Assembly: GCA_025738555.1 (NCBI GenBank)
Contig: JAOVFP010000019.1
Location: forward strand, 124,001 to 188,000
Direction: 5' to 3'
Length of the DNA stretch: 64,000 nucleotides
DNA from: Cyathus striatus
Taxonomy: Eukaryota > Basidiomycota > Agaricomycetes > Agaricales > Nidulariaceae
The notes under the pieces are model-generated. The model saw only the letters and a list, made by a program, of their open reading frames with translations, made no database searches and had not been told where the DNA came from. The stretch's first letter is position 1. Every line of letters begins with the position of its first letter. The position numbers and the translations under genes were made by a program. Positions 1 through 64,000 of this stretch are shown here, in pieces.

Positions 1-448
1 AATATATTTACATCAGAACAGAAAGGAGTCTTTCACTGGAAATTTAATGTTGATGACAAGAATAGTCAGGGAAATGGCAAGAAAGTGCCTGAAAATATTT
101 TACCTGGAGCTAAATTTGAATATAGCTTGCCAGAACATGTTTCTCCTTCTTTAGATATTGAAGTATTGTCATATTGGTCACTAGTAAAGATGCCACAAAG
201 TAATTGGACAAGTCACTTCAATTTCTTAAAAAAAGTGTCTGATGTTGAAGTAACACTTTCGAATTTATATCAAGGAATTGCACTTACAATTTCATCACAC
301 CTGATGAAAGATGAGGAGTATATCCCAGAAATATTTATTGTAAAACCTGGAAATCTTATTAAACAAATGCATATACATTCTGGTAATACATATCATGCCA
401 CCTCAGGTGTTCATGCATTATCTAAAGTCCAGAAACACATTTTGTCCA
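1..448 (+). CDS. Partial exon of an unrecognised protein
   Basis: The frame is open from the first base of the window for about 149 codons and runs into a consensus splice donor (GTAAGT at 449-454), with an in-frame stop just beyond at 466-468. The composition looks like a normal soluble protein, with mixed hydrophobic and charged residues, several tryptophans and no low complexity. I do not recognise a family. The 5' part lies outside the window, and the next exon is not evident before the fold-back element that begins at about 678, so the gene may be cut by that insertion. The exon call is reasonable; any function would be a guess. Confidence 0.45.
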
Positions 449-694
449 GTAAGTGGTTGCCTAACTAACAATGTAATATTCTATTCACATATATTTCAGA
501 GCCCATTCATGAAGATAGTACTTTACCCTTGCCCTCAATCCTGCCCTCAGTCTGAAATTCAGAATGAAGTGGGTAAAATTGGCTCATGTACTTCTTGTTT
601 TTGTCTTTTAATGATCAAACTATATAAAATTAATTCTTTTTGTTCTTGTTGCACCACTGGCATCTTATACCAGAGGGGTGTCAGCCAAATTTAT

Positions 695-748
695 CATTTA
701 AGCTCGACATTTTATGATATGAAATATCACAAAACGTCGAGCTTAAAT
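695..748. repeat. Terminal hairpin of the fold-back element, left
   Basis: An inverted repeat built on TTTAAGCTCGAC and GTCGAGCTTAAA flanks a TTTATGATAT-like centre. The same hairpin, with one or two changes, sits at the mirror position 4354-4410. It is a subterminal structure of the element. Confidence 0.75.
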
Positions 749-829
749 GAGTGAGGCATATATTATATATAGTATACAGATCACTCATAAAAATTCATTA
801 CTTTATGCTTCTTACTATTATTACACTTG

Positions 830-1570
830 TATTATGTGTACTCATAAGTACTCATTACTTCACATTCCCTATTGTTATTGTAATACTATTTTGAGTACTC
901 ATAAGTACTCATTACTTTATATTTCCTATTGTTATTGTAATACTATTATGCATACTCATAAGTACTCATTACTTTATATTTCCTAGTGTTATTGTAATAC
1001 TATGGTGTGTACTCATAAGTACTCATTACATTATGTTTCCTATTATTATTGTAATACTATAATGCATACTCATAAGTACTCATTACTTTATATTTCCTAT
1101 TGTTACTGTAATAGTATTATGTGTACTCATAAGAACTTATTACTTTATATTTCCTATTGTTGTTGTAATACTATTATGCATACTCATAAGTACTCGTTAC
1201 ATTATGTTTCCTATTGTTGTTGTAATACTATTATGCATACTCATAAGTACTCATTACATTATGTTTTCTATTGTTGTTGTAATACTATTATGTGTACTCA
1301 TAAGTACTCATTACTTTATATTTCCTATTGTTATTGTAATAGTATTATGCATACTCATGAGTACTCATTACTTTGTGTTTCATATTATTATTGTAATACT
1401 AGTATGTGTACTCATAAGTACTCATTACTTTATATTCTCTATTATTACTGTAATGCTTCCTATTATTATTTAATAGTATAATGTGTACTCATAAGTTCTC
1501 ATTAATTTATGTTTCCTATTGCTATTGTATTAATATTATGTGTACTCATAAGTGCTCATTACTTTATGCT
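830..1570. repeat. Tandem array of about 57-bp units, left arm
   Basis: About a dozen copies of a unit containing ACTCATAAGTACTCATTACT and TTTCCTATTGTTATTGTAAT. The same array, reverse-complemented and with about nine copies, fills 3770-4320. The ORFs reading CTHKYSLLYIS-like repeats are artefacts of this array. Confidence 0.85.
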
Positions 1571-1629
1571 TTCTATTATTATTTATGTATTGCTATTACT
1601 GGTTACTAGCTGATCTGCGCTTCACATTT

Positions 1630-1885
1630 TTCCCACGCATCACATTTGTCACGTACTTCACGTGCGTCACATTCGTCACACATATTCCCGCGCTTCGCGT
1701 TTGTCACATACTTCCCGCGTGTCACATCTGTCACATATATTCCCGCGCATTACATTTGTCACATTCTTCCCGCGCATCACATTTGTCACATTCTTCCCGC
1801 GCGTCACGTCTGTCACGATTCTCCCACACTACGCATATATAACACTTGTCACGCTTTAGCGCGTTTGTCACGCTTTCATGCACAT
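1630..1885. repeat. CpG-rich TGTCAC array, left arm
   Basis: Short units of the form TTCCCGCGCATCACATTTG followed by TCACA recur here, and their reverse complements recur at 3280-3720. The array keeps many CG dinucleotides in a region that is otherwise CpG-poor. The TGTCAC core recurs in other, unrelated repeats of the window. Confidence 0.75.
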
Positions 1886-3279
1886 CACACTTTTCACATA
1901 TGTTACATATATCATTTTTTTTAAATGCATCATGTGTTTTTCATGCATGTCACATTTTTGAAGTGCATTTCAACTTTTTCACAAATATCATGCTTTCCAA
2001 TCACATCAGATTTTCTGTCTCTACCACTATTCAAGTTGTCATGAGAGTGGAGTATGTATTTAACAGTATAGAGTGAATTATACATGCAGAGGAAACAATA
2101 TGTACTTGTAGAATTGGAGATTGTAACATGGAAAATAACAATTAGAAAGTTACAGAAGTGTGGTAGTAATAAGAAACTAGAATGAAAAATGTAGAGTGTA
2201 TATGTAGTTGAAGTCTTACTCCCACTGACAGAGCATGAGAATTTTGAAATGGGATGATATGATGTTTAATAATCAGGACTAGAGATGTAATTAAATGACA
2301 AAGTAAAACTATAATGGTTAGTCTGGATATGAGAGATGATGAGATCATTATGATAGAAATGAATATTTTGGAAATATTTAACAACTGAACAGAAAAGGAC
2401 ATGTACTGAAAGAATGACATATAGATAACAAATCTGATAGAATGGTGAGTATATGTGATTCCACATCACATTAAACTCACATGTCTCAGTCATTAAATGA
2501 TCATAGTTCTTGCATTAACCATTGGTTATTCTTATATCTTCAACACATGTTATAAAGTCACATATATGCTTACTCTATATGATTACATGACACTTCTACA
2601 CTGTCATGTGTTTCACATCTCTGATTCTGATTTATGTTATATAGTTCTTTTAGTATTAGTATCCATTCATACATATGAAACCCCCCTCCTGTACTTCTCT
2701 TCACTTTCTTGCTCAGTGGTCATTACTTGCTTTTCTATTCTTTAGTTTAGTGTCAACCACATCATCACCTTCTTTTCTTCTTGTTCTCTTTTCAGAAAGA
2801 CTACTTTGTCTTTTCTCCTTTCTTGCCTAAGAACAACTTACTACCATTTTTCTAAAGTCATATGCAGTATTGTCATACAGGGTCTGAATCAATGACTGAC
2901 TTGTCAATGCAAGAGGCTGAATTACACTGCTAAATAATGAGATATGGGTTAAATGTGGCATAACTAAGTGCTTTGATTCCTTGGATATGAAAGGTACAGA
3001 GCATTTTTCATTATAGACCTGTTGGAACCCCATCAACATGTCACAATCATGATACACATGCAAGCATGATGTGCTTGAAGTGTATTATAATCTCAAAGAT
3101 GTGATATAAGTAACATTTATGATATGTTTGAAAGCATGATGAAAGCCTCAAAGACATGATGAATATGATGCATGTGTAAATCATAAGAAATAGAGGTGAC
3201 TTATGTGATGAGTGTGACAAATAGATGTGAGATGTGTGATATTCAAAAGAGTGTTACACTCATAAAGAATGTGACAAAT

Positions 3280-4330
3280 GTGACGCGTGACACGCATGAA
3301 AGCATGACAAATGCGCTAAAGCGTAACAAGTGTGATATATGTGTAGTGTGGGAGAATCGTAACAGACGTGACGCGCGGGAAGAATGTGACAAATGTGATG
3401 CGCGGGAATATGCGTGACAGACGTGATGCGCAGGAAGAATGTAACAAATGTAATGCGCGGGAATATATGTGACAGATGTGAAATGCGGGAATATATGTGA
3501 CAGATGTGAAATGCGGGAAGTATGTGACAAACGCGAAGCGCGTGAATATGTGTGACGAACGTGACGCGCGTGAATATGTGTGACGAACGTGACGCGCGTG
3601 AATAACGTGACAAATGCGATGCGCGGGAAAAATAGGAGGCGCGGGAATATGTGTGACGAATGTGACGCACGTGAAGTACGTGACAAATGTGATGCGTGGG
3701 AAAAATGTGAAGCGCAGATCAGCTAGTAACCAGTAATAGCAATACATAAATAATAATAGAAAGCATAAAGTAATGAGCACTTATGAGTACACATAATATT
3801 AATACAATAGCAATAGGAAACATAAATTAATGAGAACTTATGAGTACACATTATACTATTAAATAATAATAGGAAGCATTACAGTAATAATAGAGAATAT
3901 AAAGTAATGAGTACTTATGAGTATGCATAATAGTATTACAATAACAATAGGAAATATAAAGTAATGAGTACTTATGAGTATGCATAATAGTATTACAATA
4001 ACAATAGGAAACATAATGTAATGAGTACTTATGAGTATACATAATAGTATTACAATAACAATAGGAAATATAAAGTAATGAGTACTTATGAGTACACATA
4101 ATAGTATTACAACAACAATAGGAAACATAAAGTTATGAGTACTTATGAGTATGCATTATAGTATTACAATAACAATAGGAAATATATAGTAATGAGTACT
4201 TATGAGTACTCATAATAGTATTACAATAACAATAGGGAATGTGAAGTAATGAGTACTTATAAGTACTCACAATACAGTTGTAATAATAGTAAGAAGCATA
4301 AAGTAATGAGTTTTTATGAGTAATTTGTAT
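3280..4330. repeat. Right arm arrays of the fold-back element
   Basis: 3280-3720 is the reverse complement of the CpG-rich TGTCAC array, and 3770-4320 of the 57-bp array. The order is mirrored relative to the left arm, and local identity is high, which suggests recent origin or gene conversion between arms. Confidence 0.8.
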
Positions 4331-4432
4331 ACTATATATAATATATGCCTCACTCATTTAAGTTCGACATTTTATGATATTTCATATCATAAAATGTCGA
4401 GCTTAAATGAGAAATTTGGCTGACACTTATGA

Positions 4433-4814
4433 CTAGTTGATAAAGATAATAAGATGGTGGTGGAAGGTAGAGTAGTGTTTTGAATATAATATGTACCAAG
4501 GACAGACTAATGATTGAGATGAATGCTGAGACTAGTATACCTGGGGTACAATGGAGAAAGAATAATGGAGAACAGATAGGGAACCAGATGAGTAAGGTGA
4601 CATAAGCTCAGTGACCTTCGTCAGAAGAGTGGAAGGGGAAAGTAGAAGAACGAGATCTATACACGTTAGGAAGTACAGAGAGCGCGGAATAGAAGTGCAG
4701 GAATAAGGTAGGAAAAGTATGGCTATGACAAAGCCTCACTATGAGAGTGTAGAGTATTTTGTAATAAGTATAAATTTGAGTGTAAATACTTACAACTGAG
4801 CAGTCCTATGTTTA
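4433..4814. other. Spacer, no feature seen
   Basis: AT-rich single-copy sequence between the fold-back element and the solo LTR. I see no ORF, repeat or RNA gene in it. Confidence 0.5.
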
Positions 4815-5058
4815 TGTAGAATTATATTAGCTATTCAAATGTCACAATGATTATCATTCCATGCCGCCTCCACATATGCTTTTAGATAGTTTACTATACC
4901 TTTTATGTATTCTACAGACAAAGTGCTCCGCTTTCTATGTATTTAAGTAGTATACTATGTACTGTATTTACTTATCCATTTGCCTCTGGCTTTCTCCCCT
5001 TGTGTGCTTTGAGGTCAAATGTAACATCATTGTCGTTGATGCATCATTTATTTCAACA
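4815..5058 (-). mobile_element. Solo LTR, reverse orientation, with 5-bp target duplication
   Basis: The reverse complement of this segment matches the 235-bp LTRs of the small LTR element at 56610-57736 along its whole length, from TGTTG to TCTACA in LTR orientation. It is flanked by perfect 5-bp direct repeats, GTTTA at 4810-4814 and GTTTA at 5059-5063. An LTR with a target duplication and no internal region is the product of LTR-LTR recombination. It lies at the 3' end of the Ala/Ser/Pro-repeat reading frame and so changed the C-terminus of that gene. Confidence 0.9.
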
Positions 5059-6145
5059 GTTTAGTGGCCATTGTGGCCAGCAGTTCAATATTGGGAGAAG
5101 CAGTGGATTTGGCAATACCAGAAGTGGAAGATTTAGCAATGTTGGGGGAAGCCAGAGATTGCGCAACAGCAGGAGATGCTGGAGATTCAGCAACATCAGA
5201 GGAAGCTGGGGATTTGGCAATGGCAGGAGAGGTTGGGGATTCAGCAATATTAGGGGATTCTGAGGATCCAACAATGCTGGGGGAAGCTGGGGGGTTGGCA
5301 ATGACAAGAGGGGCTTGAGATTCAGTGATGGCTGGTGAAGCTGGTAATCCAGTGATGGTGGTAGACACTGGTAATTCAGTGCTAGCAGCAAGGGCTGATT
5401 GTTCAGTGGCATTCAATGTTTCAGGAACTTCCAAACTATTGATGTCAAAAGTCAATAAATATGAATAAAATTTGATATAGATGCTTACACTTGACTAGTC
5501 ACATGTCTGGATGATCACCTTGGTACTATAGAATTAATAGGCTTTAGTTTTGGCCATCTGATAACAACCTTCTTCTTGTATGATCAACTTCCTTGAGACC
5601 CTCAGCCCTAAACCTCTCCTTTATTTCTCAGATATTTCTTTCCTCGTCAATATCATACTGGCACATCTTTGGCTGACACAGTCTTGTTTGGCTGAACATT
5701 CTTGGAACTAGATCCTTTATCATAACCAGGTGGAACATCCTTGGCACTAGATTCTTTATCACTGCTAGATGGAATGTCACCATCATTACTGCTGTCTTTA
5801 TCCATATCTTCATCCTCAGAATTGTCCTCAGGATCACTTTCCTCCAGGAAATCATTTGCAACAGAGAGCAATAGATGGGATTTGCACTCTTTTGCCACTA
5901 ATGATGAATATGAGTTGAATAGACCATATCTGTATAAAAATTACTCACTATATGAATGATGAATAAACTGCAAGAAAGACTCCTTAAGTTCTGCATGCTT
6001 GTTACCTAAGAAACTGGCAAAGTCTTTTCCTTGTAATGTTTTTCCAACATGATAGCTAAAATATATGAGGAGTGGCACTTCATTAATGAAATATTGCAAT
6101 GTACTCCAGTATAGAACATTCCCTGTCTGGAAACTGAGGATTTGG
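5048..6145 (-). pseudogene. Remnant of an unrecognised multi-exon gene with acidic and Ser-Pro-Ala-repeat regions
   Basis: Three reading-frame blocks on the minus strand look like consecutive exons. The block at 5950-6145 encodes a globular stretch containing VLYWSTLQYF and KDFASFLGNKHAEL and ends at a GTGAGT-like donor. 5653-5896 encodes an acidic Ser/Asp-rich stretch. 5048-5455 encodes degenerate 8-9-residue repeats of the type AESPASPA. The 3' end is overwritten by the solo LTR, and the 5' side is cut at 6146 by the end of a TIR element, so the gene is broken at both sides. I do not recognise the family. The linkage of the three blocks into one gene is inferred from order, strand and splice signals only. 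Confidence 0.4.
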
Positions 6146-6750
6146 CAGTAATTTACACTCCCCCAAGAGGTCTGTATGGATCCATACAGACCTGTATAGA
6201 TACCATACAGAATTTATATAGTGGCTATTTTTATTATTATAGGTGATAATTCTGTGCATGTTCCATACATATTCTGCATGGATTCTGTGTAGATTTATGC
6301 AGAATCTGTAAGATCTGTTTAATACCTTAATTTTCCTGTTTAAAATCTCAATGAACACTACAAAAACTGTTAATTCATAATCATTTCTACCTATAGTTGG
6401 CTAAAATGTGAAGCTATGTATGTATTTTTTTAAAGAACAATATCATCAGCTGGAAAACTATTATCATCATCATCTACTACATTACCTTGCACTTCAATAT
6501 CAGTAGCTTCCTGTCTCTTTCTTTTTTCCTGCCTTTGTATAACATGTTTGCTATGATAAAATAACATGGCATGCAGAAACCAATCAAAGTTATGTGGTGC
6601 CATTTTTTTTAAAATGGATTCAAAGCCACCAAGCCAAGCATTGAGCTGTTCACATGCCTATTATTAAGAAGTAGTTATTAAAACATTTTATATCATTATT
6701 ATATATGCTCTTACCTGTGTATTAAAAGCTCTTTTCAAATATGGATGGAT
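6146..6750 (-). mobile_element. Truncated copy of the CxC5/CxC6 element: terminal sequence plus last exons
   Basis: The segment starts with the element terminus CAGTAATTTACACTCCCCC and runs through the GTACAGA-rich end. It then matches 42841-43472 almost base for base, including the last coding exon of a CxC5-CxC6 gene (about 6430-6657, coding EQLNAWLGGF...FPADDIVL) and the start of the previous exon (6707-6750). It breaks off abruptly at 6751. Here the A-run in the last exon is one base longer than in copy D and keeps the frame open, so this fragment preserves a better version of the C-terminus than the full-length copy. Confidence 0.85.
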
Positions 6751-6968
6751 TCCTTACAGATTTTGTGAAGAATTCTTCATTTATAGAACTTTACCAGCTT
6801 CAAATGTCAATTTATTTTACCACATCTTCTGATACCTTTTCTGGTGCATCACTACCACATTTTACCACACCTTAAACCCTTTTATAAACAAACCAAACAA
6901 TATTAGCTGAAGCATAACTGTACTGTATGTGCTACCAGATGTGATTACAAATACATGAGTTTAGTTAT
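6751..6968. other. Spacer between two module fragments
   Basis: AT-rich sequence with no coding potential that I can support. It separates the truncated fragment from copy A. Confidence 0.4.
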
Positions 6969-9381
6969 TTAGAGAACAATATCTTCTGCTGGAAAGTCAT
7001 CATTCTCTGCCACATCTTCTTTCACTTCCATTCCATTAGCTTCTTGTCTTCTTCTTCTTGCTTGCCTATTTATAACATTCTTACTGTGATAAAACAACAT
7101 GGTATGTAAAAACCAATCAAAATTGCTTGGAGTCATTTTTTTCAAGTAGATTCAAAGCCACCAAGCAAAGCATTGAGCTGTTCACATGCCTATAACAAGT
7201 AGTAGTTTTAAAAATATTTTGAAACAATTATAATATGTATCTTACCTGTGTATTAAAAGCTCTTTTCAAATATGGATTTCCATTATTGTCAACATCAGTT
7301 ACAACCAGATTTGGAGCAGATCCATCTAGTGGGGCTGGATTGCAGAATATTCTGCAGAGGAAGTCTTTAACTCTGTGATTTGTATAATGATAGCTATCTA
7401 CACTAAATCTTGTAGTTTTTTTCCAGGTTTCCCATTGCTCTCTTCTTGCTTCATTAAGAAGATATCTTAGTACCAGACATGCCTTATCAATGCATACATA
7501 ATCTGTCCTGGACTCTTCAGTAGGAAATACTTCCTCCAAAAATTTCATAATATTGGATGGTGATTCTGCTCCCTCAAATTTTGTCCAGGCAATAACAACA
7601 CCACAAGGTGCACATATTGTTTCCACACAGTAGAATTTACCTGGAGTAAAGTAATTCTTTACTTTATTATTTGGTGACTGTTGTTCATCATGTGGCGGAA
7701 CATTTCTTGGTCTAACTGTATTCCATGGGAGCTGTTCTCCTGGACGCTGAAGCATTTGTCTTACACCAGCATGATGAGAAGTGTTATGAGTTGATTGAAA
7801 TCTCTTCCACTCCTCTTGGTGATTATTACATGCCTGAGTACCCTGCTTTTTCATGTTAGTGCACCCTTGAACACGACAACATGCACCATAAAAGGCTTCA
7901 TGTACTTCACAGAAAACTCCTCCATGTGTATTATGTAACTCACTTGTACATCCTTCAAATGCACAATGTGTTGGACCCATCATGATACCATCTAATACAA
8001 CCATTTTAACCAGAGCATATTCATTCTCATTTGTTGTTGCATTATTATTTTCTATATCTTCTACTGCTCTTTGTATGTTTACTGAGTTCATATCCTCCTG
8101 CGTACTTTCAGATTGTACAAGATCAGGAACTACTCTGTTTTCATCAACTCCTACCACACCAGCAGAGTCAACATCTGATATTGCATTGGACTTGCTTCTA
8201 TAAGCATGTGTGCACTCAGAACATGTGTGCTTATCTGCAGATCAAATAATTCCTTTATCACCAAGTAAAGAAAATGCTTCACATGTAAGATTATCAATTG
8301 AGAGACCATCTTCTACTTCCAAATTTATGTCTCTTGAAGAGGCCAAAGCTCTAACAGTTTCTTGAATAAATGCTTGCCAAATTTGTCTGCGAGTGATACT
8401 CTGTTCATCAGAAAAGCTATTGTTCCAAAATTCTGTATAAGCAGCAGCTGATGCATGAAAACTATAAATTGCATTTACAGCTGCATTTGAAAATGTTCTG
8501 TCCACCCACAGTGACTGTCCTACCTTCACATACTTTGCAGAATTAAGGTACACTCTGGTATTTTTTTTATTTGGAATTGAAACTTTCTCTCTGTCAGCAG
8601 AGTATTGTGTTTTGCATCTGTTGCATATTCCTGTAAGTACTTGAACATTTTTTACAGTTTCAGTACCCTGAATTAATGTAACTGAAGGTATATCCCTTGC
8701 AGTTGTTGATAAGTGCAATGCTAATGAGGGGCATGTATTTGTTGCACATACAGCAGTTACAGGGCAAATAACAAATGAGGGTGAAATCTCTTTATGAGAT
8801 ACTACTTTTAAATTTCCTTTAAATCTTCCAGATGATCCAATTGGATTAAGTTTTAGAGTTTTCATCAAGCTATCTAAGCTCAATGCTAAAACTGTATCCC
8901 TTTCATCATTAGGCTCATCTTTAAATAATTTGTTACATCTCTCTCCAAGATGAACTTGCAATGCTCTAGATAAAGTGAGCATCCAAGCAGTCATTTGTAC
9001 ATTGTTTTCCTCTGGATACCTAGGATTGAATTGCCTTGCATGAAGACTTAATAAGTCACAATTATGTGTGACTGTAAAAAGTATTGCCAAAGCTGTTGAC
9101 AGGGAAATTTCAGAACTATAATTGCTACTAATAAATTTGCTGAAAGTTTTAAATGGAATATCAGGGAAGGGCTGCATGTTTGCTGAAACTCCTGGCAACA
9201 TTATTAAAATAATCCAAATGTGTAAATTTGTAGTTTTATTTCCACATTGTATCCAATTATTAAGTGTCAATATTATGGTGAACATGAGAATAAATTCCAT
9301 TAGCATGGAACTTAGACTTAGAAAACCATACAGGACACTTTGCTTGTGAAGGAGGAAATGCATAAGGATTTGACATTTCAA
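6969..9381 (-). pseudogene. CxC5-CxC6 (KDZ-associated) protein, copy A, degenerate
   Basis: About 785 codons in two exons (9381-7246; 7189-6969) joined by a short GTAAGA-type intron. In order: a hydrophobic N-terminal stretch ending ILIMLPGVSA; a region with SLSTALAILF and LHARQ; a CxC5-type cysteine cluster (CPVTAVC, GICNRCKTQYSADRE, CSECTH); a CxC6-type cluster (CAFEGC, GGVFCEVHE, CRVQGC, GTQACNNHQ); and a C-terminal block with ETICAPCGVVIAW, YVCIDKACLVLRYL, VDSYHYTNHRV and, across the intron, EQLN. CxC5 and CxC6 are families known beside fungal KDZ transposases. One in-frame TGA at 8242-8244 interrupts the CxC5 cluster, and a 1-base deletion near 7150 shifts the last exon. Probably inactive. 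It is a close paralogue of copy D. Confidence 0.8.
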
Positions 9382-9464
9382 ATATAATACAGAGATTTCA
9401 AATTTTATACTACATTGATAAGATTGGAAATGTATACCAAACAGACATTCAAAACTAAATCAAC

Positions 9465-9606
9465 TTACTCTTTAGCTTTCTTCTTAGTTGTCTTCTTAAC
9501 TTCTAAAGTTTTTCCTTTACCTTTACTCTTTCCCTTCTCTTTCTCACTCTGTTTTCCTTTCCCCTTCTCCTTTATTTTATCATTCTTCTTCTTTCTCTTC
9601 ACTGTT

Positions 9607-9638
<32 letters not shown>

Positions 9639-10152
9639 ATCATTCTCATCATCCTCATCATCCTCATCATCCTCATCATCCTCACAATCCTCCTCCTCCT
9701 CATCCTCCTCATCTTTATTATACTTCTCTCTTTTCTCCATTTTATATTTTCCCTTTGCCTTAGCATTCTTTCTTACTGCTTTATCTGGATCAAGTGTCCC
9801 TCCATTCTCATAAAATGTTTTAAGATCCTCAAATGTATATCTCTGTGTCTTTTCATATCCCCATGCCTTCAAGTCTGATGGGGCATCACTCTCTCCTTTC
9901 ATCCACTCCAACAAAAGAGGATAATTAGAGAGCTTAGTGAAAAGCTTGGTATGATTGGACTGAAAATATGAATAGGAAAGAAAAATATCTATAATTTCTT
10001 TTTTCTTAAGGTGTTTTCCTTCCCATTCATTGTTCTTTTTCATTGTGTTATATTTATCTAAATACTTAAGAGTAACCATGTACTTCTGGTATTGACCTCT
10101 TACTCCATCCTCATAAGTGCGATTAAGATCATCAGAATGAATGCCAAGTCTG
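9465..10152 (-). pseudogene. Accessory protein of the CxC module, copy A, 5'-truncated
   Basis: The retained exon encodes a charged helical block (YEDGVRGQYQKY; RKKEIIDIFLSYSYFQ in copy D is KKKEIIDIFLSYSYFQ here; LFTKLSNYPLLLEWM) followed by an acidic Glu/Asp run and a basic Lys/Gly tail ending KKTTKKKAKE. The stop overlaps a GTAAGT donor, so it may instead splice onward toward the CxC gene 84 bases downstream. Homologues sit in the same place, strand and order beside copies B, C and D. The upstream exons are missing because a TTCACATGAA-type MITE begins at 10153, inside the frame. The function is unknown; the acidic/basic composition suggests a nuclear DNA- or protein-binding role, which is inference. 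Confidence 0.65.
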
Positions 10153-10740
10153 CAGTACTTATCCCTCCCCTACCCTTTCACCTAAACTTCACGTGAAGGG
10201 GTGAAATTCATGTGAAATTCACGTGAAAACACGTGAAGTCCACATGAATTTCACCTTCATCTAGGATGTTCCAAAATCACCAAAATTTGGTGAAATTCAA
10301 GTGAAGTTTAGGTGAAAACTAGGTGAAAAATAGGTGAAATTTAAATATGAAATTCATGTGAATTTCACATGGAATTCACATGAAATTCATGTGAAGTACA
10401 CATGAAATACAAGTCATGTACAGTGCAATAGTTACATGAAATTCATGTGAATTTCACGTGAAATCCATGTGAAGTACACATGAAATACAGGTCAAATTCA
10501 TATGCATGTACAGTGCAATAGTTACATGAAATTCATGTGAATTTCACGTGAAATCCATGTGAAGTACACATGAATTACAGGTCAAATTCATATGCATGTA
10601 CAGTGCAATAGTTACATGAAATTCATGTGAATTTCACATGAAATACAGGTCAAATTCATATGCATGTACAGTCCAATAGTTACATAAAATTAATGTGAAA
10701 TATACATGAAATGTATATTATTTTCTATATAAAAAATGTA
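10153..10740. mobile_element. MITE-like element rich in TTCACATGAA palindromes, copy 1
   Basis: Begins CAGTACTTATCCCTCCCC, the same terminus found at 63552, and continues with dozens of overlapping palindromes such as TTCACGTGAA, TTCATGTGAA and TTCACATGAA. It contains a tandem unit of about 90 bp (with TGCATGTACAGTGCAATAG) repeated about three times at 10410-10680. It has no coding capacity. It interrupts the accessory gene of module A. The opposite terminus is not clear in this copy; at 18305-18330 the family ends GGGTGGGGGAGGGTAAAG, the reverse complement of the start. Confidence 0.7.
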
Positions 10741-10801
10741 TTTTAAAGATTTAGAACTTAGAATTACATATGAAAGTTAGAGAATATTGTAAATTTATCT
10801 A

Positions 10802-13054
10802 TTATATATCCACATCCATATCCTCAGGTAGATCATCACTGAGCCTTGTCTTCATTGCTCTTTGCTGTTGTCTATCCAAAACATGTTGTGTGTGATAAAC
10901 CAACATTGCATGTAGAAACCAATTAAAGTTTGATACTGTCATTCATTTGAGAATAGACTCAAACCCACCCAGCCAAGAATTGAGTTGCTCACATGCCTGA
11001 TAATGAATTAATAGTTATTAAGATTTAATACTTATATCTTACCTGTGTATTAAAAGCTCTCTTGTAATATGGTTGACCATTCTGATTATGTTCAATTATT
11101 ACAAGATTAGGAGCAGAGCCATCACTTGGTGCAGGATTGCAAAATGTACGACAAAGGTCATCATCTGCCTTATGATTTGTATAGTGATATCCATCAACAA
11201 CAAATCAACTATTCAGTAGCCAAGGTTGATAAAGAATATTTTTCAGAACTGAACGTAGAACCAGACAGGCTTTGTCAATACATATATATGCTGGATGTGA
11301 GTCAGGTGTTGGGTAAATCATATTTAATAACTCCATGATATTAGCTGTTGACTCAGATTTTACAAACTTTTTCCAAGCAATAACAACTCCACATGGAACA
11401 CACACAGTTTCAACACAATAATAGTGATTTGGGGAAAAATAAGACTTGTGGGTATCAGAATTATCATCATTCTGTTCTTCATCATGTGGCTGCTGTGGTC
11501 AATTAACATTAGGTAGCCATGCCAGATTTTCATTTCTGCATTGCAGTGCTCTTTTTAGTCCAGAAAGACTTGCTGAACTGTAATTTGACTTATGCTTATT
11601 CCACATTTCTTTATGAGCCTCACATGCTTCTGTACCTGCAACTTTTTGTGCATCACAACTCTTAACACGACATTTGGGTCCATATTGTATGTTGTGATGT
11701 CTGCAGAATACACCACCACGATAATTGTTAACTTCAGCATGACAACCCTCCATTGCACAGTGCTAAATCATTGTTAAGTCTAAGTTTATAATAAATAAAT
11801 AAATACACATACAGTTGGGCCCATTACAACACCATCTACTACAACCATCTTCACAGGAGCAAAATTTTCTGTTGTAATATTACTTCTGTAGTTAGTCATG
11901 TTATCAGCTGTAGACTTGTACTTTTGAGTACATTCTAAGCAGCTGTGCTCTGATGGAGGTTTAACAATTCCATTTGCCCCAAGATGCTCAAATGCATAAT
12001 GTGTAATTTCATTGATTGGTAGATGATCATCAACAGTAAGTTGTCTACCAGTAATTAAGCTTACAGTCCAAATAGACTCATCTATAAAGGCATGCCAAAT
12101 TTGCTTGCGACTAATTTCAATGTTATTTCCAAAGCTATTACTCCAATATTCAGCATATGCTGCAGCTGATGCATGAAAACTGTATATACCATGCATTATT
12201 GCTTTAGAGAATACTCGATCCACCCAAAGATGAGTACCTATTTTAAAATAACGTGCTTTATTTAAATATTCTTTTTGTGGTCTCTGACCAGTAATAGATA
12301 TACGTTTATGATCAGCATAGTATATTGATTTACACTTAGAGCAAGATCCTGTTAGTATATATGATTCATGATACATTTTTGTACCCTCAATTAATGTAAC
12401 TTTTGGTATATCTCGATATTTTGAATTTTGTGTTAATGCAGACCCATCACATGATGCACCATTGCAATGCATAAATGATGGACATATCATTTGTACTGGA
12501 GTTAATTTAGTTTCTGAAACAGGTCCTAGCTCTCCAATATAGTGCCCTGTCTCATTATATGGATGCAATTTAAGAAATTTGGAAAATGCATCTAGTTTTG
12601 CAGAAATATTATAGTTAATGTCATCATCATCATAGTGATCTGGAATTATATTTTCTTGAAATAAATATTTAGTTTTACTACCAAGAGAAGATGTAACAGC
12701 CATTGACAGTGCATTAATCCAAGCAGTTAGTGTTGTTGTTCTTCTGTCATTTCCTTCACAATACTGTTGTCTTGCATGTAAATTTAACAGCTCAACATTA
12801 CTTGTTAGAGAAAACAGCAAAAATATAACTGTTGATAGGCTAATCTTTGATCCAAAGTTTGCTTCAATAAACTGACTAAATTGGCTAAACTTTAACATAG
12901 GAAACTCTTGTTCAGTTCCTATAGCATAGGCCATTGGCAAGTAATACAGTGCAACTAAATATGAGTTCCTGAGCAATAGAGAAATGCATATTTGAAGTAA
13001 CCAAATGACAATGTTAAAGAAACTAAAATTACATGATACAAACTTTAACACCAC
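10802..13054 (-). pseudogene. CxC5-CxC6 (KDZ-associated) protein, copy B, degenerate
   Basis: Three exons (13054-11812; 11762-11043; 10996-10802) with GTATGT and GTAAGA donors, about 710 codons. The domain order is as in the other copies: a hydrophobic N-terminus with YLPMAYAIG; CxC5 cysteines (CPSFMHCNGASC, GSCSKCKSIYYADH, CLECTQ); CxC6 cysteines split by intron 1 (CAMEGCHAE, GGVFCRHH, CRVKSC, GTEACEAH); then CGVVIAW, YICIDKACLVLR and, in the last exon, EQLN...WLGGFESIL. TGA stops lie in frame at 11499-11501, 11205-11207 and 10943-10945, two of them where an arginine is expected from the family. It is the most diverged of the copies, together with C. Likely inactive. Confidence 0.8.
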
Positions 13055-13069
13055 ATGATGTACAACTAC

Positions 13070-15263
13070 TTACTTGTTCTTAATTCCAGCTCCTTTCTTT
13101 GATTTCCCCTTGTCCTTCCCTTTGGCTGATTTCTGCTTTGAATCACTGGCCTTCTCTTTACCAGCTGCTTTATCTTTATTAGCCTTGTCTCTGGCATCCA
13201 TCCAATCTGCTAAATTGACTCTTGTAAATCCAGAAGACTTCTCCAAGCCCCAAAGCTCACATGTATTGTTCATATCAGGATTATTATCACTTAGCCATTC
13301 TACCATGTCTGGATAGTTGGAAAGTCTCTTCAGAACAACATCCCAGTTGTGCCATGCAGTAGTTCCAATTCCAAAAAGTTTATAAATATCAGAGGATGAT
13401 GGTTTAGCAAACCCATCAGGCAATGGTTTAGAATTTATGTCCACTAAGCGTTTAACCCTATTAACCTCACTGTAGACTTTCCATGCCTCCTGAATTGACC
13501 ATTTTCCAGTAAGCTCAAGGAGTGACTGGTCTACCTCATAAATGGATACAATAGTCCTCTCTCTTGGAGATAACTTATTGGCAATCTGGGTGTTCTCAAC
13601 TGAATAGCTAGACTTATTATCCTCACTCTTAGAATGAGCCGAAGTTTCATTTGTGCTAACAGCACTTGAAGCCTTACTGTAGCCAATATGTTTAATGATA
13701 GGGTCAGTCTGACACAAGAATTAGTATTTAATATATATATATAATTGAAATTCTTACTGCAGCAAGAAAAATAGCTAAGTCTTGATTTTGTGGGCGCCAC
13801 TCAATAGTAACTGCATCTTGTATGCTACTGTAGCACCCTCGCATAATCCAGATATTTCGACTAGTATCAAATACTCTAATCTGACGGTCTTGTTCTACAA
13901 TTCATATTAGTGAAGATGAAACAAAATTCATAATAATATTACCTTTAATATTAGGAATCATTTGAGCAATTTCTTCAAGTACAGATTTCAGATGATTGTT
14001 CACAACAATGGGAATGGCTGTTGGAGGAGTTTCAATATTCAACAAAGTCAGGTTGACTTTTGGAGAATCATTAGAAATAATGATATATGCTAGTCCTTCC
14101 TCCTGAATATCCATAGGAGAGTTGTTCTCATTATCAATATAATCAGCAAAGTTCAATGTATTTCCATATGCTTTCCCTCTAATTGTACCACCATGAGTTT
14201 TAGATGCTCCTTTCAATTCTGCCTTAGTTGGTACAGGGGACAGAGGAGAATTGGTTGGTGGGGGGCTATGCATATCATAGTCTTCTTCACCCCCCTCCTC
14301 CAAGATTTGTTTATCTTTCTTATTATTTGCCTCCATATTCTTTTCCTTTTCCTCAATATCAATCACTTCATTATCAGAACTCTCACTATCATTCTCTTCA
14401 CTATTTTCCTTCATTTTCAAATCATCTCTCTCCTTCTTCAGCATTACTATCATTCTCATTCTCATTCTCATTTTCATTGTCTTCAGTACCATTGTTTTCA
14501 GTATTTTCTGACTCAGTGTCTGAAGGAGTGACAGCTAGAAGAACTTTTCTTTTAGTTCTTCCCTCACCACCTATAGCTGATACCCCAGGAGTATTCATAG
14601 TATTTATTTCAGATATAGTCTCAGTAGTTGTGACTTCAGCAGATGTTCCAATAGTCTCAGTTAAATTCTCAATAGTACCAGCAGCCAAACTCTCAATAGT
14701 ACCAGTCTTGGTAGTAGTCCCAGTAGTGATTTCAGAAGCTTGAGTAGTCTCAGTATTAACAGTTGCAGCTTCAGTAGCAGTTCCAGTCATCTCAGTAGCA
14801 ATAACACGTGCTGGAGGTGCCACAGTAAGACCAATTTCTTTAATAATCGTCTCAGCACTGAAATAATTGCATTAGAATTAATTTATTATGAAATGGGTGT
14901 ACACACTCTTTAGTGGAAGAAGCAGCTTCATCTTCTTCTTCCTTATCTGCAGCTGTTTTACTGTAAAAAGTGTTAGCAAACCAATAGAAATAACTGAACA
15001 GCCAGTACACACCGTGCTTTAGTGCGCCTTCCCTTCCCCCCCTTCCCTTTTTTAACTTGCTTCTTGTCCTTTCCAACATCCAGCCCATCTGAATTCATAG
15101 TAGCCTTCTTAGCAGCAGGCTCATCTGTAGTGTCCACAGATGATTGTGTATGTTTGCATGACTTGGATGCTGGTGGGTCAGAACAAACCTGACCACTATG
15201 AGAACGAGGTGGTGAAACAGTAGTAGAGGTGTTGTTGGTGTTGTTTTGCTTGTTTGGAGCCAT
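13070..15263 (-). pseudogene. Accessory protein of the CxC module, copy B
   Basis: A multi-exon gene directly upstream of copy B, on the same strand and 15 bases apart. From the start at 15263: a Thr/Ser-rich then Lys/Gly-rich basic exon (to about 15013); a small acidic exon near 14950; a long Thr/Glu-repeat exon (14850-13920) with an acidic run; a conserved exon near 13895-13760 (NIWIMRGCY, comparable with HWRLLGNF in copy D); and a final exon (13717-13070) with LSNYPDMVEWLSDNN and a basic Lys-rich tail. The Glu/Asn repeat near 14440 changes frame (two overlapping frames are each open on one side), so a 1-base indel there has probably disrupted it. The terminal stop coincides with a GTAAGT donor. 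Function unknown. Confidence 0.6.
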
Positions 15264-15530
15264 ATTGTATAGTAGAAAGTTGAAAGGATATCAGTGAAGA
15301 TAAGTGACAATGTGGGGGTTGTGAGTCAAGTGGGGGCAGGGCAAGGAAAAGATAAGTAGACCCTTCTATACCCACACATATGCCACATGTATGCCCACTG
15401 ACCAGGTCTAAAATTATCTTGAAAGCTTCTTGTGTGAATAAAAGTCCGAAAATGGGGCAGCAACTGCTTCTATTCTAATTAAAACAGGCCGTTCCCCCGG
15501 TTCATCATAAATTATACCCTATTTTGGCAT
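15264..15530. promoter_or_regulatory. Upstream region of module B, no motif assigned
   Basis: The 5' flank of the accessory gene, containing GTGAATAAAAGT and mixed sequence. It would hold the promoter if the gene is expressed. I see no defined element and no element terminus here, so the outer boundary of module B is unresolved. Confidence 0.25.
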
Positions 15531-15534
15531 GCCA

Positions 15535-15710
15535 CTTACATCACGCACACATATGCATGGATAACACACACATCACTTGCGCAAATGTGTTAATAGTACA
15601 CAACATGCATGTTTGCGAGAACAAAGTTGTGTCATGAGTTATCAATTGAATATATTATAATAATCTACAAGATGCGAGAACAAAGTATTGTACACTACTA
15701 ACTAAACCCT
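15535..15710. repeat. Dispersed repeat preceding a GC-rich block
   Basis: The sequence around AAATGTGTTAATAGTACAC through CTACTAACTAAAC is repeated at 63825-63960, including two internal AAGAACAA/GAGAACAAAG motifs. In both places a CACTATGC-type tract follows. It is therefore probably the left part of a larger repeat family. Confidence 0.6.
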
Positions 15711-18010
15711 ATGCACTATCGATTCACTCATGCATTATCAATTCGCTCCCTCACTATGCACTATACGCTATTGATCCCCCTCCTTGCTATGCGTTATCAA
15801 TCCCTCACTAGGTGCTATGGTGCTATGGATCCCCCCTCCTTGCTATGCACTATCGATCCCTCCACTCACTATGTGCTAGGCGCTATCAATCCCTCCCCCC
15901 TCGCTATGTGCTATGTGCCATCCCCACCACCCCTCCTGCTACTCATCATTCACCTTGCTATGCACCCCCCACTACCTCTCCCACTGTGCACTGCCCTCGT
16001 CATTAGCGTTCAGCACTGTCATTGCCGTCTCTGCAGTCATCAGTGTTCAGTGTTGGGCACAGGTCGCTGTCATCGTCCTCATGGATGTTGGCGTTGTGGT
16101 TGTTTTCATGGGCCATGTCCTTGCAGTCATCAGCACTGGCATCGGTGGGGGCATTGGGGCTCGTTCCTCCCCCTCACTATACATCCCCCCCACCTCACTA
16201 TATGTTCTTCCCCCCCTCACTATACATTCCCCCACCTCGCTATATGTTTGCCCCTCCTCTCTATACATTTGCCCCCCTTCACTATACGTTCCCCCCCCTT
16301 GCTGTGTACTATGCTCTATGCATTCTCCCCCCCTCGTGGAGAGACAAGGTGCGTGGGAGAGGACGCCTCACTGGCTGGGCAGCATGGCATCGTCATCATG
16401 AAGCAGAGGGGAAGACGGTGGCACACAGAGACACGAGACCATCCTCACCAGCTGGGTGGCATGGCATCACCGTGTTGCAACACAGAGGGGAGGACGGGGC
16501 GCTGGGTGAGGTGGGACGCGTGGGGCTGTCGTGACGAGGGGAGGAGGTGCTCGGTGACTGGGCGGCATGGTGTCATTGTGCTGTGGCGCAGAGGAAGGAA
16601 GGGGGCACTGTGAGACATGGTAGGGATGAGACATGTAGGGAGAGAGATGGAAAACAGTGCACTTACTGACTAGTTGGCAGGAGTCGTCATCGTCGCGATG
16701 CAGAGGGGAAGACGAGGGTGTTAGGTGAGATGAGATGTGACGTGGAGGGAGGACAAGGATGCTGGGAGAGATGAGACGGAGGACAGTGTCCTCACTGGCT
16801 GGGTGCCATGGCGTCATTGTCACAATGCGGAGGTGAGGAAGGGGGCGCTGTGAGATGGGGCACTGGGTGACATCGTGGAGACGAGATGCACGGTGACAAC
16901 AGCTGTCTTCACCAGCTGTGGGCCATGGCATCGTCGTCAGAGGGGAGGACGATGGGATGGGGGCACTGTGAGGCATGGGTGCTGAGTGATGTTGCGGGGA
17001 CAAGACACGCGGTGACAGTAGCTGTCCTCACCGGCTTGGGCACAGGGTGATGTGGCATCGTCGTCGTCGTCACAATGAGAGTGAAGGATGGGGGTGCTGG
17101 GTGATGTGGTGGGGGTGGGGAGAGGACACTGTCTGGGTGACGTGTCGCGACACAGGGCACTGTGGAGGGGGCTGGGTGGTGCGTCGTCGTCGTCGTCACG
17201 GCGAGGATGGGGATGGGGGCGCTGGCTGACGTGGTGGGAATAGACATGTGGGTGGTGTCGTGTCGTCGTCGTCATGGCGAGGATGGGGACAGGGGCGCTG
17301 GCTGACGTGGTGGGAATAGACACATGGGTGGTGTGGCGTCGTTGTCGTCACGACGAGGGGAGAGGGGCGGGGCACTGGCCAATACGGTGGGGATAGATGT
17401 GTTGGTGGTGTGGCATTGTCGTTGTCACAACGAGGGAGGGGATGGGGGCGCTGGCTGACATGGTGGGGATAAACACACAGGGATCCGACGCTGTCCCCAC
17501 CGGCTGGGTGGCATGGCGTCGTCGTGTCGCGACGCAGAAGGGGGCACTGTGGCTGTCGTTAGATTTCGTCCCTACCAACTCCATCGTTGTTGACCCACCT
17601 GTGATAGATCCCTTCGTTGTCCTTATCACCCCTCTTCATCTCCCTCCACCGTACGCTGTCCTCCTACACCTCTTCTCCCTCGCCTTACTTCCTCTGTTGC
17701 TCCTTGTCCACCTCATGTGGTGCCGGTCGTGTTGTATGCCTTCGATGTCGCCAGTGATTGGAAAGAGGGGAGGAGAGAGAAGGGGAAGGGGAGAGGGAAG
17801 GGAGGAAGGGGGGCGAGGGGAGTGGAGGGGGGATGGTGACGGATGGGGTGTGCAACGATGGGATGGTCGTAACATCGGAAGATGCCGTTGACCAAAATGG
17901 TCTGACAGATGCGTGCCGTTGTGTGGTTGTCGGGTTGTCGTATACACTGAGATACCCATATAAACTTATGTAATAATATGTGGTCAAGAGTTTGATTCGT
18001 GATAGTGCCA
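15700..18010. repeat. GC-rich, CpG-rich low-complexity block 1
   Basis: 15700-16340 repeats CTATGCACTATCGAT-like and CCCCCCTCACTATAC-like units. 16340-17560 repeats longer units built on GGCATGGCGTCGTCGTC and GGGGACACGAG-like phrases. 17560-17960 has simple purine/pyrimidine tracts. Long ORFs on both strands are biased translations (Pro/His/Thr) without protein character. The end (about 17955-18010) has a weak tRNA box-B-like motif, GTTTGATTCG, followed by an AAGTAAGTAAGT tail. Confidence 0.65.
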
Positions 18011-18060
18011 CTTACTTTTTTAATAAAAGTAAGTAAGTACCGTTACATGTACTAGTACTA

Positions 18061-18330
18061 AAATACGGAATCATGTTTACCTGAATTCCAGGTGAATGCC
18101 ATGTGAAATTCACATGGTTAATTCACGTAGAATTCATGTGTAATTCACATGAATTTCATGCGGGGTTTTTCACGTGAATTTCACCTATTCACATTGTTCC
18201 ACATGAAATTCACATGAAACAATTTGCAGGGGACTCCCCCAAAATCAGAGAAAATTGAGGTCCAAAACTTCAGGTAAACTTCACATGAAATTCACATGAA
18301 ATTCACGTGAAAAGGGTGGGGGAGGGTAAA
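18061..18330. mobile_element. MITE-like element rich in TTCACATGAA palindromes, copy 2
   Basis: The same palindromic composition as at 10153 (TTCACGTGAA, ATTCACATGAAATTC). It ends with GTGAAAAGGGTGGGGGAGGG, the reverse complement of the terminus of copies 1 and 3. It abuts the truncated gypsy pol gene at about 18331 and is probably responsible for its 5' truncation. Confidence 0.65.
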
Positions 18331-20432
18331 GACCTCCAAGTCTGGCATGGAACTTCTCAGAAAAATGCCATTCCGCTTTCACTGAACTTAAGGACGCTTT
18401 CATGTCGGCACCCATCCTTACCCATTGGGTTCCCGACAAGCAGCTCATTGTGGAAACCAATGCTTCGGATTACACATTGGCTGCTATCCTGTCTATAGTT
18501 TCTGATGATGGTGAGATTCACCCTATCACTTTCCACTTGTGAACCTTTACACCTCCCAAGTTAAACTATGACACCCATGACAAAGAATTGCTTGCTATCT
18601 TTGAAGCATTCCAAGTCTGGCATCATTACCTGGAAGGTTCCAGTTCACCCATCAATGTTGTTACAGACCACAAGAACTTGGAATACTTTTCCACAACCAA
18701 GATCTTATCCCGACGACAAGCCTGATGGTCTGAGTATCTTTCCCAGTTCAATCTAGTTATCCACTTTCGACCCGGAAAACTCAGGGTGAAGCCGGATGCT
18801 CTGACTAGACGATGGGACATCTACCCTAAAGAGGGGGATAGTGACTACGCTAAGGTCAATCTGCATAACTATCATCCAGTGTTCACCCAGGAACAGCTTA
18901 TCACTTCTCTCCGAGCAACATCACTTATTGTACCCGCTCTTTGCGCTAGTATCATCATGGACATTGAACAGTTACATACTGATATATTATCAGCTCTTCC
19001 TAATGACTTGGTTGCAGTTATCTGAATGCGGACTCCCGAGAATCGTTGGACTGTAACCCCGGATGGTTTCCTCCATCTAGATAACCAGATCTATGTTCCG
19101 GACTCCGGAACCCTTCGGCTTTGGGTTTTACAGTACAAACACGACCACCCACTTTCAGGACACCTTGGACAGAACAAGACCCTCAAGCTAATTTGACACG
19201 AATATACTTGGCCGCTTATACAGACGTTTGTAAAGGACTATTGTAAGTCTTGTAATACTTGCATGCATTCTAAACCACAGCGCCACCACCTGTATGGAAC
19301 CCTGAAACAACTTCCGGTTCCTGGATGCCCATGGCACTCAATATCTATGGATTTCATAGATCAACTTCCAAAATCATCGGCTTCCAAGTATGATTCTATA
19401 CTCGTTATTGTGGATCATTTCTCCAAGCAGTCTATCTTCATTCCAACTCATACCACTTGCTCTTCTTCCGACCTTGCACTTCTATTCGTACTTCATGTCT
19501 TTTCCAAGCATGGAGTACCAGAACACATCACTTCTGATCGTGGTTCTGAGTTTGTGTCGCATTTCTTCCGCTCCCTCAGTATGGCCCTCAACATCACTTT
19601 ACATTTCACCTTGGGTTATCATCCCGAAGGCGATGGCCAAATGGAATGCACAAACCAAACTCTGGAACAATACCTTCGGGCTTACTGCAACTACCAGCAG
19701 GATAACTGGTGTGATCTCTTACCTCTTGCTGAATTTGCTTACAATAATGCACTGAGCGCAACCACAGGAATTTCACCATTCTACACAAACAAGGGTTATC
19801 ACCCAAACCTTGTGATACATCCAGAACAAGATCTCACTTCTGCTTGTGCCTGGCACTTCACAGTAAACCTCGAGGAACTTCATGAGATGCTTTGGACCGA
19901 AATACTCAGTGCGCAGAAATGTTACCAAGCACCTGCCGATGCGCGTCACAAACCCACACCTGCATTCCCCATCGGGACAAAGGTATACATCAAAGCCGAG
20001 TACTTCCGGACAACCCAGCCATCCCGGAAACTTGCAGAAAAGTTCCTAGGACCTTTTGAAGTCATTGCACTTGCCGGATTGCATTTGCATACCTTGTGCC
20101 TTCCAGAACAATTTCATGCAGTCCACCCAATATTCCATGTATCCATGCTTGAACCCAATACTGAAAATACTATTCCAGATCGCATTATTCCTCCACCACC
20201 ACCTGTCCAGGTTGATGGTGATATTGAATATGAGGTCTCAGAAATCTTGGACTCTAAACTGGATCGTTGTTTGCATTGCAAACTGAGGTACTATGTATGC
20301 TGGCTAGGGTATGAAGGGACTGATAAAGAGTTCTCATGGCTTCCAGCCACGGAACTGGAACATGCTATGGATATCATCGAAGAGTTCCACTCCCACTATC
20401 CAGATAAGCCTGGCCCTACTTCTATTTCTTAA
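18331..20432 (+). pseudogene. Ty3/gypsy pol fragment: RNase H, integrase, chromodomain
   Basis: A single reading frame spans the segment with four TGA stops (18540, 18723, 19023, 19194), each where arginine CGA is plausible. Order: RNase H with the ETNASDY and THDKELLAI motifs; connection; an integrase zinc finger (HDHPLSGHLGQ ... CKSCNTCMHSK); an integrase core with the expected D, D, E residues in SMDFIDQL, ITSDRGSEF and GQMECTNQ; then a chromodomain near the C-terminus (YEVSEILDSK ... YYVCWLGYEG ... SWLPATEL). This is the Tf/chromovirus type that is common in fungi. Protease and RT are absent here; a complementary fragment lies at 29691-31160 in reverse. It cannot make a functional polyprotein. 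Confidence 0.93.
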
Positions 20433-20556
20433 CGTTCACATTACTTATTATCCATTTGCAGTTTCACCTTATACAAACACCAAAAACAATGAATAACAAC
20501 CAAAAAGCAAGATACAAGTACATTAATTCTTTGGTAACGTGTTACAACCATTTCCA

Positions 20557-21521
20557 TCACTCCCTCTGCATTTGTGACTCGACCCGAGCTACTACTTCAC
20601 CTTCTGATGCAATCCCAGAACCCGTTACAACTTCCTCATACACATCCGGATCCCAGAGGCATTCTGCAAGCAGGGTTTCGATGTTGGAAACATGGACGAC
20701 ATGCTCAGATACTTCGGCAATGACTTGGGTTAGCTTACCAAGTTCACTTACCACTTGGCGATTGGTATCTGCAAGGTTTCTGAGTTGAGTGATCATCTCC
20801 CATTGCAGAGAGATGATAGTATCATTCTGCAGCCGCATTGTGATTAGGATGGATGTTGCGACATTCATGGAAGTGGACAAGGAAACCAGATTAGCAGAAT
20901 CATTTGCACTAGAGGATTGGAACAATGGACCCGCTACTGTGGATGAAGGACAAATGAACTTGTCATCCGTATCGTCGATCCGAGCCCGTTTCATGCTTTG
21001 TCAAGATGACTGGCGAGATGGTGCAATGGATGGGGACCCATGTGGGTATCTGAGTGTTCCGAAGGACCAGATGGAACGGGACTCGTTCTGGCTTTGTTCC
21101 AGCCTCAAGTGCTAAGGGAACATTTTCCCTTAATCACCCTGCAAGCAACACAAGCACTACAGGGAGTTCTTATAAACTATACAAACTGATAATCATGTTT
21201 TACTCACCTGTTTGACTCCCTCAGGTGATAACACTCAGTTCCCTGATCCTGACAGTTTATGCAAGGCACATCGTGATAGTATCGTAGTTCCTTTGGCTCT
21301 CCAGAGTCATTCTTACCCTTACCCTTACTCTTCCCTACGTTTCCACCACTTCCCGCCTCATATCCAGACCCCATCACGTCTCCTGATGCTTCTGAACCAC
21401 TCCTGATACTCATATCCATTGGATTTACGACCCGCAGCACAACCATTGTCATGGGTGAAACTTGATTAGTCATAAACACACACATATGGCTATATGGCCC
21501 GATGTCCGGAATCCACATCAT
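20557..21521 (-). CDS. Antisense gene downstream of the gypsy integrase, unknown protein
   Basis: Two minus-strand exons. 21521-21204 encodes a Gly/Ser/Lys-rich stretch followed by CINCQDQGTEC, a short cysteine motif resembling part of a fungal Zn2Cys6-like cluster, and ends in a GTGAGT donor. After a roughly 90-base intron, the exon 21112-20557 continues with SIWSFG, then MKRARIDDTDD and a helical region (IISLQWEMITQLRNLADTNRQ) with coiled-coil character. One in-frame TGA lies at 21001-21003. The gene is convergent with pol and sits between integrase and the presumed LTR, a position from which some fungal gypsy elements carry an extra antisense ORF. Role unknown. Confidence 0.5.
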
Positions 21522-21652
21522 CTGGATCTTTCCGAATACACTACCAAATAATTCTCATGAGGCACTGCTTCTCTAGAAACAAACATATGGAAACACAAGC
21601 CAATACCCCACTTCTTGGTGACCAATAATCGATACTGTTAAAAATAGGTCAC

Positions 21653-22015
21653 CATTGTTCAAGAACAATGCCTATGCATTCGATTACCAAGGACATGCCA
21701 TTGTTTCTAATAATAGAACTCCATTGTTCTTCACACCCATTGTTCAAGAACAATGCCTATGCATTCGATTACCAAGGACATACCATTGTTTCTAATAATA
21801 GAACTCCATTGTTCTTCACACCCATTGTTCAGAACAATGCCTATGCATTCGCTTACCAAGAATATGCCATTGTTTCTAATAATAGAACTCCATTGTTCTT
21901 CACACCCATTGTTCAGAACAATGCCTATGCATTCACTTACCAAGGATATGCCATTGTTTCTAATAATAGGACTCCATTGTTCTTTTGCACCCATTGTGCA
22001 GAACAATGTCCTCCT
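21653..22015. repeat. Tandem repeat of about 85 bp, four copies, with CATTGTTC/GAACAATG palindromes
   Basis: GAACAATGCCTATGCATTC recurs at about 21663, 21748, 21832 and 21916. Each unit contains CCATTGTTC and its complement GAACAATGG several times, so each can form small hairpins. It is followed by CTATAAATAGAATTCC, which could be a TATA region of the gypsy LTR, in which case the array is LTR-internal. That assignment is inference. Confidence 0.75.
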
Positions 22016-22346
22016 ATTCACCCATTGTCTTCATGCCCATTGTTTGCTGGGATCTATAAATAGAATTCCATTGTTCATTGCCAGAACAATGTAATACTAT
22101 TTCTGTCACCATTGTTCAAGACCTGACTCATCTCCTTGAACACCATTGTTCTGTGCAGCCTCCACCTCAAGACAATGGATCTACTATTACAAAATTTGAA
22201 GGACAATGCAGGATTGGTTTTGGATAGGATTAGTCAGCAGTAGGAGGAAAAGAGCATAAAAGGAGAGAGGAATTGAGTCTTAGACAGTAGTTTATCCATT
22301 ACCAAATAGCCTGTCACTAGCTAGGATCTTACTCACCAGTCCATCC

Positions 22347-23780
22347 CATAAGCGTCAGCCAATTTGGATCATAAAAAGCCCAGGTTTTATGAAAAAGTGA
22401 TTACAAAATTCCTGACTTTCATGATCACTGCTAAAATCTAATGGTATTCATTATTATTAATGAATGTATGAGTGATCAAAGGTGATCATTGAATGTTATA
22501 ATAGTGTATAATGATGGATATTAAAGGGCATATTGACTACTAATGAATACTAATGAATGTGAAAGTGATCATAAGTGATTATGATATGATATAATGGTGT
22601 ATTATAGTGTGTAATGACTACTAGTGAATACTAATGGATGTGTAAGTGATCATAAGTGATCATGGTATATTGTAATAGCATATTATAGTGCATAATAACT
22701 ACTGGTGAATACTAATGGATGTGTATTATAGTGTGTAATGACTACTAGTGAATACTAATGGATGTGTAAGTGATCATAAGTGATCATGGTATGTTGTAAT
22801 AGCATATTATAGTGCATAATAACTACTGGTGAATACTAATGGATGTGTATTATAGTGTGTAATGACTACTAGTGAATACTAATGGATGTGTAAGTGATCA
22901 TAAGTGATCATGGTATGTTGTAATAGCATATTATAGTGCATAATGACTACTGGTGAATACTAATGGATGTGGAAGTAATCATAAGTGATCATGGTATGTT
23001 ATAATAGTGTAATATTGTGCATCATTACTATTATTGAATACAAATAAATGTAGAACTGATCATGAGTGATCATGGTATATTATAATAGTGTAATATTGTG
23101 TGTAATGACTATTATTGAATACTAATGAATGTGGAACTGATCATGAGTGATCATAATATGTTACAATAGTACATTATTGTGCATAATGACATATGTCACA
23201 TATGTTGCATTTGTCACATTTATCACATCTGTTATGCATATCACCTGTTATGCATGTCACATTTGTTACATGTGTCACAGTACAAATGTCACACTCCTCA
23301 AATTTGTCACATCTGTTGTATATGTCATGTATGTAGTATTTGTCACACTTGTCACACTTTTTATACATGTCACACCTGCTATGTATGTCACATTTGTCAT
23401 GCATATCACATTCTTACATGTCATACTTGTCAGATTCATCACACTTGTCAGATTTGTCACACTTGTCACATATATCACACATTTTACTACTGGTCATATA
23501 TATCACACTTATCACTCCCATCTGTCACAAATGTCATGCTTTCCACATTTGTCACCCTTTTTCCTGTCTGTTATACCTGTCACACTATTCAAGTATCATT
23601 CATATAACACTTATCATATTTTACACATTTGTCACATTCCTTACATATTTGTCATATTTTCCATGTCTGTTATATCTGTCATACATTTTCTCTCATTTTG
23701 TTACACTTTTCTTACATGTCACATTTTTCAGTTATATTACACATCATACTTCTATAAATATTACATACATTACAAATTGA
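22347..23780. mobile_element. Fold-back-like arm element, copy 1
   Basis: Starts CATAAGCGTCAGCCAATTTG. The first 150 bases match 31467 onward almost exactly, and the GTCAGCCAA start resembles the fold-back ends at 678 and 4426. Then come about nine copies of an 80-90-bp unit (GTGATCATAAGTGATCATGG ... GAATACTAATGGATG) up to 23160, followed by a TGTCACA array to about 23730. No matching inverted right end is visible before unrelated sequence. There is no coding capacity; the reading frames there are repeat translations. Confidence 0.65.
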
Positions 23781-24125
23781 AGATTCTATTTCATTCCCCT
23801 ACTCCAAACCTGTTTTGGTGAACACTTCTTTAGTGTACCAATCTTCAGTATTAAAATAGAAACATATGACTTGCTATAATATATCTGAACACAAAGAACT
23901 CCATTGTACACAGCACACAAGTTGAAGTCAAGATCCTTATGTTTCTGATCTTTGTCAAAGCTCACATCAGTATTTAGACATTCATACAGTTACATGTGTA
24001 GTAATTGTCTCAAGAATCTCATGTCAAATATGACACTATGCCATCTGCAATCAGTTTGAAATTTTCAAGGTTGATAGCCTTCACTGAGTTATGGGAATTA
24101 TACATTTTAAGCACTCACATAATTG
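23781..24125. other. Spacer, no feature seen
   Basis: Single-copy AT-rich DNA between two repeat elements. No gene or repeat identified. Confidence 0.4.
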
Positions 24126-25772
24126 CAGTAATTTACATTCCCCCAAGAGGTCTGTACGGATCTGTACAGACCTGTACAGACCTGTATAGATACCATACAG
24201 AATTTATATAGTAGCTATTATTATTAGAGGTGATTATTCTATATGGATGCCATACATATTCTGCATGGATTCTGTGTGGATTTATGCATTGCTGCCTTGT
24301 CACACATGTCAAGTGTAACTCTAGGTGAAAAGTGTCACACTATACAAAATCCATGATACACTCAATATATAGTATCATTCTCAATGCATAGTATCACACT
24401 TAATGCATAGTGTTATGCTTAATGTATAGTGTCACACTCAACACTTAGTGTCACACTTAATGCAGAGTGTCACACTCATCACTTAGTGTTATGCTTAATG
24501 CATAGTGTCACACTCAATACTTAGTGTCATGCTTAATGTATAGTGTTATGTTTAATGTATAGTGTCACACTTAATGCATAGTGTCATATTTAATGTATAG
24601 TGTCACACTCAACACTTAGTGTCACGCTTAGTCACACTCAACGCTTAGTGTCACACTCAATGCTTAGTGTCACACTCAACACTTAGTGTCACGCTTAGTC
24701 ACACTCAACACCTAGTGTCACACTTAATGCATAGTGTCACACTCAACGCTTAGTGTCACACTCAATGCTTAGTGTCACACTCAACACCTAGTGTCACGCT
24801 TATAGTGTCACATTTAATGTATAGTATCACACTCAACACCTAGTATCACACTCAACACCTAGTGTCACATTTATCATGTCACATTTAATGTATAGTGTCA
24901 TACTCAACACCTAGTGTCACATTTAATACACTCAATGCTTAGTGTCACACTCAACACTTAGTGTCACACTTAATGCATAGTGTCACACTCAACACCTAGT
25001 GTCACACTCAATGCTTAGTGTCACACTCAATGCTTAGTGTCACGCTTATAGTGTCACATTTAACATATAGTGTCACACTCAACACCTAGTGTCACGCTTA
25101 TAGTGTCACATTTAATGTATAGTGTCACACTCAACACCTAGTATCATGTTTATCATGTCACATTTAATGTATAGTATCACACTCAACACCTAGTATCACA
25201 CTCAACACCTAGTGTCACATTTAATGTATAGTATCACACTCAACACCTAGTGTCACGCTTATAGTGTCACATTTAATGTATAGTATCACACTCAACACCT
25301 AGTATCACACTCAACACCTAGTGTCACATTTAATGTATAGTATCACACTCAACACCTAGTGTCACGCTTATAGTGTCACATTTAATGTATAGTATCACAC
25401 TCAACACCTAGTATCACACTCAACACCTAGTGTCACATTTAACATATAGTGTCACACTCAACACCTAGTATCACACTCAACACCTAGTGTCATGCTTAAT
25501 GCAGAGTGTCACATGCAAGGAAATAAGTATAATAAAATTCTGTACTGATTCTGTACAGAATCTGTACAGAATTTTCAGGTCTGTAATGCGGAATTCCGAG
25601 GAATTCTGCGTAATCCCTACGGAATTTTCGGAATCTGTGCGGAATCTGTACAGACCCAAAAAAACCTCTGCCAAAATGAAAAAAATTTGTGCAGATTCCG
25701 CACAGACTCCGAAAATTCCGTACAGATTCCGCACGGATCCGTACAGAACACATGGCTAAGTGTAAAGAGCTC
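24126..25772. mobile_element. Non-autonomous TIR element with TGTCACACT arrays, copy 1
   Basis: Left end CAGTAATTTACATTCCCCC, right end GGCTAAGTGTAAAGAGCTC. These are the same two ends as the 8.6-kb element at 42841-51439. The outer 150-250 bases are packed with CTGTACAGA/TCCGTACGGA palindromes. The centre (24300-25510) is an array of roughly 19-20-base units of the form TGTCACACTCAACACTTAG with variants. It has no coding capacity. Flanks CATAATTG and ATATTGTT are not a convincing target duplication. Confidence 0.8.
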
Positions 25773-26342
25773 ATATTGTTTTGGTTCGCATTTTGGGTAT
25801 ATTTTGGAAAGAATTGAAGTTCTGAGACTCCAGAGAGAGCCTAGGACTTAGTTATTTCAATAAAGTAGTTTCATAAGAGTAAAGGGTTGCTCTTGTTTCG
25901 GTTTTCTAAGAAGTTATACTAGCAAAGGGCTGTTAAGTCACTTCTACAAAGTTTGGAGTAGTACAAGGGTGTATTACTTGAATTATACAATAAATTCATA
26001 TTGTATTTCGTTTCAAAGGCTTCTCAAACGATTTAAACTTGCATAAGACAATAGGAAGGAAGAGTTAAAGCTGACAAACATATTGCAGCTACCTGTCAAG
26101 AAGGAGACCCCTGAGGTCAACATCAAGAAGGAAGTGGCAGGTGCAGTTACCCTGGGAATGAGTGTGCTGACAAAAGTGATATGCAGGTTAAATAAATTGC
26201 AATGTACTTTAAATCTTCATGTTCTTAACTTACAAGAACTTGCTGCTGAGTATGTTAGATAATGGGCTAAAATGGGAGGGATCAAGGTCCCGGGCTGCCT
26301 CCTAAATAACATACTAAGGGATAATAATATATATAAAAAACT
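25773..26342. other. Spacer between two inverted element copies
   Basis: Unique sequence separating copies 1 and 2, which face each other. A short open stretch near 26050-26200 (coding ...KKETPEVNIKKEVAG-like residues) is too short to name. Confidence 0.3.
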
Positions 26343-27318
26343 GAGCTCTTTACACTTAGCCATGTGTTCTGTACAGATCCGTGTGGAATCCATATGGAAT
26401 TTTCGGAATCTGTGTGGAATCTGCACAGATTTTTTTCATTTTGGCAGAGGTTTTTTTGGGTCTGTACAGATTCCGCACAGATTCTGAAAATTCTGTATGG
26501 ATTATGCAGAATTCCTCGGAATTCCGCATTACAGACCTGAAAATTCTGTACAGAATTTTATTATACTTATTTCCTTGTATGTGACACTCTGCATTAAGCA
26601 TAACACTAGGTGTTGAGTGTGATACTAGGTGTTGAGTGTGACACTATACGTTAAATGTGACACTATAAGCGTGACACTAGGTGTTGAGTGTGATACTAGG
26701 TGTTGAGTGTGACACTATATGTTAAATGTGACACTATAAGCATGATACTAGGTGTTGAGTGTGACTAATCGTGACACTAAGTGTTTAGTGTGACACTATA
26801 CATTAAACATGATACTATGCATTAAGTGTGACACTAAGCGTTGAGTGTGACACTAAGCATTGAGTGTGACACTAAGCGTTGAGTGTGACTAAGCGTGACA
26901 CTAAGTGTTGAGTGTGACACTATACATTAAACATGACACTATGCATTAAGCATGACACTAAGTATTGAGTGTGACACTATGCATTAAGCATAACACTAAG
27001 TGATGAGTGTGACACTCTGCATTAAGTGTGACACTAAGTGTTGAGTGTGACACTATGCATTGAGAATGATACTATATATTGAGTGTATCATGGATTTTGT
27101 ATAGTGTGACACTTTTCACATAGGGTTACACTTGACATGTGTGACAAGGCAGCAATGCATAAATCCACACAGAATCCATGCAGAATATGTATGGAATCCA
27201 TATAGAATAATCACCTCTAATAATAATAGCTACTATATAAATTCTGTATGGTATCTATAATGGTCTGTACAGGTCTGTACGGATCCATACAGACCTCCTG
27301 GGGGAGTGTAAATTACTG
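26343..27318. mobile_element. Non-autonomous TIR element, copy 2 (reverse orientation), with near-perfect 8-bp duplication
   Basis: Starts GAGCTCTTTACACTTAGCC and ends GGGGGAGTGTAAATTACTG, the mirror of copy 1. The flanking octamers are AAAAAACT (26335-26342) and AACAAACT (27319-27326), 7 of 8 identical, matching the 8-bp duplication of the autonomous element. The interior is the TGTCACACT-type array in reverse. Confidence 0.83.
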
Positions 27319-27326
27319 AACAAACT

Positions 27327-28013
27327 ATGCAAAGTCACTCTGTCCCAGTGTTGCAATTATAAATAACCTTTTAAACAAATACTTACTCATTCCATTCATT
27401 TTCATTTACCTTGCAATACTCTGCACAAAATATCTACAAAGAATCCCCATAATGAAATTGAATGAACTTAGAAATAAAATGGGAATGAAGTGAAATGATG
27501 ACTTACAGAGAACCCAAGCTCTTACAAGGCCAGCTCCCATAGTAAGGCTCCAACCATATAGTATATGGACTGTATATGTATATATATATAATGGACAATA
27601 CTGGATATACCATAAATATACATTATATAAATCTTATATACAGTTTAATTTTTTTTATCAGAGCATGACCAATCCAAATTGACACTGCAATCTGATGTTG
27701 AACAGTGAGCAGGGCATAAAGAATTAGCAGAAATCTGCAATATTGGTAAGCTGAAGCCGCAACCAATTAAATCACATTGTACACATGTACCAATGAAATG
27801 CTAAGAGGAATGAGTAAGCAAATGGGCCATGGTCCATGGCAGCAATAGAACAAGTAGAGTGTCTGATGAGTGTGGGGTATTCAGCCCCTTCCCCCAGCTT
27901 TCAACTGTCATCATGTCTTCTGCTACACTGCATATCATTCACAAGTATGTTGAAAGCTGTCTCACCTTATACTACTACTCCCAAGCTCAGTTCCCTATGC
28001 TAAAAAGGACAGA
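27327..28013. other. Spacer, no assigned feature
   Basis: AT-rich sequence with a TATATATATAATGG run near 27575. The only ORF (27829-28017) has no recognisable features. Confidence 0.35.
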
Positions 28014-28301
28014 ATGATTCAGAAGGTGTTCAAATCCATTCCAGTTCCATCCTCCTTGGGGTTGAGCAAGAATTTGGAGCTTCATTGGCAAGTTTTCAGC
28101 CAAAGGATGGATATTCTTTTTGGAGAGAATATGTGCAATAGTGATGGAGGACTATTCTATCTCCAATGTGGTCCATTTGGAATAGATGCTGTTCTTGAGT
28201 ATGTTTGCACTGCAGTAGAAACAAGAAAGTTGCCTTTGGATATTGTGGCAATTAAAGTGAAATGGCTAGTTGATGGGGTTGAGGAATTAACATATGAATG
28301 A
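28014..28301 (+). CDS. Unrecognised ORF, 95 codons
   Basis: The open frame encodes a plausible soluble stretch (SLGLSKNLELHW, YVCTAVETRKLPLDIVAIKVKWLVDGVEEL). Its composition is unlike the surrounding repeats, so it may be an exon of a broken gene. No family recognised. It overlaps the end of another short frame at 27829-28017. Copy 3 of the TIR element begins 190 bases downstream. Confidence 0.25.
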   Translation: MIQKVFKSIPVPSSLGLSKNLELHWQVFSQRMDILFGENMCNSDGGLFYLQCGPFGIDAVLEYVCTAVETRKLPLDIVAIKVKWLVDGVEELTYE

Positions 28302-28489
28302 GTTTTATACTGTATAGATTGTTGGATAATTATCTTGAGATGTTATGTCAGAAAAAGCGAAAGTGGATGATTTGAATGATCCTTATCATGGTGAAAGGTA
28401 TGTATACCTCATGATGTTCCTTTCTAATAAAACTGATCAGTTGCTTCATAATGAAGTACTGTAATTCATTTCCTACCATTGCCAGAATG

Positions 28490-29690
28490 CAGTAATTTAC
28501 ACTCCCCCAAGAGGTCTGTACAGATCTGTATGGATCCGCACAGATCCATACAGAATCCGTGCAGATCCATACAGACCCGTACAGACTTGTATAGATACCA
28601 TACAGAATTTATATAGTGGCTATTATTATTATTAGAGGTGATTATTCTATATGGATTCCATACATATTCTGCATGGATTCTGTGTGGATTCACGCATTGC
28701 TGCCTTGTCACAGGTGTCAAGTGTGACACTACACAAAATCTGTGATACACTAAATATATAGTATTATGCTCAATGCATAGTGTCATGCTTAATGTATAGT
28801 ATCACACTTAATGTATAGTTTCATGCTTAATGCATAGTGTCACACTCAACACTTAGTATCACACTTAATGTATAGTGTCATGCTTAATGCAGAGTGTCAC
28901 ACTCAACACTTAGTGTCATGCTTAATGCAGAGTGTCACACTCAACACTTAGTATCATGCTTAACACTTAGTGTCACACTCAACCCTTAGTGTCACACTCA
29001 ACACTTAGTAGCATGCTTAACCCTTAGTATCACACTCAACACTTAGTGTCATGCTCAACCCTTAGTGTCACACTCAACACTTAGTGTCACACTCAACCCT
29101 TAGTGTCATGCTTAGTGCAGAGTGTCATACTCAATGCTTCATGTCACACTCAACACTTAGTATCACACTTAACCCTTAGTGTCACACTCAACCCTTAGTG
29201 TCACACTCAACACTTAGTGTCACGCTCAACCCTTAGTGTCATGCTTAATGCAGAGTGTCACACTCAACACTTAGTATCATGCTTAACACTTAGTGTCACA
29301 CTCAATGCTTAGTGTCACACTCAACCCTTAGTGTCACACTCAACCTTTAGTGTCACACTCAATGCATAGTGTCACGCTTAAACCTTAGTGTCACACTTAA
29401 TGCAGAGTGTCACACTTAGTGCTTAGTATCACACAATTTTCTATTCTAATTTTCCATAAGGAAATAAGTATAATAAGATTCTGTACAGAATTTTTCAGGT
29501 CTGTAATGTGGAATCTGCGGAATCTGCATGGAATTTTTGATTCTGTGCGGAATCTGTGCAGAATCTGTACAGACCCAAAAAAACCTCTGCCAAAAAGAAA
29601 AAAATCTGTGCAGATTCCACACAAATTCCAAAAATTCTGTATGGATTCCGCGCGGATCCATACAGAACACCTGGCTAAGTGTAAAGAGCT
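28490..29690. mobile_element. Non-autonomous TIR element, copy 3, inserted next to gypsy RT
   Basis: Left end CAGTAATTTACACTCCCCC, right end GGCTAAGTGTAAAGAGCT. The right end abuts the RT frame directly after the motif SFLGFA. The central array uses TGTCACACTCAACCCTTAG variants. The left flank is not gypsy sequence and there is no 8-bp match, so one side was rearranged after insertion or the copy is chimeric. Confidence 0.8.
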
Positions 29691-31160
29691 TGCAAACCCA
29701 AGGAAAGACTGAATGTCTTTAACCTTCTTAGGCTCAGGCCAATCCCTAATGGTTTGGACTTTATCCTGGGACATAGTGAGGCTGCCTGGAGAAAGGACAT
29801 AACCCAGATACTCAACAGATTCAGTGTGAAATTCACACTTGTCCACCCAGGCATAGAGCCCATATTGGCATAAACACTTGAGAACTTCTTTAATGTGCCA
29901 TTTGTGCTCCTCGAGACTATTGGAGTAGATTAGTATATCGTCAAGGTAGACTGTAATGCACACATTGAGCATGTCCTTGAAGATGTTGTTCATGAAACAT
30001 TGGAAAGCCACAGGTGCATTGGTGAGTCCAAATGGCATCACTAGCCATTCAAATAAGCCATAGTGAGTATGAAAAGCAGTCTTCCACTCATCTCCATCAA
30101 CGATGTGGACTAAGTGGTAAGTGTGGCGGAGATCGATCTTAGTGTAGATTCTAGCCTTGTGAGGAGAGTCAAGGAGGTCAGAAATAAGGGGAAGGGGATA
30201 TTGATCCTTTTTGGAGATTGCATTGAGCCCACAGAAATTGACACAGAGTCAAAGGGATCCATCCTTCTTCCGGACAAAGAGCACTGGTGCTCTGTGTGGA
30301 GAACAAGAAGGGTGGATGAAGCCAATCCAGAGATGTTCATTGATGAACTCTCATAGAGAGGCCAACTCAGACTGCGAGAGTGAATACACAGTTCTGACTG
30401 GAGGAGATGTACCTTCCTCCAAGTTGATCCAGAGATTGTAAGGGCAATGCAGAGCAAGAGTGTCTGCTTGTGTTTTGCTGAAGATGTCAGCAAACTCATG
30501 ATATTCTGGAGGAATATTGGAGAGGTCCACGGCTTCTGCGGCCGTGGCGGTGGCAGAGGCTGAAACTATGGCACTGACTTGTATCCTAAACATCTGCGAG
30601 CCAGCAAGCTTACTAGCCTGTAGAAAAGCTGCAGCATTTATGAGTGAGATACTAGGAGGTGGACTATTGTCTGATGGAGGAACAGAAGACGAAGCTGGTG
30701 GTGGAGGGGTTTGCAAGGAGGCAGAAGCCTTCAGAGCAGGTGTCAACAAAGATGGAGAAGGTTCTCCTAGAACCAGGGTTTGGAAGCCAAGTATATGTCT
30801 CTCAGTCCAGTCAATCAACAGATTGTATTGGGAGAGCCAGTTAAATCCTAATACCATGGAGCAGGAAGAATTGAGCAGAGTTACATAGAAATCAATATCC
30901 ATGCATTCACCAGTAGGAAACATTACAGATGTTATGTACCAATTCCCTTCCTACTGGGAAACGAATGCGAAGACGCTCAGAAGGCATGGGAGAACTATAA
31001 CGGAAACCCAAAGTGAGTATGGGTACAGGTACAGGAACGGAAGTGGGAGTGCAGAAGTGAACTGTGGCTTCAGCATATGTGCTGCGCTGCCTGGATATCC
31101 CCAGGGAATGGTTCTTATTTCGAGGAAGACAATATTCAACAGAGGAAGATGTTCCAGAGT
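29691..31160 (-). pseudogene. Ty3/gypsy pol fragment: protease region and reverse transcriptase
   Basis: On the minus strand a frame from 30923 to 29691 carries a protease-like C-terminal part (VLGFNWL), a linker, and RT with MPFGLTNAP and the catalytic YLDDILIYS. TGA stops lie at 30351-30353 and 30249-30251; the second falls in the family motif KKDGSLR, where arginine is expected. Upstream (30930-31160) another frame encodes a Pro/Val-rich stretch and then shifts. It stops at FLGFA, where element copy 3 joins. It covers the part of pol missing from 18331-20432 but lies 9 kb away in the opposite orientation. Confidence 0.9.
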
Positions 31161-31466
31161 ATAAGAGAGGACTTTGCCACTACACTAGGCAGTGGGAGGG
31201 AAACCCAAAGGAAAACCTGGAGCAGGTTTTGGAACTTAGAAGTAGGAAGAAGTGTATGAGGTTTATACAAATACTGAAGACTACCTAGTACATTTGGAAG
31301 GCTATTTATATGTACTAGTAAGACATAGTTATGAATCTGGAGACTGAATGCTAAGTGTAAGTAAATGAAATAAAGACTGGGCAAAGAGGAGTAGTGGCGC
31401 AAATGATGTGCTCAGAATGAAGAATAAGAAACTAAACTACATTGACCATAATGAAACGTACAAGTG
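31161..31466. other. Spacer, no feature seen
   Basis: Sequence between the gypsy fragment and the next fold-back-like arm. It may be gag-proximal gypsy sequence, but I cannot support a frame. Confidence 0.3.
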
Positions 31467-33000
31467 CATAAGTGTCAGCCAATTTGGATCATAAAAAGCC
31501 CAGGTTTTATGAAAAAGTGATCACAAAATTCCTGACTTCCATGATCACTGCTAAAATCTAATGGTATTCATTATTATTAATGAATGTATGAGTGATCAAA
31601 GGTGATCATTGAATGTTATAATAGTGTATAATGGATATTAAAGGGCATATTGACTACTAATGAATACTAATAAATGTGAAAGTGATCATAAGTGATCATG
31701 ATATGATATAATGGTGTATTATAGTGCATAATGACTACTAGTGAATACTAATGGATGTGTAAGTGATCATAAGTGATCATGGTATGTTGTAATAGCATAT
31801 TATAGTGCATAATGACTACTGGTGAATACTAATGGATGTGGAAGTGATCATAAGTGATCATGGTATAGTATAATAGTGTATTATAGTGTGGTAATGACTA
31901 CTAGTTAATACTAATGAATGTGGAAGTGATCATATGTGATCATGATATATTATAATAGTGTTTTATTGTGTGTAATGACTACTGGCAAATGCTAATGAAT
32001 GTAGAAGTGATCATAAGTGATCATGGTATGTTATAATAGCATATTATTGTGCATAATGCCTACTAGTTAATACTAATGAATGTAAAAGTGATCATAAGTG
32101 ATCATTGTATAAATAGTAGCATATTAATTTATAAATGAATATAGGAATATCACGTTTTCCCACATGTCACACCTGTCACACTCGTCACATATGTCACGAG
32201 TGTTACGAATGTCACGCTCCATGTATTTGTCACATATGTAGCATTTGTCATACTTGTCACACTTGTTGTGTATGTCCCATATGTCATGTATGTCACACCT
32301 GTTATATGTGTTACATATGTCGCATTTGTCACATTTGTCACACCTGTTATGTCACATCTGCTATGCATATCACATGTCTCATGTATGTTACACATGTCAC
32401 ACCTGTCATATTTGTCATATATGTCACACATCTCATGTATGTCACACCTGTTACACCTGTCATATTTGTCACATATGTCACATATATTATGCATGTCACA
32501 CGTCTCATATATGTCACATTTGTCACATGTGTGACAGTACGAATGTCACGCTCCTCATATTTGTCACACCTATTGTATATGTTATGTATGTAGCATTTGT
32601 CACACTTGTCACACTTGTTATACATGTCACACCTGTTATGTATGTCACATTTGTCATGTATATCACATTCTTACATATTATGCTTGTCAGATTTATCACA
32701 CCTGTCAGGCTTGTCACATATGTTTCACTTATCAGTCCCATCTGTCACAAATGTCACCCCTTCCCTATATGTTACAAATGTCACATTTTCTGTATTTGTC
32801 ACTCCTTTCCTGTATGTTACACTTGCACCCATATCACACTTGTTATGCTTTACATTTACACCTTTCCCACATATCATTGTTAGCATATTGATCTCACAAG
32901 TAAATTTACTTGCCATACAGATTACATCTGTCACAAATTTTACCACTTGTCACATATGTCCCCCCCTATATTACCACATGCCATGCTTTTTCTTTACCTG
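31467..33000. mobile_element. Fold-back-like arm element, copy 2
   Basis: Starts CATAAGTGTCAGCCAATTTG and matches 22347 onward. It has about six 80-90-bp GTGATCATAAGTGATCATGG units to 32130, then a TGTCACA array with CACATATGTCACA-like units to about 32970. The Cys/His/Ile-rich ORFs in all frames are translations of the array. No inverted partner end is visible. Confidence 0.65.
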
Positions 33001-33675
33001 CTACTCATCACACCATTTCTGCCACCAATTGTTGTCTGAAGCAACAAACAATGAAAGGGGGTAGATTGAGAAAAAGGAGGATGATAAGAGATGAAAAGCT
33101 CAGACACAGACACAGACACAGACACAAATACAAATAGGAGGAAACTTGTGGTCAACTATCAAATTACAGGGGGTTTATATACTAGAGTTATCAACCAAAG
33201 TTCTACCAAGGCCTGAATCAGAGGCTGTACAACCTATAATATCTAACATTGTACCTTTCCTGCCACCTGTTGCAACTTTCCTGACAAGTTGCACATTTCA
33301 CACTTTCCCTATTCACCACATCCATCACATCTTTTCCCATATATCACATAGTACTAACTGTATACTATCTTCTCACTATCACATCTCTTATCTCTTTGTC
33401 TCACTTCATGTTTAGTCCAATTGTGTTGTTTTATTCATGTCACTCATACTACTATGGTTCCATGTTATTGTTAAAACTTATAACTTTCTAATGTCTCAAG
33501 TCTTGATGTCAATATGATACTGTTTTCATGTCCTACTAGTACTTATCTATTCATAAGCAAGAACTGCTACATAACCAGCTGTTGTATGTATCATTCTCAC
33601 AGATGTCTCAATTGACTCTCAGCTTACTCTCATCTGAGACTTAAATATAACAAGTAGCTAAATGTAACAATTATG
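33001..33675. other. Spacer, no gene supported
   Basis: Contains a short ACAGACACAGACACAGACAC run near 33100. Otherwise it is AT-rich sequence without features. Confidence 0.35.
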
Positions 33676-35192
33676 GAGCTCTTTACACTTAGCCATGTGT
33701 TCTGTACGGATCTGTGCGGAATCCGTACGGAATTTTCGGAGTCTGTGTGGAATCTGCACAAATTTTTTTCATTTTGGCAGAGGTTTTTTTGGGTCTGTAC
33801 AGATTCCGCACAGATTCCGAAAATTCCATAGGGATTACGCAGAATTCCTCGGAATTCCGCATTACAGACCTGAAAATTCTGTACAGATTCTGTACAGAAT
33901 CAGTACAGAATTTTATTATACTTATTTCCTTGCATGTGACACTCTGCATTAAGCATGACACTAGGTGTTGAGTGTGATACTAGGTGTTGAGTGTGACACT
34001 ATACATTAAATGTGACATGATAAACGTGACACTAGGTGTTGAGTGTGATACTATACATTAAATGTGACACTATAAGTGTGACACTAGGTGTTGAGTGTGA
34101 TACTATACATTAAATGTGACACTATAAGCGTGACACTAGGTGTTGAGTGTGACACTATACATTAAACATGACACTATGCATTAAGTGTGACACTAGGTGT
34201 TGAGTGTGACACTATACATTAAACATGACACTATGCATTAAGTGTGACACTAGGTGTTGAGTGTGACTAAGCGTGACACTAAGCGTTGAGTGTGACACTA
34301 AGCATTGAGTGTGACACTAAGCATTGAGTGTGACACTAAGCGTTGAGTGTGACACTAAGCGTTGAGTGTGACACTATGCATTAAGTGTGACACTAGGTGT
34401 TGAGTGTGACTAAGCGTGACACTAAGCATTGAGTGTGACACTAAGCATTGAGTGTGACACTAAGCATTGAGTGTGACACTAAACATTGAGTGTGACTAAG
34501 CGTGACACTAAGCGTTGAGTGTGACACTATGCATTAAGTGTGACTAAGCGTGACACTAAGTGTTGAGTGTGACACTAAGCGTTGAGTGTGACACTAAGCG
34601 TTGAGTGTGACACTAAACATTGAGTGTGACACTAAGTGTTGAGTGTGACACTAAGCATTGAGTGTGACACTAAGCGTTGAGTGTGACTAAGCGTGACACT
34701 AAGTGTTGAGTGTGACACTATACATTAAACATGACACTATGCATTAAGTGTGACACTATACATTAAACATAACACTATACATTAAGCATGACACTAAGTA
34801 TTGAGTGTGACACTATGCATTAAGCATAACACTAAGTGATGAGTGTGACACTCTGCATTAAGTGTGACACTAAGTGTTGAGTGTGACACTATACATTAAG
34901 CATAACACTATGCATTAAGTGTGATACTATGCATTGAGAATGATACTATATATTGAGTGTATCATGGATTTTGTATAGTGTGACACTTTTCACCTAGAGT
35001 TACACTTGACATGTGTGACAAGGCAGCAATGCATAAATCCACACAGAATCCATGCAGAATATGTATGGAATCCATATAGAATAATCACCTCTAATAATAA
35101 TAGCTACTATATAAATTCTGTATGGTATCTATACAGGTCTGTACGGGTCTGTACGGATCCGTACAGACCTCTTGGGGGAGTGTAAATTACTG
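33676..35192. mobile_element. Non-autonomous TIR element, copy 4 (reverse orientation)
   Basis: Starts GAGCTCTTTACACTTAGCC and ends GGGGGAGTGTAAATTACTG. Its outer 250 bases match copies 1 and 2 closely, and the interior array of GTGTGACACTAAGCATTGA-type units is about 1 kb. The sequences AACAATTATG before and AACAATATAT after the element share AACAAT, but a clean 8-bp duplication is not seen. Confidence 0.82.
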
Positions 35193-35322
35193 AACAATAT
35201 ATTCTTTGAAACAAATAAGACCTAAACCACTACCCAATACCTATTGTACCTGGGCAAGAAAGGTGTGAATCTGCTTACCTTTCTACCTTCTAGAGTATCT
35301 ATTTAAATACAGTATATTGCAC

Positions 35323-36165
35323 TCCTCCACGAGATCAGGTGGACTTCAGGTAGACTTCTGGACTCTAGGTGGACTCTACTGGACTCTACTGGACTACAGG
35401 TGAACTCTAGTAAACTTCAGGTGGACTTCAGTTAGAACCAACTACCTGGACTCTACCTGAACTTTATACTTGCAAGGCACCTGTCTCTTACATGGACTCT
35501 ACCTGGACTCTACCTGAACTCTACCTGGGCTCCACCTGGACTCTACCTGGACTCCACCTGGACTCTACCTGAACTCCACATGAACTCTACCTGGACTTTA
35601 CACATACCAGGTACCTGTCTCTTACCTGGACTCTACCTGAACTTTACACATACCAGGTACCTGTCTCTTACATGGACTCTACCTGAACTCCACCTGGACT
35701 CCACCTGGACTCTACCTGAACTTTACACTTACCAGGTACCTGCCTCTTACATGGACTCTACCTGGACTCCACCTGGACTCTATTTGGACTTTACACTTGC
35801 CAGATACCTTTCTCTTACATGGACTCTACCTGGACTCCACCTAGACTCTACCTGAACTTTACACTTACCAGGTACCTGTCTCTTACATGGACTCTACCTG
35901 GACTCTACCTGGACTCTACCTGAACTTTACACTTACCAGATACCTGTCTCTTACATGAACTCTACTTGGACTCTACCTGGACTCTACCTGGACTCTACCT
36001 GGATTTTACACTTACCAGGTACTTGTCTCTTACATGTACTCTACCTAGACTCCACCTGGACTCTACCTGAACTTTACACTTACCAGGTACTTGTCTCTTA
36101 CATGGATTGTACTTGGACTGTACCTGGACTTTATTCCCACTACCTTTTAAGGTAGTTGGGTTATA
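35323..36165. repeat. CCTGGACT tandem repeat element
   Basis: Begins TTGCACTCCTCCACGAGATC and continues as an array of CTGGACTCTACCTGGACTC-like 11-12-base units, with a higher-order unit containing TTTACACTTACCAGGTACCT about seven times. It ends near the palindrome CCCACTACCTT/AAGGTAGTTGGG (36140-36165). Related short stretches lie at 38605-38715 and, inverted with the GGAGGAGTGCAA end, at 54578-54815. Probably a non-autonomous element family. Confidence 0.65.
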
Positions 36166-36579
36166 GGGATGTCTGATTTCCCTATAATGCGATTTACAGG
36201 TTCGTGAACAGGATCCCAACCTGATTGGCTGGAGCCCTGTGACAATCCTGTGACCACTGACGAAATTCACTCGTCTCAGATCCTTTTGCCCCCCTATCAT
36301 CATCCCTCTTGTTTTTGTCATGCTTCTCTGAGAAAGTATGTCTGTTAGTGAATCCATGTATGCTAATTACTCACAATTTGTCTACCAGCTTTCTTTTGTT
36401 CGTTTGTTTCATGGATTTCTAGATCATGTTGCATGCTCTTTTGGTTGTTTGACATTGCTACAGTGCTAACTGTATACATGTCTGTTTTTGCTTGTCTGCA
36501 ACTACACTTCGTTCAATAACTACATAAAGAATGGTAATTAGGCCATTTATTGATGGATCTCTTTCTTGGTGCTTCATAC

Positions 36580-37030
36580 ACTGTCTGTTGTTTTGGCCTT
36601 ACTCAATAATTTTTCTTTGAGCTCACTGGGAATGACTGCTGCAGTGTACAGTCTGTCTCTGTTTGTCAATTGTTTCCCATTGCACTTTGGTCTTGGTGTC
36701 CAGCCTTTCCAGATGGTCTTCCTCAATCAATTCATGGTCATGTGCCTGGAGGAAGATTTTGTCATTGAACTCTCAAAGGATTCGAATTGTTTCTTGCACT
36801 GCGCTTCTTGATAATGCCATGTAAAGGTGAAACAAGCTTAGTTTTCCGCATGCCAGGGTTGCAATGTCTACTAATATGCTGGAAATGGTTTGACCTTGTG
36901 ATTGATAATCAGTGAATGTATATGCCGGTGTGATAAGATATTGCTGTCTTTTGACTGTTCGTTTCAGTACTTTTCCATTCATTCTCTCATGTGTTATAAA
37001 CAATATACCAACTCCCCTTAAATGTCAGTG
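36580..37030 (-). pseudogene. Helitron-type Pif1-like helicase, C-terminal fragment
   Basis: The minus-strand frame encodes LITPAYTFTDYQSQGQTI and, further on, SLFHLYMALSRSAVQETIRIL. These match the last helicase motifs (SQGQT; VALSRS) of Pif1-family helicases found at the end of fungal Helitron proteins. Upstream is GILFITHERMNGKV; downstream the frame continues into a Glu/Arg-rich tail with a TGA at 36623-36625. The ATPase motifs I-IV are absent. It is a decayed 3' remnant. Confidence 0.75.
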
Positions 37031-38600
37031 AAGTATTGATACGCCGGCTTTTAATATACACTCCTTTTTCAATTATTATTTCATTTTATGCAACTTCTAT
37101 ATTTAAATCTGTACAAGGAACCACCCCATGAGTGCAAGAGTTGGAACGAGTCCCGAGTTGCCAACTATAGTATTTTCTACAAAATACACTACTAAGGGAC
37201 GAGTACAAGGGCTGGGGTTGAGGCCCGTGCCGCCAGCCAAAGTATCTCAGCAATACGAACCAAGGGTATTGGAAGTATATCATATGGGTTGTCAGTTCTT
37301 TGTACTCATTTAATACACTACTTTGGTTTATTAGTAGCCATTGCGCTATCTCTTTTACAATTATTATTATTTTACAATGAAGCTACTGTACCGCTCTCGT
37401 GCATCTCAAATGATTCCCTGCACCAAGTCCAATAGACCACGTGCTGTTGTATAGAACCCTCCGGAAAATCTCTAAATCAGAACATACGGACCGCTGTTGC
37501 TCAGCCAGTAGCTTTCAGAAATATGCCCCATGTCTATGATATCCGGGTCTGAATAATAGAATAACTTACATGTGTAAAACCACATGGACGATGGCACGTG
37601 AAACAGCCAAGCACAGTACCAATGCCATCACACACTATTGATGCGCATCGCAGAAAGAGCCGTTAACTCTGAAATTCCTTGTAACCACGCGTTTTAGCAC
37701 ATGTACTGGGCTTGTACCAACGCCGCAGCGTTTGAGGCCCTTCTGGAATAAGGTGTAATCATATGGATTGCCATATGGGGGGGGTTCTCCACACCTTAGG
37801 GAACATATGAACAGCCTTAGAAATAGCATACACAATCTATTTGCATCCACTATACACTATTTACCAGTACAAATAACGTAGGTAGGATTTTTAGTATATA
37901 ATTTAGGGATGGTAGAATAAGTAAAGTAAGTACTGCATGAGCTGTCTTCCGTTCTCAGAGTAGAGTAACATTCTGGAATTAGTATTCGAAGTTTTTGACT
38001 AGTATCTGAAGTACCGAGTATTAGTTTGTTGAATTGAATATTAGAACTTCGAGTTTTTAACTGAAACTGCTCTTGAAGTCTCCGAAACCAAGCTTTAGAA
38101 ATAACCCAGGATCATTATCTTGTTCTATTTCATATTGGAAATCCATACACCCTTCGTACTAAATATAACTAACTTAGAGAATATATTTCTCGTTAGTGGT
38201 GCTACTGCTAATAATATAACGTAAACCCAAGTTAGTCATATCAGTATACTACACTTACACAATGTAATGGCAAGATAGTTTAAGCTAGTGCTTGTTCAAC
38301 TAATCAGTTGAGTATTAAAAGATGTTTGAATTCAATGCACAACAGGAATTAAATTTTGAAATGGGTTTTTTCCAGTAAATGCGGCAATTACAACTTGAAT
38401 TGCCTCAAAGCTATTTGGGGTAGTTCCATAGTGTCAGCTACAAAATTTTCATTCCCCTTCTCCCTGCTCCCCTTCTCATTCTCGAGCAATATGAAACATA
38501 TGGTTCCTTTAATTCAATATCTCTTACTAGTCAAACTGCTGAGGTAGTGGGCTGTGCCACTTGCTGGCCTTATTTCTTTATACTTACTAGCTATCTGTCT
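37031..38600. other. Non-repetitive AT-rich stretch, no gene supported
   Basis: No ORF here has protein character, and I see no repeat structure apart from the short GC-rich patch at 37130-37270. A Helitron 3' end might be expected next to the Pif1 fragment, but I could not identify a CTRR-type terminus. Confidence 0.4.
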
Positions 38601-38604
38601 GTTA

Positions 38605-38715
38605 CATGAACTATACCTGGACTCTACACTCACCAACTACCTGTGATTTACATGTGCTTAACCTGGACTCTACCTGAACACTCTGCATGTACTATACACT
38701 GACTGACCTGGCTTT
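38605..38715. repeat. Short CCTGGACT repeat fragment
   Basis: Contains CCTGGACTCTACACTCACCA and CCTGGACTCTACCTGAACAC, the unit of the array at 35323-36165. It lies just 3' of CxC module C. Confidence 0.5.
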
Positions 38716-38854
38716 TTAGAGTGCAAGGCATAAGCAATAAAAGCTGGTAGGTGTTGCTGAGACTAGGTGGTGAGAGTATAAGTAAAGCAGTTTAAAACAG
38801 TTAAATTTATCCCATACAAATATGTACACTAAATTCTATAAATATATATACAAC

Positions 38855-41171
38855 CTAGTCAACTCTATCAATTTCAACTCCATTGGCTTCAACTTCCTCT
38901 TCATTTATCTGTTGTCCTGGCAGTTGTGTTTTCATGTTCTGGATTTGTCTTTTATTTTGCTTTTGAATAACTCTTTGTGTATGAATAAAAAGCAATGCAT
39001 GTAATGTCCAATTAAAGTTATCCACTGTCATTCTGTTAAGAATACTCTGAAAGCCTCCTAACGAAGCATTCAGCTGTTCACATGCCTGTATAACAAATAT
39101 TGGCAAAGTGTAAATAAGAGTATATTTAACTTACCTGAGTATTAAAAGCTCTTTTATAATGTTGATTTCCATGTACATCTCTTTCTACAACCACTAGATT
39201 TGGAGCTGATCCATTTAAAGGACTGGGGTTGCAATAGATGCAACATAGATAGTCTGTCACTCTGTGATTAATATAGTGATAAGAGTCCACAACAAATCTT
39301 GTAGAAGTTTTCCAAATATTCCAATTATGTGAGCTGATCAAATATTTCAGAACAACACAAGCTTTATCAATGCATACATAGCTTGGCCTAGATTCTTGTG
39401 TTGGATATACATCTTCCAAGAAATTCATTATTTGAGCTGCACTTTGAGCTGCACCTTCAGATTTTACAAATTTTGTCCATGCAATAACAACTCCACATGG
39501 TGCACAAATTGTTTCAACACAGTAGAATCAAGGAGCAGTAAAGTAATTATCAGGCTCCTGAGTTTCATTATTTGGCTGATCATGTGGTGGATTATTTCTT
39601 CTTCTCAATCGGTGAAGCCAAGCTAGTCCACCTTCTTCTTCAGTTCTTCTTATAATTCTTCTAACTCCAAGTACAGATTGTCTCCCAAATCTAATAACAT
39701 GATCATACCACCTTTGTCTGTGGTTTACACATGCTTGAGAATTTGGCTCTTTAGCATTATAACAATTTTTAATTTGGCATCTTCCCTCATATTGACTTTC
39801 ATGCATTAGACAAAATACTCCTGTGTGTGCATTTGCCAATTTTTCAGAACAATTTTGATAGGCACAATGAGTTGGCCCCATAACAATTCCATCAATAACT
39901 ACCATTTTAACCTTTGATTCAAGAGAATAGTCAATTTCCATTTCATTGCCAATAATGTTTTCTAACTCTGTATTGTCAGCATCTTGTTGTAGTGAAGATA
40001 CAGTCCGATTTTCATCAATGCCTGCTACTGCAGCATTGTCATCAGCAGTTATGTAGTCTGCTGTTGCCTTATAATTATGAGTGCATTCATTACAAGAATG
40101 ATGTAGTGCATTTCCAATAATTCCATTTTGTCCCAACACCTTATATGCCTCTGTAGTAATTTGCTGTATAGATAATCCATCAGGCATTATTAAAGTTTTA
40201 TTCATTGAAACAGATATTTGTCTAGTGGTTTCATGAATAAAGGCTTTCCATACTTGAAGTCTTGAAATAGGTGGATGGTCATTTTTATCACCATTTGAAA
40301 ATGTATAATTCCAGAACTCTGTATATGCAGCAGTAGATGCATGAAAATGATATACTGAATTAACAACCATATTGGTAAACAATCTATCAGCCCAAATATT
40401 TTGTCCAATTTTCAAATATTTTGCTTTATTAAGAATCAATCTGTCTTTAGAGCTAACATTTGGATTGCATTGAGAATCTTCTGATTCAGAAGCAAAGTTA
40501 AGACTTTTATGGTCTGCATAATATATAGCTTTACATTTTGTACAATACCCAGAAACAATTTGAGCATTTTCATATGATTTAATTCCTTTTATTAGAGTGA
40601 CTTGTGTTCTGTTGCATTCATGAGTATTTATATGCAATGCTCTTCCAGTACATTCTTTCTTTAAAGTAGAACAAGTAATACAACCAGGACAAATAAACAG
40701 AACAGGTTCAATTTCATTCATAGATATAGGTTTCAGAGGTTCCAAAATTTTTGTATTTCTGGTATAGGGATCCAATTCCAATAGAGATGTTATTCTATCT
40801 AGCTTTTTAGAGATTACAGATATTTTTGTTGAACCTAAAATGCTTGGGTTTTCAGAGGAGTTAAACAGCTGTGTATCTTCCAAGTCAGAATTTATTTTTG
40901 CATTCAAATGAGTTTGTATTGCAGCAGCAAGAGCTTTAATCCATCCATTAGTAGATGCAGAATATTCATCATCAAGTCCAGGGTTTTTTGCTCTTGCATG
41001 CAAGTTAAGAATGTCAGTGTTATTCATTAAAGAAAATAGAACAGTTAATACTGTTGCCAAAGTGATATTTGAGCTGAAATTTAAATTGATAAATTCAGAA
41101 AACAATTTGAATGAAATATTTGGAAATGGATCTTCAGATGATGCTGCCTTGACCTGAGGTATAAAAGACAA
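38855..41171 (-). pseudogene. CxC5-CxC6 (KDZ-associated) protein, copy C
   Basis: Two exons (41171-39135; 39085-38855), about 755 codons. The start is not fixed: the frame is open further upstream with a hydrophobic stretch (WILCILLSFIP), and 41171 is not an ATG. Domains in order: CxC5 cysteines (CPGCITC, GYCTKCKAIYYADH, CNECTH), CxC6 cysteines (CAYQNCSEK, GVFCLMHE, CQIKNC, SQACVNH), then CGVVIAW, YVCIDKACVVLKYL, VDSYHYINHRV and EQLNASLGGFQSIL across the intron. A single TGA at 39528-39530 precedes FYCVET; otherwise it is intact. This is the best preserved of the four apart from that codon. Its partner gene upstream is split by the 8.6-kb element. Confidence 0.82.
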
Positions 41172-41690
41172 AAGAATGCATAGTATCCATAACTAAAGAC
41201 TAAATTGATAACTTGAACTATAGAAAGAACAAACAATTTTATTAGCCAATAGTTCTTTCAAGAAACAAAAACATAAAACATGCTAATAGTACAACAAATT
41301 ACATATTGAAAAGGAAAGAAATATTTTGCTGTTGAAAGCAAATAACTGTACATAAGGCTGAATATACTGTTGAAGTACTCCAACTCTACAGCATAAAGAA
41401 CCAAGATATGAAAATGAAATGAATATTTTGCTGTTGAAAGCAAATAACTATATATAAGGCTGAAAATACTGTTGAAGTATTCCAACTCTACAGAAGAAAG
41501 AACCAAGATATGAAGCCAATTGTTGAAATTGGAGATAAGAAAGATATCCATTTGTTGAAAATGAAAATATTAAAAGATAGAACATTAAAAAGCTAACAAC
41601 CACTTGTTGAAAGTGGAAATGCAGGAACTAACAAATACTGTTGAGAGTATTTGAAGTACTATAGCAAAATGAAACTAATCTTACTGAGAG
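41172..41690. repeat. Spacer of module C with a two-copy direct repeat
   Basis: About 95 bases containing TTTTGCTGTTGAAAGCAAAT and ACTCTACAG...AAAGAACCAAGAT occur twice (about 41325-41415 and 41425-41515), with further TGTTGAAA motifs to 41640. It separates the CxC gene from its accessory gene. If the accessory stop is really a splice donor, this would be intron. Confidence 0.55.
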
Positions 41691-41696
41691 AAAATC

Positions 41697-42840
41697 TTAC
41701 AATTTCTTAGATTTTCCCTTGTCCTTTCTGTGAGACTTCTTAGACTTTTCCTTAGCCCCCTTCCCTCCCCTTTCCTCTCTCTCTTCTCTCTCCTCACTCT
41801 CCACTCTCTCCTCTCTTTCCTCATGTTCCTCACTCTCTTCTCTTTCTTTACCCTTACCCTTACTCTTTCTTTTCTTCTCCTCCTCAGCTGCAGCCTACTT
41901 TCCAAGTAAAATTTGATTCAAATTCTGAAAGTTTGGTTTTGCAGATCCCCAAACACTTTTTTTATCAACCCCTCCTTGTTTTTTCATCCAAGAAGTCATT
42001 TGTGGGTGATAGTCCAGTAGTGGAAAGATCTTATATGCATATGTGTAATATGTGGATGGAGATATGAAAACACTAATAAGTACTTTCTTATCAATATTAG
42101 TTTTTGCTGATGTCATAATAGTACTCAGAGATGGCTTTTTATTGTTCCATATATCTTCAATCATCTCATACTTCTCATATGTAATATAAATGTCCTGATC
42201 TTTGCTATTATTCTTAATGAGATGATCAGGAATGTTGAAGTGTGAGATTATAAGATTTTTCACAACTTCCTCCTTATTGGTGGAAGGTCCAGCAGCTCCA
42301 GAAGCAATAGACTCAGTTCTTTGTTCAGTATCAGCACCCTCCTGATAAAAATGAGCTTTAAGATAAATTGATAACCAAAGTATAACTTACAGCTAAAATT
42401 TCCAGAACATATTTATTATTATCATTTATTTGCCAAGTAACAGTGCTTGTCTTCTTTTCCTGAATACTTAAGTAGCGACCTTTCAAACTCCAATTATCAT
42501 TTTCATGCAAGGGAATTCTGGCATTCTTCTCTATTAACATTGTTAGAAAATATTTCAAACAGTATAAAATATAATAATACATACTTGCAATAGGTGAGTA
42601 ACAATCACCTACATGTTCAAGTAGAGCCTTAAGATCACACAATGGCTCCTGATTACTGATAACAAAATTGGCCTTTGGAGCATCTGACTTAAAAAATAAA
42701 TGGATTTCACCATTATTATTTTCTGGAGGCATAATAAATGGATCTACACAAATAAAGGTTAGATAGTTCAATCTCATAAAATAGCCACTATCTTACCCTC
42801 TTCATCATCTCCATAATTATATGTGTTTCCTACTGCATGT
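41697..42840 (-). pseudogene. Accessory protein of the CxC module, copy C, 3' half (split gene)
   Basis: Exon blocks on the minus strand: 42840-42595 (VGNTYNYGDDEE-type start, then an intron and VISNQEPLCDLKALLEHVGD), about 42545-42390 (NARIPLHENDNWSLKGRYLS, EILA), and 42345-41697 (YYTYAYKIFPLLDYHPQMTSWM followed by a Glu/Arg/Lys-rich tail). The order and residues follow copies B and D. A TAG at about 41905 interrupts before the charged tail, as if from CAG. The 5' half lies at 51448-52357; joining 42840 to 51448 restores one frame, with the 8.6-kb element and one copy of CTGCATGT removed. Confidence 0.75.
42833..42840. repeat. 8-bp target site duplication, left copy
   Basis: CTGCATGT immediately before the element start CAGTAATTTACACT. 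The identical octamer is at 51440-51447, immediately after the other end. Confidence 0.92.
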
Positions 42841-43020
42841 CAGTAATTTACACTCCCCCAAGAGGTCTGTACGGATCCGTACGGATTCCATGTGGATCTG
42901 TACAGACCCGTACAGACCTGTATAGATACCATACAGAATTTATATAGTGGCTATTTTTATTATTATAGGTGATAATTCTGTGCACATTCCATACATATTC
43001 TGCATGGATTCTGTGTGGAT
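42841..43020. repeat. Left terminal region with GTAC palindromes
   Basis: The first 180 bases carry the terminus and repeated GTACGGATCC, CTGTACAGAC and ATACAGA motifs. The same 180 bases end elements at 6146, 24126, 27318, 28490 and 35192. Probably transposase-binding subterminal repeats (inference). Confidence 0.75.
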
Positions 43021-43155
43021 TTATGCAGAATCTGTAAGATCTGTTTAATACCTTAATTTTCCTGTTTAAAATCTCAATGAACACTACAAAAACTGTTAAT
43101 TCATAATCATTTCTACCTATAGTTGTCTAAAATGTAAAACTATGTATGTATTTTT

Positions 43156-45562
43156 TTAAAGAACAATATCATCAGCTGGAAAACTATCATCATCATCATC
43201 ATCTACTACATCACCTTGCACTTCAATATCAGTAGCTTCCTGTCTCTTTCTTTTTCCTGCCTTTGTATAACATGTTTGCTATGATAAAATAACATGGCAT
43301 GCAGAAACCAATCAAAGTTATGTGGTGCCATTTTTTTAAAATGGATTCAAAGCCACCAAGCCAAGCATTGAGCTGTTCACATGCCTATTATTAAGAAGTA
43401 GTTATTAAAACATTTTATATCATTATTATATATGCTCTTACCTGTGTATTAAAAGCTCTTTTCAAATATGGATGTCCATTCTTATCAAAGTCAGTAATCA
43501 CAAGATTTGGAGCTGATCCATCTAATGGTGCAGGATTACAAAATATTCTGCAGAGATAATCTGAAACTCTGTGTCCTGTGTAATGATAGCTGTCCACACT
43601 AAACCTTGTAGTTTTTTTCCATGTATTCCACTGCTCTCTTCGATCTTCATGAAGAAGATATCTTAGAACCAAGCATGCCTTATCAATACATACATAATCT
43701 GGTCTAGATTCTTCAGTAGGGAATACCTCCTCAAGGAACTTCATGATATTGTATGGTGATTCAGCATCCTCAAATTTTGTCCAGGCAATAACCACTCCAC
43801 AAGGTGCACATATTGTCTCAACACAGTAGTATTTGCCTGGAGTAAAGTAGTTTTTTATTTTTCTATTTGCTGATTGTTGTGGTTCATCATGTGGCTGAGA
43901 ATTTCTTGGTCTAACTGTACTCCATTCATTCTGTTCTCCTGGGCAGTGAAGCATTCTCCTTACACCAGCTTGATAAGAAGAATGACGAGTTGATTGAAAT
44001 CTTGTCCACTCAGCTTGGTGATCATTACAAGCCTGTGTACCTTGCTTTTTCATATTAGTGCAACCTTGAATATGACAGCATGCACCATAAAAGGCTTCAT
44101 GTACTTCACAAAAAACACCTCCACGTGCATTATGCAACTCACTTGTACACCCTTCAAATGCACAGTGTGTTGGGCCCATTATAATACCATCCAGTACCAC
44201 CATTTTTACAGGTGCATACTCATTCTCATTTATTGTAGAATCATTATTTTCCATATCTGCTACTGCTGCTTGTACATTTACAGAATTCATATCTTCCTGG
44301 GTACTTTCTGATTGTACAAGATCAGGAACTGATCTGTTTTCATCAATTCCTACCACACCAGCAGAGTCAACTTCTGATGTCACATTAGATCTGTCTTGGT
44401 AGACATGTGTACACTCAGCACAAGTGTGCTTATCAGCAGATCAAATGATTCCATTATCACCAAGTAAAGAATAAGCTTCACATGTAAGATTATCAATTGA
44501 AAGACCATCTTCAACTTCTAAATTTATGCCTTGTGCAGCAGCTAAGGCTCTAACAGTTTCTTGAATGAATGCCTGCCAAATATGTCTGCGGGTGATGCTT
44601 TGTTCATCAGAAAAGCTATTATTCCAAAATTGAGTGTAAGCAGCAGCTGATGCATGAAAGCTATAGATTGCATTGACAGCTGCATTTGAAAATATTCTGT
44701 CCACCCACAGTGACTGTCCCACTTTAACATACTTTGCAGAATTGAGGTAAACTCGAGTACTTTTTTTATTAGAAATTGAAACTTTCTCTCTATCAGCTGA
44801 GTATTGTGTTTTACATTTATTGCAGATTCCTGTAAGTACTTGAACATTTTTTATTGTTTCAGTACCCTGAATTAAAGTAACTCGAGGAATATCTCTTATA
44901 CTTGTTGATAAGTGCAATGCTAATGGGGGGCATGTATTTGTTTGACATACAGCAGTTACAGGACAAATAACAAATGATGGTGAAATCTCTTTATGAAATA
45001 CTAACTTTAAGTTTCCTTTAAATTTGCCAGATGATTCACATGGATTAAGCTTTAGAGTCTTCATTAATTTATCCAAGCTCAGTGCCAAAGTAGTATCTGC
45101 TTGGTCACCAGGTTCACCTTTAAACAATTTGTTACATCTCTCTCCAAGTTGTTCTTGTAAAGCTCGAGATAAGGTAAGCATCCAAGCAGTCATTTGTACA
45201 TTATTCTCCTGAGGATATCTAGGATTGTGCTGCCGTGCATGAAGACTTAATAAGTCACAGTTGTGTGTAACTGTAAATAGTATTACTAAGGCTGTTGATA
45301 AGGAGATTTCTGAACTATAATTATTACTGATAAATTTGCTAAAAGTTTTAAATGATATATCAGGAAAGGGCTGCATGTTTGCTGATACTCCTGGCAACAT
45401 TATTAAAATAATCCATATGTGCAAATTTATAGTTGTATTCTTAAAATTTATCCAATCTTTAAATCTCCAAAGTGTTGTAAAAATAAGAACAAATTCCATT
45501 AGAATGGAACATCCAGTTACAAAACTATACAAGACACTTTTTTTTTGAAGGAACACATGCAT
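43156..45562 (-). CDS. CxC5-CxC6 (KDZ-associated) protein, copy D, cargo of the 8.6-kb element
   Basis: Two exons (45562-43442; 43384-43156). In order: a hydrophobic N-terminus with IWIILIMLPGVSA; a region with SLSTALVILF and LHARQ; CxC5 cysteines (CPVTAVCQTNTC, GICNKCKTQYSADRE, CAECTH); CxC6 cysteines (CAFEGC, GGVFCEVHE, CHIQGC, GTQACNDHQ); and the C-terminal block ETICAPCGVVIAW, YVCIDKACLVLRYL, VDSYHYTGHRV and, across the intron, EQLNAWLGGFESIL. I suggest the C-terminal block is a derived RNase H-fold transposase core, with Asp in CIDKAC and Glu in CEQLN as acidic candidates and no obvious first Asp. One in-frame TGA at 44441-44443, and a 7-A run at 43331 that is one base short (8 in the copy at 6603), damage this copy. 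Confidence 0.82.
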
Positions 45563-45654
45563 AAGAATTTGGCATATGAAATAGAATACAAAGATCTCAA
45601 ATTTTATACTACATTTTAAAAATGAAAAAAAGATTCATTCAAGATAAAATAAGC

Positions 45655-48519
45655 TTACTCTTTAGCTTTCTTCTTAGAAGCCTTCTTAACTTCCTTATCC
45701 TTTCCTTTACCTTTACCCTTCCCTTTATCCTTTCCTTTCTCCATTTGCTTGTTCTTTCCCTTATTATTCTTATTCTTATTCTTCTCCATTTCCTCCTCCT
45801 CCTCTCATCATCCTCATCCTCATCCTCATCCTCATCATTCTCATTCTCATCCTCATCTCTCATCATCATCATCCTCATCCTCATCTCATCCTCATCTCAT
45901 CCTCATCCTCATCCTCATCCTCATCTCATCCTCATCCTCATCCTCATCCTCATCCTCATCCTCATCCTCATCTCATCCTCATCCTCATCCTCATCTCATC
46001 TCATCTCATATCTCTTCATCCTCATCTCATCCTCATCTCATCTCATCTCATCTCATCCTCATCCTCATCTTTATCCTCATCTCTTTATCTCTCATCTTTA
46101 TCTCATCTCTCATCCTTATTCTTTATCTTATCTCATCTCATCCTCATCCTCATCTCTTTATCTTTATCTCATCTCTCATCTCTTATCTCTTCATCTCTCA
46201 TCCTCATCTCATCTCATCTCATCTCATCTCATCCTCATCCTCATCCTCATCCTATCATCTTTATCTCTTTATCTCTTATCCTTATCTCTCATCTCTTTAT
46301 CTCCTCATCCTCATTCCTCATCTCATCCTCTCATCATCTCATCTCATCCTTTATCCTCATCCTCATCCTCATCCTCATCCTCATCCTCATCCTCATCCTC
46401 ATCCTCATCCTCATCCTCATCCTCATCCTCATCCTCATCCTCATTATCATCATCATCATCATCATCCTCATCATCTGACTCCTCCTGTTTACTTTTAACT
46501 TTTCCCTTTCCCTTTCCCTTTCCCTTTACTTTCTTTCTTACTGCTCTGTCAGGATCAAGTGTCCCTCCATTCTCATAAAATGTCTTAAGGTCCTCAAATG
46601 TATATTTTTGGGTCTTTTCATATCCCCATGCTTCCATATCAGATGGAGCATCATCTTTTCCCTCCATCCATTTCATTAAATGAGGATAATTTGATAGCTT
46701 TGTAAAAAGCTTTGAGTGGTTGGACTGAAAGTATGAATAGGACAGGAAAATATCAACAATTTCCTTCTTTCTTAGTGCTTTTCCTTGCCATTGGTTGTTC
46801 CTTGCCATTGAGTTATATATATCAAGATACTTAAGAGCCAGCAAGTACTTCTTATATTGGCCTCTAATTCCATCCTCAAAAGTGCAGCTAAGTTCATCTG
46901 CACTGACACCAAGATGAGCAGCAATTACTTGAGGCTCAGCAGCAGCTTCTGTTACAGCAGATGGAGCCATTGATACAGATCGATTGCGAGTAGAAAGAGA
47001 CGCAGAGTGAGACTGAACTGCAATTAGTGTTAACTCTTCTTGACCTGAAGGATGAAAAGAAGACTATTTGTATAGTTGAGTTTGGAGCTGTAAAGATACA
47101 TAAAAATAACACTTACACATAATACATGTATAACATAATTTCCTTGCTGAATCCATGTAAATTCCTCATTTTCCTCAATGGCACATTCAAAGTTACCCAA
47201 AAGACGCCAATGTGGGCTGTCATTATCAACAATATAAAACCACTGATTAGAATCAGCAATAGGATTATATTTCTTTGCTAGTCCTTTCATAACAGGTTCC
47301 ATTGAGTTTACTGAAATAGGGATCTTAATAAAAGTCATTGAGTTCATGTTTATAACTTTCAAATCTGTTGGATCTAGCTTTGAAATGTAAAGGTATATAA
47401 TTCCTTTGACATGTTCTAGATATGTTGACTGCTTCTCAATTTCAAGAAAGTCAGCACTGTTATAGACATTACCCTGTGCATGATGGCGCATAAATCCACC
47501 TAAATAGCTTGTTATTTTTTATTATATGTTAGAGAAATAAGATACTTACCAGTTACACGAGAGGATCCTTGTAGATTGTAAGTCTCTTTCTTTGGTGGAG
47601 ATGCCATGTGAACATCACTTATATAGTTATCTGTATTTTCATGCTCACTTAGACTTTCAATATTGGGCACATCCTTCTGAGTATCCTTACTGGTCTGATT
47701 ACCAGTATTCTCACTGCTCTTGTTGTGAGCATTCTTGCTGGTCTGGTCACCAGTATCCTCATTGCTCTTGTTGTGAGTATCTTTGCTGGTCTGATTACCA
47801 GTATCCTCATTGCTCTTGTTGCGAGTATCTTTGCTAGTCTGATTACCAGTATCCTCACTGTCTTTGTTGTGAGTGTCCTTACTGGTCTGATTACCAGTAT
47901 CCTCATTGCTCTTGTTGTGCTTAGAGCTAACTTCTTCAATTTCACTGCCACTATCATCAGAGGGATTATTACTGGCATTTTCACCAGCACTAGTATCTTC
48001 ATTTGCATTCTCACTTTCTGTACTTTCATTATCAAGTACCTCAGAGTGACGGACATGACCACTAGTAGCAACTGGAGCCTGGCTAGCAGGAAGCAAACTC
48101 ACAACTGCATTGCAAATTCGCTTAGGAGGGGCAACAGAGGTGCCATCATCAACAATATTTTGTTCAGCCCTTGTCAACTTAACTGGTGAGCTGGCACTAG
48201 CATCTTCAGCAATACGCTGTGTTGCAGATTTACTGAAAAGAAAATTTAAAATGATTAAAATGCGATTTTATAAATGAATTATTACATACCGTCCTCTTCC
48301 CTTCTTTCCTTTCCTCTTCTTAGCACTGTTTCCCTCAGATTCTTCTTCTACAGTACTCTCCTTTTTGCCCTTCTTTTTAGCAGGTTGAGTAGTACCTTCA
48401 GTGGAAGAGACAGTGCACTTGCGAGTATTTGAAGGTTCTGGTGGATTGTCAGTATTGCCACTGGTTGTAGTGGCATTAATGTTGGTGGATTTGTTCCTAG
48501 TAGATCTGCGAGGAGGCAT
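45655..48519 (-). pseudogene. Accessory protein of the CxC module, copy D, with repeat-expanded tail
   Basis: Four exons with good splice sites: 48519-48290 (MPPRRSTRNKS, basic Lys-rich), 48232-47550 (Ser/Asn/Asp-rich with about six 13-residue repeats of the type SNEDTGNQTSKDT), about 47501-47117 (GNVYNSADFLEIE, HWRLLGNFECAIEENEEFTW), and from about 47046 (GVSADELS, RKKEIVDIFLSYSYFQ, LFTKLSNYPHL). The final exon runs into a (CTCATC)n microsatellite of about 650 bp that codes an Asp-Glu run and then loses the frame before the conserved basic tail near 45700. It occupies the same place as the A, B and C homologues, upstream of the CxC gene. Function unknown; predicted nuclear from charge (inference). 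Confidence 0.7.
45790..46475. repeat. Hexanucleotide (CTCATC)n microsatellite inside the accessory gene
   Basis: A run of CTCATC, with CTCATCT and CTTTATC variants, covers nearly 700 bases. The corresponding acidic tract in copy A (9605-9720) is only about 115 bases. On the coding strand it reads Asp-Glu repeats, and irregular unit lengths break the frame. Confidence 0.9.
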
Positions 48520-48724
48520 GGTATGTTGTAGTGAGTTGTGATAAGCTCTGATCTGAGTGGATGTGGGTGGATGAGTGGTGATGATAGTGGTAAGAGAGAG
48601 AAAGAGGAATGAGGCATGTGGAGATTTAAAGGCAATAGAATGTTCACACCATTTATTTTTATTCCTGAGTATGTGACATCATGATTTCACAGCTAATCTA
48701 TAAATAGTATAAGGGAAAGTTTAC

Positions 48725-48830
48725 TGTGTGTGATCGCGAAATACATTTGAATGTGAGATCTGATCTCAAAATACATTTGAATGCAAGATCTGATCTCAAA
48801 ATACATTTCAATGTGAGATCGCCTTCTGGC
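48725..48830. repeat. Three tandem copies of a 32-bp unit upstream of accessory gene D
   Basis: Units of the form ATCTGATCTCAAAATACATT followed by TGAATG-type sequence occur three times about 210-310 bases upstream of the start codon at 48519. TGAGATC and GATCTCA are complementary, so each unit boundary is palindromic. It is a candidate upstream control repeat; the role is not shown. Confidence 0.5.
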
Positions 48831-49039
48831 AATCTATTCATACATGACAGCATATGCGATAACAAACATGCAGTAATGTACTATAAGCAATTACAAGGTT
48901 GAGCATGAGATCAATTTATTTAAGTAGTTTCTGTCATTCTCACTGTAGCACACACATCTCACTGATTATTATAAATTTATGTACTGTTCTAGTATTTACA
49001 GTACATGATTTCTACTCTAATTAGTAATGTAGTCTACTG

Positions 49040-51230
49040 TATAATAATTACAGGTAACAATAGGTAAAGGGAGCACTGAAGGGGGGCAACAATGTGTGTA
49101 TGCGGGCGGCAGCACACAATAAGGGGAGAGGGCGTCGAAGAGGGGGGGCGACGATGGGGTACACGGATGGCGGTGAGATCGCGATGCAGTGTGAAATAGC
49201 GACACCGTCGCCGCCCCCTCCGCTCGTTATCCCTTCCCCTCCCCTTGCTGTCATCTCCCCTCGCTATCATCTCTCCTCACTGTCCTCTCCCCTCACTGTC
49301 CTCTCCCTGCTCTCTCTTCCTCTCCTGTCCTCTCCCGTTGCTCTCCCCTCCCCTCGCTGTCCCCTCCCCACGCTATCCCCTCCTCATGCTATCCCCTCCC
49401 CTTGCTATCCCCTCCTCTCCACTTGCTATCCCCTTCCCTTCCTTCGCTCTCCCCTCTCCTCCCCGAGGAGGCGGAGGAGGGGGGGATGATACTCTTCCTC
49501 GTCACTTGCGAGACGAGGAGGCAGGGGAAGAGGGGGAGGAGGGGGAATGGCACCTCATCATTTGTGAGACGAGGTGCAGTGGGGAGGGGAGAGGGAAGGC
49601 ACCTCGCCACTTGCGAGACGAGGTGCAGGGCAGAGGAGAGGGACGCACCTCGTCACTTGTGGGACGAGGTGCGGGTGGAGGAGAGAAGACGCACCTCGTC
49701 AGTTGTGAGACGAGGTGTGGGGCGGAGGTGAAGAGATGCACCTCGTCAGTTGCGAGACGAGGTGCAGGGGAGGGGGGGAGGAATGGTACCTCGTCGTTTG
49801 CGAGACGAGGTGCAGGGCAGAGGTGGAGAGACGCACCTCATCACTTGCCAGACGAGGTGGAGAGGGAAGGCAGAACGGCACCTCGTCGTTTGCCTGACGA
49901 GGTGCAGGGGGGAGGATAAACGGCACCTCATCACTTGCGGGACGAGGTGCGGGTGGAGGAGAGAAGACGCACCTCGTCAGTTGTGAGACGAGGTGTGGGG
50001 CAGAGGTGAAGAGATGCACCTCGTCAGTTGCGAGACGAGGTGCAGGGGAGGGGGGGAGGAACGGTACCTCGTCGTTTGCGAGACGAGGTGCAGGGCGGAG
50101 GTGGAGAGATGCACCTCGTCACTTGCCAGACGAGGTGGAGGGGGAAGGCAGAATAGCACCTCGTCGTTTGCCTGACGAGGTGCAGGGGGGAGGATAAACG
50201 GCACCTCGTCACTTGCGGGACGAGGTGCGGGTGGAGGAGAGAAGATGCACCTCGTCACTTGCGAGACAAGGTGTGGGGCAGAGGAGAGGGATGCACCTCG
50301 TCACTTGCGAGACAAGGTGTGGGGAAGAGGTGAAGAGATGCACCTTGTCAGTTGCGAGACGAGGTGCAGGGGAGAGGGGGAGGAACGGCACCTCGTCGTT
50401 TGCGAGACGAGGTGCAGGGCAGAGGTGGAGAGACGCACCTCGTCACTTGCCAGACGAGGTGGAGGGGGAAGGCAGAATGGCACCTCGTCGCTTGCCAGAT
50501 GAGGTGGAGGGGGAAGGCAGAACGGCACCTCGTCGTTTGCAAGACGAGGTGCGGGGGTGGGGAGGAGACATAACACCTCGTCACTTGTGAGACGAGGTGG
50601 AGGGGCAAGGCGCAGAACAGCACCTCGGTCGCTTGCCAGATGAGGTGCGAGAGTGGGGAGGAGACGTAACACCTCGTCACTTGTGAGATGAGGTGGAGGG
50701 GGAAGGCGTGGGGGACGGTAGACATAGAAAAATAATGAATATAGAACGTACCCATTATAACTAACCCCAGCCAGATCCGATGTGGCAGTACCCCAAGACC
50801 CAGCAAGCGAGACGACGGCAAATGTTGATGAGCAGCTGCATTGATGGCAGCGTTGATTGAAGCGAAGAGTGTGAGGCATGTTGATGAAAGAGGGGACCTG
50901 TGCATGATCGAAGCGATGAGCGAGGGTGAAGAGCGGAAGAGGGGGCCCGAGTAGTGGGAATGGAGGGCGACAACGGTGAGGGTGGAGAGTGACGACAGTG
51001 AGAAAGGCTGTATTGACAGTGGGAAGCACAGTGGTGACGCGTCACCGGCACCAGTTACCAGTCACCGACGGCCGGTGACAGCGATGACATGTGACATAGC
51101 CAGTGGTTATGTCTAAAGGCTGTGTTGGCTCAGCTGGTTTAGCATGCCATATGCTTGCTGACAAAGCAATGGGAAGCTAAGGGTTCAATTCACGCTATGG
51201 TATGTTATTTTACTAAGTACATATTATAAT
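49040..51230. repeat. GC-rich, CpG-rich block 2 with palindromic minisatellite
   Basis: 49080-49480 has CCCCTCGCTATCCCCTC-like pyrimidine units. 49530-50720 has about twenty units of about 50-70 bp, each containing the near-perfect palindrome CACCTCGTC...GACGAGGTG with an ACTTGCGA or GTTTGCGA loop. 50720-51110 is unique GC-rich sequence. 51117-51205 is tRNA-like. Long Ser/Pro/Arg ORFs on both strands come from the minisatellite and are not supported as genes. The block sits inside the 8.6-kb element and probably inserted into it. Confidence 0.75.
51117..51205 (+). other. tRNA-like (SINE-like) sequence at the end of GC-rich block 2
   Basis: A polymerase III box A-like TGGCTCAGCTGG and a box B-like GGTTCAATTCA lie about 50 bases apart. 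The acceptor and T stems do not pair properly, so this is not a working tRNA gene but resembles a tRNA-derived SINE head. A comparable sequence ends block 3. Confidence 0.4.
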
Positions 51231-51439
51231 TACAGATTACATAAGAGGTCCGTACGGATTCCGTGTAAGTCTTTGTTATGGAGTTCTGCGTATTCCATAC
51301 AGAATTTACCAGTCCGTACAGATTCCGTAAGGAATCTGTGCGGAATAATTACTAATTTAAAGTGAAGTCCCAGCTAATTTACAAATTACAGAATTTGCAC
51401 GGATTCTGTACGGAACACATGGCTCAGTGTAAAGAGCTC

Positions 51440-51447
51440 CTGCATGT
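51440..51447. repeat. 8-bp target site duplication, right copy
   Basis: CTGCATGT directly after the right end of the 8.6-kb element; identical to 42833-42840. Confidence 0.92.
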
Positions 51448-52357
51448 CCACATGAGAACCCTCCCATTGTATGTGATGCCCCTTGAAGTTCATTCTTGCT
51501 CAAACCAGATATTGCTGAACTATGTAACTCAGAGCGACGTGAGACTTTACTTATAGAGTGGCAGTTATCAGTAGGACTAGATGGTGCACATCCATGCTTA
51601 AGAACTGGCAGAGATTTCTTTGGAGTGATATCTATATCAACATCCATAAGTTCACTTTCTTCCTTCTCTGCATTCTCAATTCTAGCATTGGTACTTATTT
51701 CCTCCATTTGATTATCAATTAAATTTTCATCTGAATTCTTAGAATCATCCTCAGAACCATCCTCAGAACCATCCTCAGATTTGGATGTGTTATCAATTTC
51801 AATCTCAGTATTAGAACTTTCAGGTAAGTTCCCAGATGCCTTATCAGCAAGCAAAGAATTCAAAGTCATAGTTTCCAATCTAGCCAAAGGCATTAAAATC
51901 TCATCTTCATTGAGAGAGTCACTTATATCAGCCACAGGAGTTTGAGTTGACTGAATTGATGCAGAGCTTGCAGAACTTGCAGAGATGTGAGGAGGAGGAG
52001 CAATAGAAATGCCCTCCTCTGCTAATACCTGCTCCACTCTTTAACAATATCAGAAAATATAACAAGTAGTTAGAGAATAATAAATATGGAGTAAGCTTCT
52101 CAGGAGTCTCAGCATTTTCATCATCTTGAAGTCTCTGAACTGAGGTCTTTCTATGTTTCATAAATTTTAACAAGTAGATAAAGCAAGAATTAATATAAAA
52201 CATACTTTGTTTTCTTTGTCTTGTTCACTTTAGCTGCCTTTCCACCCTTATTAGTGCTTTTCTGTGCATTTTCTGAGTTTTTTGGACCAGATCTAAGAGA
52301 TCTCTGGTTGTTTTCTGTGTTTTCTGTAATGTTTGAAGATTTTCTGGTGCCAACCAT
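51448..52357 (-). pseudogene. Accessory protein of the CxC module, copy C, 5' half (split gene)
   Basis: It starts at MVGTRKSSN (52357), a basic Lys/Asn-rich exon that parallels MPPRRSTRN in copy D. It continues through a short exon near 52170-52090 (SVQRLQDDENAETPEK) and an Asp/Glu/Ser-rich exon (52037-51448) ending TMGGFSCGHA. The frame runs into the element end at 51439 and resumes at 42840 with VGNTYN, which corresponds to YGNTLN in copy B and QGNVYN in copy D. So this is the missing front of the gene at 41697-42840, and it was intact at this site before insertion. Confidence 0.78.
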
Positions 52358-52599
52358 AATGAAATGTATGAGAATAGTAGTAGGAACAAGTAGAAAGCAG
52401 TTGAGTGTGTATCTGGAGTGTGGGTGGAAGGGAAGAAAGAAGTTCTCAGGCCACCATGTCATATATATGAAGATCAAGTAATGACTATTAATATCTATCA
52501 AGCCTTACTCAATCTGCACTTCCTTCACATGTCCATTTTCGGATTCACTCACACAAATTCAAGCCTCACGCTGTCAATACTATTTAAAGAATGCAATAT

Positions 52600-52800
52600 A
52601 ATTAGAAGAATCAATCCATAATGGATCAATTCTTCATTGTATACTATGCTGTCGATAACATAAATATAATATATAATTAGAAGAATCAATCCAATAATGG
52701 ATTGATTCTTCATTGTATAGTACATTGTCGATAATGTAAATATAATAAATGATATGGGAAAATTGATCTGATAAGAATCAATTTTCTCTTGTACATAGTG
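52600..52800. repeat. Short tandem palindromic repeat (ATTGATTCTTCATTGTATA)
   Basis: AGAATCAATCC...GGATTGATTCT inverted motifs and TTCATTGTATAxTA recur two to three times, each unit about 65 bases. It immediately precedes GC-rich block 3. Confidence 0.55.
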
Positions 52801-52804
52801 AAGG

Positions 52805-54540
52805 TGGGGTGAATGGGCATGTGCATGTGCATGGGTGTGGGAGTGGGCAAAGGCGAGGGTGAGGGCGAGAGCAAGAGGGGAAGAGGGCGAAGGAGAGGTT
52901 GAGGAAGAAGGGAGGAGACATATGCCCTCATCTCACAAGTGACAAGGGCATAGTGATGCAGAGAGGGGAGGAAATATATGCCTTCGTCACTTGCAAGACA
53001 AAGGCAGAGAGGGGGCAGGGTGGTGGGCAAGGGGAGAAGACACCCGCCCTCATCTGCAAGTGACCAGGGCAAGGGGAGTGGGAGAGGGGAGAAGATGCTT
53101 GCCCTCGTCACTTGCAGACGAGGTGAGGGAGAGGAAGAGAGGGGGGGAGGCCATATACACCTCGTCACTTGTGAGACGAGGGCAGAGGGGGTGTGGGGCC
53201 ATGAGCAAGAGAAGACGCTCACCCTTGTCACTTGCAGACGAGGCGAGGGAGAGGGAGAGGGAGAGGGGGGGAGGCTATATATGCTTCATCACTTGCAAGA
53301 CAAGGGTAGACAGGGCGTGGGGCCGTGGGCAAGGAGAGAGGACACGCGCCCTTGTCACTTGCAGATGAGGCGAGGGAGAGGGAGAGGGGGGGAGGCCATA
53401 TACACCTCATCACTTGCAAGATGAGGGCAGAGAGGGCATGGTGCCATGAGCAAGGAGAGAAGATGCTTCCCCTTGTCACTTGCAGATGAAGGCAAGGGAG
53501 AGGGAAAGTGGGGGGGGGAAACCATATACGCCTTGTCACTTGTGAGACGAGGGCATAGAGGAGGCACATGGCCGTGGGTGAGACAGGACACTTGCCCTCA
53601 TTGCTTGCAGATGAGAGCGAGGGAGACAGCGAGGAAGAGGGGAGAAAATAAGCACCCTCATCACTTGCAAGATGAGGGCCAAGAAGAGGCACGGGGCCAT
53701 GGGTGAGGAGAGAGGATACTCGCCCTCATCACTTGCAGACAAGGGCGGGGGAGACAGTGAGGGAGGGGAGGAAATATGTGCCCTTGTCACTTGCAAGACA
53801 AGGGCGAGGGAAACAGTGTGGGAGGGGAGGAAACAAGTGCCCTCATCACTTGCAAGACGAGGGAGAGGGAAACAGTGAGGGAGGGAATGAAACAATCACC
53901 CTCATCACTTGTGAGATGAGGGCAGAGAGGGGGTGTAAGGCCATGGGCGAGGGAGATGGTGAAGGAGGAGGAGGCTGGCGCATGGAGAAGCCAGTGGCCA
54001 GCAAAGACGCTTGCCCCCATCACTTGCAGACAAGGGTGGGGGAGAGCAAGAGGGGGTTAGTTGCTTGTACTTGTCACTTGCGAGACGAGCAAAGGCATGT
54101 GGCAGTTCTTGATGTGGTTACACATGGTGTTACACATGAGAGAGGGAGGAGGGGGATGAGAAGATGTTGGCTGCTTGATGCCACGCTCATCAATTGCTAG
54201 ACAAGAGGATGAGATGGGGGAGGGGATGAGACGATGAATGAGGGGAGAGGAGGGGAGGAAGAAGGAGGAGCAGAGAATGAAGGAAGGAAGAGGGAGGAGC
54301 CATTATTGTTTGCGACAATAATGAAATGTGCAGCACTGGCAGTTTGTGGCAGTGTGTGCAGCATGTGACGTTTCACCCTGAGGTTGGCTATAGGGAGTCA
54401 CATGTCAGTACTAACAATGACCAAATGGCCTAGTGGTTAGTGATGCATCAGTTAGCGCTTGTTAAGCACCAGCTATTCTTGGCATTGATGGTTCAATTCT
54501 CTGTGGTAACATTTATTAAATTAATTTTTTTCCTATATTA
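52805..54540. repeat. GC-rich palindromic minisatellite block 3
   Basis: From 52920 to 54110 about seventeen units carry GCCCTCGTCACTTGCAAGAC and GAGGGC palindromes in a GGGAGAGG-rich spacer. It is analogous in plan to block 2 but has a different core (GCCCTCGTC rather than CACCTCGTC). Block 3 ends in a tRNA-like sequence (54424-54515). ORFs on both strands are repeat translations. Confidence 0.7.
54424..54515 (+). other. tRNA-like (SINE-like) sequence at the end of GC-rich block 3
   Basis: Box A-like TGGCCTAGTGGTTAG and box B-like GGTTCAATTCT in the order and spacing of a tRNA, but the stems do not pair. It is followed by an AT-rich tail. Confidence 0.4.
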
Positions 54541-54577
54541 TAAGTAAGAAACCTTGTTATAATTGTCTAGTACAAAG

Positions 54578-54815
54578 TACAGCAAAAATCAGGTGAACTA
54601 CAGGTAAAGTCCAGTATTCTACCTGAAGTCCAGTGGCTGAAATCAGTGATTTCCAGGTGATTTCCAGTAGTCCACCTGAAGTCCAGGACTGTACCTGGAC
54701 TGTACCTGGACTGCACCTGGACTGCACCTGAACTCGACCTGAACTGCACATAGGATGGCAGCATTCTCATAGTTCAGGTGGACTCCACCTAATTTCATGG
54801 AGGAGTGCAATGAAC
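54578..54815. repeat. CCTGGACT repeat fragment, inverted relative to 35323
   Basis: Contains GTACCTGGACTGTACCTGGA and ends GGAGGAGTGCAATGAACTC, the reverse complement of the start of the 35323 array including the TATTTAAA-like flank. Confidence 0.6.
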
Positions 54816-55855
54816 TCTTTAAATACATAAAACACAGCACTATTACGAAGAGTTTCTCAGACATTGTATACTACATATATCTACCTGAAACACTTCCCCT
54901 GTCCTTATTTGTGTCTTTATTTAGCTATCATTTGACCATGAGTCACTCACTCTGAGGCATTAGAATCCTCTAGAATGTTCAATTCCCATGGTTTCCAGAT
55001 GCTACAGTGTCTCATCTTTGATCTAATGTTTTGTTCTTATCCAGGCCTGTGCTTCAGTGAGACCATTCCCTATCATACTAGAATATAATGTACTAAATTC
55101 TAGCTCCAGATCAAGACCAAAATCATCCTGATTGATGAAGAATTGACCATTCTACATCACTTTGAAATATTCATTAATTCATATTTATGTTATTGACTAT
55201 TTGTTAGACTTCAATCCTGATGCCAAACAAACTTAGCGGTATCAAGTGAAATTAAAACATATAAAAGTCATGTGACTGGCAGAAAAGCGGTACCTTCAAT
55301 ATTTAATATCTTTTCCTACACACCAGGCTAATGGTAAGTTGGACATAGAAGCACTTGTACTATATTTTGTGATATGAACAGATGAATATTAACCCAATTA
55401 AAGGCCAATAAGTACAAGGCTTGCTATTTTGTAGCAGTCCATAGATCTTTATTTATTATCTGGGGTTCATAATGTGTACAGATTTAAGACTGTAAATGGT
55501 AGAAATGTGCAATTTTATACCTAAATGCACAAGTGGTGTCACAATGTTGGTAATGGCATAAGCACCTTCACATAAACTACAATGCTACTGAACATGATAA
55601 GCACATTAAGTAAAACTATCAAATACATACCAGACACATGAAAGACCCCACCAACACAAACAGAAATCCAACAGGCACCAGTGTGAGACCAGCCATACAA
55701 TGTGTAGACACCCAGCCCTAGAGGTTTGCACAATGGAGCAGAAATGGAGTGGAGGTGCACAAGGAAAATGAGTCAGAACACCTGTAGTAGAAAGCTGAGG
55801 GATGGTATGGGAACAGAAGGAAAGAAAGGAGATGCAGAATGGGTTCAATATGTTA
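54816..55855. other. Spacer, no feature seen
   Basis: AT-rich unique sequence, apart from short ORFs without protein character. It is the left flank of the DUF6589 element. Confidence 0.4.
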
Positions 55856-55864
55856 CTTGTATAC
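55856..55864. repeat. 9-bp target site duplication, left copy
   Basis: CTTGTATAC directly before the element start CAGGCTCC. The identical nonamer follows the other end at 63153-63161. Confidence 0.93.
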
Positions 55865-56051
55865 CAGGCTCCTAAAACCAGCACGCTCGTATCTCACTAC
55901 AACCTCTTTAGGTAAACAGAGACAAATATTTGCTTAAGGCAAATAAATCTAAGAGAGGTTCTGCTCGATAGAGTGGCTGGCACTTGTCGTTGCCAATGTT
56001 TCTCCATAGACCCTACCATGCCCTGTCAATCAGCTGAACCCTTGTGCTTAG
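55865..56051 (+). repeat. Terminal inverted repeat, left
   Basis: 187 bp starting CAGGCTCCTAAAACC and ending near AACCCTTGTGCTTAG. Pairs with 62966-63152. The few mismatches are mainly C/T or G/A differences, consistent with CpG decay. Confidence 0.93.
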
Positions 56052-56609
56052 ATGCCTTCGGGAATGGCCACGCTGTCATTATGCAGTCACACATCTTATA
56101 TATATCTCCACTATCTCATGTCTACCCGCTCTTCCCATGTCCTGCTCTGCTCTCTCCTTCCCTTCTAAATATGAATGTTGCAGGTTCTTATATATATTAG
56201 ATACATGCATGTGTAGTTTCAATGAAATTGGTATCAATCTGTTTTCATCATGGAAGACTCTCAACGGCTCCCTATTACTGATATCCTTGCATATCCCAAC
56301 ATGCATGGTTACACCTTGTCTGATTTCGTCAAAATGACACTTGCTCCAGGGGACCATTGGCTATATCCTGCAATGCATAATTTTTTGGAAGATATTCCTC
56401 CTGTTCTGGATGCTCTGTATGCATCAGAGTACACACAACCTGGGATACATACATGGGCAATGGAATATGCACGAGGAATATACACAAGTCAAGTTGCAAT
56501 ACTCACTAATATCAATACAGGGTTTCATTTTTCAGCATGAAATACAACAGCTGAGGAGCTTCAGTGCTTCAACATCACAGATCTTGCAGAGGAGATGTGC
56601 ACATACGCT

Positions 56610-56844
56610 TGTTGAAGTAAACGACGCATCAACGACGACGACGTTACATTTGGCCTCAAAGCACGCAGGGGGAGAAAGCTAGAGGCAAATGGATAAGTAG
56701 ATACAGTACATAGTATACTACTTAAATACATAAAAAGCGGAGCACATTGTCTGTAAAATACATAATAGGTATAGTAACATATCCAAATGCATATGTGGAG
56801 GCGGCATGGAATTGTGACATTTGAATAACTAATATAATTCTACA
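56610..56844 (+). repeat. 5' LTR of the TRIM-like element
   Basis: 235 bp, TG...CA. Differs from the 3' LTR at only a few positions; homologous to the solo LTR at 4815-5058. Confidence 0.92.
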
Positions 56845-57501
56845 CACCCCCGCAAATGGCACAATGATCAAGGGGCGACGACGAAAAGGAAAAATGAAAG
56901 TAATACACCCCCGGAAGCATAACATACTGCATAGGTAAGAAAATCCCCCAAAACAACGAAAAATGCGACATAAACTTATCACAACCCAGAATCCCTTCAC
57001 CCAGCAATAGCATCCATTATGCATTCATTGACCCATGCAAAAGCTCCGGTCGTAGAATCTTCAGGCGGCATTACGAGGCGAATTTCGAGCGATGAATCGA
57101 AGTAGGCGAGCGGCGCGCATTCCCAAAATGGAAATCGACTTCGCGCGATCAACGGATTGGTGAGCGGCGGACATGGAACACAGCAAGTAGGGACTTCGGC
57201 CTCCCCGGGCAATAACGGCGACGGATAAAAAATGATGGCGACATGACGACGACGACGACGGCGGCGGCAAAACGGCAGCAAAACGGCGAGAGCGACGATA
57301 ACGGCGGGCGCGGTGTCAGGTGACTACGACAGCGGCACGACGATGGGGTTTCGGCTCGAAAGATGGCGACGGCGGCGCGATAAAATTAAGCGAGCGCAAG
57401 CGACGGCGAGAGGATGGGATCAAGCGAGCGATAGGCCTAGAACCGAGGCCACGAGCTGGTGTATTGGCGACAGCCCCACACAGAAGGGCAGGATCCATTT
57501 G

Positions 57502-57736
57502 TGTTGGAGTAAACGACGCATCAATGACGACGACGTTACATTTGGCCTCAAAGCACGCAGGGGGAGAAAGCTAGAGGCAAATGGATAAGTAGATACAGTA
57601 CATAGTATACTACTTAAATACATAAAAAGCGGAGCACATTGTCTGTAAAATACATAATAGGTATAGTAACATATCCAAATGCATATGTGGAGGCGGCATG
57701 GAATTGTGACATTTGAATAACTAATATAATTCTACA
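57502..57736 (+). repeat. 3' LTR of the TRIM-like element
   Basis: 235 bp, TG...CA, followed by the target duplication ACGCT. Confidence 0.92.
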
Positions 57737-60168
57737 ACGCTCCAGATGTTTGGCAGTTAATTGATGCCCTCCTTTCTGCTGATGTAGAATTGGTAAAGAG
57801 ACGTGAAATGGATTTACGCTGACGCAACCAGAGCAAGCCTACTGGGTATGAAATGGATATAAGTTCCAATTCTTCCAATGAGAGTGCAGATGAGAATCAG
57901 CCCTGGCAAGTGGATGAGATTGATGGAACTATGATCGAAGAAGACATATATCCAAAAGAAAACCCTGCTCTCCAAGCTAAAACAATAATATCTATGGTAG
58001 GTACACATTTTGTTATCAAAAAAATCATTATTGAACATATACATGTGTAGAAGCAAGTAATTTGCTTGAGTATCATGATGCAAAGCTCAAACCAAAATTG
58101 CAATTTGTTGCAAATGACTGTTGGCATTTTTCTTCATTCATGTGGTACACCAGAATCAGTCCTAGAGTTTTTAGGTCGAATAGGATTATCAGTTTCATTG
58201 ACAACAATTAATGTTATGATATCAAACCTTTCAAAAAATGCGGAAACACAAATTAAATCTCTGGGAAGCACACTCCTCACATCATATGCATATGATAATC
58301 TGGATATTGATCTCGGGCACTCTGTCCCAACAGTGGAAAATCCAGAGGAAACATTGATCCACCTGACAACTGGAACTATGTTACCACTCCGCCATGGAGT
58401 TACTTTAAGTGATCTCAATTGTTCAGATCACCTATGGTCTATTTCTCCTTATAATAAAAGTATTCGGCCCCAAGATTTACCACAACCAGTGACTTGGAAA
58501 CAGATAATCTCACTGCACCCTGAAGAAGAGAATGCATCAGGCTTTTGGCATAGAGATCGTTTCAACATTCATATATTTCTCATGGACCTAATAAATCATG
58601 GACCAACATATTTCCATCAATTCAAAGCAAATTTAGGTGATACTGAAATAATAGAGGCAATTCTGGCTACAAAAACATCCCAAGTGCCATTACGTGCACT
58701 TGATATTAGTCCAAGTACACCTGCAAAAAATGCAGATGCACTTGAACAGTTTTTTAATCAGTCAAAAATAGGTGATCCAAATGGACCAGAAGCAAACCCA
58801 AACAATAATATAAAGGATGTTCAAAATCATGTGGTTATTGTCTTTGGCGACTTACTCACAGGGCAACATGTCTGAAGTGTACTGGAGTCACGATCAGAAG
58901 AGACCACCTCTTGGTGCTGCTTTCAGTTTATTGTATTTGTGTTGGGGCTTTTTCATTTTAAGATGGCTTGTGCCGATGCCATATGGAAAATATTTATACA
59001 ACCAGCAAAAGCAAGAGATGATGAAAATAGTCTAATGGCATTTGTCGAACAGATTCATCCAAAAGAAACAATAAAAATACAGACTAAACCAGGATTTCGG
59101 AGAATGCACGAAGTTATTCAGCATGTTGGCATCGCAAGCTGTCTCAATGCATGGTTAACAGAGGTTAAAAAAATATATCCTTCAGTAGAGACTCTTGAAG
59201 ATTTTACATTGCTTAAACCCACTTGGGATACCTTGCAATCTATTGCACAGACATTATGCATGGAGTACATTGTGCAAGGTAATTCAAATGGTGATTCAAA
59301 TAGTGATTCAAATAGTGATTCAAGCGACTATCTGGAAGATAGAGATCAGCAACTGGATAATATGCGTGAAATGCAAAGATTGTTTCTGCTATATGAAGAG
59401 ACCACACATGCCATGAATCATGGTGATATAGGGCGCCTTGAAACATATTTTATACCATGAATGTTCATATTTCTAGGATGTGGAAAGGCCAAATACACTG
59501 CAGAAATCAGAAGATATTTAGAAAATGTGCATTTTCGTTATCCAAAAGGATTGAGGTTTGTCTGAAATGTACACTTGAAATGTATTCAAAACTTATTGTC
59601 TGTACAGTCAAGCTATTCGTATGAATATTCTATGCAATCCAACTGGTAAAAAAGGTCAATTTAGGGCAATTGACTGGGTTGTGGAGCATAACAATCTATA
59701 TATCAAGGTATGTCATTGGCTTCAATCAGCAACCACTGATAGTTCACATATCCCACCCAATTCCAGCGTATTTATGGTGGAAAATACTCAAACCACCAAA
59801 AGGAGCAGATACTAATGGAGTCACCACTGATTGAGGTATACAAGAACTCACGGCTTCAATTTGAGAAAATGTTTTGTCTCGAACACAAAACTAATCGACA
59901 TTCGCCACCAGACATGACAATGACATTCAAAAAATTGACGAAGAAAATGCTAGAATGAAATAGTAATCAAGAAATTAAAGGCCAAGTGTCAGCTTATCCT
60001 ATATCAGATACTGTGGCAAAAGGAATGGAAAAAATGATGTCAACAGGAGGTGTGGTAGTTGAAGCAACAGATACTAATGCTGACAGTGACAATCCAGCCT
60101 ATGACATCGAAGATCTGGATGATCTAGACCCCATTGTTGAAGACGATGGAAGCCTTGAAATCTATTGA

Positions 60169-62876
60169 CTAGCGTGGTGAATAGTATGTACTGGAGCCTG
60201 ATGGATAGGATTGTTGGAGGAAGGTTGGATGCAGAAGGTGTTGGTAGAACGAAGGGACCACTGGCATTGTTGTATTAGCTTGGGTCTGTGGGAGGGGTAC
60301 TAGCGTAGATTGTGTGGAATGTGTCTGACTTGCACACAAAGGCATTGGCAGATGTGGTTTTTGTATGGGTATTTTGGGGGGTACCACATTCTCATCTGTT
60401 TTCCCAACACGCATGAGGTGAGCATGCTCTGCTACCTTCTTTGGACATTGACGATTAGAACCTGTAAATATATTGATGTCAGTTTTTAACAATGTCAGAG
60501 GATGAATTGAAATGCACTGTTGTGACCGACTTGTTTGCATACACTACATTTCTGTGGAGCACGCTTTCATGTTGGCAGTGTGCTAGCCATGCTACCTGTA
60601 GCCTGAGCACTTTGAGTAGATACCTCTTGAACAGGAACTGGTGGAGGGGGGAAATGGATTGTGATAACAGATAATAGAGATTGACCGTATTCCTCTGCCC
60701 ACTCCCTTCTCCACCCAGTCTCTCGAATAAGTTGGTCTACACTGATAGTTTTGTGCGTTTGCACACAATTGACAATCCAAGAGAGCTGGTTGTCAGATAA
60801 GAGCATTTTTGCTCCCAGTGTATGAACAGCCGCTGCACCAAACATTATTGTTGCTTTTTCATGTCGCCAGGTTCTCAGGGATTTCTTCAGAGCATGGTGG
60901 GGAGGCACCATTTCAAAAGGTTTGATGATAGACTTGTGCATAGTTTTTGTGGGCTTCTGGTATATGACGTGAAACAGTGAGAATGCGTCAGGATTGCAAT
61001 TGTCACAACAAATGCGTGAAGATTTTGGTTTGCAACATTGACAACCAGTGGGTACAGAGTTGTCACAATGTAGGTGGTCATTAGTAGCTAGAGCGAATTG
61101 AATGAGAATATTTCAAATACAAATTTGGAATAATCAACTCATGCAGGCTGTCATTCCCGAAATACACCATGGGAATAATGCGACGGAAAACCGATGGGTA
61201 CGGATTAATGAAATTGTCCATCACACTTCCAACCTCCACCTCATTCCCTCTTGCTTTTTTACTCAGCTTCTCTTTCTTAACACTTGCCTCTGCATAGTGG
61301 AGCTTTCGCTCTTGTTTCCACTGTTCAAGATTGAAATCCCCCGCCCCTCTATCAGCAATCAACAGTGCCCTGGACTCCGAATTGACAACATTATTCCTAT
61401 CAAAATCCCCTTCCCCTCCACCAGCAGTTGATGGTGCCAACTCGGAATTGACAACGATGTCATTCCCATTGGTATTATCCACTTCATCTGCTGTCTCATA
61501 CACATTTTCAGGTCCTTCTGGGGCGGAGTGTGGCATGTTCACTCTATGATCCTCGAGTGCTGGCCTCTTTGATGTGCTGGACTGCAGTTGTTGCTTAGAG
61601 CGTCATTTCAAGGTAGCAGTTTTTCTTTTCTCCTGTGATTGCTCCTTAGCTAATCTACCTTCCTTTGTATCTTTCTTCTCGACAAGGAGAATTGCTGTCC
61701 CTTCCATATCCTTATCACGTGCAGTGCGCCCAAATCATTGCCAGAGTGTACAAAGATCACATGTTGCTTTAAACTGAACAATAATCTGGATGTCTGGGAT
61801 GTCGACTCCCTGTACTGATTGTAAGTATGACTTAACATTTATCCATTAAAAAAGTTTACTGACCATGCCGAATGCATCTGTACAACACATACCCCATACA
61901 TCTGTGTTAAGAAACTTTGCGGTCTCGTCCTCCTGGTAATGCTGTGTCATCGTTGCATGAAAGTATTTGACCTTTTTTTGCAGTGACTCTGGTAACCGCA
62001 TCCGAAGGTGTTTACATGCTTCCTGCATTTCCCTCATGTCATCAAAGAAGACTACAAACTTGGGCGGAGGTACATCAAGATTTTCAGGAATAAGGAATGC
62101 CAGATCCTTGAAGCCATTTGCGGGATATACAAGAGGCCAGACTGCTAATTGAATATCAGCTCGATCATTTGAATGTAATATATACTCTGTGCTAGCTGGA
62201 CAGAGTCGTAGAACCTCACATATTTCGGCAAGGATATCTGGGGGAAGGGTAGCAGATGCAACATAGAAAGGAATGCGCTCAGGAATAAGGTAACGCAATG
62301 CCCCTACATTCAAATATTCCTTTCTGAACTTTCCCCATTGACTGATACAGTGCCCTTTGTCGAAAATGAAATTCAAGATCCTTTTCGTCACTTTCGGCTT
62401 CTTCCAAAGTGCCTTCATCTCGGGATTTGACATCAAGATTTCAGGATTTATTATCACAACCTGATATTTTCCATTCTCGATATCCTATGTATCTTGTTAA
62501 CCAATATAGCATTTATTCTAAGCATATTACTTACCTTAAATGTGGAGGAATTGGCATTTTTCTGGGTAATGCTTATGGCACTTATACTGGCCTTTTGAAG
62601 CATATCGACGTTTTGTTTTCTGAGCAGATTCAGTGGTGTAACTACCACTGTCATCTTATCCTGGCCTTCCTCAAGTGCCATTAGGAGTGGTATCCAAAAT
62701 GACAGTGTCTTGCCTGTGCCTGTGGGAGCACAACCAACAATGTCTTTTCCATTGTGCAGCGCAAGTGCTACTTTGATCTGGAACCAGCATGGTCTCTTTC
62801 CAAATTTAGACTCAACCAGTTGTCGTATTTGTGCTATTGACCAGTCGCGACGCTGGGAACCATTCTGAAAGGCCAT
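60169..62876 (-). pseudogene. RecQ-like DEAD/DEAH helicase, degenerate, cargo of the 7.3-kb element
   Basis: From 62876: MAFQNGSQRRDWS; exon 1 to 62535 with the Walker A motif APTGTGKT and VVVTPLNLL; exon 2 (62484-61864) with IINPEIL, FDKGHCISQWG, FYVASATLP, FVVFFDDM and TDAFGM; exon 3 from 61809 with GVDIPDIQ and the motif VI region. It then has a Lys/Glu-rich stretch, a cysteine cluster (CQCCKPKSSRICCDNCNPD, like RecQ Zn-binding segments) and a long C-terminal tail. The DEAH box reads DKGH: the catalytic Glu is Lys (62356-62358). Motif VI has a TGA (61735-61737) where LWQRFGR is expected, and another TGA lies at 61603-61605. Probable frame slips in the C-terminal part. It ends one base from the convergent DUF6589 gene. 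Inactive as an ATPase. Confidence 0.82.
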
Positions 62877-62965
62877 GTGCTCTATGTACCTGAGAAGGGA
62901 ATCTGTACAAGAAAGTACCGTGTCACACTCAACTTCGAAAATTTCATAATGATATCATTCGACAA

Positions 62966-63152
62966 CTAAGCGCAAGGGTTCAGCTGATTGACAGGGCATG
63001 GTAGGGTCTACGGAGAAACGTCGGCAACGACAAGTGCCAGCCACTCTATTGAGCAGAACCTCTCTTAGGTTTATTTGCCTTAAGCAAATATTTGTCTCTG
63101 TTTACCTAAAGAGGTTGTAGCGAGATATGAGTGTGCTGGTTTTAGGAGCCTG
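62966..63152 (-). repeat. Terminal inverted repeat, right
   Basis: Reverse complement of 55865-56051, ending GGTTTTAGGAGCCTG. Confidence 0.93.
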
Positions 63153-63161
63153 CTTGTATAC
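63153..63161. repeat. 9-bp target site duplication, right copy
   Basis: CTTGTATAC directly after the right terminal inverted repeat. Confidence 0.93.
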
Positions 63162-63551
63162 ATGTCAAGTTGAACATACACATGATCCACAATCAATGAC
63201 AAACAGAGAAGCACTCATGCACTAACTTAGTAACTTTCTTGCTGCTTGCTTGCCTATTTGGTGTAATGACATTAATAAAGGCTGCACTGTGTATCCCTTT
63301 GATAGAGGGAACTGCTTATATTACTTAAACACTGGTTCTAAATTTGACATATAACATCAATGTGTGCCTACAATTCTGCAATGTGGTTGATGGATATAGC
63401 TTGTACTATTTATAGTATATGCAAATTCATACTACTGACCATTTTTAAACACATAGTATTTGCAAATCTCCACCACAAATTTAACAATACTTTATTTTTC
63501 ATCATCATTAGCAAGAAATAGAAGCTTAGATGCACTGTGTGTGCAGAAATG
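63162..63551. other. Spacer, no feature seen
   Basis: Unique AT-rich flank of the DUF6589 element. No gene or repeat identified. Confidence 0.4.
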
Positions 63552-63825
63552 CAGTACTTATCCCTCCCCCACCCTTTCACCTAAACTTCACCTATTCACA
63601 TGAAATACACATTGAAGTAACACTTTCACATGAATTTCACCTTCATCTACAATGTTCCAAAATCACAAAAATTTGGTGAAATTCAAGTGAAGTTTAGGTG
63701 AAAACTAAGTGAAATTTAAATATGGAATTCACATGAAATACAAGTCAAATTCATATGCATGTACAGTGCAATGGTTACATGAAATTCACAAGAAATACAC
63801 ATGAAATACAAGTCAAATTCATATG
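63552..63825. mobile_element. MITE-like element rich in TTCACATGAA palindromes, copy 3
   Basis: Starts CAGTACTTATCCCTCCCCCA as at 10153 and contains CCAAAATCACAAAAATTTGG and ATTCACATGAAATAC motifs found in copy 1. It is followed by the dispersed repeat that precedes GC-rich blocks. Confidence 0.65.
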
Positions 63826-64000
63826 CAGCAAATGTGTTAATAGTACACCACATGTATATTTGCAAGAAAAGTGTTGTGCATCACAAGGTATCAACTGAAT
63901 GTATTACAATAATCTACAAGGCACAAGAACAATGTGTTATACATTACTAACTAAACTAAACCTCCTATCATCACATCACTCTCTCACTATGTGCATTTGA
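63825..64000. repeat. Dispersed repeat preceding a GC-rich block, second copy (cut by window end)
   Basis: Matches 15575-15760 (AAATGTGTTAATAGTACAC ... ACTAACTAAAC ... CTCACTATG), so another GC-rich block of the block 1 type probably begins just outside the window. Confidence 0.6.

Follow-up and report, generated by a model that had tools for sequence, protein, structure and literature searches.

Two nested elements with 8-bp target site duplications

The 64,000-nucleotide stretch of Cyathus striatus DNA analysed here (the window) carries, at positions 42841-51439, a transposon of 8,599 bp that is delimited by its target site duplication (TSD), by an empty site and by a strict scan for terminal inverted repeats (TIRs) and TSDs. 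The 8-bp sequence CTGCATGT flanks it at 42833-42840 and at 51440-51447, and occurs as a single copy at the empty site. The left TIR, CAGTAATTTACACTCCCCC (42841-42859, plus strand), and the right TIR, which reads GAGCTCTTTACACTGAGCC inwards (51421-51439, minus strand), form an imperfect repeat with 12 matches over 19 positions. The outermost 14 bases, CAGTAATTTACACT on the left (42841-42854) and AGTGTAAAGAGCTC on the right (51426-51439), are each identical in 12 whole copies.

These ends, the octamers and two minus-strand genes between them were all recovered at the positions given in a preliminary description of this DNA, which had also noted that removal of the element closes an interrupted reading frame (CGHA followed by VGNTYN). 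A duplicate of the locus elsewhere in the genome (L064, G000:C6:305600-306900) bears this out: the gene is unbroken there and contains CTGCATGT once, so that the frame across the insertion site is directly seen in a natural uninterrupted copy. The interrupted gene, previously taken for a host gene, is instead the accessory gene of another element of this type. This outer transposon, the target of the 8.6-kb element, occupies 35310-54817 between two copies of TTTAAATA (35302-35309 and 54818-54825), and the main open frame of its own CxC5-CxC6 gene lies at 39528-41171 on the minus strand. The 8,599-bp stretch is a real transposon, and the DNA that it entered is itself a transposon of this kind. 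A third such element, with the TSD CAAGTCTG, lies at 10153-18336 and has a CxC5-CxC6 gene at about 11786-13717 (minus strand).

Within the 8.6-kb element, the CxC5-CxC6 gene, a proposed DDE transposase gene, extends over 43200-45562 on the minus strand (outer limits approximate); its main exon runs down to 43442 and its last exon from 43384 downwards, separated by an intron at 43385-43441 whose limits were read by eye. This gene is broken by an in-frame TGA at 44438-44440 and by a last exon split over two frames. The window copy is thus dead, as its CxC5-CxC6 gene cannot yield an intact transposase, and the description of the unit as a complete transposon with 8-bp duplications holds for its ends but not for its transposase gene. 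The accessory gene (46347-48519, minus strand) comprises exons at 48519-48290, 48232-47550, 47499-47119 and 47044 to about 46347, with splice sites chosen by eye; the protein is basic at its N-terminus and acidic and repetitive at its C-terminus, and a Pfam scan of the open reading frames (ORFs) of this gene gave no match.

Short subterminal repeats of the TCCGTA/TACGGA type are found at 42855-43030 (three exact copies within 350 bp of the left end, none mid-element) and at 51240-51425 (five within 350 bp of the right end, also exact); they are candidate transposase-binding sites. C-rich tandem repeats with a unit of about 16 bp occupy 49235-49464. They are followed at 49497-50707 by an array in which some 25 units, each about 46 bp long, can form a hairpin (CCTCGTC-loop-GACGAGG). 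An A-box-like TGGCTCAGCTGG and a B-box-like GGTTCAATTC form a pair at 51126-51191 (plus strand), for which an Rfam search returned no match; their starts lie 314 and 258 bp inside the right end. A tRNA reading of such pairs was rejected, as ARAGORN predicted no tRNA in the window and no Rfam tRNA match was obtained.

Copies and families in the genome

Sixteen copies with the same ends were compared, 15 of them outside the window, and the 8-bp TSD is kept in nine. The CxC5-CxC6 gene, whole or partial, was detected in 14/14 tested copies (in copy L010 it is reduced to 472 of 729 residues), and the 5' part of the accessory gene in all 15 paired copies outside the window, the places being compared by hand. 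KDZ queries in tblastn matched 0/17 elements, and the idea of a KDZ transposase inside them was rejected. The two refutations named in the preliminary description, copies of the gene pair without these ends and same-ended copies with a different transposase, were put to the test in this way and failed. The preliminary description had presented the CxC5-CxC6 gene as cargo; this reading is rejected because the gene is present in every tested copy, and its product is likely the enzyme itself.

The outer element belongs to a family in which the 8-bp TSD was found in 10/10 copies checked outside the window. Two further families have ends, TSD and gene in common with the first two, giving four families in one genome; in the three families other than that of the 8.6-kb element the TIRs are also imperfect, matching at 16, 13 and 11 of 19 positions.

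A predicted DDE core in the CxC5-CxC6 protein

A homologue search yielded at least 516 CxC5-CxC6 proteins, counted among the 7,998 scored candidates sharing most words. In 72/72 CxC5-CxC6 proteins, two aspartates are invariant (D405 and D574, numbered as in the Galerina protein P0042), and a DxxH motif (D601xxH604) stands between the second of them and a conserved glutamate (E654). The codons of the proposed catalytic residues in the window, all on the minus strand, are 44189-44191 (first Asp, LDG motif), 43682-43684 (second Asp, CIDKAC motif) and 43376-43378 (Glu, ACEQLNAW motif, in the last exon). A structure model predicts an RNase H-like catalytic domain with moderate fold support; Foldseek returned weak matches to this model, and a second model, built to cover the Glu exon as well, was of worse quality. 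A sequence search of solved structures with the CxC5-CxC6 protein gave no match at E <= 1.

The C/DxxH motif is a trait of IS256/MULE transposases (PMC7780238), and the predicted catalytic domain, with its conserved Asp, Glu and DxxH, is of the kind found in IS256/MULE/hAT-type enzymes. Similarities with IS256 and MULE elements (ISCth4) comprise the predicted RNase H core, the C/DxxH motif, 8-bp TSDs and, in the first family here, TGTAAA inside the ends. In the elements described here, by contrast, a CxC6 cluster lies between the first and second strands, 50 residues separate DxxH from Glu, and the layout is eukaryotic, with an accessory gene and a hairpin array; the 729-residue frame of copy L012 matched no IS256 or MULE transposase Pfam family at E <= 1. 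A CAG-type left end and the same motif class are features of hAT transposons as well. These also generate 8-bp TSDs (PMC12730594), and no Pfam match to a hAT transposase or dimerisation domain was obtained in nine ORFs of L012.

The enzyme moving the elements

CxC5-CxC6 proteins have until now been named solely as partners of KDZ transposases. The preliminary suggestion that the protein may itself be the transposase, and not a classical KDZ enzyme, gains support from its retention among copies, from the lack of KDZ matches in the elements and from the predicted core. This protein very probably catalyses the movement of the 8.6-kb element. The element is one copy of a DNA transposon family in an agaric genome, and we infer, with good confidence, that the CxC5-CxC6 protein acts as its DDE transposase, the best reading being that of a transposase serving an abundant Agaricomycete transposon group. 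The family-specific subterminal repeats would be recognised by the CxC5 part together with the N-terminal helices. The C-terminal half would fold as the RNase H-like DDE core (D405, D574 and E654), in which the CxC6 zinc cluster follows the first strand as an insertion and DxxH precedes the Glu helix. The protein would cut the ends (CAG... and GAG..., read inwards) and join them to the target with an 8-bp stagger; the accessory protein may help DNA binding or regulation, and shorter same-ended copies would be moved in trans.

Chances are about even that CxC5-CxC6 proteins form a separate superfamily of eukaryotic DDE transposases, in which a zinc cluster separates the first two strands of an IS256/MULE-like core, and that they spread in mushroom-forming fungi without a KDZ enzyme and in association with a recurring set of parts: an accessory gene, tandemly arrayed hairpins, pol III-like boxes and, near the ends, subterminal repeats about 11 bp long. 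A possible, though rather unlikely, alternative is that the protein is a divergent KDZ transposase and the element a KDZ subfamily, an explanation that overlaps with ours since the protein would still be a transposase. KDZ elements (Zisupton, Dileera, Kyakuja) share with ours the cysteine clusters by Pfam name and, as compared by eye, a motif order of D-x-x-C at the second Asp, V-x-S-aromatic-H and Glu; 8-bp TSDs are compatible with Zisupton and Dileera, whereas Kyakuja has 7-bp TSDs and no TIRs (PMC12730594). However, no KDZ domain was found in the elements by HMM, tblastn or profile comparison: the Pfam scan gave no PF18758 match, and a profile of the trimmed C-terminal domain of 26 CxC5-CxC6 proteins reached a score of 11.8 with a set of 112 KDZ proteins, below the mean of 14.9 obtained from 40 column shuffles, the CxC profile being shallow and the KDZ set lacking the first Asp. 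An untrimmed run was discarded, 2/30 shuffled controls having exceeded 99 percent probability. Unlike KDZ transposons, copy L012 had no TET/JBP match in nine ORFs (Pfam).

It is improbable that a KDZ transposase mobilises the elements in trans, with the elements themselves non-autonomous and the CxC5-CxC6 protein limited to DNA binding. Pfam names do link CxC5 and CxC6 with KDZ enzymes, KDZ matches are numerous in the genome (169 candidates, of which 150 were scored) and the TSD length of Zisupton and Dileera would fit; but tested copies retain the CxC5-CxC6 gene, whole or partial, something unnecessary for a passive passenger, KDZ queries match none of the 17 elements, the protein has a predicted DDE core of its own, and the intact KDZ transposons of Pleurotus are all preceded by CxC2, never by CxC5/CxC6 (PMC7641404). 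Movement or rearrangement of a CxC5/CxC6 fragment by a Copia-type retrotransposon, as suggested for the Pleurotus MSH4 insert, is most improbable: Copia often neighbours this fragment in Pleurotus (PMC7641404), yet the element described here is bounded by ends and TSDs of its own and has an empty site, and nine long ORFs of L012 gave no reverse transcriptase or integrase match (Pfam, E <= 1).

The Pleurotus ostreatus MSH4 insert, of 6,792 bp with a CxC5/CxC6 ORF of 739 aa and linked to Copia retrotransposons, resembles the 8.6-kb element in this ORF, its 46-bp direct repeats, microsatellite cluster, several copies, interruption of a gene and lack of KDZ within the expected distance, and differs in having 3 repeats versus about 25 (PMC7641404). 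Among the papers found, this was the sole relevant one on CxC5/CxC6 in transposons, and none of them described such a group of DDE transposons; the terms 'target site duplication', 'inverted repeat' and 'transposase' are absent from the main text of PMC7641404. The insert may simply reflect the transposition of such an element, which could explain the spore-less commercial oyster mushroom. If CxC5-CxC6 proteins are transposases, many fungal repeats gain a name, searchable ends and a testable enzyme. With four families in one genome and a nested element with an empty site, the chemistry is directly testable.

Scans for ends and duplications

The strict scan (CAGTA...CTC, exact 8-bp TSD, TIR of at least 9 of 19, size 1.5-25 kb) returned three places in the window versus 14 over 200 dinucleotide shuffles (0.07 per shuffle); as its criterion was fixed after all three window elements were known, it is no blind test. 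It was used instead of a looser TSD/TIR scan, in which the nested region yielded six places and block-shuffled sequences 5.15 each on average. No place was found in three truncated stretches (L022, L024 and L026). Closer to a blind test is L065, a stretch fetched afterwards for its CxC5 gene, in which exactly one place was found with a TIR cut-off of 8.

Target-site duplications and the empty site

The ends and flanking octamers attributed in the preliminary description to the 8,599-bp transposon at 42841-51439 are present as described. This window copy was compared with the Cyathus striatus genome (107.45 Mb, 24 contigs) using its first 300 and last 290 bases; only the best 40 of 534 left-end and the best 40 of 185 right-end candidates were scored, so that copy numbers are lower bounds. 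Pairing the ends by hand yielded at least 15 more copies, ranging in length from 6.5 to 12.2 kb. Twelve of them were compared whole with their flanks and three as pieces; L026, a stretch with a single end, was excluded from the count of target-site duplications (TSDs). Exact 8-bp TSDs flank 9/16 copies. Besides the window copy, these are seven of the 12 whole copies and a single piecewise copy (on contig C10, exact only if the last base of the copy is T, not C). No 8-bp TSD was found at the other seven (L010, L017, L018, L020, L021, C4 and the long C18 copy); L020 and the long C18 copy are oriented towards each other and have one flank in common.

The interrupted gene, previously regarded as a host gene, instead sits inside another two-ended element (35310-54817; TSD TTTAAATA; ends CAGTATATTGCACTCCTCC and GAGTTCATTGCACTCCTCC) with a minus-strand CxC5-CxC6 gene at 39528-41171. 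Ten more copies of this outer family (eight long, two short), picked by end pairing, were examined at both ends. All 10 copies, which lie outside the window, have an exact 8-bp TSD, and a CxC5-CxC6 gene is found in 8/8 long copies, partial in two of these (positions compared by hand). The copy on contig C6 shares its TSD with the outer element of the window and is therefore probably a duplicate of that locus. It lacks the 8.6-kb element and has a single CTGCATGT, providing the empty site that had been sought, with six differences from the window in the 280 flank columns shown. The simplest order of events would be duplication of the locus followed by insertion of the 8.6-kb element.

A strict scan also picked out 10153-18336 as the window's third element (TSD CAAGTCTG) and detected one in the genomic stretch L065 (TSD GACTCTCG), both containing CxC5-CxC6 genes; because a TSD was required to find them, they add nothing to the TSD counts. 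Genome-wide, 471 candidates were obtained for PF18718 and all 150 scored were above the cut-off (at least 150 loci). Positions 6146-10144 are an old first-family copy, with the third element apparently inserted in its accessory gene; no continuation was found in 18337-19500.

Shared anatomy and the accessory gene

From left to right, the elements comprise an inverted repeat, subterminal repeats, the CxC5-CxC6 gene, the accessory gene (looked for in the first family, the outer element and L065), a tandem array of potential hairpins and the right end. The subterminal short repeats recur about every 11 bp, in a sequence specific to each family. Hairpins that the array could form number 20 in the window copy; L012 has 27 (0.65 in L012 shuffles) and the third element five. 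Arrays of hairpin-forming units at 49497-50707, 53101-53932 and L065 1222-1777, which belong to divergent families, have similar stems and loops. In Pleurotus, PMC7641404 describes an insert whose 739-residue CxC5/CxC6 ORF lies next to a cluster of microsatellites and direct repeats of 46 bp.

Pairs resembling A and B boxes lie near the right end (51126-51191, about 54425-54502, and in L065). Both boxes were recognised by pattern in 12/14 first-family copies. For the outer element, a pattern match gave the B box, whereas the A box was identified by eye, as were both boxes in L065. These pairs, which gave neither a tRNA nor an Rfam tRNA match, are a possible pol III or TFIIIC site.

The first exon of the accessory gene and its upstream DNA match in 15/15 paired copies outside the window (positions compared by hand), and L065 encodes a matching peptide. 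Judging by their sequences, the outer and inner accessory genes are related (22% identity over 192 columns, E 1e-6, two-sequence comparison). The central part of the protein retrieved three proteins among 2128 candidates (57-86% identity over 51-61% of the query part); as all three are from Cyathus striatus, the gene may be either narrow in range or fast-evolving.

The CxC5-CxC6 protein as a candidate transposase

D405, G406 and D574 (numbering of the Galerina protein P0042) occur in 72/72 alignment rows, as does V600-D601-x-x-H604. E654 is found in 31/72 rows, most of the remainder having a gap or the gene-model end at that column. Constancy of this Glu in alignments A2 and A3 proves nothing, since both were selected by the Glu motif; when proteins were selected instead by a motif downstream of it, 41/120 qualified and the Glu was present in 41/41. 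For the IS256 family member ISCth4, PMC7780238 gives a D175, D241, E348 triad, a CxxH motif at 262-265, TGTAAA in the ends and 8-bp TSDs. TGTAAA is likewise contained in the first-family ends, whereas the corresponding right-end place reads TGCAAT in the outer family and GGTAAA in the third element.

In KDZ proteins, PSWH occupies the DxxH place in 74/112 trimmed rows and D-I-x-C the second Asp in 87/112; their motif order is like that of CxC5-CxC6 proteins, yet unconfirmed by profile comparison. A separate KDZ transposase had been proposed as something to look for: 60 KDZ queries matched 0/17 elements (14 first-family, the outer with the window copy included, the third and L065) and all three positive-control KDZ loci (by 60, 60 and 12 queries). 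No other transposase was detected in Pfam at E <= 1 among nine long ORFs of L012. In the literature searched, whose reach did not include Iyer et al. 2014, CxC5-CxC6 proteins are nowhere described as transposases, nor are these ends reported; PMC7641404 cites Iyer et al. 2014 for the link to KDZ.

Insertion makes an 8-bp duplication and therefore involves staggered joining. The CxC5-CxC6 protein would bind the subterminal repeats and catalyse transposition through a predicted DDE site, and might move short same-ended copies in trans. We file the elements under TIR transposons of a probable DDE type.

Decay and short copies

Internal in-frame stops in decayed CxC5-CxC6 genes of this genome are mostly TGA, as would fit CGA codons decaying by C-to-T change. 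Together with a CpG observed/expected ratio of 0.12 to 0.67 across 14 first-family copies, this suggests CpG-directed decay.

Short same-ended copies lie at 24126-25772, 26343-27318, 28490-29691 and 33676-35192, and only that at 26343-27318 has a near TSD (7/8 positions). Those at 24126-25772 and 33676-35192 are in opposite orientation with swapped flanks (CATAATTG/ATATTGTT and ATATTGTT/CATAATTG), as if recombination between them had inverted the 24-35 kb segment.
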